Source of the DNA: Mastigias papua
Taxonomy: Eukaryota > Cnidaria > Scyphozoa > Rhizostomeae > Mastigiidae
DNA length: 64,000 nucleotides
Assembly (NCBI GenBank): GCA_964019165.1
Contig: OZ025276.1
Coordinates: 1,922,001 to 1,986,000, forward strand
Direction: 5' to 3'
The notes under the pieces are model-generated. The model ran no database searches. It was not told the DNA's origin and was given only the letters and a program-made list of their open reading frames with translations. Positions 1-64,000 of the stretch are shown here, piece by piece. Position numbers and translations under genes: made by a program. The stretch's first letter is position 1. Every line of letters starts with the position of its first letter.

Positions 1-2313
1 ATACAGTGTACACACAAAATCAGATGAAATCTGTTGCTAAGACATAAATTGCAGGCTTAACTTGTTAGAGCTAAATACTGTTAAAAACCAGGGATATCCA
101 CCCAACTCTAGTAGAGTAAAAAGAGTTGAATAATTTCCTCGTTCAATGTAGGACAACATTATCAAGTATGCTATATATTGAAAATACACGGTATTTATAT
201 ACTAGTAGAGACAACAGCAACAGCTATACACATTATATTTTGTGTACAGCCCTGTTCCTCGTTTGCAATATCTGATCGTCCGAAAACGATCGAAGAACTG
301 GTCGGTATTCACGATAGTATGGACTGATAGGCCGAACTTACAAATCTCGGCAAGTGTCATTTCACTGGTTAGTATCGTTCCTCAACCGTATGAGGTTGTT
401 CGTTGTGTTATCTATTATAACTCTGAGAGGTTTGTAGCCCTCCCCCCTATGGTTTAAGCAATGAAGAGGCTGTTGTTCATCTTCCATGTCAAGTGTGATT
501 ACAAGCAAACTACATGACTTGCTAAGTTTCTTGAGTGTTAGCCATATAGCGTGTTGGTATCCTTCAATCTTCATTCTGGTGTAGTTTGTCAGTAAACACT
601 CAAGGGGATTCCCAAGTTCATCTCACAATCGCAGATACATTCGATCCTTTGTTTCCGAACAACTACATTATAGATTTGTGACTGCAGAGGTTCTGGAAGT
701 TATTCAGCAGATTCCTAAAGGAGTATTTAATAATTGCTAGGATTTTTAGCGTGCTGTTTACTTTCAGCTATGCTAGGCCACTCTGACATTGTTTACAGTT
801 GAGACAGGTCTAAGTTGAGATGTTGTTTGTAACTTCTACATAGCTCTTTATGTTTGCAACACAGTTATTTTAGGCTAGAGCTAGGATGTTATCAAATTTA
901 GTCTGTGGATTATTGCAGTTTTATTCTCTGTTTCTGTTTCTTTTTCTTGCATTAGTTGAGGAAAGTCTCGTGTGCATTCTCTCCAAAATCTTGAGGGGCG
1001 TTTCATATTACTCTCAGTCCCCGTAGCTGATGCCTTACTTACTTCCAGTAAAGTTTGTAGCTGAATCCCAGTACTCTTTATTTACAGCACTTTGTAGTTC
1101 TTTTCACTATGGATCGTAGTGTACCTTTTGAGGAGTCAAATTAGGGGTTCCTTTATCCTTAATGTTTCTTTGCTGGAAAACAGTTGCTATAAATTCCATT
1201 AACGATTTCCATAGATCATTCTGTAAATGATGATTCAGTTTAAAGGGATTACTTACTATTAGATAGCATGATCATATCTATTGCGTAGACTTGATTTTTC
1301 CGAGCCCCTACCATCAACTCCCCCCACCCCAAATACTGTAATTACTCGAAACCCGATTTGAAGATTAATATTGTATAGCATGTTACCTGTACATAACAGT
1401 ATTCTTTTATTTTTATGAAGTAACACTATGGAGTCCTCTCAGCTATTATAATTCGATACAAGCTAATTTAATGGCTAAAGAAAGCTAATATACCAGTTAC
1501 CATAGGATTACTGGATGCAACTATATTACAGGTTTAAGGCTCAGATTTAATTGTGTACGTGTGTGGAGAACATCCGTGATCACCCACTAGGTCAGAGCCG
1601 TAGTCATTCCTGTCAATTGATGGTCTATATTGTATATGTTATACACTGTTACAGTTATACCGCTAGATTTTACAACACTATCTACGTTAAAATTGAAGTA
1701 TGCAGGAGACAATATGTGACGTTGTTTACTAATGTCTCATGTACAGAACAGTTTGAGCAATTATGTGCTTATTTCATATACAGGAGACTAGCTTAGTACT
1801 GATAGCCCGCTAAACGTGTGCTCCCCTTACCCCAGGTCAAAAGTTGTAGATTAGCCTTGGAAAGACTAACGCTGTGCCCCCATAGAAGCTGCATGGTCTA
1901 CATTTTAGATGAGCAAGGATCAAAAAAGCTCACATTGGATCACGAGGTGACATCATTGGCCTCTGTGAATGAAATCTGAAATGCTCGGATACCTGCGCTA
2001 GGCTACGGGACTGTACAGGAAAAGGTTGAAAGTCGAGAAGCCCCGTAGCCTAGCGCAGGTATCAGAGCATTTCTGGCACAAATTTTTCTTGCAATTGTCT
2101 TCGATTTGCACAATGCAAAATCGAAGGTAATGTGCTCCATAACAGAGGCCAATGATGTCACCTTGTGATCCAATGCGAGCTTTTTTGATCCTTGCTCATC
2201 TAAAATGTAGACCATGCAGCTTCTATGGGGGCACAGCGTTAGTCTTTCCAAGGCTAATCTACAACTTTTGAACTGGGGTAAGGGGAGCACGCGTTTAGCG
2301 GGCTATCAGTACT
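1..2313 (+). mobile_element. Foldback-ended element, 3' part (copy B1)
   Basis: Blocks of this stretch align in order with the complete element at 59959-62955. Examples are the 'ggggattcccaagttcatctca' block (near 604 and 61008), the 'ccatagatcattctg' block (near 1209 and 61601) and the terminal inverted-repeat hairpin. No open frame of interest is present; the small ORFs here are not conserved between family copies. The 5' part lies outside the window. I infer a non-autonomous element, orientation defined by the hairpin being at the right end. Confidence 0.75.
1795..2313. repeat. Long terminal hairpin (foldback), copy 1
   Basis: Two inverted arms of about 200-260 bp start AGTACTGATAGCCCGCTA and end in its complement. 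They meet at a short loop near 2010-2040, where the arms contain the motif ACCTGCGCTAGGCTACGGG and its complement. The left arm has a deletion relative to the right arm around 1975. The same hairpin closes every copy of this element family in the window. Confidence 0.9.
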
Positions 2314-2859
2314 TACTTCAAAATAAGGCTGTTCACATTTGGGAAATCATACGGTGACAAAGTCATTGAGACCGGTAAAGGAAGCCAACGACATCAACTA
2401 ACAAAATTAATCTTATTCAAAAATCAATAACGTACATACACTGCATTTAGAGATATTGGTACGTACTGATACTTTCAGATTTAAATTAGATACGTATATT
2501 CAGATTTGAGTGGTACGAACGCTGGGCATTTGTAGCGCATGTTTAAATGGAGGTCAATAGGTAGTATTCCTTGCCAAGAGAAAAGTGAGCCACAAAGATG
2601 ACAATAAGGCACAATGATACTTACTAGTATCATCTTGCTATGGGATGAAGTAACACTCTTTGAACGATTCCATACTTTTCTTGAAATCCATTTTGTTTAC
2701 ATCCATGTACGTGCTGCACTAGAAACTCATCGTACGTACGTATGTACAATGGCTGCGCCCATTGTCATGGAATCTGGGCACACTTCTGACTAGCGCAGAA
2801 CAATAGAGTTCTCGTTCCAGTCTTTTATATATAGTTCAATGGTAAACTCACAGAATCTG
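2314..2859. other. Unassigned stretch between foldback element and transposase fragment
   Basis: No open frame, repeat or RNA gene is supported here. It may be 5' sequence of the Kolobok-like element whose C-terminal fragment follows. The same stretch is repeated at 10615-11160. Confidence 0.4.
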
Positions 2860-3396
2860 TTATAGATAGACTTCAACACTATTATGGAATAGCAATTAGA
2901 AGTGCTGTTGGTAATCTAGAGGAAATGAAAAAGCTATCCATGCAAGTCTTTTTCATGTTGCTTCCTCAGCAAATAACTTATGGCATGACCACTGTCCTAC
3001 ACGTAAAGGACAGCTGGTGCTCATTTCAATTGGATAAAGTTAATAATACCCAAACCTACAGGCCTGGTAAAGGTATTCCATTAGAAGTTATTAAACATAT
3101 ACAACCACTTTTCCAAGACCTCAGTTCTGATTCCCTTTTAAGCAAATGTTTGCATTGTAGGACACAAAATCAAAATGAGTCCTTAAATTGCATAATGTGG
3201 AACAGACTTCCAAAAATAACATATGTATGATTTGAATAACTAAAGCTCGGAGTGTATGATGCTGTTGCATCATTCAATATAGGTGCAAAGAGCATTATCA
3301 AACTATTGGAAGCTGTTGGGGTAGAGCCAGGAAAATATGCTACCATTGGATGTAGGCTACTGAACAAGAGACGCCTTCTCAATGCAAAGAAATAAA
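2860..3396 (+). pseudogene. Kolobok-like (Mutator-like domain) transposase, C-terminal fragment
   Basis: The frame reads through HYYGIAIRSAVGNLEEMKK, then the acidic block NQNESLN followed by MWNRLPK, which is the catalytic-glutamate region of the animal transposase family Pfam calls Mutator-like (PF20700). I believe this corresponds to Repbase Kolobok. A stop at 3228-3230 precedes the still recognisable VYDAVASFNIGAKSI and LNKRRLLNAKK motifs, which remain in the same frame. The N-terminal DGTW and DGDS aspartate motifs are absent. The copy is cut at 3446 by the duplication edge. Confidence 0.8.
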
Positions 3397-3446
3397 ATAG
3401 TGCAGAAACAAACCAGAGGTGAAGGACTCTTCAGGGGTTAAAGAAG

Positions 3447-6400
3447 AGACAGTTGGGCCGCCTTCTTTATGCTTGATATGTTGTCAGTCACTTCTGGTTA
3501 GCTCTTAGTTTTTCCCACACACTTATTGTATGCTGGAGCTAAGATGTTATTCAAATTATTCCTTGGATTATTGGAGTGTAATAGCTCTCTTTCCCGTTTG
3601 GTTTTCTTACAGTATTTTGAGGAAAGTACTATATGAATTCTCTCTGAAACCGTGAGGGGCGTTTCATATTACTATCAGTCACTAAAGCTGATGCCTTCCT
3701 TATTCTCAGTAGAACACTTAGTACTCTGAATCGCTGGTAAATTTATAGTTAAAAGTGGAAAGTTTTATACAGATATTTTGTATGTACTACTTTGTTGATA
3801 GTTTGATGTATAGTACTGTGCGTTTTCCTGTTGGTCTTTCTTCATTTATTTACACTGATATTTTGTTCTACATTAGGTTTGTAGTCAACACACTTAAGTA
3901 ACTTAATTGCAAGACTTTATTCAGTATAGTACTCTACTGGTTGCCTATGTATTTACAACAGACTAACAATCTTTATCTCCAAGATTAATCGTTCTATTCA
4001 ATATAGATTTCTGTGTTATTTTGGAGGAATCAGCCTATGGTTGCTTTAGTCCTAACTCTCCGTTTCATGGCAAACCAGCTCCCATTCATCCTAAGATTAT
4101 TTGTTATAAAGACCATTAGTGATTTCTATTCGTCATTCTGCACATGATAATATGGTTTAACTGGATCAGGTAGTATTAGATAACAATGATTTGTATTGTT
4201 TACACTTGATTCCTGGAGCCCGGTCTTCAAGCCCGCTGCCCAGTTAACAGTATTGTTTGTAATCAAATGTTATGAGGGATTTAATGTGAATGAGTATTAT
4301 GTATAAAAGGTTATGCCACATTGATACACAATTTCTGAGTTTCAATTCATTTTTGACTAGCACACTTATAGGAATATTCTTTAGCTGTTATGAACTTAAA
4401 TTATGAAGCATCTCTATGCCTTGGGATTGTATATTGCCTACTTGAATGCCTCAAGGTAGCTATTATAGGAGTTTGAAAGATATTACTGGGTGTGCCTAGA
4501 TGATAATGGTATTCATACATTTGAATTGATGTCCTTGAATGAAACATGTACCAATATAGTGCTTGATTGTCTGCCTGTGGGATTTTTGTCACTAGCTTAT
4601 TTCACTTTGAGATATCAGTTGTCACCACTACCATTACTACCTTTGATATTTCATTCTGTTTATGATGATATGTTGTTAAAGTTGTGTATTAGTTATAGCG
4701 AGCAACCTTATTTGTATTGTAATCAATTGCCACATCAAGCCCCCCCTGTCAAGTACAGCTATGATAATAAAGTTGTTGTTATGATGCAAGCTCTATATTG
4801 TATCATTCATTGATAGGATGTACAGCTTTATGTGGTTGACAGGAGGTTAGGACTCATGTGATTTTGGTCCATACTATTGTTACTGTCGAGTTTGCTCTAG
4901 GATTACAGGTCACTATTATTTCAGTTTTGTACACTTATGGAGCAGTCATTAAGTATCTGGGGGGGGGGTGGGGTGAGGGTTGAGGCACATGATAAAATAG
5001 ATTCAACAATTTTGTTCCCCAGTTGGACATGCAAAAATATTCTAGAGCCCCAGATTAAAAACTTTGTGGAGTCCAACACTTAATTCTTGTTATTGCTTTT
5101 ATTACATCAGTCATTTTTTCCTGGATATATTAGTTAGAAAGAGCATAGGTAATAGTATATGTGACTTTGTTCCACCACAAGTTGATATGCAGTATTGTAG
5201 GATTACTAAGAGGTTATGAGTCACTTATCTACATGATCTATGCACCTTATTTTGGAGTCTTCTCAGATACTGGAAGTTTTTACAACTAAATATAGTACCT
5301 CTGGATAAATTATATGGAAGCTTTGATAAGTTACTTGACTGCAACCATCTATATGATGCCAGGGTTAAGGTATGTTTCTACGTTGTACACCCCCCCCCCA
5401 CAACCACCACCACCACCATAAGTACCTCTAATGCTTGAAACCAGACTTTGTGATTTCAGGCTCTATACTATATCTCATTCATTGCCTTTACTTCTTTATA
5501 TGTAGACTATGAGGAAATGATGGCCTATTACCAAGCAATAGTCTTTTATTGTTATGAACTTGAAGTATAGGTCCTTTCAGGTATTGTAAGTAAATTCTGT
5601 CTAATTTATTGGGTCTTATTATGCAGTAAAGCAATTGGACAAGATTAATAGATAAAACCAGACAGAGTTTGCAGTCATACCTCTCATTTGATGTGACATG
5701 CTCTATGGTCTACGAAGTGTTTACATTATACAGCAACATTGTTATATAAGACTCATTACATTAGGATTGACTCATGCAGGAGATATTATATGATGTATTT
5801 CCATTTATGCCTCATTGCACATACCACGTTTAACAAGTATATGCTTAGTTCATGTAATAGAGACTAGCTTAGTACTGATAGCCCGCTAGACGCGGGCTCC
5901 CCTACCCCAGTTCAAAAGTGGGAGATTAGCCTTGGAAAGACTAACGCAGTGCCCCCATCCAAGCTGCATGGTCCGCATTGTCAATGAGCATGGATGAAAA
6001 AAGCTCGCATAGGATCAGGAGAGAATGACATCATGGGCCTCTGCATTGGAGCATGTGACATCCGGCTTTGCAATGGAGAAATCAACAACAATTTGCGAGA
6101 AAAAATTGTGCAAAAATGCTCGGATACCTGCGCTAGGCTATGGGGCTTTCGGCATTCATCTTCATCTTCTACAGCCCCATAGCCTAGCTCAGGTATCCAA
6201 GCATTTTTGCACTATTTTTTCTCGCAAATTGTTGTTGATTTCTCCATTGCAAAGCCGGATGTCACATGCTCCAATGCAGAGGCCCATGACGTCATTCTCT
6301 CCTGATCCTATGCGAGCTTTTTTCATCCATGCTCATTGACAATGCGGACCATGCAGCTTGGATGGGGGCACTGCGTTAGTCTTTCCAAGGCTAATCTCCC

Positions 6401-6450
6401 ACTTTTGAACTGGGGTAGGGGAGCCCGTGTCTAGCGGGCTATTAGTACTA
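3447..6450 (+). mobile_element. Foldback-ended element, 5'-truncated copy (C)
   Basis: From about 3460 this aligns with the copy at 1-2313 starting near its position 830: shared blocks include 'gaggaaagt', 'gaggggcgtttcatattact' and the 'gttataaa..ccat' block. It ends in the hairpin 5871-6449. The left edge abuts the truncated transposase at 3446, so the first third of the element is missing. It contains poly-C/G runs at 4962-4970 and 5391-5399, and no credible coding region. Confidence 0.75.
5871..6449. repeat. Long terminal hairpin (foldback), copy 2; nearly perfect arms
   Basis: The arms are about 275 bp each and almost perfectly complementary, with a loop of roughly 25 nt near 6150-6172. 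The ORFs inside are inverted images of each other. The arms share private variants (for example the caacaacaatttgcgag stretch) that the other hairpins lack. Immediately right lies AGTCT (6451-6455) and then the 5' terminus of another copy. Confidence 0.92.
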
Positions 6451-6455
6451 AGTCT

Positions 6456-7220
6456 CTATATACTAAGATCCCTATATGCTAATTTATGCCAAACCAATCA
6501 GATTGCTCTAAATTGTACCACGTGACCTGATTACGCGCACACGATCTCCTCCCAGGGTATTCGTTCCATGGCCCCCAAATTTTTGTCAAGGATAGACATT
6601 TGGGTCTACTACTTACATAAGAAGAGATATGATTTTTATCATTGTTTTGCGCTAAGTTATTCAACTTTCTTTCCATCACCATTCACAGTAAAACTGTTGC
6701 TCCTCCCTGCTGGACAGCGTGTTGTCAGTTTTGCGAGCGATCCTGCAGGACTAAGTAGCTGTGTGTGTTATTGCGAGGAGACTTTGGTTGCTGTTCTTCC
6801 TGGTAAGCCTGCTCTTCTTTCATGACATGGATTTTGATTTAAGATTTCCTGTATTTCCTTTGTCCGTTTCATCCGTACTCTACAGTTGCAAACCATTACT
6901 ACCATATAGTTGCAGTGTGACTTGGAGGAGAATTTCGTCGTTCTGCTTCCAGTTTACTGATGTTCTCGCTTGATTTCATTTGCCAAGGAATCCTACTTTT
7001 CGAGGGTGATATCGCCATGACAGATCGTCCCGAGCCGTTCGATTCTCTCTGCTAAACCATAGTGCTTTTGCCGGTAAGTTGTGATAAACCATATAGAAGA
7101 TATTTTCATGTTGTATTTTGTGGTGTATTATGGTGTATTTCGCTTATTTCTTACGCTTTATTACCTGACATGGGATAACATTCGGGAAGCTTTCAGTTTG
7201 GGTTGTTTTTGCATGATGTG
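6456..7220 (+). mobile_element. Foldback-ended element, 5' part (copy D), in tandem with copy C
   Basis: It begins CTATATACTAAGATCC, as the complete copy does at 59959 (CTATATACTAAGATGCC). The two stay alignable for about 750 bp, including a conserved exon-like block ending in a candidate splice donor (TTCCTG|GTAAGCC near 6800; TTCCAG|GTAAGCC at 60305) and the segment around 'atgacag' at 7017. Similarity fades near 7220, where other sequence follows. Confidence 0.75.
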
Positions 7221-7554
7221 AAGTCACAGTTTTATTTTGACGAAAGTAAAGTAAGGTGTGGTAAAATATCAACCAGTAGCGTACTTACATTGTTTTTTCT
7301 ACCATCTAAAGTTTTTCCGTGTTGTTCCTGTATGAGGTGGTTGAGGAACGATACTAACCAGTGAAATGACATTTGACGAAAATTGCCATGTACGACTTCC
7401 GAGTGCATTCGTCGTATGTGTAACGAGGCATTGCCGACATTCGTCGTTTTCTCATGAAAAGTCACATGATCAGCAATAGTTGTAGTTGTAGTTAAAGAAT
7501 AGAGACATGTTGAATTTAGGGGGAAAGTTGGAACATGACCGGAACTTGTCCTGA
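7221..7554. other. Unassigned stretch with an inverted match to position 350-400
   Basis: The block 7329-7372 (core TTGAGGAACGATACTAACCA) is the reverse complement of 354-396. Nothing else is recognisable. The minus-strand 140-aa frame here overlaps the LINE tail on the other strand and has no family features. Confidence 0.35.
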
Positions 7555-8068
7555 AACTGCTCAATGGTAAACTGGGATGGCAAACAATAAGGGAACTTAT
7601 TGATATTGAAACTGCCATGATGATATATCGATTAATAAATAATGAAGCACCCAAGTACCTAACTAGTTTGTTCGAAAGGTTATCTCAAAATACCGTTAGG
7701 GAGCTACGGAATACTAAAACTGACCATAAATTGCCTCTCTTAAAAATTTCCAGTGGTAAGAGATGCTTCTCCTATAGAGGAGCACGACTCTGGAATAATT
7801 TAAGTGCCGATGCAAAAAATTCGCAAACCATAAGTCAAGTCAAAACTGTAAGTTGTTCCAGAGCAATAAATCTTAGTTTTATTTTAGCTACATTAGTTTT
7901 ATTTTCTTTTCCAGTTTTTATTTGTATGCTATTTTTATTGTAGTGCTTATTTCTCAATGACTGTAATTATATTATTTAATTTTATATTACTTGCAGGGTG
8001 GTATATAAATAAGTATTATCTGTATAGTCTACCCTAGTTAAAGAATATAAAATGAAATGAAATGAATT
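7555..8068 (+). mobile_element. CR1-like LINE, 3' end with AAATG-type tail
   Basis: The plus frame carries the typical C-terminus of a LINE ORF2 downstream of the reverse transcriptase: IYRLINNEAPKYL, then FSYRGARLWNNLSADAKNS and a short 'SQVKT' remnant of the usual SxFKxxL. After about 100 bp of 3' UTR there is a microsatellite-like tail (aaatgaaatgaaatg, 8050-8065), as in CR1/L2-type elements. The element is 5'-truncated. Confidence 0.8.
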
Positions 8069-8301
8069 GAATGGTGTGCATGAGGTAGATATGAATTATG
8101 ATTGAAAAACTGCTATCCGTCGACCCCAGTATGTTCAAGTAATACACATATTAAATTCTCACAAAGTTAAAAGAAGTCAAAATGACATTTGGATCAGCAA
8201 ACTCATTGCCTTCTACGTGGATTATGGGTATTTCTTTCCCTGATTCCTAATACAATCTACTGATGGAAATTATCTGGAAATGCTATAGGCATACATGATA
8301 T

Positions 8302-10614
8302 ATACAGTGTACACACAAAATCAGATGAAATCTGTTGCTAAGACATAAATTGCAGGCTTAACTTGTTAGAGCTAAATACTGTTAAAAACCAGGGATATCC
8401 ACCCAACTCTAGTAGAGTAAAAAGAGTTGAATAATTTCCTCGTTCAATGTAGGACAACATTATCAAGTATGCTATATATTGAAAATACACGGTATTTATA
8501 TACTAGTAGAGACAACAGCAACAGCTATACACATTATATTTTGTGTACAGCCCTGTTCCTCGTTTGCAATATCTGATCGTCCGAAAACGATCGAAGAACT
8601 GGTCGGTATTCACGATAGTATGGACTGATAGGCCGAACTTACAAATCTCGGCAAGTGTCATTTCACTGGTTAGTATCGTTCCTCAACCGTATGAGGTTGT
8701 TCGTTGTGTTATCTATTATAACTCTGAGAGGTTTGTAGCCCTCCCCCCTATGGTTTAAGCAATGAAGAGGCTGTTGTTCATCTTCCATGTCAAGTGTGAT
8801 TACAAGCAAACTACATGACTTGCTAAGTTTCTTGAGTGTTAGCCATATAGCGTGTTGGTATCCTTCAATCTTCATTCTGGTGTAGTTTGTCAGTAAACAC
8901 TCAAGGGGATTCCCAAGTTCATCTCACAATCGCAGATACATTCGATCCTTTGTTTCCGAACAACTACATTATAGATTTGTGACTGCAGAGGTTCTGGAAG
9001 TTATTCAGCAGATTCCTAAAGGAGTATTTAATAATTGCTAGGATTTTTAGCGTGCTGTTTACTTTCAGCTATGCTAGGCCACTCTGACATTGTTTACAGT
9101 TGAGACAGGTCTAAGTTGAGATGTTGTTTGTAACTTCTACATAGCTCTTTATGTTTGCAACACAGTTATTTTAGGCTAGAGCTAGGATGTTATCAAATTT
9201 AGTCTGTGGATTATTGCAGTTTTATTCTCTGTTTCTGTTTCTTTTTCTTGCATTAGTTGAGGAAAGTCTCGTGTGCATTCTCTCCAAAATCTTGAGGGGC
9301 GTTTCATATTACTCTCAGTCCCCGTAGCTGATGCCTTACTTACTTCCAGTAAAGTTTGTAGCTGAATCCCAGTACTCTTTATTTACAGCACTTTGTAGTT
9401 CTTTTCACTATGGATCGTAGTGTACCTTTTGAGGAGTCAAATTAGGGGTTCCTTTATCCTTAATGTTTCTTTGCTGGAAAACAGTTGCTATAAATTCCAT
9501 TAACGATTTCCATAGATCATTCTGTAAATGATGATTCAGTTTAAAGGGATTACTTACTATTAGATAGCATGATCATATCTATTGCGTAGACTTGATTTTT
9601 CCGAGCCCCTACCATCAACTCCCCCCACCCCAAATACTGTAATTACTCGAAACCCGATTTGAAGATTAATATTGTATAGCATGTTACCTGTACATAACAG
9701 TATTCTTTTATTTTTATGAAGTAACACTATGGAGTCCTCTCAGCTATTATAATTCGATACAAGCTAATTTAATGGCTAAAGAAAGCTAATATACCAGTTA
9801 CCATAGGATTACTGGATGCAACTATATTACAGGTTTAAGGCTCAGATTTAATTGTGTACGTGTGTGGAGAACATCCGTGATCACCCACTAGGTCAGAGCC
9901 GTAGTCATTCCTGTCAATTGATGGTCTATATTGTATATGTTATACACTGTTACAGTTATACCGCTAGATTTTACAACACTATCTACGTTAAAATTGAAGT
10001 ATGCAGGAGACAATATGTGACGTTGTTTACTAATGTCTCATGTACAGAACAGTTTGAGCAATTATGTGCTTATTTCATATACAGGAGACTAGCTTAGTAC
10101 TGATAGCCCGCTAAACGTGTGCTCCCCTTACCCCAGGTCAAAAGTTGTAGATTAGCCTTGGAAAGACTAACGCTGTGCCCCCATAGAAGCTGCATGGTCT
10201 ACATTTTAGATGAGCAAGGATCAAAAAAGCTCACATTGGATCACGAGGTGACATCATTGGCCTCTGTGAATGAAATCTGAAATGCTCGGATACCTGCGCT
10301 AGGCTACGGGACTGTACAGGAAAAGGTTGAAAGTCGAGAAGCCCCGTAGCCTAGCGCAGGTATCAGAGCATTTCTGGCACAAATTTTTCTTGCAATTGTC
10401 TTCGATTTGCACAATGCAAAATCAAAGGTAATGTGCTCCATAACAGAGGCCAATGATGTCACCTTGTGATCCAATGCGAGCTTTTTTGATCCTTGCTCAT
10501 CTAAAATGTAGACCATGCAGCTTCTATGGGGGCACAGCGTTAGTCTTTCCAAGGCTAATCTACAACTTTTGAACTGGGGTAAGGGGAGCACGCGTTTAGC
10601 GGGCTATCAGTACT
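8302..10614 (+). mobile_element. Foldback-ended element, 3' part (copy B2)
   Basis: This is the duplicate of 1-2313, identical except for one substitution at 10424, and ends in the hairpin 10096-10614. Because the copy is internal to the window, the sequence to its left (8080-8301) shows that the copied segment starts inside the element, with no 5' terminus present. Confidence 0.75.
10096..10614. repeat. Long terminal hairpin (foldback), copy 3 (duplicate of copy 1)
   Basis: Duplicate of the hairpin at 1795-2313 with one difference in the right arm (A10424 for G2123). Confidence 0.9.
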
Positions 10615-11160
10615 TACTTCAAAATAAGGCTGTTCACATTTGGGAAATCATACGGTGACAAAGTCATTGAGACCGGTAAAGGAAGCCAACGACATCAACT
10701 AACAAAATTAATCTTATTCAAAAATCAATAACGTACATACACTGCATTTAGAGATATTGGTACGTACTGATACTTTCAGATTTAAATTAGATACGTATAT
10801 TCAGATTTGAGTGGTACGAACGCTGGGCATTTGTAGCGCATGTTTAAATGGAGGTCAATAGGTAGTATTCCTTGCCAAGAGAAAAGTGAGCCACAAAGAT
10901 GACAATAAGGCACAATGATACTTACTAGTATCATCTTGCTATGGGATGAAGTAACACTCTTTGAACGATTCCATACTTTTCTTGAAATCCATTTTGTTTA
11001 CATCCATGTACGTGCTGCACTAGAAACTCATCGTACGTACGTATGTACAATGGCTGCGCCCATTGTCATGGAATCTGGGCACACTTCTGACTAGCGCAGA
11101 ACAATAGAGTTCTCGTTCCAGTCTTTTATATATAGTTCAATGGTAAACTCACAGAATCTG
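10615..11160. other. Unassigned stretch (duplicate of 2314-2859)
   Basis: Same content as its duplicate; no gene or repeat is supported. Confidence 0.4.
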
Positions 11161-11807
11161 TTATAGATAGACTTCAACACTATTATGGAATAGCAATTAG
11201 AAGTGCTGTTGGTAATCTAGAGGAAATGAAAAAGCTATCCATGCAAGTCTTTTTCGTGTTGCTTCCTCAGCAAATAACTTATGGCATGACCACTGTCCTA
11301 CACGTAAAGGACAGCTGGTGCTCATTTCAATTGGATAAAGTTAATAATACCCAAACCTACAGGCCTGGTAAAGGTATTCCATTAGAAGTTATTAAACATA
11401 TACAACCACTTTTCCAAGACCTCAGTTCTGATTCCCTTTTAAGCAAATGTTTGCATTGTAGGACACAAAATCAAAATGAGTCCTTAAATTGCATAATGTG
11501 GAACAGACTTCCAAAAATAACATATGTATGATTTGAATAACTAAAGCTCGGAGTGTATGATGCTGTTGCATCATTCAATATAGGTGCAAAGAGCATTATC
11601 AAACTATTGGAAGCTGTTGGGGTAGAGCCAGGAAAATATGCTACCATTGGATGTAGGCTACTGAACAAGAGACGCCTTCTCAATGCAAAGAAATAAAATA
11701 GTGCAGAAACAAACCAGAGGTGAAGGACTCTTCAGGGGTTAAAGAAAAAAAGAGAGGACAGACATGAAGAGAAAGAGGGTCAAACAAATGGAGCTGGCTC
11801 TTTTTAA
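11161..11807 (+). pseudogene. Kolobok-like transposase, C-terminal fragment with native end
   Basis: Duplicate of the fragment at 2860-3396, but here the frame goes on past 11747 through a lysine/arginine/glutamate-rich tail to the terminal motif TNGAGSF and a stop. That matches the end of the related element at 44869 (TYAAGAFD, stop). Stops at 11529-11531, after NAKK (11693-11695) and further on show it is dead. This copy proves that the duplicated segment ended inside the transposase. Confidence 0.8.
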
Positions 11808-12375
11808 CTTACTAGATACACAGGAATCATTATATAGGCTGAAAACTTCAGGTATATTTATATTGAGATCATATTTATATTTTCGATCTCTCAACTTTAA
11901 ATGCGTATTTCTCAAAATGTGACTTTGCAATATCTTAAATACCTGGAGCAGCCATATGTTCAAAGTTGCAAAAGGTATCAAGACAAAGTTTTCATAATGT
12001 ATCCTTGAGCAAATGAGCTATACAATAAACCTTTAACATGGGTTCTATCGTACTTATACATACTTTAGCAGGGTTTTAATAAGTACATTGGTAGAAAATT
12101 GCAACAATCTTTACAAGTAGTACTGTCCCTAGGGAAGTAGGGACCTATACTAGAGGAAGTACAGGTTCAGTGTGTAGTTCATGCCCTCATTAACATTCTG
12201 TGTTCATTTCATTCAATTATCTCATCTACCTTTCCAACAACCATTGTTCCAAGAAGGACACAAGTGTAATGAAAAGTGGTTGCCATGGAAACAAAAAGCT
12301 ACCAGTTTGAATTTGATTTTACATTTTCATGGTCGATTTTGGATGCTTTATCACAAAGTACCTCTTAGTTTAGGT
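11808..12375. other. Unassigned AT-rich stretch
   Basis: No coding family is recognisable. It lies between the Kolobok-like fragment and the 3' end of a minus-strand LINE. It probably contains 5' or intronic sequence of the degraded Harbinger whose accessory exon is at 14251, but I cannot show that. Confidence 0.35.
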
Positions 12376-13790
12376 TAAACTTAGAAATAAAGATTTTTCC
12401 ACAAATCCAGGGTATCCACCTTAAGACCATATAGCTGTGTATTTTTCTGAGTCAAAAAGTTATCACCCTTGCCTGCCTGCCATATACCATATTGATGAAC
12501 AGATGTCACAGGTTTAAAAATGGTATGGAAACAAGAAGGAGAGACTTTACAAATAGATTCATGTACAAAGGTAACAAGTTTTAGTTGACAAAGATCATAC
12601 AGTTTTAAGATTTTTAAACCTGAGAAGATAGGAGTTGAGTGTGAAGTAGATCTTTCAAATGCAATTGCTCTGATAACCCGTTTCTGCAGCAAAAACACTG
12701 GAGTGATATAGGAGTCATATGTAAGACCCCATACAAGAATACCATATTGGACAAAAGGTGAAAATAGAGAATTGTAGAGACATATTAAGACAGTAATTGG
12801 CAGAAAATGTCTTACTTTGAAGAACATGCCACAAGTTCTTGCCAGTTTTTTAGAGAGTTCAGTCAGATGATACTTCTATGACAGATTTTCATCTAATAAA
12901 ACTCCAAGAAAGTTAACATAGCAAGACTTTCTGATAGGTAGGCTTCCAATTTTAATAGTGATCATGTCAGAGGAGGGCTGCTTGGGAGACTTAAAGATAA
13001 TAAAATTGGTTTTATCAATATTCAGTGACAATTTGTTCACATCAAGCCAACCTTCTATTTTTGTCAATACTCTGTTAACTATTCTCTGGGTAAATCAAGC
13101 TCTTCAGCTTCACAATAGATATTAGTATCACCTGCAATTAAATAATCAGCTAGTATTGAGGAGGAGTTAGGCAAATCATTAATGTAAATCAGAAAGAGAA
13201 GAGGACCAAGGACTGAGCCCTGTGGAACTCCACAGGTAACATTTAGATAACTTGAAGTAGATCCATTTACTGATACATATTGTTTTCTACCCTTAAGATA
13301 AGATGTGAACCATTTTAAGACAATTCCTGGAATTCCATAATGGTCAAGCTTTGACCCACTGTATCAAATGCTTTCTGAAGATCGATAAAAATTCCACAGC
13401 CAAATTTCCTATTATCTAGAGAGTTTTTAATTGCTTCAGTTAAACTAACAAGGGCATGGTTAATAGAATGACTTGCATGAAATCCAAATAGTAGAGAATA
13501 TAATATTTCTTGTTTTTCTAGAAATTTGTAAAGACGTCCATACATAACTTTTTCACTAATTTTGCTAAATAAAGAAAGAAGAGAAATAGGTCTATAGTTA
13601 GAAGCTACCAGTGGACAGCCTTTTCGTAAATAGTGGAATTACTTTAGCCAACTTCATCTTGTCTGGAAATATCCCAGATTGAAATGATTCATTAATGATC
13701 TGAGAAAGAAGTGGATATATTAGTGGAGACAGGGCTTTCAATATTTTAATAGGGATGCTATTTGGTCCTAGAGATTTTTCATGCCTCCAC
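12376..13790 (-). pseudogene. CR1-like LINE reverse transcriptase, frameshifted
   Basis: Read on the minus strand, the fragments run SLGPNSIPIKILK, then [57 protein letters not shown], and GDTN in place of the catalytic FADD region. They continue into IDKTNFIIF, NFLGVLLDENL and a C-terminal thumb region with YNSLFSPFVQYGILVWG. That is the standard RT order of non-LTR elements. The domain is split over at least three frames. The catalytic box reads LIAGDTN instead of xADDT, so it is inactive. The 3' UTR ends near 12376. Confidence 0.88.
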
Positions 13791-14037
13791 CTTGTTTGAC
13801 TGTTTCATTAAGTCTTTCCTCAGTCATACTCAGTCTAGTTTCAATGTCTTGTAACTGACTCCCGTTTTCTTCACATTTCGATTGGGTAACTTCAAGACTG
13901 ACCTTAACTTTGGCTACATCTTTTTGGATAAGCCTAATTTCCTGTTTCATCTCATCAAACATAATTTTGATCGAGTTCATATGACCATTAGACTGTGTAT
14001 TCAAAAGCTCAAAAACAACTTCCAGTGTAATGGTCAT
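13768..14037 (-). CDS. Short coiled-coil ORF fused to LINE 5' side (ORF1-like?)
   Basis: This 89-aa minus-strand frame has heptad-like spacing of hydrophobic and charged residues (IKIMFDEMKQEIRLIQKDV, then LEVTQSKCEENGSQLQDIE, then RLSMTEERLNETV) and resembles the coiled coil of LINE ORF1 proteins. Its last codons overlap, in another frame, the start of the reverse transcriptase segment, with no endonuclease domain between. I infer a deletion or template-switch joining ORF1-like and RT sequence. A chance coiled coil is possible. Confidence 0.45.
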   Translation of the reverse strand: MTITLEVVFELLNTQSNGHMNSIKIMFDEMKQEIRLIQKDVAKVKVSLEVTQSKCEENGSQLQDIETRLSMTEERLNETVKQGGGMKNL

Positions 14038-14250
14038 CGTAAAAATTTAGGCCAGTTAGGCCACACAAGTGCTGAAATGTTCCGAAGTGAAATTGACAAA
14101 TAGTGCAAAACTGAACTGAATGTTTATTTAAAAAACATTTGAACTTAATCCGAAATAACCGGATTCTACTAATACGGGAGTATTCTAAAACAGCAACTGT
14201 TAAATACATAGATCTATGAGCGCCTCTACCATTCTGACGTCCTCCTGAGC

Positions 14251-14785
14251 ATGTGCTCAATAATCAATTTGTTGATTTGCTTTATGGAGAAATCTATGAT
14301 GAGGATGGCTATGGTAACATTGCAACTTGGAATGAATATGAGGAGATGTCACAGGGGCAAGGTGCAAATGCTATTTTGCAAACATCAACTACAATGTCAG
14401 ACAATGAAGCTGAAAGTACAGCTGAAAGTACACAATCTGCATCAACAGGAACACCAAAAGTAGCAACAACTGCACCAGCCAAAAAGGTTTGGGTGAAGAA
14501 AGAAAGCAGAAAAGGTAAGTAGAGAGAACCAATGAGGAATTGTCCAGTGCCATGCAGAATTTAAACATATCCTTAATGTGTTGAACGCAACAGCAATCCA
14601 ATAAAGTAGAAACAGAATTTGATGAAGACTACTACTATGGGATGAGTATTGCAAGTCGCCTAAAGAGTTTGGAGAGAATGAAGAAAGCTTTGGTAAAAAA
14701 TTCAAGTGAGAAAGTATTCTTGGATATCAAGTTTGGAATTTACAATAACAATCCATTGCAAGCCTATGAGCAGCAACCAACATAG
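14251..14785 (+). pseudogene. Harbinger accessory Myb/MADF-like protein, last exons
   Basis: The first exon encodes an acidic linker (YGEIYDEDGYGN) and a Ser/Thr/Ala-rich stretch. The donor is G|GTAAGT at 14514/14515 and the acceptor AACAG|AA at 14615/14616. Joining them keeps the frame and gives EFDEDYYYGMSIASRLKSLE, the BESS-like C-terminus found in Harbinger-associated Myb/SANT or MADF proteins, ending at 14785. The N-terminal DNA-binding exons are missing; the minus-strand LINE lies just upstream. Its natural partner is the minus-strand transposase at 17071-18830. Confidence 0.7.
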
Positions 14786-15219
14786 ACATGCTTTAAATAG
14801 CTGGTAAGGCAAAGTAGTGTGCCATGGCATCAAACAATGCACATTAAGCAGCTTTCAATAGTTTAAAATAATGAAACATATGTAATTATGAAATATATAT
14901 CAAGTTTTGAATGTTGGCTCATTTCAACATTGCTAGTCTGCCTCCAGACTTAGTGCTACTAGCAAATTTACAGTAAGTTAGCATGCACCTGACAAAATCA
15001 ATGCAAAGCCACTGTGTGAAATAGCACAACCTTGGGCAGGAGAGGGTAAGTCTATAAAGGCTGAATGGCCATGGAGTCCTAACCACTTGGAATATCATGA
15101 AGTCTAGTTTGTCATTTACATCACACTACAAGTATGCAAATAGTCACACAGTTCTGAGATGCATACTTGAACCCTTGTGATACTTGGTATGGAATGACCA
15201 CATTGTGGTAATTTGTGGC
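14786..15219. other. Unassigned stretch
   Basis: No coding region, RNA gene or repeat is recognisable; probably 3' sequence of the Harbinger accessory gene. Confidence 0.3.
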
Positions 15220-15478
15220 CAGGCCCATAGCCAACAAGATTTTATCAGGGAGGGGCACAACTACTCTGAGTACAGTGAGAATCAATCAGGTGGATGGCCT
15301 GTAGCCCCCAGTAGTGCTCAAAATGCATTAATTTTATGGCTTAGGCTTGAATCTGACAATTAATGTAAAGTAATGCAAAATGCAGTTTCAAGTGCTCTAT
15401 TTCAAAGGGGAGACTGAGTCATTTTTATGGAATCTCAGGAGGGCCTTGCCCCATAGGTACTCCTTGGCTATGGGCCTG
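15220..15478. mobile_element. hAT-type MITE, 259 bp
   Basis: The ends are CAGGCCCATAGCCAACAAG on the left and its near complement CCTTGGCTATGGGCCTG on the right. The CAGG terminus fits hAT elements, and the flanking octamers tttgtggc and tttatgac match at 6 of 8 positions, as expected for an old 8-bp duplication. There is no coding capacity. The same terminus recurs at 33101 and 34089. Confidence 0.75.
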
Positions 15479-16140
15479 TTTATGACATAGTTCTAAACAA
15501 GGAACTATTATTTTGTTATATCATAGTCTTCCAGTACACATGTTTTTTGATACGAAAAAAGTATACGAAAATGAGGCTCAAAAGGCCAAAATCGTAAGAC
15601 ATTCCTAAGAAAAGTACAAGGCTCAAGGTCAAGAAAATCCTAAGAAAATGACAGTTCATCTTCTTTACATGCCAGGAATTGATATTGGCTCATTTTTCCA
15701 ATCTCTCGTACTAAGATTGAGACTTATGATGGCCCTACAAATACAGAGTAGCCTGTTTCAGCCAGTTTATTCCTGCAAAAGTTAAGAAAATCTTAAGAAA
15801 TTCTTAGCCTCAAATTCGTGACAAGTTAAGAAAAGTGAGCCTCAGGAAAAGCGCTGTTTTTCTTATAAAAATAAAGCTTTCACTGTTTACATGTGAGTTT
15901 TGCCAACTCAGTGAACCCTTTGTGCTATTGAAAAACTTCATGAAAGTGTCACAGGTGCCTTTTGCAGATAATGAAGTGCTATTGAATGCATGATCAGTTG
16001 ATGTATTGTGAAGGAATGACATTCCCTGAAGAGTCCTCAGAGCCAATGACTCCTGTTGTTGTGTATTTTGCATTGTCTGTGAGGCACAGATAGTTATGAA
16101 GGCCAATACAAGCGTTAACTATACTGTCAACTGTTTTTTT
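15479..16140. other. Unassigned stretch rich in 'aagaaaa' motifs
   Basis: The stretch 15545-15840 holds repeated 'taagaaaat/ctcaaaagg' motifs, mostly direct. No gene is supported. The minus 98-aa frame at 15810-16106 has no recognisable features. Confidence 0.3.
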
Positions 16141-16990
16141 GCAGCTGCATATCTGAATGGAACAAACTCGATCCTGAGATTAGGCATGCACCATCCATTG
16201 CTATGTTTAAAACTAAGCTTCTATCAATAATTCGTCCCCCTGCAAAGTCCATCTTTGGACTTCATGATCCAATAGATTTGTCATATCTTTCCCAAATAAG
16301 AGTTGGTCTCAGCAAATTGAATTGTCATAAATTTAAGCACAATTTTAAGGACACCATACACCCAATGTGTCCCACAAATGATGGTATTGAGGATACGGAG
16401 CACTTTTTGCAGCTTTGCCCTTCGTTTGACAATCAACGACAGTATCTTCTCGGTGGCATATCTGTAGCAGTACGACCATTTGTTCACCTTAACATTTTCT
16501 CAAACAATGATCTAATGAATCTTCTATTGTATGGTGATGAAAACCTTCCAAGTGGCATTAACAAGCGTGTTCTTGAATGTACTCTAAAGTGTGTTCGTGA
16601 AACTGGTCGGTTTAACTAAGTTAGTTTGAAACCCTTGTACACCAGTCCCCCTATATTCTTTTTTCCCATTTAAAGTGTAGATTTGCTCCATATTGGGTGC
16701 CGGGATCATCGGGCAAACTTTTTTGTTTGTCTTATAAAATGGTGAACTTTTCAGATTACGTTTTGACCGCAAGAGAGAACGATCTGATTTGCTCTAGGCT
16801 AGCCTGGCATACAATATGGAAAAAGTTTAAGCATTTATTAGTTAAAGAAATTTGTGTCTGTATTTAAACGTATTTTTGTAGCTGTATTTTAATTTTGTTG
16901 TCATGTTACCTGTTATTCATGTTAATGGCCACGGAGTTGTCATGACATCTTGCACTCCGTGGTATCGTTTCTTGTAGTATTGTTAAATAA
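16141..16990 (+). mobile_element. CR1-like LINE, 3' end of ORF2 plus 3' UTR
   Basis: The 138-aa frame (16203-16619) continues upstream in phase with EWNKLDPEIR, the usual WN(x)LxxEIR motif. It then has MFKTKLL, IFGLHDPIDLSYLSQIRVGLSKLN and a Cys-containing C-terminus (HPMCPTNDGIEDTEHFLQLCPSF), typical of the region after RT in several invertebrate LINEs. The 3' UTR includes a hairpin near 16928-16963 (ccacggagt / actccgtgg). The 5' part is missing. Confidence 0.85.
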
Positions 16991-17149
16991 ACTGTATGTA
17001 GTATAGTAGGTAGCATGTAATTGTAGTAATTTTCAAAGTGTATAGAAAAAACTGGTTTTGTTTTTCCCACCTTGCAGCCAAGATACCAAAGGAATTCTCT
17101 ATGGTACGACTACTGAGTCTGTAACTGACAATTGGCTGTCCTTCATTTA

Positions 17150-18142
17150 GAGCCTGTTTACAAGGAGGTAGGGTAACCCTCTTAGGAGGGTCACCCTACT
17201 AGTAGGGTTACCCTCCTCTATTGTTTTTCATCGTTCAGTTTACAAGCCAGGTAGGGTCACCCTAGGCCTAGGGTCACCCTATCATCTAGGTAGGGATACC
17301 CTCCTAGGAGGGCTAGCTGTTTGTTTACTCAAGCCTTGTAAAAGCTCTAGGTAGGGTGACCCTAGGAGAAGGGCTATCTCTGTCGGCCTCAATATGATGT
17401 ACACATGCTGCGTAGCATTCGGGCGCCAAATTTTCATACACTTTTTGGACTACGACGGATACAGAACACAGAGCAACACCAAAAGAATTCGCAGCCATTG
17501 CCAACGAGCCTTGGTCTTTTAGATAATATAGTGTCAGGGCAAGCTGCTTTTCAACTGACAACACGTCTTTTCCTCGAGGGCCTCTTCGTGGCCTAAGATA
17601 TGGTCGTAAATCATTGGCAATTTTCATGAATATGTCATGATCCATTCTAAAGTTCTTTCTCCATTCAGTGTCTTGAAGAATGCCCTCCAAAAGATTCCTC
17701 CACCATTGTTCATTTCTTCCTGGTATCTTGCGAAACCTTTTTCCGACGACGAACAAATGTTCTTTGCCGATAGCGTTGTCTTGCTAGCGCGACAGAGCAC
17801 TGGGTAGTGGTTTGAAATGCCATACGTGATGAGAGATGTCTTTGAGCCATTAACATTGAAAACAACAGGCTATAGCACTGAAGAGCAGCAGTTAATAGTG
17901 ACAACAAGGGCAAAACAGATTGCATTGCAAGAAGCCACTTGTTCGCCATTTTTTTTATCAGCGCAGCGGCTGTTCGCAGTCAAACAGAGGCTGATACCAA
18001 CTCTCCGAAGATCATAAAAGTTAGCCCTACCCCTAGGGTGACCCTTCTTAACAAGTTTACTTGTAAAGTAGGGCTATGTTTTGACCCTTCTGGTAGGGTG
18101 ACCCTCCTAGGAGGGTGACCCTACCTCCTTGTAAAAAGGCCC
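17150..18142 (-). mobile_element. Non-autonomous Harbinger-type element with GGGTNACCC subrepeats
   Basis: The ends are GAGCCTGTTTACAAGGAGG on the left and the complement of GGGCCTTTTTACAAGGAGG on the right, flanked by TTA (17147-17149) and TAA (18143-18145). Removing the element and one triplet restores the host transposase frame. Both ends carry many palindromic GTAGGGTNACCC units. Inside is a minus-strand N-terminal transposase remnant. Confidence 0.88.
17325..17949 (-). pseudogene. HARBI1-like transposase, N-terminal fragment
   Basis: The minus-strand frame starting at 17949 reaches an Arg-rich stretch (RQRYRQRTFVRRRKK). A one-base shift then leads to PGRNEQWWRNLLEGILQDTE, WRKNFRM and a helix-turn-helix-like block (TLYYLKDQGSLAMAANSFGV). 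This matches, segment by segment, the N-terminus of the transposase at 49110-50300. The fragment stops before the DDE core, so the element depends on another source of transposase. Confidence 0.75.
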
Positions 18143-20794
18143 TAAGATCTTTTCTGGGAGAGCGTGTCATCAACCATGTCTTTAATGCAAATATCTCATC
18201 ACTAACCAGAACATGGGGAAGAGTGAATCCATCCACTACTGCCTGAGAAGGGATATTCATATTGCCACTTATGAAAGCTCTGCCCATTTCTGAATTGTTG
18301 AAAATCTGTGCATCATTGTCTCTCCCAAAGTTCCCTATATCAACAACTGTAAAGCACTATTGGGCATCACATATTGCCATCAAGACAATGCTAAAAACCC
18401 CTTATAATTGTAGTATTCAGAGCCACTGAATCCAGGGCACTCTATTGCAACATGCTTGCCATCAAGTGCACCCAAAAATTTGGAAAATCCCACTCTTCAT
18501 AGAACTTTCCAGAAATAACTCTCCAGTCTTGCTCTGATTGTGGTGCTATCACAAAATCTTGGCTCAAGGAAATCCACATAGCTTCACATGTTTCTTCAAG
18601 AATTTTGTAGACAGTTGTTCGCCCCATATGAAAATTAAAGGCCATTGATTGCTGAGAATCACCACTAGCCAAGTAACCTAAAGTAAGTGTGATTCTCTCT
18701 GCTGATTGGTTCACGAGTTCTGCATTTCCTTGCTTTTAGAAGTGGTGCAACACATTGAACCACATCTTCACACCATTCTGGGCTCATTCTCAAGAACCTC
18801 TTAAGCCTGTTACTCAATTGACGATTATCACGATTATCACGATTACGATTATCACGATTAAATTCCTTCTTGACAGCAGGATGTTCAGCAAAACAAGTAC
18901 TCACTATCAATCGCGTTAATCGTCTTTTCAATATGGCTGTTGATCGGAACAGAAAACTCCTTGCAATGATGAGCACTGTGTATATTTTAAGAAAGCGTAG
19001 AAAGAGAAGAGAGAAGACAAAATCTCGACAGCAAAGGCAAAGAAGGTTCTGGGTCTGAGATATTTTTAAGAACAAAACTTCAAGCGAATATCTTGGTTTA
19101 TTTCAAGAACTACGGTTGAATGATCGCGAGTTTCATTTCAGATATTTACGAATTTCAAAAGAGAGGTTTGATCATTTGTACAGTCTCCTAGAAGAAAAGA
19201 TAGGTAAGAGAGATACTCGTTTTCGTACATCTATTCCTGCACGCCAAAGGTTGGTCATTACATTAAGGTACTTGGCAACTGGTAGTTCCCAGCAAACTCT
19301 CAGTTACTCTTTTCGACTTGGACGTATGACAGTCAGCAACATAATCAAGGACGTTTGCGCTGCAATGTACGATGTTCTCTCTCCAATTTATTTGAAACCA
19401 CCTGCATCTGTCGATCAATGGAAATGTATAAGCAATGATTTTGAAACCCTCTGGGATATGCCACATGTTATTGGAGCTATCGACGGACAGCATATACCCA
19501 TTGACTGCCCGAAAGGGACTGGGTCACAAATTTACAACTATAAGGGGTTCTACAGCATAGTATTACTTGCCATTTGTGATGCAAGATATAATTTCACATT
19601 GGTTGATGTAGGCCAATATGGCAGCAATAATGACAGTGGAGTTTTGTTGAACTCCGAGATCGGGCAACGGTTTGAGGAAAAGTCTCTAGAAATTCCTTGT
19701 GCAGAGAAAGTAAATGGATGCCACTTAGAAAAATTGCCATACTATTTAGTTGGAGACAAAATATTCCCTCTAAAGAGTTGGCTGATGTGCCCTTACCCTG
19801 GAAAACTTAGCGAGGAGCAAAGAGTATATACTTATAGATTATCTAGAGCGCGCAGGGTAATAGAGAATACGTTTGGTATCTTAGTTGCAAGATGGAGGCT
19901 ATTACGATCACCTATTAGGGCAGCAAAAGAAACTATTGTCCGCTATGTTATGGCTGCGATTTGCCTTCATACTTATTTAAGGCAAACAGAAAATGCGCTC
20001 TACTGTCCAACTGGTTTCGTTGATTCTGAAGATAGCACTGGACGCCTAAAACCAGGAGAATGGAGGAATAGTGTTGCCTCTGATAATGGATGCTTGCAAA
20101 GCATGCCCAATACACATGGATCACGTTATGCGGTATCTGCCATAGAGATGAGAAGTGCAAGTAGAGACTTCGGGCGCTAGTGCAGTTTTGCACCTCACCT
20201 GGAAATACAGGTGCTACCCCAAAACATGATACACCATTCGATAGCTTTTGAGATGCTCTTTCACATGAGACCATCTATGGTCAGATCGGTGAATGTTCAG
20301 CCAAGTTAGCGAATGCATGCACTTTGAACCCTACTGTCATCAAATGTCTTCCCAAATGCGTTTTCCGCCAAGTCACATAACTAAAAACAAACCGTACTGG
20401 CATGTTAAAGTGAAGCCATGTAGGCCGGTACGGACTTAGTGAAATACTTCCAATCGCTATGATAATAGCTGCACCTACCTTAGACGTGCAATTGCAGCCG
20501 CCAGTCCATACTAAGATGAACCTTCCCGTACCAGGTTGGCGCCAAACTGAATGCACAGAGTATGCTGGCGGCGCCAAAAATGCTGGCATAAATTTGGCGC
20601 CTAACCTTCCGTCTATACCTTCCACCTATTTGAAGAGCCTCGCTCTCACATATGAAATGGTAGTAACCGGAAGCGTCATCCTTCAACTAACTATTTCTCG
20701 GAGAACTTCCACTACTGGACAGGGGGACAGTCGGATCACAGGCTCACAACCAGTGTTCTTACAGGTCTGGTCCAGGGCAAACCATACTATCCCT

Positions 20795-21865
20795 GTGGGA
20801 CCGGTTATTAATTCTTACAGAGTTAAAGTGTCCTATCAGATTATTTCTGTAACCATTTATTTTGTAGTATTGAGTTAGTGCTGTTTAAAGGGTCATTGGC
20901 AAAAAACTCCCTTCCTATGGAATTATTTCTTTTGTAATGAAAAATGCCCCTAATTCTCTAATAAAAACGGCAATAGTCCTATCCATTACGGTAACGCCAA
21001 CAACAAATTCCAGAACAGCAGTACGACAACTGGAAACAAGGGGCGACTTTGACTGAACTTCATGACAACTTTTAAGTACTACTTCACATAACGACTGACT
21101 ACAGAAAACATTACATGCTGTATTCCTATCAACACACATTACGTAACTAAATAATTATAACATATGACAGACTAGGGGGCCAATGCAATAGCATAGCAGT
21201 ACAATCACAACAAACAACAGTGTACCAAGATTAGACAATACGTCACAGACAAGTAAAGCAACATGATGACAGTAACAGTGGGAGATGTTGATGATGCAAG
21301 ACTTAGAATTCTGATGACTTGGCAGGAAAGAACGGAACAAATGGGAACATAGAAGGAACGATACTTAACATGGCGACATGAAAGATAAAGATGAAAATAA
21401 AACTAGCACTATAACACGTTGGATGGAAGTTTACTGTTTTCCTTCTCCACATTAATGCTATTGTTTGTAAGAAACGTCCTAGGGGATTTATGATGCGTGA
21501 CTCGCTTTTTTGGCAATATACCGCTTTATAAGCTAGCCAGTACTAGACAGGCTGCATTGAAAGAAAGGTGATGAATTGAAATTCTGCACATAAGTTACAA
21601 ACTTTTACTACTAGCTTTTGATCCAGGTGTGTTATAAAGAAGTGCCTAACATCACAGACGATGCATTCTCTGTGCGTGAAATGTGGGTAAAGTTAATTAT
21701 GAATAGTAAGAGGTGGGCCAGAGAGGAAAAGAAGCACCCACTTTCCTTGCATATTCCTACTAAGTCCTCTGCATTTCTTGCCCTTCATGTCGCTCATATG
21801 GACAGCTTACTTTGGCATGTCTTCATCTGTGTACTCTTATTCGGTCTGTGCTCATAACGGGCATT
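20795..21865. other. Merlin interior, left of LINE: no recognisable gene
   Basis: The ORFs here (for example 21618-21857 plus) have no family features. Upstream transposase exons would be expected in this region but I cannot identify them. Confidence 0.35.
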
Positions 21866-22215
21866 TCATTTTCATTTCATTTTCATTTACAAATATTTAT
21901 AATACCCTTCAGCTGCAAATATACAAAATAATACAAGAACTTATCGTAGATACAAGTAAAAAAGGAAAAATTACTATAAAAGTAAGGCTGGTCTTCGAGG
22001 GTGTCATGTTTGGTTTTTTTCGGCTCATCAAGTAGATTTTCAAATGTTTTTTGAAGAGGTTTAGCGTGGGGATTTCCCTTATGTTAAAGGGTATTTCATT
22101 CCAAGTTTTACAAGCTGAGTTTGAAAATCCTTTGTTGGCGTACTCTAGATAACACTTAGGTATTTCGATATTTCTGCAGAATCTTGTATTCTATCTGGAG
22201 TTAGTTGTGTCATTT
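21866..22215 (-). mobile_element. CR1-like LINE 3' end nested inside Merlin
   Basis: Reading leftwards, the sequence encodes FSNSACKTWNEIPFNIREIPTLNLFKKHLK, the LINE ORF2 C-terminal signature, cited here by its WNEIP and LFKKHL cores. A short 3' UTR and a tail of repeated AAATG units (cattttcatttcatttt on the plus strand, 21866-21890) follow. It is 5'-truncated and is the innermost layer of the nest. Confidence 0.8.
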
Positions 22216-22373
22216 GTACATTTTTGGAAGTGGAACACTGCACCACATTTAGTCCTTGCGTCATGCTATTGCATCCCCCAGTGCCATATGTCCTGTGATC
22301 TATACGTCATTCTTATTCTTGGTGAATTGTGTCATTGCATGATGTCATCATATCGTTCTGTCACACGTAGTGC

Positions 22374-22757
22374 ATGGCTATAAAGAAGGGCTTCCTGGTA
22401 CCTGTTGCAAGAAGAGATGCGGCGACATTACTGCCAATTATACAGCAATGGGTGCAGCCTGGCACAACAGTTCATTCAGATATGTGGCAGGCGTACAATC
22501 AGCTCGCTGCAATTGGGTACCAGCATGGCACAGTGAACCACACACTGCATTTTGTTGACCCCGCTACAGCTGTCACAACAAATCGTGTGGAAGCAATGTG
22601 GCAACGAGCTAAAAACAAATTCAAGGCGCAGCACGGGCCAACTAACAGGGACATGATACCTGACTACCTGGCAGAGTTCATGTGGAACCAAAGGTTTGGT
22701 GATAACCCCTTCTTTCACTTGTGGCACCAAGTGGCAACGGACTTGTATGCACTGTAG
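22374..22757 (+). pseudogene. Merlin transposase (ISXO2-like DDE domain), C-terminal exon
   Basis: The frame has KKGFLVPVARRDAATLLP, then HSDMWQAYNQL with the second catalytic Asp, and TTNRVEAMWQRAKNKFK with the third acidic residue. It ends at FFHLWHQVATDLYAL. An AG just upstream (cacgtag) may be an exon acceptor. The zinc-binding N-terminus and the first catalytic Asp were not found in 20795-22370, so this copy seems non-autonomous, or those exons are too degraded to see. Confidence 0.85.
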
Positions 22758-23448
22758 ACAGGCACCTATAATAACTGCCTTTTATTCTATTTTAAACTTA
22801 TAGCCACTTTTAATACTATATTGTCCCACATTATCTCCCACTCTGGCATACAATTGTTATTCTAAGGTCAATTAGCTAACAGACATATTCCACAAGCAGG
22901 TAAATCTATATTTGCAATGAAAATTTTTTTCGAACGAATCCCTGTGACAAGAATCTTCCTCCACAAGGAAGAAAACCTTTGCTTGTGTACCTGCTACGTA
23001 AGCCCCGGACAAATAACATAATTATTATAAAGATATCATGGTGATGCACTGCGGTCGCTACTGAAAAGACTTTTCAGCCCATCTATTCATATGGATTTTT
23101 TCTCGAGCGTTTTCCCCTTCTACCAAACCCCTTATTTTACATTAAAAGTAACATACGTATATGTAACTACCACATGGCCCCCATATGTAGAAATTTCATT
23201 TCTCCATAGTTTCTGACAGCAAACTGTCTTGTGTACATTGTATTGTGGCGTGTTTCTCACTTAACTTTTCAATATTCTAATAGGCACCTAAAGTTATTTC
23301 ATAATTTTCATGTTACTTCATTGTCGTACCATGTAATTTCTACGGTGATTATCATATTTCGTGCAATTGTTGCAATTCTTCAGCATTTCTATGAATTTCC
23401 TGTCATCTTCCTGTGATTTTTTGGTGATTTCTACCATAGTGTACTAAT
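22758..23448. other. Merlin interior, right of transposase: no recognisable gene
   Basis: AT-rich sequence between the transposase stop and the right terminal repeat; nothing further is supported. Confidence 0.4.
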
Positions 23449-24464
23449 AGGGATAGTATGGTTTGCCCTGGACCAGACCTGTAAGAACACTGGTTGTGAG
23501 CCTGTGATCCGACTGTCCCCCTGTCCAGTAGTGGAAGTTCTCCGAGAAATAGTTAGTTGAAGGATGACGCTTCCGGTTACTACCATTTCATATGTGAGAG
23601 CGAGGCTCTTCAAATAGGTGGAAGGTATAGACGGAAGGTTAGGCGCCAAATTTATGCCAGCATTTTTGGCGCCGCCAGCATACTCTGTGCATTCAGTTTG
23701 GCGCCAACCTGGTACGGGAAGGTTCATCTTAGTATGGACTGGCGGCTGCAATTGCACGTCTAAGGTAGGTGCAGCTATTATCATAGCGATTGGAAGTATT
23801 TCACTAAGTCCGTACCGGCCTACATGGCTTCACTTTAACATGCCAGTACGGTTTGTTTTTAGTTATGTGACTTGGCGGAAAACGCATTTGGGAAGACATT
23901 TGATGACAGTAGGGTTCAAAGTGCATGCATTCGCTAACTTGGCTGAACATTCACCGATCTGACCATAGATGGTCTCATGTGAAAGAGCATCTCAAAAGCT
24001 ATCGAATGGTGTATCATGTTTTGGGGTAGCACCTGTATTTCCAGGTGAGGTGCAAAACTGCACTAGCGCCGAGACTTCGTGAATAGTTCACCTGGCTCTG
24101 TACCATGGCAGCAAGAGCATGTGAGAAGGACTGGAGAGAAAGAATAACTTATAAGTCTATCTTGAACAGAACTATTCGCAAATTTCATTTTTCTGTTACA
24201 AAATTGCTAACAATACTTCCTTACTTCAACAAAACTATAGATTGATGTCCTTGTTTTCCACAGTATTTTGAAAAGTTATCTGTCCTCTCTATTTTGGCTT
24301 GTGGAGTGTATAGGCTTGAGACTTGGATGAAAAGCCAGGGAACTGGGTTCAGAAGGAATGCGAGGACCCTGTGGCCCATGTGAGATAGTACTCCATGGAG
24401 TTGGAATATACGAAGCTGACAGGCTAAAAGCTGCAGATGGGTTATAAGAATGAGCAGGGTTTGC

Positions 24465-25536
24465 CTATTGGTTCATTTGAAGATTAAACAGCAAGGTTTC
24501 AATTTGATGCCTGGCTATTCGCTGATTTATCGGTGAAAGTTTCCTTAGTTCTGCAATAATGAGCATACCAAAATAATCAATTTCATCCTTTTCTCTTTCT
24601 TTTGTTTCTTCATATGCTTTTTGCATTGATTTAAGAACACGTAGTTCCTCTTTGTCTAAGTCAGGTTTCTTTTTCATCCACTTTGCCTTCTTTGTTACTT
24701 CAGACATATCCCAACTGTCTGCTCTTTTCCTTGATACTATGGACGTTTCCATTGCATCTTGCTCGTTTTCAGAGACTTCTTGTTCTCCGGTCAAGTCATC
24801 AGAGGGGTCTTCAACACCTGCATCTTCTCCAACAGACTGAATCTCAGTGACTGCTCTTTTTAAATCATTATGTCGTTTGCTGAATCTCTTTTTAAATTTT
24901 CAAACAGCTGTTTTGCTCTTTCCCCTGTGAATAGAATAATCCCATTAGCATTTATATCTAAAAGCTGGAATGAAGAAAGCGTCAAGAAGGGGATATTCTT
25001 CATATCTGAAGTATAGATAATATTTATCTATGGTATAGGCTAGGCAGTAGTTGAGTTAACTTTTGTTTAAAAATCTTAAGAAAGAACCTAAACTTAAATC
25101 CATAAGGTAGTAAAACAATCAGAGCAATTTATGATATGTGGGGGCAATAGGACCTAATTTTAACAAGAGATCATAAATTACCAGAAATCGTTCATCTTAA
25201 TTACACCCCAGTTTGGGAACAAAGCCCAAACGTAATTTAAGCCCATGTAAGTAGATTGATCAGTAACTACTGTAGTACAAAGTACAGTAGGACTAACGTA
25301 CTCTCAGTTATCATAATGAAAATGAAAGAGCAAGAAAGAGTCATAAATCAACTGAAATGTAAGTAAGCTAAATAGACCTTACCATCTTCAATATGAAGCT
25401 CTTCAGCAACTTTTGCCCAGGCGTTCCTGATGGTGTTTTTATCCTTGTAATCAGCACTTGTTTTGTCAAAAAGGCACGGAAATTTCCTTACAGTTTCAGA
25501 CAGTTTCTCGTCACATTGCAAGTTTTCACTTTCCAT
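24465..25536 (-). pseudogene. Accessory Myb/MADF-like gene of element A (one frameshift)
   Basis: Exon 1 (25536-25383) encodes a MADF-like start: KLSETVRKFPCLFD, YKDKNTIRNAWAKVAEELHIEDG. The donor is G|GTAAGG at 25383/25382 and the acceptor TTCACAG|GGG before 24924, in matching phase. Exon 2 reads ERAKQLFENLKK. A one-base loss in the A-run near 24890 then shifts the frame. The remainder is open to the stop at 24465, with an acidic stretch, KAKWMKKKPDLDKEELRV and the BESS-like end DYFGMLIIAELRKLSPINQR. Such proteins recruit Harbinger transposase to DNA. Confidence 0.82.
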
Positions 25537-25689
25537 TTTGAGTGCACTACACTAGCAAACAACGCGTACATTGAATATCTATAGCGTATTGAAAGTTTTC
25601 CGAGATTTCCGTCATGATTAATACTCCTTTTCTGTCTTAAATTTCTCAAATTTCTTTAAACAATAGGTGTGACTACAATCTGTCACGAT

Positions 25690-25733
25690 TATCGCGAAAA
25701 GATATCAAAACCTTTTGATATCTTTTCGCGATA
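25690..25733. repeat. Perfect hairpin, 21-bp arms with 2-nt loop
   Basis: The arm TATCGCGAAAAGATATCAAA(A) is followed by CC and its exact complement. It lies within the right subterminal region of Harbinger element A, among CACGATTATC repeats. Confidence 0.9.
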
Positions 25734-25846
25734 CTTGTTGATGGATCTGTCACGATTATCACGATTACGTTGATGTACTCACTGTGGATTATCACGATTA
25801 CAGCTTATCGTAATCGTGATAATCGTGATAATCGTCAAGTGAGTAC

Positions 25847-26240
25847 CAGGCTGTAAAGTACAGAATGATATTAGGTTCCATGAGTCTATTCAATATTCCA
25901 TGATGCTAATTAAAATATCTATAACACTTTCACTACTAAATTCCAATGAAATTAAAATCAACTGAAGGAAGGGTATAAAAACTGTTGACGGGCTAGAAAA
26001 ACTAACAAATTCATCACATGCAACATATGCTTTATGTACATGGATGGCGAGCTGGGTGAGGGGGGGGGCAGTAGCTTCTCTACTGGCTTTTGGCAACTTG
26101 TACTCAAATGGCTTTCCTCCAATACTAACCGTATAATTGCCCTTACACTATCTCAGTCCCTTCTTGAAACCTTCGAAAGACAACTCCTATTTAGTAGCCT
26201 AGTTTGCAATTGTTCTGACATTCCTGGCAGCCAGAAAGGG
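25847..26240. other. Flank of the nested Harbinger; candidate exon start of the outer transposase
   Basis: On the minus strand TACTTTACAG|CCTG next to the right end of element A looks like a splice acceptor for the outer transposase exon that resumes at 18809. The upstream exon was not found. The rest is unassigned and includes a G9 run near 26061. Confidence 0.4.
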
Positions 26241-26259
26241 TAGTGGTCTCAGTGATGAT

Positions 26260-27560
26260 ATGGAAACAAACAGCTCTACGAATTTGAAATTTAGATCAGT
26301 TAGGTGTGGTAAGAGTTCAAAGAAGAAGCAGCTTAAAGCAGCAAGAAATGCCAGGAATACTAGCTTATGTACAGAAAGAGATGGTGTAACTGGGCTTAGT
26401 TCCCTAGACCCAACACGATCTTCATCTTCTCAGTAAGATGGTAACTCAACTACTATCTCAGGCTCTACATCAAAAGACAGGTTGACAGGTTTGCCAAAAG
26501 TGAGATCAAGGTTTGCTTTAAAACGAAAAAGGCAATTAGAGGAAGACATTTATTCTGGAGATGGGGTTATGATTAGCAAGGATGACTATTTTCTTGTACA
26601 TGAAGAGATACTACTTGAAGCCCTTCAAGTTTCAACACAGTGTAGCATCTGCAGCTCAGGAAAAACGTATTTTAGAGTCCTTGAAAAGCATGGTATTGCT
26701 CAGAAACTGTTATTGATATGTGAGAATACCAAAGACAAATCATATCGGCAATGAAGCTGCTTGGGAAAGGATATGCTGGGTTGAACTCACTTACTGGGAT
26801 AATGAACATGAGCAATTCAATGTCTTAAAATGCTTTAACCTTATCATAGACAAAATTGAAAATGTTTCTTTGAAGATAGCTGAAGACAGTATGAACTGTG
26901 CAGCTGAGGAGTTAAATGGTGTGAGTTCAGAAGATGGGAACAACAGCAATGTTTGATGGTACCTGGCAAAAACGAGGCCGTTCTTCTCTTGTTGGCTTAG
27001 TTTCGTGTATATCTGCAATTAGTTTCAAAGTAATAGATTTTGAAATCATGAGACAAACATGTAAGAAATGTCAGGTATTATGTACGTTGATGGAGAATTG
27101 TGAAAGATATCAATCATTTGAAGGTCATAAATGTGACAAGAATCATGAAGGATCAGCATCAATGATGGAAGTTGCTTGTACTAGAGCTTTATTTAACCAT
27201 TCTGTTGCCAAAAGGAAACTAAGATATATTGGCTATGTAGGAGATGGGGATAGTAAAACATATGCAACAATAGCTAAAGGAAATGTTGATGGTAATGTAA
27301 TTGTTGTTGTTAAAAAAGAATGCATTGGACATGTGCAGAAGTGCATTGGAACTGCCCTCAGGAAATTAAAACTTATACCTGGGAAACAGAACTGGAGTGA
27401 TGGCAATACAATGGGAGGAAATGGAAGACTTACTTTACAGGAAATTGACAAACTTCACAGTTACCATGGCCAGCAATAAGAAATGTTGGGAATCTGTTAG
27501 GTATGGAAAGTGCTATAGCATAATATAATCCCTACTATTGTCGTTTCACTAATGTGGTGA
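26260..27560 (+). pseudogene. Kolobok-like (Mutator-like domain) transposase, N-terminal and central part
   Basis: A basic, Ser-rich start (KKKQLKAARNARN) with a stop near 26435 leads to FALKRKRQLEED and the Cys-pair segment CSICSSGKTYF. A frameshift follows, then LKCFNLIIDKIENVSLKIAEDSM. The catalytic part has FDGTWQKRG (first Asp), CKKC, HEGSASMMEVACTRALF, GYVGDGDSKTY (second Asp), VKKECIGHVQK and GGNGRLTLQEIDKLHSYHG. It breaks near 27480, and the Glu-bearing C-terminus is absent. The last motif is the one with which the fragment at 2860 begins, so the family is the same. Confidence 0.85.
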
Positions 27561-28410
27561 GATAAGGCTACAATGTGGCATCCATCCGCCAACCGAACAG
27601 ATGTGGTATCCTTGCCTAGAAGTTACATAGTGCAGAAGCATTTTGTTAAATAATAATAGTTTCCTACAAGCACCATTTGTTCATGTCTTCATTGCTATTT
27701 TACTCATAAAAGTAAGCAAGAGGTCAGACTCTTGTTGAAATAATGTGTGACCAAGCAGTAACAAATTTCCAGTACTACACATTGAGATAAGCATCCTGTT
27801 GAAAAATAGACTGTGTAGATCTTTTGTCTACTGAGAAAAGAAGGGACCACCTACTGTCTTTTGTTTACTGAAAGAACAAGTGACTATCTACTGGGGGTCA
27901 AAACACTGTGAAACATACAACTGGAGAGAAAAGCATGACAACTGAGTGGACAATCAGTATGCTAATATCCACCCTGTGTAGTACCCTTCTTTTATTCAGC
28001 TTTTGTTTGTCACGTTTATTTGTATAGCATTGTTACTGTTTTTCTTTCTTTCTACTATCACATTGATATCAATAGGTCACTTGTAAGTGGCATCCATGTT
28101 GGGGACCAGATGACCTTGTGTCTTTCCCCGCCATGAATGACACACTTAAATAGTATTTCATTTTTTAATTAGATTTAGGATTTGTTGTTGTAGAAAAAAC
28201 CACTGAGTGGACAACTGCCTCCTAGTTTATGTTTCAAGAGGCCCTATTGACACTTATGTTGCAATGGCATTGGAACGCCAAAAACACAGAGGGACTTGGT
28301 AGTACATGTTGACGTACCTGTTGCAAAATGTTGCAAACCCTAAACCCTTAGAGGTAGTAACTTTTAGCCTACGTTGTATTAAGTTGTAGCCCAAGTGGTA
28401 GTAGCTTGTA
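27561..28410. other. Unassigned noncoding stretch
   Basis: No conserved frame. The block around 28080-28150 ('tggcatccatgttggggaccagatgacc') resembles a LINE 3' UTR, but I cannot support that. Confidence 0.3.
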
Positions 28411-28416
28411 GCCTAT

Positions 28417-29055
28417 AGCCTGGTTCATACTTTGTAATTTTTCTCAAACTTATGTGTTTAACACCGGGCTGGGGACAGATAGTCTGCTCCGTAATCTGCT
28501 GTAAGTTCCTTAGCATGCTTACACAAAAATAGTGGAGGCATGATGCACTTCCTTTGATCTGTAGGCAAAAAGAATTACAGAGTTGAAAATAGTCATTTTT
28601 GTTATCCTTAAGCACCTTCACATACAAAATGCAATGGCCTGCCACATAATATGCACTTTTTGCATTCCACCACGCTCTTCCTACCACGTTTTAATATGGA
28701 CAACATTGAAGCAAGGCTATAAGTGCAGAAATATCCTCATTCATATAACCATACACATAAAGAACACCCAGACTCAATCAGAGTTTAAAACTCCTGGCGT
28801 AAAATTGGTAAGACAGTAATGATCGATACAGAAACGGCAAAAATAAAGAAACATATGAGGGAAGCATTAACTGTGTAAATGTATGACATAGGTTGACTCT
28901 GTTTATGTAATGTATACTATGTAAGAGGTTTTCAGATCAATTTTTCTCTAAGGCCTAAGGACATTAATGCATTTTGCTTGCATGTTTATAGCAGGTACTT
29001 TCTCCTTAATCAATTTCTCACTTAAGCTTTAATTTTTAGATATGAACCTGGCTTA
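28417..29055. mobile_element. Possible MITE with 'CCTGGTTCATA' inverted ends
   Basis: GCCTGGTTCATACTTTGTAA near 28418 and, reversed near 29055, GCCAGGTTCATATCTAAAAA form imperfect terminal inverted repeats; the right end is followed by TTA. No coding sequence. The target duplication is not convincing on the left. Confidence 0.4.
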
Positions 29056-30511
29056 AGGGGTAGTAACCTTGTCCCTAACCAGCAATAACGGTAGGTTGAT
29101 TGTTCCAGAAATAAAAGCAGTATCATATAGCATATATAAGAGAGAAAAAGACCTAAGTCTACATTGAAACAGTACCGCATTAGAAATGCATGTAATATGT
29201 TGAGATCACAATCATAACAGAAAAGAATGAAGTAAAAATAGGCGCTATTGCAGAATCGTACCTCTCCTAGAAATTGACATCCTAGGCCAATGAGTTATAC
29301 ACCATTCGATAGCTCTTGATGAGTAGATTAAGATGATACAATCATATACCATATAGTTCAACCCGTTGAGGAGTTATCCCCAAAAACCGCCTTACATAAT
29401 GGCACCTCTTATTTAAATAGACAGCCTACGGCAATAAATCATATACCATTCCATAGATCTCAATGAGTACAGTGCAATGGTACCCTAGTTAGCAATCTAG
29501 CTCTAACGTCACAGGAATTATATAAGAAGAAGTACTTACTGCCATGTACAGGCCTATCCTCAAATACCGTCTTCCATATTTTGGCACTCATCCAAGACAC
29601 AGCCTCAATTCCGTATTCAAAGGGTTAGATAGCCGATGGCAAAGGGCCAGGGGCAGGCACATATCACAGCCGAATCAGTCAATTATTCATGTCAATCAGT
29701 CAATAGAGAACTATCTGTACCTGTGTGTAGGGCAGTTGAGCGAAGGATTGAACTAGGTGTGCTACCTCCCCCCCTCAAGTAACAGTTCACAGGAAGAGAA
29801 GACTGTACATATACACAAAGTTCCAATGGTAAGATTTCTGAAATGTATTTATTTGTTATGTTTCTTGTTAAAATGGCATATCCAATGGCATCTAATTAGA
29901 AGCAACTACAACTAAACTAGTAACACCATAGAAGGAGAAAATTCAGCACACAAAGCTGTATGTACAAAACCTATAACAACAGTTTTCTGCTATCTATGGT
30001 ACTGTTTTCTTCTTAAATGCTACCACGTTTTCGCAAGTTTTTATCTCAGCAGCAAGTTCAGTCCAAAGGATACTACCTCTATGAATGTTACTGATTTTGT
30101 TCCAAATCTATCTGTGTCCCTATTGGGAGCAATAGCACATACAAATTTGTGGGCCCTGTAGGCTACTTCTCTCTGTCGGCTTATGTTCTGTAGGCTGAGA
30201 GTGGAGAATGCCAGTGACTTCTTGCCTCCTACTTTTTCATTCCCTTTGTGAATAAAACATAAGGTTTTAGCAAACTTATGTAGCTATTGACAAGACTATT
30301 TATGCATGGTTACAAAAAATGGTTGTACACAGAGGTATGGTTTCCTTCAAGTACTTAAATGAACTGTATCTACTGTTAACATGAGTACTTTCCTCCTCTG
30401 AACATGAAGGGGTGCAGAGGAGTGAAATCTGTGCAACAAGAATGGTTTGTGAACATGGCGCCATAATGAAAGAAATTTCTATGCTTGCAAGGATGTATTA
30501 GGGCCAGGTTA
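29056..30511. other. Unassigned stretch with copies of a dispersed motif
   Basis: No gene. ATACACCATTCGATAGCTCT at about 29297 and a diverged copy near 29449 belong to a motif also seen in the Merlin terminal repeats and near 39869. The short ORF at 29544-29756 has no recognisable features. Confidence 0.4.
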
Positions 30512-31640
30512 GACCTAGTTCATACAGCGCATTATGAGCGCGGCAAATTACATTCAAGTTAAAGCGCTGATGAAGCGCTCCAAATAGCTCTGGTGGTTTC
30601 ATACACCGAATTTAATTGAGCGCATCACATTGAATCATAGCCTCGATCTCCTATTGAAGCCTCCTTTTGCAAAAGGTGCAGATAGTTTTCTCTAAATAAC
30701 GGCGGGAAAAATCATTTCTGCACTTGCTCCATTTGATTCATCCACAAGTTTCAGTTTTTTTAAGCAGCAGCTTTTTTGAAAGCTTCTGCTGCGGAAGGTT
30801 ATCTACCTGTATCTTTATTGCACAGAAAACATACTAACAAAAGCCTAGTAACAAGATGGCGCCATTCTCAATCAATAAAAAGTTGCATGTTTTTCACGAG
30901 ATCTCAAGAAGGATAATGGTATGCACTCAAATAGAAAAGAAAAGAAGAAGAAAACATGTACATGCTATGCTGCTAGAAGTATCTCGAAAATGGAATCTTG
31001 GCATGTTATTCTATTTCCAACTGGTTCTTGCGGCTATATTAGCTTTTTTCGGTAGTATTCACTTTCACACACAACATTTACGACTTCCTCAACAAACTCT
31101 TCTGGCCAGCAAGATTTGCGTCCAGCTTTCTTTCTTTTTGGAGTTACTGAGCCTTGCGCCTCCAATTCTTGGCCTAATATTTCAGTCTCCTCTTCATCTT
31201 CCACTGATTCGTCTTCAGCGATGCTTTCAGAGCACGCTTTATCGCAATCTGCCTCTTCCTCCATCCTTTCACTTGAACTGCAATACAAAATGTCTGGTTT
31301 GCTACCGTTCACGCTGAAAAACTGTTGGCGCCTTTTTACATGCACATGCGCAGATGCGCTTAATCATAAAAAGATAGTGATTTCCGGAGTGTTTGATGTG
31401 ATTTGAAAAGATTCCATCAATATTGAATTAAATTCGCTGCGCCTATAAAGCGCTGTCTGAAACCAATGCACATAATGCGCCCTTAATTCACTCAGAGGGG
31501 CGAATTAAATTATTTGAAGCGCTTCGAATAGCCAATTCGTTTCATACAGCGAATTATCAGCGCATCGAATTGACACTTAGAAAATTTTTCATGCAATAAT
31601 TTAATTCGCCGCGCTCATAATGCGCTGTATGAACTAGGTC
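30512..31640 (-). mobile_element. Non-autonomous Harbinger, 1.13 kb
   Basis: The termini GACCTAGTTCATACAGCGCA and its complement carry alternating GCGC/AATT motifs and are flanked by TTA on both sides (30509-30511 and 31641-31643). It contains part of an accessory gene on the minus strand. Its ends resemble the right end of the Harbinger at 39490-39524 (complement of GGCCTAGTTTAGACAGTGCA). Confidence 0.88.
31034..31345 (-). pseudogene. Harbinger accessory protein, N-terminal exon
   Basis: After an acidic stretch (EDESVEDEEETE) the frame encodes KRKKAGRKSCWPEEFVEEVV and CESEYYRKKLI, the start of the Myb/SANT-like domain in Harbinger accessory proteins. It hits a stop with no obvious donor, and no later exon is seen in this short element. 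Confidence 0.65.
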
Positions 31641-31643
31641 TTA

Positions 31644-32184
31644 CAAGTAGCGATTTTCAGTTGGATATTGGCGGAAATATCAATTATCGGATTATCACAT
31701 TGGTTTTTTCATCCTGTAACAAGCCAAAAACTATTGCAAAATGGATCGTAGATAATCTAAGCGTGGGCAGACTATAATCAAATTGGTTTGATTTTATTCC
31801 AAATATCAGGTGAAAGTTGAAAGGTACCGACAGTGGCTTCACACAGAGTAGCATGTTGTGATCATAATAATGGCGAAAAGTGAATGGGAAGACCCCAACA
31901 TGTTGCAGAGGTATATTTACTTAAGTTGTTACCAAAACGTACTACTTGATAACTATTTCTTTCAATGTGTTGCCCGTCTAGTAATTACACTGGACAAATA
32001 TTTGTCAGCAATATCCAGGCTTTTTTCAAATGGATAGCCCTTGATTCATGTCAGTATAAACACCATGTACCTGACCAGCAAGCAGTGAAAGTAGGCATGT
32101 TTTGTGGGTTTACTTGTTAGAGATGACACAATTCATAGTTTAGATCATACTCTAACTAGGATCTCTCTTAATATATATAGATAT
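31644..32184. other. Unassigned stretch
   Basis: No coding or repeat feature is supported, apart from a short TA run just before the SINE array. Confidence 0.3.
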
Positions 32185-32922
<738 letters not shown>

Positions 32923-32980
32923 ATTCAAAAATATACTTTCTTCTGTTGTAAACGTTTCGATATATTATCTTCATCAGTAC

Positions 32981-33052
32981 TTTAGAGAGGGGTTATGCAA
33001 AGTACAATATATATATATATATATATTGTACTTTGCATAACCCCTCTCTAAA
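32981..33052. repeat. Perfect 72-bp palindrome around (AT)n
   Basis: TTTAGAGAGGGGTTATGCAA and the following GTACAAT are mirrored exactly after a central AT tract. The right arm is the start of a block that recurs as a direct repeat at 34021. Confidence 0.95.
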
Positions 33053-33225
33053 GCTGCACACAGAGTTTTCGAAGTGCACCTTTTGAGTAGAACTGCACAT
33101 CAGGCTCATAGCCAAGGAGGTTTGGGGGACACATCCCCCCTATATTTTTGACATCTGTTTCAGTGACCCCCAGAAAATTACAGAAATGTAGTGCACTCCA
33201 CTATTGTTGTTTCATTTGTCTTCCA
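33031..33225 (+). repeat. Direct repeat pair (also at 34021-34200) carrying a hAT terminus
   Basis: Both copies share CTTTGCATAACCCCTCTCTA, the 'gtgca..ttttgagtagaactg' block, a hAT-like end CAGGCTC(A/C)TAGCCAAGGAG (33101 and 34089) and a following 'gggggacac..cccc' segment. Each is preceded by a (TA)n tract. The hAT end was probably present before the block was copied. Confidence 0.8.
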
Positions 33226-33425
33226 GCCAATGCATCCCTTTATGATCTTGAAGCTGAGTGCACGACTTTTAAACATGTACTGAAAGATGTGAAATGGCCA
33301 ACACTGGATGGAAGAATTGACCTAGTTGCCATTTCAAAGCATGTAAGGATGCATCACAACCACACTGCTCCATTATTGACAACACTTTACAATGTTGCCA
33401 TTACAGCTGGGTGGACGTGTGCCAG
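33225..33425 (+). pseudogene. Possible hAT transposase C-terminal (dimerisation) exon
   Basis: After a candidate acceptor (GTCTTCCAG) the frame encodes LYDLEAECTTFKHVLKD, WPTLDGRIDLVAISKHV and [20 protein letters not shown]. It resembles the hATC region of ZMYM-like hAT transposases, where an aliphatic stretch leads to a CER(x)FS motif. It is cut by a (TA)n tract right at CE. The hAT-like terminus at 33101 supports the reading. Family assignment is an inference. Confidence 0.4.
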
Positions 33426-33436
33426 GTGTGAATGTG

Positions 33437-33559
<123 letters not shown>

Positions 33560-33649
33560 CCATGAGGATGACAATAATCTGTCAAAACTAGTCGGCAAAA
33601 GGCAAAAAACTTGTTTCTACTAGTGTTCACGTCTTAAATTACAGTTCAA

Positions 33650-34014
<365 letters not shown>

Positions 34015-34200
34015 ATTTTTCTTTGCATAACCCCTCTCTAAAACTGCACACAGTTTTGGAAGTGCACATTTTGAGTAGAACTGTACGTCAGGCTCCTAGC
34101 CAAGGAGGCCTGGGGGACACACCCCCTATATTTATGAAATCTGTTTCATTGTCCCCCAGAAAATTACAATACTCTAGTGCATTCCAATAATGTTGCTTCG

Positions 34201-34605
34201 TTTTAGCATTTGCCGTATTAGGCTCGCTCGCAACTAGCCAGTTAACTGGAAAACAGGTGAGGGCTATAGCCCCCCAGCTCGATTTGAAAAATGTCTTGGA
34301 AGAAAGTTCTAGCTAAAGTTCCCACCTCCCAGTGGCACTATACCTGATGGATAAAACGCAAAGCACTTTCATATGAGAGGTGAGTGAGGCCACATTCTCT
34401 ACTTAACTTCAATGGGAATCAACTCTGCCCAATGTGGGATTTGTATGAGCAGTAGGTATCAGTGAGCACAGCCTGACATTCACACCACAATTTCATGCAA
34501 ACACAGCCTAACTGGTTTAAACAATTATTTCCTTGTGTGGAATCCAGAGATTCGTGTAACCCTGATATGGCAGTAGAACCTTCGTTTGAAATTTTTCAAG
34601 TGTGA
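34201..34605. other. Unassigned stretch left of the Harbinger D accessory exon
   Basis: Follows the second direct-repeat block. Missing upstream exons of the accessory gene should lie here or beyond the (TA)n tracts, but I cannot identify them. Confidence 0.3.
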
Positions 34606-34938
34606 GTGGAGGTGATCCAAGCAAAAGTGATAATTCAAGATTATCACTCACAAACAAGTTTGAGTGATGGGGAACCAAATGGCAAAATGGGCAAGAAAGA
34701 CATCTATGTTCCAGTTCCACCCAAAAAGAGGCAGAAGGAAGCAACAAATGAAGTATTGAAAGAAGCAGTGAGTGCCTTCAACAAATTTGCTTCTGTTGAC
34801 CCTTGTGAAGCATTCATAACATTTATGAAGGAAGACAATGAAAGAAACCGGGTCCATGAGAAAGAAATGGCAGAAATGCAGTTAAAAATGCTGCAAACGA
34901 TTATGATGGCAGCCAATAACAAGGCATCCATGTTATGA
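34606..34938 (+). pseudogene. Accessory protein of Harbinger D, C-terminal exon
   Basis: The frame has an N-terminal linker, a basic PPKKRQKEATNE, FNKFASVDPCEAFITFMKED and a Glu/Met-rich helix (HEKEMAEMQLKMLQTIM) before the stop. This resembles the C-terminus of Myb/SANT-type Harbinger accessory proteins. It is convergent with the minus-strand transposase at 35560-39250, which supports the pairing. Upstream exons were not found; that region is occupied by microsatellites. Confidence 0.6.
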
Positions 34939-35559
34939 ATAATGGTCAAAGAAGTTTTACCCAAGCTTGATAATATGCCTCAGCAGTCTTCAAGCTGGAC
35001 TGACTTGATCAATTATGACAACTCAGGATACTAACTGACCATTATAAGTAAAATTTAATAATCAGAAAGAAATTACATAGATTGATTTGTCATAATCTCC
35101 GTCCCCTAATAGTAGGGGGATTATTAAAAAGAGGGGGTTGGCAATTTTGCCAGAAGAAATAAATGTGGAGGGTGTTAATAAATGGAAATGGGTGGATTTT
35201 AAGTTCTATTTTGAATTAAAACTAGAATTTTGTATGAAAACAAAGCAAAAAGCATCTTCTGGGAGTAAAACTTTGAAAATCCAAATCACAACAGGCAATA
35301 TGTTTTGTATCATAATCACTAAGCTCCTGTCAGAGTAGTGGATTGCTGGTATGGTATATTTACCTAAAAAATGTTACACTTATCTGAAGTTTACCTATGT
35401 TAATATACAGACCAAACCAGAAATTTAAAAGTTGTTTCTTAGATGCAGGGCAATACTGTAGCTACAAGTAAGGTCTTTCTGAATCAAAAACGCAGTTCCT
35501 CTAAATTAATAAACACCATTTCCAAGTTTTTCCTCCCAAAATTTTTGTTTCAGATGGTC
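34939..35559. other. Intergenic part of Harbinger D
   Basis: No gene between the accessory stop and the transposase stop at 35560. Confidence 0.4.
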
Positions 35560-35790
35560 TCATATTTTCTTGGCTTCGCTTGAACTGTCAGGGATCTTTC
35601 TGCATCTGGTCCAGTGCAAAAGGTCAGAAAAATCGCTTTGTGATCTCTTTTTCTGAGTGTTTGGGTCCACAGTCAAGTCCCAACCATTTAAGCATGTATC
35701 ACTTAAATCAATACAGATATAAAGCCACGTTTACACTATGCGATTAATCGTAAACGATTTATCACAGCATTTTCCATGATTTATCTTATA

Positions 35791-37471
35791 AGATTACAAG
35801 AACTACTTACGACTGAGCGCAAACACTTTTGATGAAGTGCTATCGCTAGTAAACGACGATTTAATGAAGCAAAATATGCACCTTAGAGATTTGATACCTG
35901 CTGCAATAAAACTTGCACTGACTATTCGCTATTTGGCAACAGGACTATCATTCACAGAGTTGCAATACCAATACAGAGTTCACAAAAGTACAATAAGTAT
36001 TTTTGTCCCGAAATTTTGTGAAGCTATTATCAAAACGTATGAGAGAAGTACATGAAGGTAAGAATTGTCGATTATATATTACTGCTCATTGTCAGGGTGA
36101 TTTATATCATGTACAAAAGTAGCCTCTTTGTTTTGAGGTGATACCACAGTTGCAAAATTATTGCTTTCCGTCAAAGACGAAGATGGACACAGTAGAACAC
36201 TCGTTTGACTCATAGCACTCGGTGGAACAATGAGTTGGCCGAACTGGTAGTTGAATAGTAACTCTTGACTTGTGAACTTTAAGTAGTTCCTGTCCCTGGC
36301 TTCAATTGTACGCAACTGTTGTACGATGTATTTCCCGAATATGTCTTCTGTGTCTTCTGCCCCTTCATTTTGTTTTCGATCCAGTATGCCTATCGCCTTT
36401 TCCAACAATATTTGCCTTTTGCTTTCAGGAGACTTCTCCCTTTTCCGTTTAATCCCCAAAGGCTGCTTTGTAGACCTGGTTTCAATGGGTGACTCATTGG
36501 AATAGTCTTCTTCAGTGGACTCAAAATACTCAGACGCAGCAGTCATGTTGTCAACATTTTCATTCACAGATAAATCCTGCCAAAATGAGATTTTGAAAAG
36601 TTTCAAAACTGCAATGAAAAGGTAATATCCACGATTTTGATTTTTCATTGTTAAAGTTCTTATCATATATGGATTTAAGGTACCATCAACTGAAGATGAG
36701 TGGCTTGCAAGTGCTGAACAATTTGAGGACCAGTGGAATTTTCCAAACTGCATCGGCGCACTTGATGGAAAACATATGAACATAAATTCTGGCTCTTATT
36801 ATTTCAAGTACAAGGGGATGTTCAGTATCGTTTTGCTAGGATTGGTAGATGCTGACTATAAGTTCATCTATGTTGACATTTGGTGTAATGGTCAGATTAG
36901 CGACGGTAGGGTTTTCAGAAATTCAACATTGTCATCTGCACTGAAGGAAAATAAATTGAACATTCCAAGACCAAGAATTGTAGGCGATAGAGAAAACCTA
37001 TTACCTTATGTGGTTGTGGCAGATGACACTCTTCCATTACAGCAGCATATTATGAAACCTTATTCCAGTAGAAATTTGACAAATGAACAGCGAATTTTTA
37101 ACTATCGTCTGAGTAGAGTGAGAAGGACTGTGGAAAATGCATTTGGGATCCTAGATAACAGGTTTGGGGTGTTTTTATGACCAATAACCCTTTCTCCAGA
37201 AAATACAGAAAAGGTCACCCTGGCAATCGGTGTTCTGCATACTTACCTGAGAACAAAGTCTATGAATAGATACATGCCAATGGGCACCATGGATAAAGAT
37301 AATGAAGATGGAACGTTAAGGCTAGGTGATTGGCGAAGTGGGAACATTTTGACATCATTAAATCAGCAAGGAGCTACTAGTTATACTTTTGGAGCTAAAG
37401 AAGTTAGACTCGATTTCTGTTCATTTTTCAACAACGAAGGATGTGTACCTTGGCAAGATGGCTGCATATGA
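35791..37471 (+). pseudogene. PIF/Harbinger C transposase (one frameshift, one stop)
   Basis: Exon 1 carries NYLRLSANTFDEVLSLV, LTIRYLATGLSFTELQYQYR and FCEAIIKTYER. One base is missing near 36047, just before the donor AAG|GTAAGA. The acceptor AAG precedes GTACCATCAACTG near 36680. Exon 2 has GALDGKHMNI (Asp), ISDGRVF (Asp) and RRTVENAFGILDNRF (Glu). A TGA at 37178-37180 interrupts an otherwise continuous frame that goes on to GDWRSGN and ends at CVPWQDGCI (37471). The basic N-terminus is missing. Confidence 0.88.
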
Positions 37472-37926
37472 ACTTGTGCTACATATACTTACCAATGTTG
37501 ACTTTGTTTTTCTTGGGATGATTGTATCACGTAAAAGTGACATTGATTTGAAGTGAGGCCATTTCAATTCATACACTTGGTCTTTACCAGCTTCACTTTT
37601 GAGTGAATCTCTTTCTTTTGACAATTCTTTTGAGTAGTAGGTCCTTAAATTAGCACTTTTAGTCTTGACCTCTTCCTCTGAGAGAAAGAAAGTAGCAATT
37701 CAAAGGCTATTGTTTGTATACATGTCTCTAAACGGCAGAGATAAAAAAGGCCTTGAAAAAAGTAGGGGGTATACTTACCACTCATTCCGGTACACTGGGC
37801 TAGCTTTTTAATGCCTTCCTTTCTCGCGTTTCTGACCTTATATGTTTGTATATTTACATTCCAAAAACATTCATCCTCTTGCCAGGCAGCAATAAACGCT
37901 TCATTTTCATCAAATTGTTCCCTCAT
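36079..37926 (-). CDS. Accessory MADF/Myb-like protein of Harbinger C, three exons, intact
   Basis: Exon 1 is 37926-37779 (FIAAWQEDECFWNVNIQTY, a MADF start). Exon 2 is 37677-37493 (NLRTYYSKELSKERD, DQVYELKWPHFKSMSLLRDT). Exon 3 is 36576-36079 (acidic linker, KRKREKSPESKRQ, then the BESS-like IFGKYIVQQLRTIEARDR). Both donors read GTAAGTAT, the acceptors are CAG, and phases match. The joined frame is 276 codons with no stop. The product should be a nuclear DNA-binding partner of Harbinger transposase. I see no inactivating change, unlike its transposase. Splicing is inferred from sequence only. Confidence 0.8.
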
Positions 37927-39489
37927 GACATCTTTGGTAAACTTAAAACATAAACACTTTCATATTCAAACTTCGTGACAGAGCGGTTTCCACATTTGGC
38001 ATTGCAACATTGATGCTCTATGTTTTAGCTTGCTATGTGTTACATGTGTTGTCACTTTACCTTTGATGTTGCATTTTGGAATCGCATGTTTGTGTCAAGT
38101 CCTGTTTTGTATGCAACTCCCATGTAGTGCCAGTATCACCCTTTCCGGCACTGTTTGTCTCTGTCAATGTGTATTGTGTTCTGAAGTAGCTAATGTTTTT
38201 TGTTTAGCATACATTATGTGTAGTTGACAGTTTTAGTTGAAGTGTAGTTCTTGTAGTTACAACGATATGAAAAATCAACGGAGAGTACTTTAGGCCTAGG
38301 CCTATGGCCTGGCTTTGACATAGCATTCTGATTGGCTGAATTCCCTACGATTAATCATAGAAGTTGAACATGTTCAACTTTCAAGATTTGTCGTAGGAGC
38401 CGCTTAGATTGATCCCTGAAGGAAACAATTGTACGATTTTTCTGTTTACATTATTCGATTTATCGTGTAAGACAAATCTTTTACGATTAATCGCATAGTG
38501 TAAGCGCGGCTTTATGCAAGATGATGCAAGCAAGAGACATCATTCTTACAGTGGAAACATCTGACTCATTCTTACATTGACGAATTCTCCAGCGTCCTTT
38601 GAGTTGGCCAAATGCTCCTTCTGCAATCATTCTCACTCTGCTCAATCGATAAGTGAAATACCTTTGCTTATCTGTAATAACAGCATTACCATATGGTTTC
38701 ATAAGCCAAGGTAGAAAAGGAAATGCAGAATCCCCAATCAGGGTGAGGTAGATGTCAGTGCCACCATCCTTCTTTGAGCATTGTGGTATGAAACCTCCAT
38801 CTGAAATCTTTTGAAAAAGATGTGTGGATTGGAAGATAATGGCATCATGACTATTGCCTGGGTATCCACTGCTTGCCCATATAAATCTGTATCTTGCATC
38901 AAGTATAGCCATAACAACTATGGAATAAAAGTGTGTAAAATTATGATACTCTTTGGCATTTTCAGCACCACCTTTAGGGCACTTAATGGGTATATGACAG
39001 CCATTTACAGCCCCAAAGCAACATTGAAATTGCCACTCCTGGTCAAATGTCTCCATTATTTCCCTTAGTGAATACAAGTCCTTGGGCATATTTTTAACCA
39101 CATGATCCTTCCACAAGCAAGAGACCATAGCCTCACACACCTCCTTTACTATTACGCAAACAGTTGCCATCCCTAAACCATCAAGCTCCGCAATAGTGTG
39201 GAGATAGTCACCCCTTTCGAGTCTTCCATCCTTTATAAGTTTCCAAGAATCTAACGTACCTCATTTGTCTTTTTCGATTGCTTTCATTTTGAAGACGTTT
39301 CATTGCGTTTAATTGCAATATGAGAAGTGCTTTCTTCAAGGGTGCCATTTTGATTTTTCAAACAAGTTGGCCACAACAACCACATCTGATTACTGTCAAT
39401 TCGCTCATTCCACATTTCGCTGTCTAAAACTGAGCAATACTTTAGAGCACTCCAAGAGAGCTTATTGAGCGAATTTAATTGCATTTAAT

Positions 39490-39524
39490 TCGCTGCACTC
39501 AAAATGCACTGTCTAAACTAGGCC
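39490..39524. repeat. Right terminal inverted repeat of Harbinger D
   Basis: The end is the complement of GGCCTAGTTTAGACAGTGCA and is followed by TTA (39525-39527). It resembles the termini of the short element at 30512-31640. The matching left end was not found; the region left of 34606 is disrupted by microsatellites. Confidence 0.6.
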
Positions 39525-39527
39525 TTA

Positions 39528-40394
39528 CATGCAAGGTCAAAAGACAAGGAACAAATAACGAGATATGTGGTAAAAGTCAAAGTCTACTATCAGGCTATAA
39601 GTATCAAGTTCACTATTTCACATATGACTGCAGTTGATCAAGCATGAAGCTAAGAACACAGAATCAGAGATAAGCATTTATCTTTGATGCCCCTGTTGTG
39701 TTGTAACATTCCCCTCCCATATCCAGTGACTTGAGACAAATTTTGGTACCACAATGCAACAGGATCTCTGAAATCTGAACAGCTCAGATGACTGAGCTAC
39801 TGCACAAACATATCAGAGCTAATGTACTTTTGCATCTCTCATAGATAATAGGAGGCTAACCCCATACATTATACACCATTCGATAGCTCTTCATGTGTAC
39901 ATTCATATGCTACCCCATTTACCCCATGGGGTCATTCACTTAGTACATATGCTCTACATTGGCCAAAATTTGACCCCCCTCCCCCCTCGTATGCACATAT
40001 ACGCTTGCTACTCACCTCCCCCCTTTGTGTATGTACTCTTGGTTGTTGACCCCCCCATCTCTAAAAGAAGTTTCTAGGCATCTTAAACTACAGAGAAAGA
40101 CTGTTCAAGCTTTCACAAGACATTAAAATGATGACTTCAAATGTATGTCATGAAAAATCTATAATACTGTTCAAACAAATGGCCATGTAGGGTATAATAT
40201 GGTGCCAAAATGGTCTGGTAGGTTGACGGAACCCGAGAGGGCTAGGTAGTAGGGGCTTTCAAGTATACATAACTCATTGCATGTTTCCTATCTGGCATGC
40301 TAGAAAACGGCGAAAAACTGGGTGTTCAGCCTTGTAAATGCCACTGGTAAATGCTGCTATTATAATGGGACAAATATCGCTAGGTTTCAGTTAA
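39528..40394. other. Unassigned stretch with one dispersed-motif copy
   Basis: TACACCATTCGATAGCTCTT occurs at about 39870. Runs of C (39975-40060) are present. No gene. Confidence 0.35.
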
Positions 40395-40672
40395 TTCAAA
40401 AGTCCTAGGGGCCACTTTGCAATTTTGTACTCTGCGCTCATCTCTCATCCCCCTCTCCCCTTAAACAATGTTGGTTTTTGGAAGGAGTATATATGATAAC
40501 GGACAAATTTTCCATGTGCAATAGCATCAAGTGTCTCCTCCATCAGCCACCATTGTTCCTGGGGGAGGGGGTTGCCTGTATGGTGTAAATGTAAGGAAGT
40601 TCAGAGGAATATGGTTTGTTTTACTTTTTCCGTAAGTATTGCAAGGACTTTTGTCGACTGTTGTCTGCTATC
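40395..40672 (+). mobile_element. MITE, about 275 bp (copy 1)
   Basis: This copy shares over 90% of its sequence by eye with 48028-48300. Ends carry AAAAGTCCT and its complement AGGACTTTT (GGACTTTTGTCGACTGTTG on the right). It has no coding capacity. A mariner-type origin is possible but unproven. Confidence 0.75.
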
Positions 40673-41072
40673 AAAGTTGTGCTATAGATACTACTGAGCT
40701 GCAATCAGGTCGGAACATGGGGTTTTTGGGGGTGCTGAGTGTGATGGTGTGAAAAGTTTTCCCATAGGTCTACCCCGTGATGTCATACCAACGTCATGGT
40801 GTAGGTTTTATTGTCCTTGCCTCCTTAAAGTGCAGATAAAGGCACGTTTGCATATAGTAGTTCACATTTAAGTTGTGTTTAGCAAACTACAAGAGTGTAT
40901 GCTCTATACGACACAAAAACAAGGGGAGTTTGAATAATGTGGTGCACACAGCAAAGCACCAAGGAGGTAGCCTCGTAATCATGCAGTTCACTGTGGCTTC
41001 TAAAACGCTTTCATAATCGGTTGCCCCTGGCAGCAAAATTCGACCATAATGGTTCTCAAAGAGTGAGGTGTC
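40673..41072. other. Unassigned stretch 5' of the Tc1-like transposase
   Basis: Nothing recognisable; presumably contains the left end of the Tc1-like element, whose inverted repeats I could not pair. Confidence 0.3.
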
Positions 41073-42152
41073 ATGGCGAAATATGGTAAGATAACAGATT
41101 ACAAAAAAGCTTACGTTACCTTATTGCAACAGGAGGGTAAGGTGTCGCTTTGTCAGATTGCTACACTATGTAACATCTCTAAGTCTAGTGTCAATCACAT
41201 CTCTAAAGTGGGTATGGAGTGTAAACTGCCTAAAAAACGGACTGGTAGACCTCCAATACTCAACAGAAGAGAGAAGGATCGCTTTCTGAGAAAGTGTAAA
41301 TGTATGAGAGAACAAAATCCAACCTTGACAGTAGGGGCTATTGCAATGGAGTGTGAACTCCATCATGTCAGTACTAAGACGTTGTGTAGACTTCTCAACC
41401 AGTCTGTGTATAAGTATGTTCGGCCAAGGAGAAAAGGCATCCTCACAGCCAGTGACAAAAGGAAACGGGTTGCGTATGCAGTTAAGGCTGTAAAACATAC
41501 GACTCCAGCTTTCTGGGCAGAAGATGTTCTGCTGTACTTAGATGCAATCTCATTTGTCCACACATGAAATCCCTATGAGGATGCATTGGCACCAGCCGCC
41601 AGGGTGTGGAGAACGCCTGGTGAAGGTCTTGAGCTAACAGCAAATGGGAGGAAAGATCTCAGGGGTGGAAATATTTGTCACTATGTAGTAGGCATTTCTT
41701 TTGGGGGAGGAACAGTACTGGTTGAGGAGTATACGACAATGAACGGAAAATACTTGTCGGACTTTATCGACACAAGTTTGCATAAACTACTTATTGATTG
41801 GGCTGCTGCAAAAGGAAAGGATAAATTGCTTTTTCTTCAAGATAATGACCCGAGCCAAAACAGCGTGAAAGCAAAAGAAGCACTAAACAATATAGTGGCA
41901 GAGGTCGTTAAAAGTCTGGCAAGGTCCCCAGAATTAAACCCCATAGAGATTGTCTTTCATAATGTTAAAAGGAAGCACAGGCAAGATGCCTTAGATAATA
42001 GGATAGTAAATGAAGATGTAATTGCATTTAAGCATAGACTTGTGCACACAATGTCTACTTATGACAAAGGAATCATAGATAAAACAATAAGTAGCATGTA
42101 TAACCGATTACTTACAATGACTAAACATAGAGGGTGCCGAACGAAGTATTAA
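41073..42152 (+). pseudogene. Tc1/mariner-type transposase with one in-frame stop
   Basis: The N-terminus has two helix-turn-helix-like parts (SLCQIATLCNISKSSVNHI and LTVGAIAMECELHHVSTKTL) joined by the GRPPIL GRPR-like hook. The catalytic domain shows YLDAISFVHT (first Asp; normally LDG), LFLQDNDPSQNS (second Asp) and SPELNPIEIVFHNVK (Glu), with about 34 residues between the last two as in Tc1 elements. A TGA at 41565-41567 splits an otherwise continuous frame to 42152. The stop suggests a recently dead copy. Terminal repeats were not identified. Confidence 0.9.
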
Positions 42153-42499
42153 CTATGTTCGTGCACTTGGATACTCTTATGTAAAACTGTACACAACTTA
42201 TTTAGGACAGAGAAGATGCCTACAAATGTAAATGCTGTAACACCTACATAATACTTAGGGACTCTAATGATAGCAGAAGGGGCTCTGAGAGGCAGGGGGC
42301 TCAATACCCCCATGGCTAGTCGTTCTCATAAGTAGTATATACGTAGAGTTCTTGTCGATACTAAACCAAATACTCCATAGTTTTAAGTCTTTTCTAGGTT
42401 CCTTACCAACATGACCAATCATAGTACATATGGAGAAGATGCTGAAACCTTGAGTATTTCAAAGGAAACCGTGGGCAAGCAACTTTCTGCTGATCATAC
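42153..42499. other. Unassigned stretch 3' of the Tc1-like gene
   Basis: No feature supported. Confidence 0.3.
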
Positions 42500-45400
42500 G
42501 GTGGGTCACTGCCCGAAATTTCGTAAAAAAGTGATTCTTGAAACGTGATGTTAAGTGTTAGTTTAGGATCCTATGTCGAGGGCTATGGGGTGTAATAGTG
42601 GAAATTCAGTGATTAAGATGTTGTTTTGGTAGATTTGAAATTGGTACCCTAGTCCTTATAGCTAAAATTTCCATTGCCAATACCCTATTTATTATAGTTT
42701 GTTTCTTGGTAACCTATTATGTCACAATACACCTCTTGGTATGGGTCGAACCGTCATTTTGTGCTCTTTCTTGTCGTAGTCAGTTCTGCTTCATTGTGTC
42801 CATGGTATCTTTGTATTTTGTCCTCTTCCATTGGTTTGAAAACAATACATTTCTTTGGTATTATAATCAAGTTTGTTCTGATTGGACCATTTGCCAGCAT
42901 CGTGGCACTCATTGGCTGCATTCTGTCACGTGGCTGGTAGAATCAGCTGTTGATCTCTCCCTTGATAGCCGATTGATTACCCAGTCAGTAGTATCAGTTT
43001 GCTTTTCAATCAAATCGCCTATAGTCTGTTGTGTTCTGTAACTTTTACTTCGACTCATGGGCAAGCCAAAGTTTTGTGTATCGAAGCCGTACGTTGGGAG
43101 GAGAAAGAATAGAAATTTACGACGAAATGTGAAGAGATCTGAGGGGGAAGAGTAACGAAATTGTGTTCAGCAACTGGAAGCAAATTCGACGCATTTGGGG
43201 TAACGGAAGAGCTCTTTTCAAAGACTTCAGCGGAGATGCAAATGACTTTGAATGATGCAAGTGACTCATTTTTTATCATTCAACTTTCTTGTCTGCAAAT
43301 GTTATTTGATAAAGTTGGTTGCCCAAACTGTGGACTTATTGGGACTTTGATGTTTGATGTCCTTTACAGCCTGTCATATGGATTGTCTGTAAAAATCAGA
43401 CTCCAATGTTCCAACTGCAATGAGTTTTGTATCGAGGATTTTATGTGCAGCAGACTTGGGAAATCTGCCAGTTCAAGAGCCCCATTCGAAATTAATCTTA
43501 GATCAGTTCTCGCCTTTAGAGGCATTGGATGTGGCTTTTCTGCATTGAAAGACTGGTGTGACACAATGAACATGCCTAGTTGTATGACCTATGATATCTG
43601 TGCTGAGAGTCATTCAAAGATACAGGAAGCAAGTAAGCAAACTTCTGCAAACTACTTGAAACAACAAGAGAAAATGTACAATCAGCATACAAGGACATTG
43701 GTGTTTTTCCAGATGAACAGGGTATACTGAACATTGCTGTGTCTTTTGATGGCACATGGCAACGAAGAGGACACTCTTCACATAAGTGTGTGGCAGCTGT
43801 AAGTGATTTGCTAACAGGTCTTCCACTAGATTATGAAGTCTTATCAAATTTTTGCTTGAAATGCAAGCTTGAAGAAGGGGGTAAGTCATCAGATGAATGG
43901 AAGGAGCAACATTCAAGAAAATGTTTGAAAAACTTTGATGGCTCATCCAATGCCATGGAGGCAGAATGTGCCATAAGGATGTGGAAGAGGTCCATAGATA
44001 AAAATGGAATGAAGTACACTACTATGCTGTGTGATGGAGACAGCACGTCTTTTGATGTTGCAGGGAGGAAGTATATGGGGAAGATACTGTAATTGAAAAA
44101 GAAGACTGTATCAATCATATGTCAAAAAGAATGGGTACAGCTCTCAGGAAGTTGATTACAGAAGCAAAATCCCAAGGATTATCAATCTCAGGAAAGGGAA
44201 AGCTAACACAGCCAAAGATTTTGAAAATACAAAACTATTATGGTCGTGCCATAAAATCATTTTGACAACATAGAGGTTTTGACGAAGCGTACATTTGCCA
44301 TTTTATTGCACCTGTCTTCTACAGACAAATTTCCAAAATATCAGCAATGCCCACCAGGTGAAAAGTCATGGTGTTTTTGGCAAAGAGCACTTGCCAAGAA
44401 TGAAACACCAAGTACCCACAAAAAACACGAAACTATATCACCAGAGGTTGGAAAGTGATTAGTGCCCATTGTCCAAAGATTAGCTAATGAGGAATTGCTA
44501 AAGAGATGCCAGAGAAATAAAACTCAGAATCCAAATGAGTCTTTGCATCAGCTAATTTGGAAAGTGGCTCCTAAGACTGTCTACACTGGTAGAAATACAG
44601 TAGAAACTGCAGTTGCACTTGCACTCTGCCAGTTTTCCATGGGAAAAGGTTTTCGGCATATACTTTGTCAAATGGCTGGATTTGAAGCTGGAATCTTCTT
44701 AGACTTAGGCAGCATGAAGGCCAACAAAAGAAGGTTACAGAAAGCTGAAACAGCATCATCCTACAAGGCCAGGCAAAGAAGGAAGCAGCTCAAATTCAGC
44801 AAAACTGGTAAAGAACATAAATCAAGAGATGAAGAAGGAACTACATATGCAGCTGGTGCCTTTGATTAAGTGTATAGTAAGACTTAGACCCTTATACTGT
44901 AGGAAAAAAGAAAAAAAACTAAGGCTATTCATAGCTATTGAGGGTATTTACTTAAAGGTCCCTATTCTAGTCAAAGTCCTAGAGGTACTAGCTGATCATT
45001 ATCTTCGTAATGTTAAAAGCTGTTTTCTCAACTATAGTACTTTAACTGAGTGCACTCGAGGCAATGCACGCCATTTATTCATGTCGTCTCCAAAATTGAA
45101 TGTCTTTATATCATTTTGAAGATGAAAGAGTAGTCTATGCAATAGTGGATTGCATTTTGTGATATCATTAATGACAGAAACTTGTGAACCCTCAAAAGTA
45201 TTCAGATAACTTGCAAAATAACAAATTTGAACAATATTCTGCTGTTTGAACAATCTATCAAACCTATCAAAAAACTGATTCCTTCATTGCATTCTACACT
45301 GTATATGGATTCATTTGATATATAGGAAAGCAATATATGTTGTAGTGGGAGGAAATGGGGTATCACATCCATGGGGCACTATTTCACACTTATACCCTTG

Positions 45401-45537
45401 TTTCTATAGCAACCAAGTAGGATATGTAAATGTAGAGTCAATTTCCGGAATCTCTGTGTAATTTTACATTACACAGTAGAGTTTTGGCTTTGTACCACAA
45501 ACATATCAACAAATAGTTTTTCGGGCAGTGACCCTCC
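42500..45537 (+). mobile_element. Kolobok-like DNA transposon, 3.04 kb
   Basis: Inverted ends GGTGGGTCACTGCCCGAAA (42500) and, reversed, GGAGGGTCACTGCCCGAAA (ending at 45537) enclose a degraded transposase. The right end is followed by TTAA, the duplication expected of Kolobok; the left flank reads atac, so the target duplication is not intact. Coding sequence occupies 43057-44869, and 44870-45537 is noncoding. Confidence 0.72.
43057..44869 (+). pseudogene. Kolobok-like (Mutator-like domain) transposase, frameshifted
   Basis: It starts MGKPKFCVSKPYVGRRKNRN. After a frameshift come the zinc-ligand-like pairs CPNCG..CSNC and the segment AFRGIGCGFSALKDWCDTMNMP. The catalytic parts are SFDGTWQRRGHSSH (Asp), LCDGDSTSFD (Asp) and QNPNESLHQLIWKVAPK (Glu). 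CLKC, DGSSNAMEAECAIRMW, INHMSKRMGTALRKL and the end TTYAAGAFD fit the family order. Frameshifts lie near 43145, 43695 and 44060, with stops near 44263 and 44458. Overall length is near full size. Confidence 0.87.
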
Positions 45538-45541
45538 TTAA

Positions 45542-45998
45542 CAGTTTACCCTTGAAAATCTACTAAAAAGGCCATTTCACGTGAAATAAGGGGGAAACTG
45601 ACTACTGTACCAGATATACACAATTGTTGTACATCTGGCAGTGAATTTTTATTATTTTTTTCATATACATATTTTGCAGTAATGAAGGAAAACTGCACGG
45701 TTTACAAAATTTTTCTATCAAAAGTCACATGATCTGAGTCTTAAGTCTTCAGAAGTGTAAACCGTCAAGAAATGTCGATTTTTCTGGTACTACAGCATGT
45801 TCTACATGCTTTTAAGAGCTCCATCAGATGTACACAAACTGTGTACATCCTTTACATAGTTTAAAAACGTTAAATACATATTGTAAGAAGAAATATAGAG
45901 CATTTTTCAAGTGTAAACTGTATTTGGGATTAATTGATAAATGAATGAAAACTGAAAACTGAAACTGAAACTGTAAACCATGTAAACTGTAGCATAAA
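45542..45998. other. Unassigned stretch between Kolobok-like element and Rep locus
   Basis: AT-rich with several 'tgtacat' and 'aaactgaaactg' short repeats; no gene is supported. Confidence 0.35.
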
Positions 45999-46044
45999 TG
46001 ACAACAAGACACTGTGGGATATAGCCCGCAGTGTGTTATTGTCA
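45999..46044. promoter_or_regulatory. Stem-loop 69 bp past the Rep-like gene
   Basis: Arms of 20 nt (45999-46018 and 46025-46044) pair at 17 positions around the loop ATATAG; the inner stem is ACACTGTGGG / CCCGCAGTGT. HUH-Rep replicons nick at or next to such hairpins. A role as origin or element end is inference. Confidence 0.55.
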
Positions 46045-46112
46045 AGGCGAATTTATACAATAGCACAGATTCCATAAAGACTGTGGGGGGCTATTATACC
46101 TACTACTACCTA

Positions 46113-47387
46113 TCATTCTACCATGTCGAGCATAAGGTGTGCAAACCAAGTGCTGCATGGTGTCACTGTCTTTTGAGAAGAAATGGGAATCTGATGGAAA
46201 AAGTGAAACTTTCTCCATCTGACATCCATTATTTCTGTCTCTCTCTCATCAATACTGGAGCCTTTGATAAAGAATATAGGAGACTTGGACGTGGCAAAAA
46301 CTGGAGTGTCGCTGGTAAACTCAATATCCCTAGCATAGGTGGTGTTAGGTGCAGCGTAATGGACGATGTGGCCTTCTAACAACAATAGCATGTCATTCCA
46401 AGGTAAGATAGCTGTAGTATACCGAAAGTCATTCAAAACGATACCTTCTTTGTCTTCAACCCCTAGCCACGCATACGAACAAGTCGCAGGTGAAAGGAAA
46501 GTGTTTATAAATAACATGTAAGGGGTCAAGAATGAATGTTTTGACACAGTTCGCTGGACCCGTAATATATATATTACGGCCCTTCCCCCGACCCATGGTG
46601 AGTAATGTAATAATGACATCAGCAGATATGCTTTGCTGAATGCCATTGCTACAGAGAAGCTGCTTGGCACACTGCAACCACTCACCTTGACAGACACACG
46701 CATTATTATAGGCCTTTTGAGGAGATCAGTGCGGGACATTGACCTCCTGTCCAACGTTTGCTGCGCCCTTTCCATTGACCATACAGAATGTATGAGTTCG
46801 TTCACTCTTTTTTCACCTCAATTCAATACAAACTCATACAGCCTGCTGTCACCATTCGTTTTTCTCTTTTTTGCCAGGGCAAGGAGATGTAACTTGGAGT
46901 CAATGCTGTAGGAGACAATGATGTTGGAGACCTCCAAGGTACTAAGCCGTTTCTTCTGTGCATCTTTGCCTTTCTTATGCGACGAACGGTTCTGTATTGC
47001 CGAAGATGTCTTAGGGACAGCACTTGCAGCTGGGTGATTCTCGCTTCTCAGACCCTGGGTATCCTGCTTTGTCATATACTGGTAAGCTGGATGATACCCA
47101 GAGTGACCTGAGACATTAACAACAATATGTCCATGCTCCTGGAGATATTTCTTAACTTTCTTCCAGCTCTGAAGCTTGCTCAAAAGAACACACAAATGAA
47201 AATGGACACCCACATCCATATGATGTTCCATGCAACATGCCCATTGAATGATGAGAGCTGTTGTTACAGCTTGGAAAGCAGTTGTTACAATTTTTGCGAA
47301 GGACTCACGATTGAACCTTACTGTATCTGCTTGACTATATGTTAGCAGATACACTTTTCTAACTTCATTGTTATTTAGTTGAGCCAT
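46113..47387 (-). pseudogene. Rep-like protein: HUH endonuclease plus SF3 helicase (degraded, possible endogenous viral element)
   Basis: The minus frame from ATG at 47387 has VYLLTYSQAD (Rep motif I-like), GVHFHLCVLL (the His-hydrophobic-His metal site) and YQYMTKQD (motif III with Tyr and Lys). A Lys-rich linker follows. After a TGA at 46818-46820 in the same frame comes a superfamily-3-type ATPase: GPANCVKT (Walker A; Val where Gly is usual), WLGVEDKEGIVLNDFR (Walker B region), DTPVFATSKSP (motif C region, sensor Asn not obvious) and VRWRKFHFFHQIP. The Walker A part is in another frame, implying two compensating shifts near 46680 and 46500. It would be an initiator of rolling-circle replication, as in CRESS-DNA viruses and parvoviruses. 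Defects make it inactive. Confidence 0.85.
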
Positions 47388-47393
47388 TATGAT

Positions 47394-47545
47394 ATTACTA
47401 TCTCTGTGATTTTCTTGTCGTTCTCTGTAAGCAAGTGCTACTTTTGCTACATGATGAATAATTGGACTATTATGTCTGTGATTTTATTGTCGTTCTCTGT
47501 AGCCAACTGCTACGTATGTGCCACGAGGAATAATTTGACTATTCC
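47394..47545. repeat. Imperfect tandem repeat upstream of the Rep-like gene
   Basis: Two units of about 74-79 bp (from 47399 and from 47473) share CTGTGATTTT(C/A)TTGTCGTTCTCTGTA, GTGCTAC/CTGCTAC and GAATAATT(G/T)GACTATT. They start within 12 bp of the Rep-like start codon, where iterons would sit in a Rep replicon. Confidence 0.7.
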
Positions 47546-48027
47546 CGCCGTGTGCTTATTGTTTGAAAACAGAAGGTTTCCACACACTTTAACGGTAATG
47601 GACATATGCAGTGTAAAAATGTATAAATGATAATGTGCATCTAGATAATGATGATGAGTATTAGTAACAGAGGATTGTGTGGTAGCCTCATTTGCAATTC
47701 TGTACACACACTTACCAAAAAGGGCATCACTCATGTATATAGAGAGCTAATTTGCTCCCAATTTTGTACATATTCTGAGAACATGTTCCATGATGCTTGA
47801 TCTACCAATACACTTGTGTTCCAGCAATAATCCTTTCGTCGTATTATCGCTTTAGGCAGGTACACTGCCACAGAGGCAAACTGATAGATCCCCACATGAT
47901 ATGACATCACAGAGGTGACTTACAACATTTTTATCATCGCTATCGTGTTCAGCACCATCGATCACCCCTTGACCGACCAATATAGTGCAGGTATAATGTG
48001 TTTTGAACCATTTTGCCTCCAGACAAT
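47546..48027. other. Unassigned stretch
   Basis: No recognisable feature; may hold the other end of the Rep-bearing element. Confidence 0.3.
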
Positions 48028-48300
48028 AGTGGACAAAAGTCCTGGGACACTTTGCAATGGTTTACTCTGCGCTCATCTCTCATCCCCCTCCTCCCCTTAA
48101 ACAATGTTGGTTTTTGGAAGGAGTATATATGATAACGGAAAAATGTCCCATGTGCAATAGCGTCAAGTGTCTCCTCCATCAGCCAACATTGTTCCTGGGG
48201 GGAGGGGGTTGCCTGTAAGGTGTAAAAGTAAGGAAGGTCAGAGGAATATGGTTTGTTTTACTTTTTCCGTAAGTGTCCCAAGGACTTTTGTCAACTATTG
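48028..48300 (+). mobile_element. MITE, about 275 bp (copy 2)
   Basis: The ends CAATAGTGGACAAAAGTCC and the complement of CAATAGTTGACAAAAGTCC form clear terminal inverted repeats. The interior matches 40395-40672 in the same orientation, including the 'gataacgga' and 'gggggagggggttgcctgta' blocks. The right end is followed by TA, but the left flank reads ga. Confidence 0.82.
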
Positions 48301-48419
48301 TACGCTAGGACTCTGTATCAATTTGCTTCAAAGGTCTATTAATGTAAAGATCCTTGAAAATTTTTATTTTAGTCCTTGAAAAGTCCTTGAAAACTCCTTG
48401 AATTTGCTTACCAAAATCC

Positions 48420-49040
48420 TGCACGAGCACTGTTCAGAGATCCTGTGTCAATAAGGACAGATGGCAGCACACCACCATTAAACTCACAAGAAAGAAGAGG
48501 TTTGTCGCATCGCTCCAACCTCTTAACGAGGCACCCCTTGGTAGTTCAAAGACTTACGACCTTGTAGAGATACTTGATTACTGTCCATGTGAAAAAGAGT
48601 CAAACAGTTCTGGGTGTTGTGGCCCCAACCTCTGCAGGCAGTGCAACGGCTTGCTCCCTGACGCTTCTTACATTCGCATACAATGTGGCCTTCTTTGTGG
48701 CAGAAAAAACAGCGGACACAGTTCTTGGCATGATAGCTGACATCTTTGGGTGGCACTGGTGTAGTTGAATGCAATGAGAGTGAGGAAACTGTGGCAATTA
48801 CATTGGTCTGTTGATCCACCATTCTGGAAATCAAATGCTCAAGATGATCCACATGTTGCTGTTGCTGCTCATTGCAGGGCTCTTGAAGGGCTGGAGAATT
48901 TGGCATATGTGGGTGTACAGTGGCACATTGGGCAGGTGGGTCAAAGGGCAGATCATCAAGGGCTCAAAAACACTGGGTGAATGACACCATTGTTTCAAGG
49001 TCCAGAGTTGGGTCGGATTCCAACAGTTTGATTTGAAGGG
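48420..49040 (-). pseudogene. Ty3/gypsy gag-protease fragment
   Basis: Read leftwards: a region with PTLDLETMVSF and a stop, then two CCHC zinc knuckles, CFFCHKEGHIVCEC and CTACRGWGHNTQNC. After a frameshift near 48530 come CEFNGG and VLIDTGSLNS, the aspartic protease active site. No RT follows on the left; the MITE at 48028-48300 lies there. It is a different element from the minus-strand gypsy at 52-64 kb, whose own protease-RT junction lies near 63.9 kb. Confidence 0.82.
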
Positions 49041-49109
49041 TGTGAGTTACACGACAGGCGATCAATATTTGAAATTAACACAATTAACATGGCACTGAGC
49101 CTACTCAAG

Positions 49110-50300
49110 GCCAACATTACACACTAGGTTATTATTGAAACTTTCATTCTTCAGTTCACATATGTTATGGAGAATGAAGCATGCATGAATGAGACAAAGG
49201 ACAGATTCCACCTTTATATCTATTGGCCTCTTTAATGCACCAGATCTACCCTTCAATCTACCAAATGCACATTCTATTGCATTTGTGCAGATGATAATCT
49301 GTAGCTATAACATTGGTTGGAAACATCTTGTCCACCTGATGGACATTCCTTCATTAAGTAGGGAAGTAAGGGGTAAGCTGCATCACCAATAATGCAGATA
49401 GGGACTTTCCTTAAACCCTGAACAATCTCCCTCTCGCATTGGTATTTCTCCAGGCTTCAAAAGATGGCTATTGATAGACTTGGCACATACTTGTGCACCA
49501 TGGACTGAACCTAGCCATTGAATAACAACATCTGTGAAAAGATATCGTTAATCACAATCAGCTTGGACATTGAAAGAGTATTTTCCTTTGCTATTAAAGA
49601 CATCAGTATAGTTTTCTCTAGGCTGCTTAATCTCAATGTGTGTCCCATCAACTGCTACAATGCACCGAGGAAACCCATGATGCTCGAGATGTTTTGTTGC
49701 TAAATGATCAGCTTCATTGTCAGTCATTGGTAGCCTGATATACTTTGGCCCAAGGTGGTGTGAAATTGCTTTTGTTACCCTTCTTACTACTATTGAAACA
49801 GTGCTTTTGGATACTACAAAAGCATTTGCAACACTTTGGTACCTTCCCTCATCAGACAAATAATACAGAGTTATTGCAACTTGAGTTTCAACATCAAGAG
49901 TTTCTCTCAAATGTGTGTCTTGCTGTTGTATGTACTGCCTTAGTTCATTGCAGAGATCTGTAAATGTTGCTTTGGTCATCCTAAAGTTCTTTGTCCATTC
50001 CTCTTCTACCACAGAATTATTCAAAAAGTTTTGCCATCATCTTTGTGTTCTACCAGGCCTTACCTAGAACCTACGTGGTTTTCTATTTCGTTCATATTTT
50101 CTACCAAGTGATATTTTGCTGGTGATATTTTCTGATGATATCTGATGACAAATCCTCTGAAAATTTTGAGCATACAACATCAACTGTTGACTTAAAGTAA
50201 GTTTTAGCTGCATTGCTGCTGTGATGAAAGTACCCATTCTCTGATTTGGCAGCATGCTTGACTGTACTGGCATTCCTAAAGCTCCTGACCACAACATGCA
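49110..50300 (-). pseudogene. HARBI1-like PIF/Harbinger transposase, several breaks
   Basis: Reading leftwards from 50300: a basic N-terminus (GRKYERNRKPRRF), a stop, PGRTQR, another stop, WQNFLNNSVVEEEWTKNFRM, LYYLSDEGRYQSVANAF and CIVAVDGTHIEI (first Asp). After breaks near 49550 it continues with FTDVVIQWLGSVHGAQV, where Gly replaces the usual second Asp, then NAIECAFGRLKGRSGALKRP (Glu) and ACFILHNICE. The N-terminus matches the fragment at 17325-17949. Terminal repeats were not found. Confidence 0.85.
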
Positions 50301-50733
50301 GCTAGGGAGAGCACATCTCCCAAAGGTAATTGTGCAGCATCAGATGGACGCTGCGAAGGGGCACCTATACATAACACTTATAGGAGTATTTTTGGATAGT
50401 GAATTGCTCTAACTTATGCCGGATAACTACAATGCATGGCAGTAGTGTCTGTGTCACTTGTTTGTCTGGATCGAGATGGTTCATGTTTGTTTCCAGTAAT
50501 CAGTTGAGATTGCCAAAAGCTGTCTGCACTTAAAAAATGCAGAGAATGTATACGCAGTGTAAGGACTGTTCAGTAATTTAGCTAGATTGTGAACAACTGA
50601 AGTTCGTGCTGTGCATCAGAAACATCAAATAGGCAAAGAATGAACCACAGATCATGCAAGCAGTAGGTGTCTCTTCGCATTAACAGGTTTTGCTACACAG
50701 CTGCCCTTGGGATGTGCTCTCTCCAGCTGCATG
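50296..50733. repeat. Inverted repeat pair of about 42 bp, 350 bp apart
   Basis: CATGCAGCTAGGGAGAGCAC (50296) and the complement of CATGCAGCTGGAGAGAGCAC (ending 50733) continue with similar ATC(T)CCCAAAGG-type sequence. It could be a small MITE or a rearranged fragment. No coding content. Confidence 0.55.
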
Positions 50734-51900
50734 CTGACACCTGTTGCTCTAGCATTTTACGAGTACCTCCTTTGCGTGAAATGTGAGCCTCTTTTCCTAT
50801 TCATGGTGATATCGTGCCGTTTTCATCTGTTTACACAGAAACATTTTGGATCATTTTCATATCGCACCATTTTCATAAGCGTTTTCATTTTACACCAGAT
50901 TCGAATACTTTTTAGTGTAAACGGTAGGGCAAACGGAGCAACTTTGTACCATTTTCATTTTGCACCAGCATAGTGAAAACGGGGCCTCAAAGATTAGATT
51001 ACATTTATTGACAATATTCTCTTCTGTCCTTTATTTACTTCAAGAGCTACCCCCTTTTGTCTTTACCATGGAAAGTAATGACTTTCCTTGCAAATGATTT
51101 CTTTCATTGTTTTATAGAAGCAGTTATTTACTTAATTATATGGTTTATAGAAGCTAAATTAAGTTAATTTCCAAGTCAAGGTACAAAACCCCTCAACTTT
51201 TGTCAAAAGTAGTCAAAAATCGATATTTTGATATCTTTCTCAGAAAGTATTGTAGATTATGAATATCAGACCCATTTCAACCTTAAAAGCAGAAGTATTA
51301 GAGAAAATCATGGTTTTCTGAATCCAGTGAAACATCCAGGCCTTAAAAATAGTGAGCTCTTTCTATCCATCACTTAGTTCATAAAATGTTGCCACATACA
51401 ATACTGTCCAAGGTGTTATCCCAGTTGTACTTCTTGTCTCTATCTGAAGAATGGTTTCGTGTATAGGAGGCCACCTACTCTCCAGTCTGGAATAGATGTC
51501 CCCCCGACTATTTATTTTATCAAAAAATGCACACCAGGACAGTCTTATTGCAACCCCCTCCTGCTTATTAATTTTGAGCCAAGAGGAAATTTTCCCAGCC
51601 AGACCAAGAATTGTCCGGCAAAAGTAACTTGTTGAGAATTCTTGTTGCGCTGAAAAAATGCTAGGGTGAAATGCGTAAGTGCTGCAAGAAACACTGAAAA
51701 TGCAGCCATTAGTTGTGCCAATGATGATGACATTATGAACGCCAATGATAGACACATCTCTAGCAAGCTAGAAATATGTAATAAACATAATAAAGTTCTT
51801 TCAAGAAGTCAGAATTTTTCTCTAATGCATATGTTGATCTCCTCTCCACAGCCATTCATAACAGCCCACCCATAGACATTCACCTTTGTAATACCACTGT
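50734..51900. other. Unassigned stretch with repeated 'cattttca' motifs
   Basis: The region 50808-50990 has several 'ccattttcat' units and ends at GAAAACGGGGCCTCA, which looks like a DNA-transposon terminus without a found partner. The 130-aa minus frame at 51363-51755 has no recognisable family. Confidence 0.35.
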
Positions 51901-52432
51901 CAAGGGGGTATCACAGATGTGAGTTCGAAGGCCAGTAATAAATTCAAAAATGTAGATAGATCAATCAAACTAATAAACTCACGACCTCAAACTTTTAACG
52001 GCAGCATCAGACGCAGAGACTACACGACTTCTTTCGTCAACTTTGCAAACGGCAAGAACAAGACAACCTCTAACGGCAAGAATTACTAAACAGCACTTTG
52101 TACCTTGTCACAGGGTCTCGGCTTTTGGGCGTTTACCTTCTAGCTTCACGTCCACGTCTAAACTTTCGTCCGAAACTTGCGTCTTATCTCGGCAGATTCA
52201 CTTTTCGACTGACTGACAGAAGTTACTTACAATTTTTACATAAGAAAAACAATAGAACGATAGCAATCCAACAATTCTCCATATAAGGTTATAAAGGACA
52301 ACTGAAACGGAAAAAGTATCAAATGAATAGGCCGAGTATGTGATCAGCTAGAGACCTGGCACGAGTACCAAACTGGCTCCCTGATCACGTGCACATACTA
52401 ACAAAACTATTATCTTTATGCTATTTACAACA
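51900..52432 (-). mobile_element. Probable 3' LTR of minus-strand Ty3/gypsy (gypsy 1)
   Basis: On the minus strand a purine-rich tract (AAAAAGGAGAGCCA) precedes TGTTGTAAATAG at 52432, a good polypurine tract and LTR start just after the integrase gene. The LTR's outer end is uncertain (near 51900-51960), because its partner LTR lies outside the window. Confidence 0.6.
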
Positions 52433-52469
52433 TGGCTCTCCTTTTTAAAGACAAGACTCCCGTCTTGTA

Positions 52470-54206
52470 TTAACCGTTATGAATCATCATAGGTTTAAAA
52501 GAGTCCTCTGGGTGAGTAATCTTTGGTTCTGGCAGATCAGCTGCAGGTATAACGTCAGAGTTTGACCTAGATCGCATAGTTTCATCACCAACATAACTGT
52601 CTGTCTGAAGGTCCGAGTCGGCGAGGTCCAGCGAAGGAGGGCGCACATCTGGGGGCTCAACAGGCCGCTGCGAAGGGTCGCAATAAAGTTTCAGCCTGTT
52701 GGCGTGAACCGGTACTAAGACGGGTCGATTGTCTAAGGTATGTAAACAAAAATGTACTGGCGACAATTTTGACACAATTCGATAAGGTCCGTGATAGTTG
52801 TGGGACAGTTTCTTGCAGAGGCCTTTGCACAACTCTGGGGTATACACCCATACTTTCGTGCTGATTTCGAAAGGAACAGGTCCGGCGGATTTATCATATT
52901 GCTCCTTCATTCGTTGTTGTGCGAGCTGCGTATTTGAGTCAATGATGCATTGCGTGTCTTTGAGGTTTTGCATGATCCGAACACGATGTACTGAAATGGA
53001 TGCCGAAAGATTGGCAGAAGGCATTACCAACGAAACATCAATAGGCAAACGAGGTTCGCGCCTATATAAGAGGTAGAATGGGGACTCACGAGTAGTCACG
53101 TTGGGTGAAACCCGATAAGCGAATAGAATCATGGGTAAGTGTTGGTCCCAGTCCTTTTGATGCGTGCTGACATACATTGATAATCCTTCCGCAAGAGTGC
53201 TGTTGAAACGCTCAACAAGTCCGTCCGTCTGGGGATGATGCACGGTGGTTTGTGTCTTTCGAGTATCCATACTTTTACAAACTTCCTTCATGACTGATGA
53301 GAGAAAATTGGAGCCTCGATCCGATAGCAAGGTACAAGGTGAACCATGACGTGCAAGAATTTCATTGACTAATATGTTGGCAACACGAGGGGCTTCACTT
53401 GAGGGTACAGCAAATGCTTTGGGCCAACGAGTATAGTAATCCGAAAATACCAAATTATAACGATTGCCATCATTTGTTGCAGGGAACGGGCCTAGTGCAT
53501 CAACAGCAACACGATCAAATGCACCATCTACTGGAATCGGCAACAAAGGAGCTTTACGCTTACCATGAGGGACCTTTGTCATGGCATAATCAATGCAAGA
53601 ATAGCACCAGTGTTCAATATCCTTGAACATTCCATTCCAGAAATAACGCATGCGCACTTTTTCATATGTTTTCAATGTGCTCAGGTGACCAGCAGTGGGG
53701 TCATCATGGCAGGCCACAAGTATTTCATGGCGAAGGAAGGCAGGAATAACAACTTGAGTAACGAGGGTTTGGGCTCTATGTTTCCCTGGTGTCCACAAGT
53801 GACAGAGAATTCCATTTTTGTCTAAATAGTACAAATCAATAGTAAGCAGCAATGAACGAGCTTTATTATCACAGATAGGCAAGGTGGAAAACTCAAGATA
53901 CTGGATTATGTCAGACAAATCTTTATCTTGGCATTGTAACAAATGCAGGTGCTGAACAGACGGCACACAATCAGCGATAGGGGTAACAGGAAGAGAAACA
54001 GGGATAGTACTGGCAGTAATGACAGACGATACCGGGACAGCGGAGGGCACCATTGACTCATTCAGATACGTTCTACAAGATAAAGCATCAGCATTCCCGT
54101 TAACAGAACCGGTGTGATGAAGAATTTCGATATCGTATTGTTGTAATTGCAAAGCCCATCAAGCCAATCGGCCTGTAGGATCTTTAACATTCATTAACCA
54201 CGAAAG
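52470..54206 (-). pseudogene. Gypsy 1 pol, RNase H end and integrase
   Basis: The frame begins with LSWLMNVKDPTGRLA, a stop, WALQLQQYDIEILHHTGSVNGNADALS (end of RNase H; cited cores LQQYDIEI and NADALS). The integrase zinc motif follows (H..GHLSTLKTYEKVR, CYSC), then the catalytic core AVDALGPFP, LLSDRGSNFLS and HPQTDGLVERFNSTL with the D-D-E residues, and a GPYRI C-terminal module. It is open from 54152 to the stop at 52470. It is separated from its RT by the insertion of gypsy 2. Confidence 0.92.
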
Positions 54207-54211
54207 ACTAC

Positions 54212-54377
54212 TGTAGTATATTATAGTCAGTATAACTTTTGTTAAGAGGCTCAGCCTCGTTTCTAACAAGGACTTTGTGAGACTGGTTAACATGACATGG
54301 CTTCCTAAGTTAGCGTGCTCTCTCGTCGTATGTCTATATCCAAGTTAATCCGAATGTTCACATTGGAATACACAACA
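54212..54377 (+). repeat. 5' LTR of gypsy 2
   Basis: 166 bp, TG...CA, with 5' duplication ACTAC. The primer-binding region should be in 'atttatggcgacgag' just downstream. Confidence 0.95.
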
Positions 54378-54451
54378 ATTTATGGCGACGAGCAGTCATT
54401 AAGGACCCTAGAAGAGGTATAAGCCATTATTTTTAGTCAACAAAACACGAT

Positions 54452-57400
54452 ATGCCAGAAATAGGAGATCAGGAACGAGAAGCACAACTGCCTAAACCTG
54501 TGGCTATCCAGTTACCACCTGTAAAGGAATTTGATCCAAAGGGAGACCCTTCTACGGTAAGTCAGCGATGGGAGAAGTGGAACAAATCTTTTATTTATTT
54601 CCTCAATGCAACAGGCATTCACAATGATAACCAAAAGAGAGCTACACTCTTACATTTGGTAGGAGAAGAAGTACAAGACATCTTTGAAATGCTAGGTGAG
54701 GTAGGCACAACATATGACGAAGCAATAACTAAGTTAGATAGCCACTTCGACATTAAAAGAAATATTCCGTATGAAAGATGTGTATTCCATGAAACAGAAC
54801 AAGAGGTAGGAGAATCTATTGATTCATATGTCACTAGGCTGAAAAAGTTGACTCTTTACTGTGAATATGAAGCTGCTACTGAAGATAAAATCAGAGACCA
54901 AGTAATTGCCAAATGTAAATCAAGTAAATTGAGAAAAAGATTACTACAAGAGCCAGACCTAACAGTAGAAAAAGTTCTCAGACTTGGTAAGCTTATGGAA
55001 CAATCAGATCACCAAACAAGGCAAATAGAACAAAACAATGGAATAGGAGTATCAGCTGAAACAAAGCAGGACTCATTTTCAGAACTAAATAGAATAAAAT
55101 CAGATAAATGGCAACACAAAGGTAAACATAACAGCAATAGTAAGCCAAAATACAATCATACCAGACAGTGTGGAAGATGTGGCATGAAAAATCACACAAG
55201 TAACAACTGTAGAATTACTAAAGGAAAGAAATGTATGAAATGTGGCATCATGGGACACTTTGCTAAATTTTGCAAAACAAAATTACCAAAGAAAACAGAA
55301 ATTCATCAAACCAAAGCAAATGAGATTCAACCAGAGAACTCAAGTGATGAAGAATCTTTTGTATTCAGGATAGGGGACAGTGCAAGACCTGTATACCCAA
55401 TTTTTGTGGAAAATACTAAAATCAATATGCTCATAGACAGTGGCTCAACACTTAATATACTAGATGAAACAACATATAGAACACTGAGTAAAATTCCTAA
55501 ACTGCAGAATAGCACAGCCAAAATATTTACCTATTCAGGACAAGTTCCATTGAAGTTAAAAGGCACATTCATTGCAACAGTTCGAGCATGTGGAAACGCA
55601 ACCCAAGCAAAATTCTATGTCACAGAAGGATCAAATGGTGCAATATTAGGACAAAAGACAGCAGAGACATTAAATATTTTAAGAGTAGGTCCACCTGCAG
55701 ATTCAAAATATGTATCAGTCAATGAAATCAATCAAGCTAAGGATATCAAGCAACAGGTACATCCAGAAATTCAACAAATACTTGACAACAACACTGAAGT
55801 ATTTCAAGGTATGGGAAAATTTAAAGACTTCCAATTACAACTCCACATTGATAAGAATGTCACTCCAGTCCAGCAACCAATAAGAAGACTACCTTATCAC
55901 ACCAGAAAGAAAGTTTCTGAGGAATTAAAAAGACTTATTGCAAATGACTGTATTGAGAAAGTGAAAGGCCCAAGTACATGGATTAATCCAATTGTAGTCG
56001 TACCGAAACCAAATGGGAAGATCAGACTCTGTCTAGACATGAGAAGAGCTAATGAAGCTATCATTAGGGAAAGGCATCAAATTCCCAAAGTTGAGGAAAT
56101 ACTTCCAGAGCTACACAATGCCAAATATTTTTCAAAGATAGATTTGAAAGAGGGATACCACCAAATTGAATTAGCAGAAGAATCTAGACACATTACAACA
56201 TTCCTAACACATGAAGGCTGCTATCAATCAAAACGTCTTGTATATGGTGTCAATTCAGCATTTGAACAATTCCAGAAAATAATTGAACAAACAATAGCAG
56301 ACTGTCCAGGCACAAGATCAATCTCAGATGACATCCTAATATGGGCTTCTAGTATTGGTGAAATGGCTCAACGTCTTGATACACTCTTCAAGAAGCTCCA
56401 TGCAAAGAACTTGAAGATCAACCTAACTAAGTGTGTTTTTGGAACCACAAAATTAACTTTTGCTGGATACTGCTTAACAGACACTGGGACTCATCCAGAC
56501 AAATCCAAAGTAGATGCTGTAAAAAACACAGCCACACCAACAAATGTCACTGAAGTAAGAAGTTTCTTAGGGTTAGTCAACTTTTGTTCCCAATTTATCA
56601 AAGGCTATGCAACACTAACAGAGCCATTAAGACAACTCACAAAGAAAGGGGCGCCATTTGTATGGAAAGAACAGCAACAGAAGAGCTTTAACAAGTTAAA
56701 AGAATGTTTAACAGAAGCAGATACTATGGCTTATTATCAACCAAAAGCAGAAACTAAGGTTATAGTCGATGCATCACCGGTAGGACTCGGAGCAATCCTA
56801 ACACAAAGACAAAAAGATGGATCATTTAAGCCAGTAGCATATGCATCACATGCACTAAGTTCCACAGAACAGAGATATTCACAAACAGAAAGGGAAGGCC
56901 TTGCTGCCTTCTGGGCAACACAGAAGTTTCATTATTACCTATATGATAGAGAATTCACAATAGTCACTGACCATAAGCCACTTGAAAAACTATTGTCATC
57001 CAGAGGTAGCCCTACACCAAGACTACAGAGATGGTTACTCAAAATGCAACCATACAAGTATACCATTCAGTATGAACCAGGACAGACTAACGCATCTGAT
57101 GTTTTATCACGTTCTCCACTACCAGCAACAGACCAGCTAAGTAATGATACAGAACATTTTGTTAACTCACTAGTATATGATGCTATTCCTAAAGCGGTTA
57201 CAATAGAAGAAATCCAGGCAACTTCCAGGAATGATGAACTACTCAGACAAGTAAAGAAGCAAATTGAAACAGAGAAATGGCTGAAAGACCCAACATTTAA
57301 ACCATATTACCATACGAGGAGAGACCTGTGGATATCAGATGATATCATACTCAAAGGCTCAAAGCTAGTCATCCCTATGGCACTCAGAGAAAGAGTACTC

Positions 57401-58462
57401 AGCACTGCACACCAACACCATTTAGGGATTGTCAAAACAAAAGGACTATTAAGAGAAAAAGTTTGGTGGCCAGGAATAGACAAAGATGTAGAGCAAATGA
57501 TCAAAGTATGTCATGCATGTCAAGTAACAGGTTCTGGGAAAGTTAAATTTGAACCACTTGAAACAACCAAATTACCAGCTACAAACTGGCACACTGTAGC
57601 ACTAGACATTCAAGGACCCTATCCAACCAAAGATTATTTAATAGCTCTAATAGATTACCGATCAAGATATCCAGTTGTAATACGAGTTCAGAGTGTCAAC
57701 ACTACAACCGTAATTAAAGCACTAGACCTGATTTTCTCTATGTTCGGGTATGTTCACCAAGTAGTTGCTGACAATGGGAAACAGTTCATTTCTGACGAGT
57801 TCAAAAACTATTTGAAACACAATGGCATACAAGTGAGAAATGTAACACCTTACTCTCCATGGGTTAATGGAGAAGTTGAAAGGTTCAACAGATCTCTAAA
57901 GAAAGCAAATCAAGCAGCATATGCTGAGAATAAGGATTGGAGAGAAGAGCTCAACAAGTTTTTACTTCTCTATAGAACAACACCTCATGCAACGACAGGC
58001 CAATGCCCAGCAACTGTATTTTTTGGACGAAACATTAAGAACAATATTCCAGAATACATTCCTAAAGAGCCACATGACACTGAATTAGACAAGAGAGACA
58101 GAGAAATGAAGGAGAAAATGAAAGATAGAGCAGATAAAGTACGAAAGTCAAAAGTTAATGAAATTAAAGAAGGAGACACAGTCTTAGTAAAGAAGTTGTG
58201 GAAGAAACACAAATTATCACCTAACTGGTTGAATGAGAGATTCAAAGTTTTAAAAGTTTACAAGAAAAGTGCATTGATAGAGAATAAAGATGGAAACAAA
58301 TACTACAGAAACAAAGCGCATCTGAAGATATACCATGAAAGAGAATTTGACAAAGAAAGACATCTCACAAAAGAACAGGTACAGAACGAAGACCAAGATG
58401 ACGAAAGTAAGTATGAACTACCGATTGGGACTGAAGGAAATGTCACAGGATCAATAAGTTAA
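54452..58462 (+). CDS. Gag-pol polyprotein of gypsy 2, 1336 aa, intact
   Basis: One frame encodes Gag (about 1-230), two CCHC knuckles (CGRCGMKNHTSNNC, CMKCGIMGHFAKFC; about 237-275), protease (MLIDSGSTLNILDE, about 330), RT (VVVPKPNGKIRLCLDMRRAN; ISDDILIW at about 630), RNase H (VIVDASPVGLGAIL; VTDHKPLEKLL) and integrase. The integrase has the HHLGIVKTKGLLREKVWWPG...CHAC zinc motif and D-D-E in ALDIQGPY, VADNGKQF and NGEVERFN. The SDD box in place of YVDD is usual in Mag-like Ty3/gypsy elements, so it is not a defect. Gag and pol share one frame. The start is the first ATG after the 5' LTR and leader. It encodes all enzymes for reverse transcription and integration. Confidence 0.97.
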   Translation: MPEIGDQEREAQLPKPVAIQLPPVKEFDPKGDPSTVSQRWEKWNKSFIYFLNATGIHNDNQKRATLLHLVGEEVQDIFEMLGEVGTTYDEAITKLDSHFDIKRNIPYERCVFHETEQEVGESIDSYVTRLKKLTLYCEYEAATEDKIRDQVIAKCKSSKLRKRLLQEPDLTVEKVLRLGKLMEQSDHQTRQIEQNNGIGVSAETKQDSFSELNRIKSDKWQHKGKHNSNSKPKYNHTRQCGRCGMKNHTSNNCRITKGKKCMKCGIMGHFAKFCKTKLPKKTEIHQTKANEIQPENSSDEESFVFRIGDSARPVYPIFVENTKINMLIDSGSTLNILDETTYRTLSKIPKLQNSTAKIFTYSGQVPLKLKGTFIATVRACGNATQAKFYVTEGSNGAILGQKTAETLNILRVGPPADSKYVSVNEINQAKDIKQQVHPEIQQILDNNTEVFQGMGKFKDFQLQLHIDKNVTPVQQPIRRLPYHTRKKVSEELKRLIANDCIEKVKGPSTWINPIVVVPKPNGKIRLCLDMRRANEAIIRERHQIPKVEEILPELHNAKYFSKIDLKEGYHQIELAEESRHITTFLTHEGCYQSKRLVYGVNSAFEQFQKIIEQTIADCPGTRSISDDILIWASSIGEMAQRLDTLFKKLHAKNLKINLTKCVFGTTKLTFAGYCLTDTGTHPDKSKVDAVKNTATPTNVTEVRSFLGLVNFCSQFIKGYATLTEPLRQLTKKGAPFVWKEQQQKSFNKLKECLTEADTMAYYQPKAETKVIVDASPVGLGAILTQRQKDGSFKPVAYASHALSSTEQRYSQTEREGLAAFWATQKFHYYLYDREFTIVTDHKPLEKLLSSRGSPTPRLQRWLLKMQPYKYTIQYEPGQTNASDVLSRSPLPATDQLSNDTEHFVNSLVYDAIPKAVTIEEIQATSRNDELLRQVKKQIETEKWLKDPTFKPYYHTRRDLWISDDIILKGSKLVIPMALRERVLSTAHQHHLGIVKTKGLLREKVWWPGIDKDVEQMIKVCHACQVTGSGKVKFEPLETTKLPATNWHTVALDIQGPYPTKDYLIALIDYRSRYPVVIRVQSVNTTTVIKALDLIFSMFGYVHQVVADNGKQFISDEFKNYLKHNGIQVRNVTPYSPWVNGEVERFNRSLKKANQAAYAENKDWREELNKFLLLYRTTPHATTGQCPATVFFGRNIKNNIPEYIPKEPHDTELDKRDREMKEKMKDRADKVRKSKVNEIKEGDTVLVKKLWKKHKLSPNWLNERFKVLKVYKKSALIENKDGNKYYRNKAHLKIYHEREFDKERHLTKEQVQNEDQDDESKYELPIGTEGNVTGSIS

Positions 58463-58947
58463 GAGCATAGACTTAGCAGACCGAGCACAAGTCAAAACAC
58501 TAGCTCCGTTGAAGACAACAACAGTAATGCTAGAGAAAGCAATCTGCGTAATTTGTTTGACTATCGAGAGAACGATCCACATGAAATTAGCCCGCAGAAT
58601 GACATTGAAGTTATGGACAACAGAATTCCAACTTTCATCCCAGATGAAACACCTATACAGATTCAAAGAACAGGACCAGAGAAGAAATTCCAAACAAAAA
58701 GACGTTACAAGAAGAGGTGAATCGAAGAGACTTGAACATTATACTTCTATATTCTTATATTATTGGACATTATTGATATTTTTCACGCTTTGCTGATCGA
58801 TTCGAAGAAGTCTTCATTGGACACTGGACTTCGGTTACAGCCTCCAAGAATACTTGTTAAAGAACCTTTATATTAGCAGTTTTGTTCATTATATTTTGCT
58901 ATCCTTCTATTCTTACACAAAGAGAACACTTGCAAGAAAAGGGAGAA
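58463..58947 (+). other. 3' untranslated region of gypsy 2
   Basis: Between the gag-pol stop and the 3' LTR. The 95-aa frame at 58509-58796 has no env-like features such as a signal peptide plus membrane anchor. Confidence 0.6.
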
Positions 58948-59113
58948 TGTAGTATATTATAGTCAGTATACCTTTTGTTAAGAGGCTCAGCCTCGTTTCT
59001 AACAAGGACTTTGTGAGACTGGTTAACAAGACATGGCTTCCTAAGTTAGCGTGCTCTCTCGTCGTATGTCTATATCCAAGTTAATCCGAATGTTCACATT
59101 GGAATACACAACA
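58948..59113 (+). repeat. 3' LTR of gypsy 2
   Basis: 166 bp, two differences from the 5' LTR; preceded by the polypurine tract and followed by ACTAC. Confidence 0.95.
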
Positions 59114-59118
59114 ACTAC

Positions 59119-59958
59119 CATGGTCTGTGTGTACAACAAACTTGGCACCAAACAGATAAGGCCTATAACATTTAATTCCATCGACAACAGCAAGAGCTTC
59201 ACGCTCAGTAGTACTATAACATTTTTCTGCCACGTTTAGCTCACGACCACCATAAGAAATAACATGCTCTCTACCTTCAATTGTTTGACTTAAAATGTAC
59301 CCTAAAGCTGTCTGACTGGCATCTGTATCGAGATGGAAAGGCTTTTCAAAGTCCGGGTATGAAAGAACAGGTGGGGAGCACAACCAGTTTTTTAAGGGAA
59401 TTAAATGCAGTTGCACATTCAGGACTCCAAGCAAATGTAATATCTTTCCTTGTCAAACGATTTAAAGGGGAAGCATTCTTTGCAAACTCTTTAACAAACT
59501 GATGGTAGTAATTACAGAGTCCCAAGAAACTGCGCACATCTTTGACAGATTTAGGCACAGGAAAAGATTTTGCTGTGCTGATTTTATCAGGGTCTGGTAG
59601 AATACCTTTTGGTGACACAACAAATTCGAGGAACTTCACAGATGACTGAGCAAAATGGCACTTTGAAGGCTTCATTTTTACATTAGCTTGACGGAGACAA
59701 TCGAAAATGAGGCTTAATCGCGAAAGATGTTCGTCAAATGTACGTGAAAAGATTATAATATCATCGATATAGATGAGACACACCTTCCATTCAAGACCAT
59801 GGAGAACTCTAGCCATCAAGCGCTGAAATTGTGGAGGAACATTTGTCAAGCCAAAACTGAGCACACGAAATTGGTAGAGACCGGCGTGAGAAATAAAAGC
59901 AGTCTTTTTCTTCGAATCCGGATGCATTACAACTTGGTGATAACCGGATTGCAAGTCT
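59119..59958 (-). pseudogene. Gypsy 1 pol, RT C-terminal half and RNase H
   Basis: From the left edge of the foldback element the frame resumes with LQSGYHQVVMHPDSKKKTAF and has LIYIDDIIIFS (the YIDD catalytic box) and VRSFLGLCNYYHQFV. A shift near 59404 leads to RNase H: LDTDASQTALGYIL, YSTTEREALAVV, FVVHTDHGS. Gypsy 2 is inserted exactly after HTDHGS. Normal order and motifs are present; the frameshift and two insertions inactivate it. Confidence 0.92.
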
Positions 59959-62955
59959 CTATATACTAAGATGCCTATATGATAATTTATGCCAAACCAA
60001 TCAGATTGCTCAGATTTGTACCAAGTGACCTGATTCCACCTACACGATCTCCTCCCAGGGTATTTGTCCCATGGCCCCCAAATGTCTGTTGAGGGTAGCC
60101 ATTTGGGTCTATCACTGACATAAGAAGAGATCTGATTTTTATAAGTTTTTTTCGCTGAGTTATTCAACTTTTTTCCCATCTCCACTCACAGCAATACGGT
60201 TGCTCCTCCCTGCTGGACCTCGTGTTGTCAGTTTTGCGAGCGGTCCAGTAGGACTAAGTAACTGTGTGTGTTATCGCGAGGAGACTTTGGTTGCAGTTCT
60301 TCCAGGTAAGCCAGCTCTATTTTCCTGAAATGGTTTGAGTTAAGAATTCCTGTATTTCCTTTGTCCATTTCATCTGTATTCTACTGTTGCCAGCCATTTA
60401 TTTCCATATCTTTCAACGAGATTCAGCCACCTTCCCTCAAGTGAATTACCGCCATGACAGTTCTTCTCAAAGGTGTTCGATTCTGTGTACTAAATCACCG
60501 TGCTTTTACTGCTAACTTGTGAAAAGATATTCAACATATGTTTGACTTTGTATTCGGTGCTAGATTATGACAGGTTGTTTGCTTTTCATGCCTATTTAGA
60601 TGACATGGAATGCCGTCCGTGCTTGCTGCTTTCAGTTGGCAAGGTTTTGATTAGGACTACCGTATAGTTGTCGTGTGACTTGGAGGAGAGTTTCGTTGCT
60701 CTGCCTCCAGTTTAATGCTTTTTCGCTTGATTTCATTCGCTAAGGTATCCTACGTTTCTTACTACATTGTGATGAAATGATTATGGTATGTGTACTGTTG
60801 TATTCCTTGCTAGCTTGGAATTTATCCATTGCTTTTACCACATGTATGAATGACATAGGATACGGTTGTGTTGGGGATAAAGTCTTGGTATGTGGAATGC
60901 TTTCACTGAAGTGTGTATAGGGCTATTGCTGAATTTGGTTACCCTAATTTTGCAGTGTTTACTTTCACTCTTTACCTTTGTCATAGTGTTTACTGTGAAA
61001 TGCGAGGGGATTCCCAAGTTCATCTCATGATCGCAGATACCTGTTGTCCTTTGTTTTGGATTTAATTGCGGTCTTTTGCGGGTGATTCCATAACTTTGCT
61101 TCAGGGCAATAAGATCAAGGCAGTTCCCCTCAGTTTTGCTTGATTTTCTCTTCTAACTTACCGTTTTGTTACCGCAGAAGTATGGTTATGATATTGAGGA
61201 GGTATTTAATGCAATATTTGCTGACGTACTAGGAGCTTTTAGCTTGCTCTTGATTCTTAGTATATGCACGTGAGTTGGATGTTAGAATGTCTCAAGAGTT
61301 TGGGCACTTTGCTTACATTTGAGATATTGCCCTTACAGTCGAATATACTCCTTGATTTTATCATACACGTTTTACAGGCAAACACTAAGATGTTACCAAC
61401 TTTATTCTCAGCTCAGCAACTCTCTTTTTATTTTGTTTTCACTGTATTTACAGTAGGCTTCCTAGTTATTTCCACTATAGGTGGTAGAGTTATTCTGGTC
61501 AAGTCAAATTTAAGGGGTTCCACTATACTGAATGTTCTTCTGTTGTGACACAGTTCCCCTTCTTTCTGAGATCATTTGTTATAAATGCCATTACCCAATT
61601 CCATAGATCATTCTGCACGTGATGATATACTCTTAAGGGATGAATTAGTACAAGATATGACCATCATGTTTATTTCCTAGACTTAATTTATGAAGCCCCT
61701 TGCCACCCCCCCCCCTGAGGTAATGCCTTCGTTTGACATCTGAGTTGATGATACAGGATATATATTATTACTCATTTCAAACAATTACTGACTTCCATAG
61801 ATCATTCTGCATATGATATTATAGTTTTATTAGAGATGAATTAGTACTAGATAGCAATATTTGATTTATGGGGCCACTTTCCCCTATCCAACTACACTTA
61901 TTGGTTGAAATCTGACTTTCACATGGTTGTAACAGATAATTTAGTACTGGATAGCTGCATTATTTGTTTTGTATAGCCATAACCTATGGACTCCCCCCAA
62001 GAACTTTGGCTGATATCTAATATGATTCACGCTGCTCAATCATGGGTTTTACAATCTGTTATATATTATATAAATGTGTGATATAGGACTACTAAGCAAT
62101 ATTCTTTTGTTTTATCACCTTGAACTACCAAGTCCTATCACAGTTTCCATTTGTATAACACCTACGTTTATGGATCAGACTTGATTGTGTACCTCTGTGG
62201 ACAGGATTAGTGGTCACCTATATAATAACAGAACCACTGATACCTGCCAATTCATGTGCTATATTGTATATGGTATAACATCGTAAAATAAGTCCCAAGA
62301 CTCCTTAAGTTAGAGTTGAGTGAAGCAGGAGACAATATGTCATGTAGTTTCATTAGTGCCTCATTGTAGAGAGCATTTTAAACAATTCTGTGCATTCAAC
62401 AATTCGTATAATAGAGACTAGCTTGGTACTGATAGCCTGCTACACGCGGGCTTCCCTAGCCCCAGTTCAAAAGTTGCATATTAGCCTTGGAAAGACTAAC
62501 GCTGTGCCCCCATGAAAGTTGCTTGGTCTGGTCGCATAGGATCACAAGGAGGTGACGTCATGGGCCTCTGCGATGGAGCACGTGACTTTCGGCCTTGCAT
62601 TGTACAAATCGAAGAAAAGTGCGAGAAAAACTTGTGCAAAAAATGCTTGGATACCTGCGCTAGGCTATGGGGCTTCTTGATTTTCTTCCTTTCCCTTTAC
62701 TGGCCTGTAGCCTAGCGCAGGTATCCAAGCATTTTTTGCACAATTTTTTCTCGCAATTTTCTTCGATTTGCACAATGCAAGGCCGAAAGTCACATGCTCC
62801 ATCGCAGAGGCCCATGACATCACCTTCTCGTGATCCTATGCGACCAGACCAAGCAACTGTCATGGGGGCACAGCGTTAGTCTGTCCAAGGCTAATATGCA
62901 ACTTTTGAACTGGGGCTAGGGAGGCCCGCATGTAGCGGGCTATCAGTACTAAGCT
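59959..62955 (+). mobile_element. Complete foldback-ended element, 2997 bp, inserted in gypsy 1
   Basis: It starts CTATATACTAAGATGCC and ends in the hairpin 62415-62955 (...CAGTACTAAGCT). It is flanked by AGTCT on both sides (59954-59958 and 62956-62960); removal of the element plus one AGTCT restores the RT frame through STLD-LQSGYHQ. No ORF longer than about 95 codons exists, so it is non-autonomous. A conserved exon-like block near 60210-60305 ends in a GT donor. A C9 run lies near 61708. Partial relatives lie at 1-2313, 3447-7220 and 8302-10614. The superfamily is unknown to me. Confidence 0.88.
60000..62414. other. Interior of the complete foldback-ended element: no gene seen
   Basis: Apart from the exon-like block near 60210-60305, the 2.4 kb holds only short, non-conserved frames and AT-rich sequence. 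Confidence 0.5.
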
Positions 62956-62960
62956 AGTCT
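62415..62960. repeat. Long terminal hairpin (foldback), copy 4
   Basis: Outer arms AGACTAGCTTGGTACTGATA and TATCAGTACTAAGCTAGTCT. The arms run about 255 bp with a loop near 62670-62700 and share private variants, such as a deletion of the 'gcatggatgaaaaaagctc' part found in the other copies. Confidence 0.92.
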
Positions 62961-64000
62961 AAAGTGCTAAAACATTTGGATCTTGAGAGAGCATTGAGGG
63001 CATCATCAATACGAGGCAGGGGGTAGCTATCCTTCTTTGCGACTGTGTTTAATTTATGATAGTCAATACAAAAGCGAGTACTTCCGTCTTTCTTTTTGAC
63101 CAATACTACCGGGGAACTCCACGGACTTGACGAAACTTCAATAATATCTTGATTTAGCATGTTAGCAATATGATTATCTATTTTAGCACATTGCCTCTGT
63201 GAAACTCGATAAGGAGACTGTTTAATGGGCTGGGCACTACCAGTGTCAATTTTATGTTGAACTAATGACGTACATCCTAAATCTAAGCCTGAATTCGCAA
63301 AAATGTCTTTATATTCGCATAGAAGTTCACTTAACTGGCCGCTTTCCACCGCAGAAAGGGTATTGCTTGGCAAACATTTAAATTTAGAAAGCAACGTCTC
63401 TTTACAATCCTGGTTACTAAGCCTTTAGCATTATATACAGCTTTGCAATCAGTGGGTTCAAGGGATGACACAGTGTCATCGGGGGCCATTTCTGAAAATA
63501 AACCAACAGATGTCCCTTTATGTAGCAAAGCGGGGGCATCAGTAGGATTCGGAAGTCTAAGTGATACCATTCCAGCTGAATCGGGTAACGAAAGAGAGGC
63601 TGCAACATGTAATTGATAACTATCAGAGGGTCTTGTAGTGGCTTCAATTAATCCGACAATAGGTTCAGGTAAAAATTTTTCAAGGCGTGCTGGAATAAGT
63701 GTTTCTGACTTAGCACCAATGACGTAGGATGTTATAGTTGTAACATCAGAAAACACAAGAGGTCTATGACCCTTTAAGAACTCAACAACATTAGAACCAG
63801 TAAAAGTCATGAAATAACCTTTGACATCGATCACAGCGCCATTATTATGAAGAAAGTCACGTCCTAACACAACGCTATAGGCTACACCTGTAACAATTGT
63901 TGCTTTACATGAATATTCACTGTCACCTAGTAACAACGGAAAACTCACTGCACCAATGACAGGTACTTTGCTCCCATCTGCAGTTTTAATGCTTTCAATC
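62961..64000 (-). pseudogene. Gypsy 1 pol, protease end and RT N-terminal half (runs off the window)
   Basis: Reading leftwards: a retropepsin tail (VVLGRDFLHNNGAVIDV), a linker of about 150 residues and a frameshift near 63410. Then come the RT N-terminus HKIDTGSAQPIKQSPYR, SPWSSPVVLVKKKDGSTRFC, IDYHKLN, YPLPRIDDALNAL and KCFSTLD, where the foldback element interrupts. Gag would lie beyond 64000. Confidence 0.92.

What the first reader, a model, noticed from the sequence alone, without database searches (positions are those of the whole stretch)
45999..47545. Rep-type HUH nuclease + SF3 helicase gene with a stem-loop on one side and tandem repeats on the other
The decayed minus-strand gene carries Rep motifs I-III (LLTYSQ, HFH, YQYMTK) and a helicase with Walker A GPANCVKT. 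A 46-bp stem-loop lies 69 bp past its end, and two 75-bp imperfect repeats lie within 12 bp of its start. That is the architecture of a rolling-circle replicon (CRESS-DNA virus, parvovirus-like or plasmid) inside an animal genome. It is not Helitron (helicase type differs). Published Replitrons, as I recall them, lack a helicase. It may be an endogenous virus or an undescribed HUH-SF3 transposon. I recall similar GRGK..GPANCGKT proteins in other invertebrates but cannot verify this.
Basis: partly seen in the sequence, partly recalled or inferred. Interest (0 to 1): 0.85.

Follow-up and report, generated by a model that had tools for sequence, protein, structure and literature searches.

The report
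Transposon with viral-type replication kit
The decayed gene is one part of a cut-and-paste (mariner-type) jumping gene that also carries a virus-like DNA-copying protein and what looks like its own copying start site, so this kind of element may both replicate itself as circles and insert itself.

Summary
The observed motifs are real. Window 46113-47387 (minus strand) is a broken gene for a Rep protein: CRESS-type HUH nuclease plus SF3-type helicase. It is half of the object. The element spans 40397-48302 and is a Tc1/mariner-type transposon: rep faces a convergent DD34D/E transposase, terminal repeats of about 280 bp in direct orientation (each with inverted ends) bound it, and TA duplications flank nearly all copies read at both ends. 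The window copy is old and split by a nested Mutator-like insertion. The same genome holds near-identical copies on four large contigs with open rep frames, and a second family in tandem arrays with one repeat per 5.05-kb unit. Between the genes lies an inverted array of iterons with conserved spacing, clear in five of seven families and weaker in a sixth; it looks like a replication origin. Rep and transposase diverge in step. Best explanation: a two-engine element, in which Rep amplifies single-repeat circles or concatemers and the transposase inserts them at TA. The anatomy is shown; replication is inferred. Precedents: virus-like transposons (Liu 2011), RepE1 cressviruses (Buck 2024).

The parts
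40397..48302 (-). Whole element, window copy (rep sense strand = minus), old and split by a nested insertion
   Evidence: blastn of a complete copy (L035): element 1-690, 820-2841 and 2919-5022 match 48301-47611, 47612-45541 and 42499-40397 at 91-93%
48024..48300 (-). Terminal repeat R1 (277 bp) with inverted ends CAATAGT..ACTATTG; flanking TA at 48301-48302
40397..40663 (-). Terminal repeat R2, direct orientation to R1, outer end truncated (so no duplication readable there)
46818..47387 (-). rep gene, HUH nuclease half (189 aa ORF, ends at an in-frame stop)
46113..46805 (-). rep gene, helicase half, frame changes around Walker A GPANCVKT (46538-46561)
41073..42152 (+). Tc1/mariner-type transposase remnant, convergent to rep (ORFs 41073-41567 and 41586-42149)
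   Evidence: DDE_3 E 1.7e-7 for the second ORF; collinear with the 359-aa transposase of L035
45541..45990 (.). Iteron array between the genes (sites 45982-45990, 45913-45921, 45757-45765, 45697-45705, 45541-45549); candidate Rep-binding origin, cut off by the nested insertion
45999..46044 (.). 46-bp stem-loop just past rep; present in family A copies, role unknown
47396..47539 (.). Two 72-nt imperfect direct repeats next to the rep start, also in other family A copies
42503..45534 (.). Nested Mutator-like transposon (inverted ends GGGCAGTGACCC, Mutator ORF 43161-43730) that interrupts the element

Best explanation
The feature is a decayed copy of a Tc1/mariner-type DNA transposon that carries a CRESS/parvovirus-type replication initiator and, between its two genes, a candidate origin for it. 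Shown: anatomy, TA duplications, direct terminal repeats, tandem arrays with one repeat per unit, convergent rep and transposase, and an inverted iteron array with conserved spacing. Inferred: (1) Rep binds the iterons, nicks and unwinds there and replicates a circular form with a single terminal repeat, giving head-to-tail concatemers; (2) the transposase cuts a unit at the outer ends of two successive repeats and pastes repeat-core-repeat into TA, or inserts a dimer; (3) each cycle renews the identity of the two repeats, as in LTR elements.
Against: No replication, circle, nicking or expression was observed. Unequal crossing-over at the direct repeats could make the arrays without Rep. The repeats are LTR-like only in part: in copies c10, c13 and c18 R1 and R2 differ (6, 7, 8) as much as or more than the closest repeats of different copies (3, 7, 6); only c5 (4 against at least 8) and the identical pairs fit cleanly. 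In family A the rep ORF is open in 7 of 7 copies read but the full 359-aa transposase ORF in only 1 of the 5 whose transposase gene is covered (L035; altered in L032, L033, L036, L037; L031 and L034 are cut by the end of the fetched stretch), so most A copies would need a transposase from elsewhere. The iteron motif was chosen after looking at the sequences, so the random-sequence test is post hoc; A also has one site off the layout and G has an extra central site. Family F showed no transposase, terminal repeat or iteron array within 7 kb; no terminal repeat was found in C. No conserved nick sequence was recognised. SF3 motif C reads TSK/TAK where an asparagine is expected (recalled).
Confidence: 0.65

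Rival explanations
1. Passenger model: a Tc1/mariner transposon captured a viral rep that no longer replicates it; the transposase alone moves the element and arrays arise by unequal crossing-over at the direct repeats.
For: Transposase, inverted ends and TA duplications suffice for movement; the direct repeats are good substrates for crossing-over; the repeats of some copies do not show renewal at insertion.
Against: Rep stays open and constrained over the A-B divergence, more so than the transposase within family A; rep and transposase diverge in step; a spaced iteron array is kept in five families, with a motif change in the distant family C.
Confidence: 0.22
2. Integrating virus: the elements are proviruses of a RepE1-type cressvirus that uses a transposase to integrate; the capsid is lost or supplied by another genome.
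For: Buck et al. 2024 report RepE1 cressviruses with capsid genes and high-copy integration in sea anemones.
Against: In ORF lists of at least 120 aa the elements in L066 and L067 show, besides rep and transposase, only a 126-aa and a 168-aa ORF antisense to the transposase and a 153-aa ORF overlapping the rep start on the other strand; these were not searched for capsid folds. No relative in IMG/VR contigs by tblastn in 3 scans, although that collection may be poor in animal viruses.
Confidence: 0.1
3. Plain endogenous viral fragment: one viral rep inserted by chance and later split.
For: The window copy alone is a pseudogene with a few disruptions.
Against: 21 scored family A matches, shared ends, TA duplications and a linked transposase.
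Confidence: 0.01

Closest known systems
Tc1/mariner superfamily transposons
   Same: DD34D/E transposase with HTH_Tnp_Tc3_2, inverted ends, TA duplication
   Different: Carries a HUH-SF3 rep, an iteron array and long terminal repeats in direct orientation, each with inverted ends
Geminivirus-like transposon of Tuber melanosporum (Liu et al. 2011, PMC3198968, section 8 read)
   Same: Rep-like ORF and transposase ORFs between inverted terminal repeats, many copies
   Different: Fungal; 37-bp inverted repeats and no obvious target duplication as described; no origin, direct repeats or tandem arrays in the section read
RepE1 cressviruses in sea anemones (Buck et al. 2024, PMC11071296, section 12 read)
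   Same: HUH-SF3 Rep with papillomavirus-E1-like helicase, high-copy in animal genomes
   Different: Described as viruses with capsid genes; no transposase in the section read
DENSOV_HM (Hydra), PIVE (planarian), acorn worm element (Liu 2011, section 8 read)
   Same: Repetitive NS1/E1-like elements in lower animals
   Different: The acorn worm element has a capsid ORF and a terminal hairpin; no transposase is mentioned for these in the section read; not compared by sequence here
Replitrons (Craig 2023, recalled, paper not read)
   Same: Eukaryotic transposon with single-tyrosine HUH nuclease (recalled)
   Different: As recalled: no helicase and no DDE transposase
Helitrons (recalled)
   Same: HUH nuclease plus helicase
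   Different: As recalled: two-tyrosine nuclease, Pif1-type helicase, no inverted repeats, no target duplication

Membership tests
Tc1/mariner superfamily | DDE/D catalytic domain with 34-residue spacing before the last acidic residue | tested here: met
   DD34D in A (L035), DD34E in B (L038); DDE_3 5.7e-17 for B
Tc1/mariner superfamily | TA target-site duplication | tested here: met
   6 of 7 two-sided A copies TA/TA, 1 CA/CA; B dimer, D, E, G TA/TA; in 3 further A copies no right end was found in the fetched piece
Tc1/mariner superfamily | Terminal inverted repeats | tested here: met
   About 30-bp inverted ends, on both sides of each terminal repeat
CRESS-DNA virus (Cressdnaviricota) | HUH nuclease fused to SF3 helicase | tested here: met
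   Motifs and predicted fold of relatives
CRESS-DNA virus (Cressdnaviricota) | Capsid gene | tested here: not met
   No further ORF above 168 aa in the elements of L066 and L067; capsid profiles were not run
CRESS-DNA virus (Cressdnaviricota) | Circular single-stranded genome | not testable with these tools
   Assembly only; tandem arrays are compatible with circles but do not show them
Parvoviridae | Linear genome with terminal hairpins and capsid gene | tested here: not met
   Ends are direct repeats with short inverted ends and TA duplications; no long further ORF
Helitron | No inverted repeats, no target duplication, SF1 helicase (recalled) | tested here: not met
   Inverted ends, TA duplication, SF3-type helicase fold
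Replitron | HUH transposase without helicase as the only mobility enzyme (recalled) | tested here: not met
   SF3-type helicase domain and DDE transposase present

The most novel reading that the evidence does not exclude
A distinct class of eukaryotic mobile element that unites two mobility engines: a mariner transposase for integration at TA, and a CRESS/parvovirus-type Rep with its own palindromic iteron origin for rolling-circle amplification as single-repeat episomes. Its terminal direct repeats are regenerated at each cycle like LTRs, and its concatemers build chromosomal or extrachromosomal arrays.
Probability: 0.45. Interest if true: 0.93.

Novelty: new variant of a known kind. Interest (0 to 1): 0.85.

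Why it matters
Cut-and-paste transposons are thought to depend on host replication and repair for copy number (general knowledge). An element with its own initiator and origin would have a direct way to multiply before it integrates. It would link mariner transposons with CRESS viruses and plasmids, and it could recast some high-copy 'endogenous cressviruses' as transposons. It also offers testable Rep/iteron pairs with more than one natural specificity in one genome.

Tried and rejected
Chance viral insertion: rejected, copies share ends. Helitron and Replitron: rejected on helicase fold, ends and transposase. rDNA origin of the 5.05-kb arrays: no Rfam match at gathering score in L038-L040; the long ORFs of the unit are rep and transposase. 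The stem-loop as terminus or origin: it is internal and lies beside the symmetric iteron array. IMG/VR scans with P0012, A2 and A3 gave no relative by tblastn; phage records none at 1e-5; PHROGs one weak match (E 0.074) in 5 proteins. PDB by sequence: nothing for the HUH half, one unrelated weak hit for the helicase half, weak hits for P0057. Foldseek's top hit AAV Rep68 has TM 0.40 and rmsd 18 over the whole chain, so it speaks for the domains, not their arrangement. Papers: 10 searches ran; those aimed at a Rep plus mariner element listed, by titles and starts of abstracts, none but Liu 2011. The library is open-access only; Repbase was not searched. Genome-wide count of the origin pattern: not completed. 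Host species not identified. Set aside before counts: in the stem-loop alignment 2 of 19 other copies (L013, L015) aligned in the opposite register and L017 lacks an arm; L014 gave no row. Iterons off the layout: A one site at 630; with one mismatch C shows further sites at 65, 191, 205 and 286.

Full report
What was checked. Two ORFs in one frame, 46818-47387 and 46113-46805 on the minus strand, are separated by one stop; the Walker A stretch (GPANCVKT) is in another frame. The HUH half matches PF23343 below its cut-off. A search of 5.8 billion proteins found 13 relatives of the HUH half and 81 of a longer relative, P0012, among them a series of 416-477 aa. Alignment of 22 of them shows invariant HUH histidines, a near-invariant tyrosine and lysine (YxxK), and an invariant Walker A lysine. 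A model of P0016 with this alignment has AAV Rep68 as its first Foldseek match (E 1.4e-12, but TM 0.40, rmsd 18) and, by domain, aligns well with geminivirus Rep and with AAV Rep40 and papillomavirus E1.

The element is larger. A search of the window's own genome (346.8 Mb, 172 contigs) scored 150 of 913 candidates: 21 rows of the window's family A (68-100% identity), one other (L022, 50%), and 128 of a second family B (48%). Alignment of A loci shows a sharp shared left boundary about 1044 bp before the rep start. Complete copy L035 is 5032 bp: a repeat of about 278 bp at each end in direct orientation, each with about 30-bp inverted ends, rep (423 aa) and a convergent 359-aa transposase. The transposase of family B matches DDE_3 and HTH_Tnp_Tc3_2 and Sleeping Beauty and, more weakly, Mos1. 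Of 7 A copies read at both ends, 6 have TA on both sides and 1 has CA on both; in 3 more no right end was found in the fetched piece, and L036 has lost its left end. Mapped back, the window copy runs from 48302 to 40397, lacks element positions 691-819, and is interrupted by a 3-kb Mutator-like insertion with ends GGGCAGTGACCC. Its transposase remnant is at 41073-42152.

Repeats. In three of seven A copies R1 and R2 show no substitution; in four they differ by 4-8; in the window copy by 18. Family E has 278 of 278 identical; D has one mismatch and one gap. Four A copies 99.6-99.8% alike sit on four large contigs. Insertion from a form with a single repeat would give identical pairs that diverge with age. 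But in three of the four divergent copies the pair is no closer than repeats of different copies; only c5 shows the expected excess of within-copy identity. Gene conversion or recent common origin could also give the identical pairs.

Arrays. Scored family B units lie mostly 5045-5048 bp apart on small contigs (126 units on 32 contigs, a lower bound, since 150 of 913 candidates were scored). Most have a 433-aa open frame, some shorter. Each unit holds one terminal repeat. All 12 sampled 600-bp pieces, from 8 contigs, are array. Six C114 units differ from each other by 0-2 substitutions in about 3.5 kb. Contig C1 (23 Mb) holds a dimer with three repeats, flanked by TA. Whether the arrays are chromosomal or extrachromosomal cannot be told from an assembly.

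More families. A search with a distant relative (91 of 668 candidates scored) gave further loci. D (L067) and E (L066) have intact-looking rep and transposase ORFs, repeats of about 280 bp and TA on both sides. G (L069) has a transposase in pieces, 298-bp repeats at 97% and TA. C (L062) has a rep ORF with a degenerate Walker A and a transposase fragment convergent to it; no terminal repeat was found. F (L068) showed neither transposase nor repeats within 7 kb.

A candidate origin. The intergenic regions of A, B, D and E do not align by blastn except for two stretches of 24-28 bp between A and E. Yet each holds the motif CGGTYTAC 3-6 times, and it occurs 0 times elsewhere in these elements, 17.2 kb in all. 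With one mismatch allowed the sites form an inverted array: an outer pair or single site, a gap of 155-156 bp, a central inverted pair 60-61 bp apart, a gap of 154-165 bp, an outer pair or single site; A has one further site off this layout. None of 3000 random sequences per family held an inverted pair at 58-62 bp; the motif was picked after looking at the sequences, so the weight lies in the agreement between families. Family C has CGCGTTAC six times in the same order: pairs 12 apart, gaps of 51, centre 62, and 0 times in the other 3.4 kb of the locus. Family G, a decayed copy, shows a weaker version with the six-base core ACGGTT at seven places: pairs 10 and 12 apart, gaps of 166 and 157, centre 65 or 73. 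F shows no such array. The layout and the motif change in the distant family are what one expects of initiator binding sites that coevolve with Rep; binding was not tested.

Are the two genes a stable pair? Between A and B rep dN is 0.34-0.35 and transposase dN 0.40-0.44, with synonymous sites saturated. Within family A the rep ORF is open in 7 of 7 copies read, the full transposase ORF in 1 of 5 covered. Among the 120 transposase relatives listed of 242, contig lengths equal to those of Rep hits occur for 6 of the 21 best contigs and 1 of the other 95, including contigs of 4497 and 6982 bp; equal length is a proxy for the same contig, and some may come from close assemblies. For seven rep/transposase pairs, four read from this genome and three paired by that proxy, identities correlate at r 0.90; 2 of 5040 permutations reach it, the true order included.

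How it works. Best reading: an excised or concatemeric form with one repeat is replicated by Rep from the intergenic origin; the transposase integrates repeat-core-repeat at TA. The chief rival is that Rep is a passenger and arrays grew by crossing-over. The conserved array and co-divergence weigh against it, but no experiment bears on it here.

Against the known. It is a Tc1/mariner element by the features tested, with a Rep that resembles CRESS and parvovirus/papillomavirus initiators. Liu et al. 2011 (PMC3198968, section 8 read, other passages seen) described virus-like transposable elements, one of them in a truffle with Rep and transposase ORFs. Buck et al. 2024 (PMC11071296, section 12 read, other passages seen) described RepE1 cressviruses and high-copy integrations in sea anemones. 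Kazlauskas et al. 2019 (PMC6668415, passages seen) connect the SF3 helicases of these virus groups. I found no description of a mariner element with Rep, origin and direct terminal repeats in the listings, within an open-access library only; hence the rating 'new variant of a known kind', with the truffle element as nearest precedent.

Noticed in passing
window 42503-45534: Mutator-like transposon with inverted ends GGGCAGTGACCC nested in the element
   Followed up: partly
window 54452-58462: Long ORF with reverse transcriptase, RNase H and integrase domains, an LTR-retrotransposon-type polyprotein; a separate integrase ORF at 52470-54152(-) and an RVT_1 ORF at 59346-60185(-)
   Followed up: no
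L062 1435-2811: Rep of a distant family with a degenerate Walker A (SPADCAKT) beside an intact-looking iteron array
   Followed up: partly
L068: Family F Rep locus without transposase, terminal repeat or iteron array found within 7 kb; a dense short repeat (CATGTTTCC) follows rep
   Followed up: partly
family A copies L031-L037: rep stays open in copies whose transposase ORF is altered, the reverse of what one expects if rep were a mere passenger
   Followed up: no
L033/L043: One young copy is inserted in a TACA microsatellite
   Followed up: no
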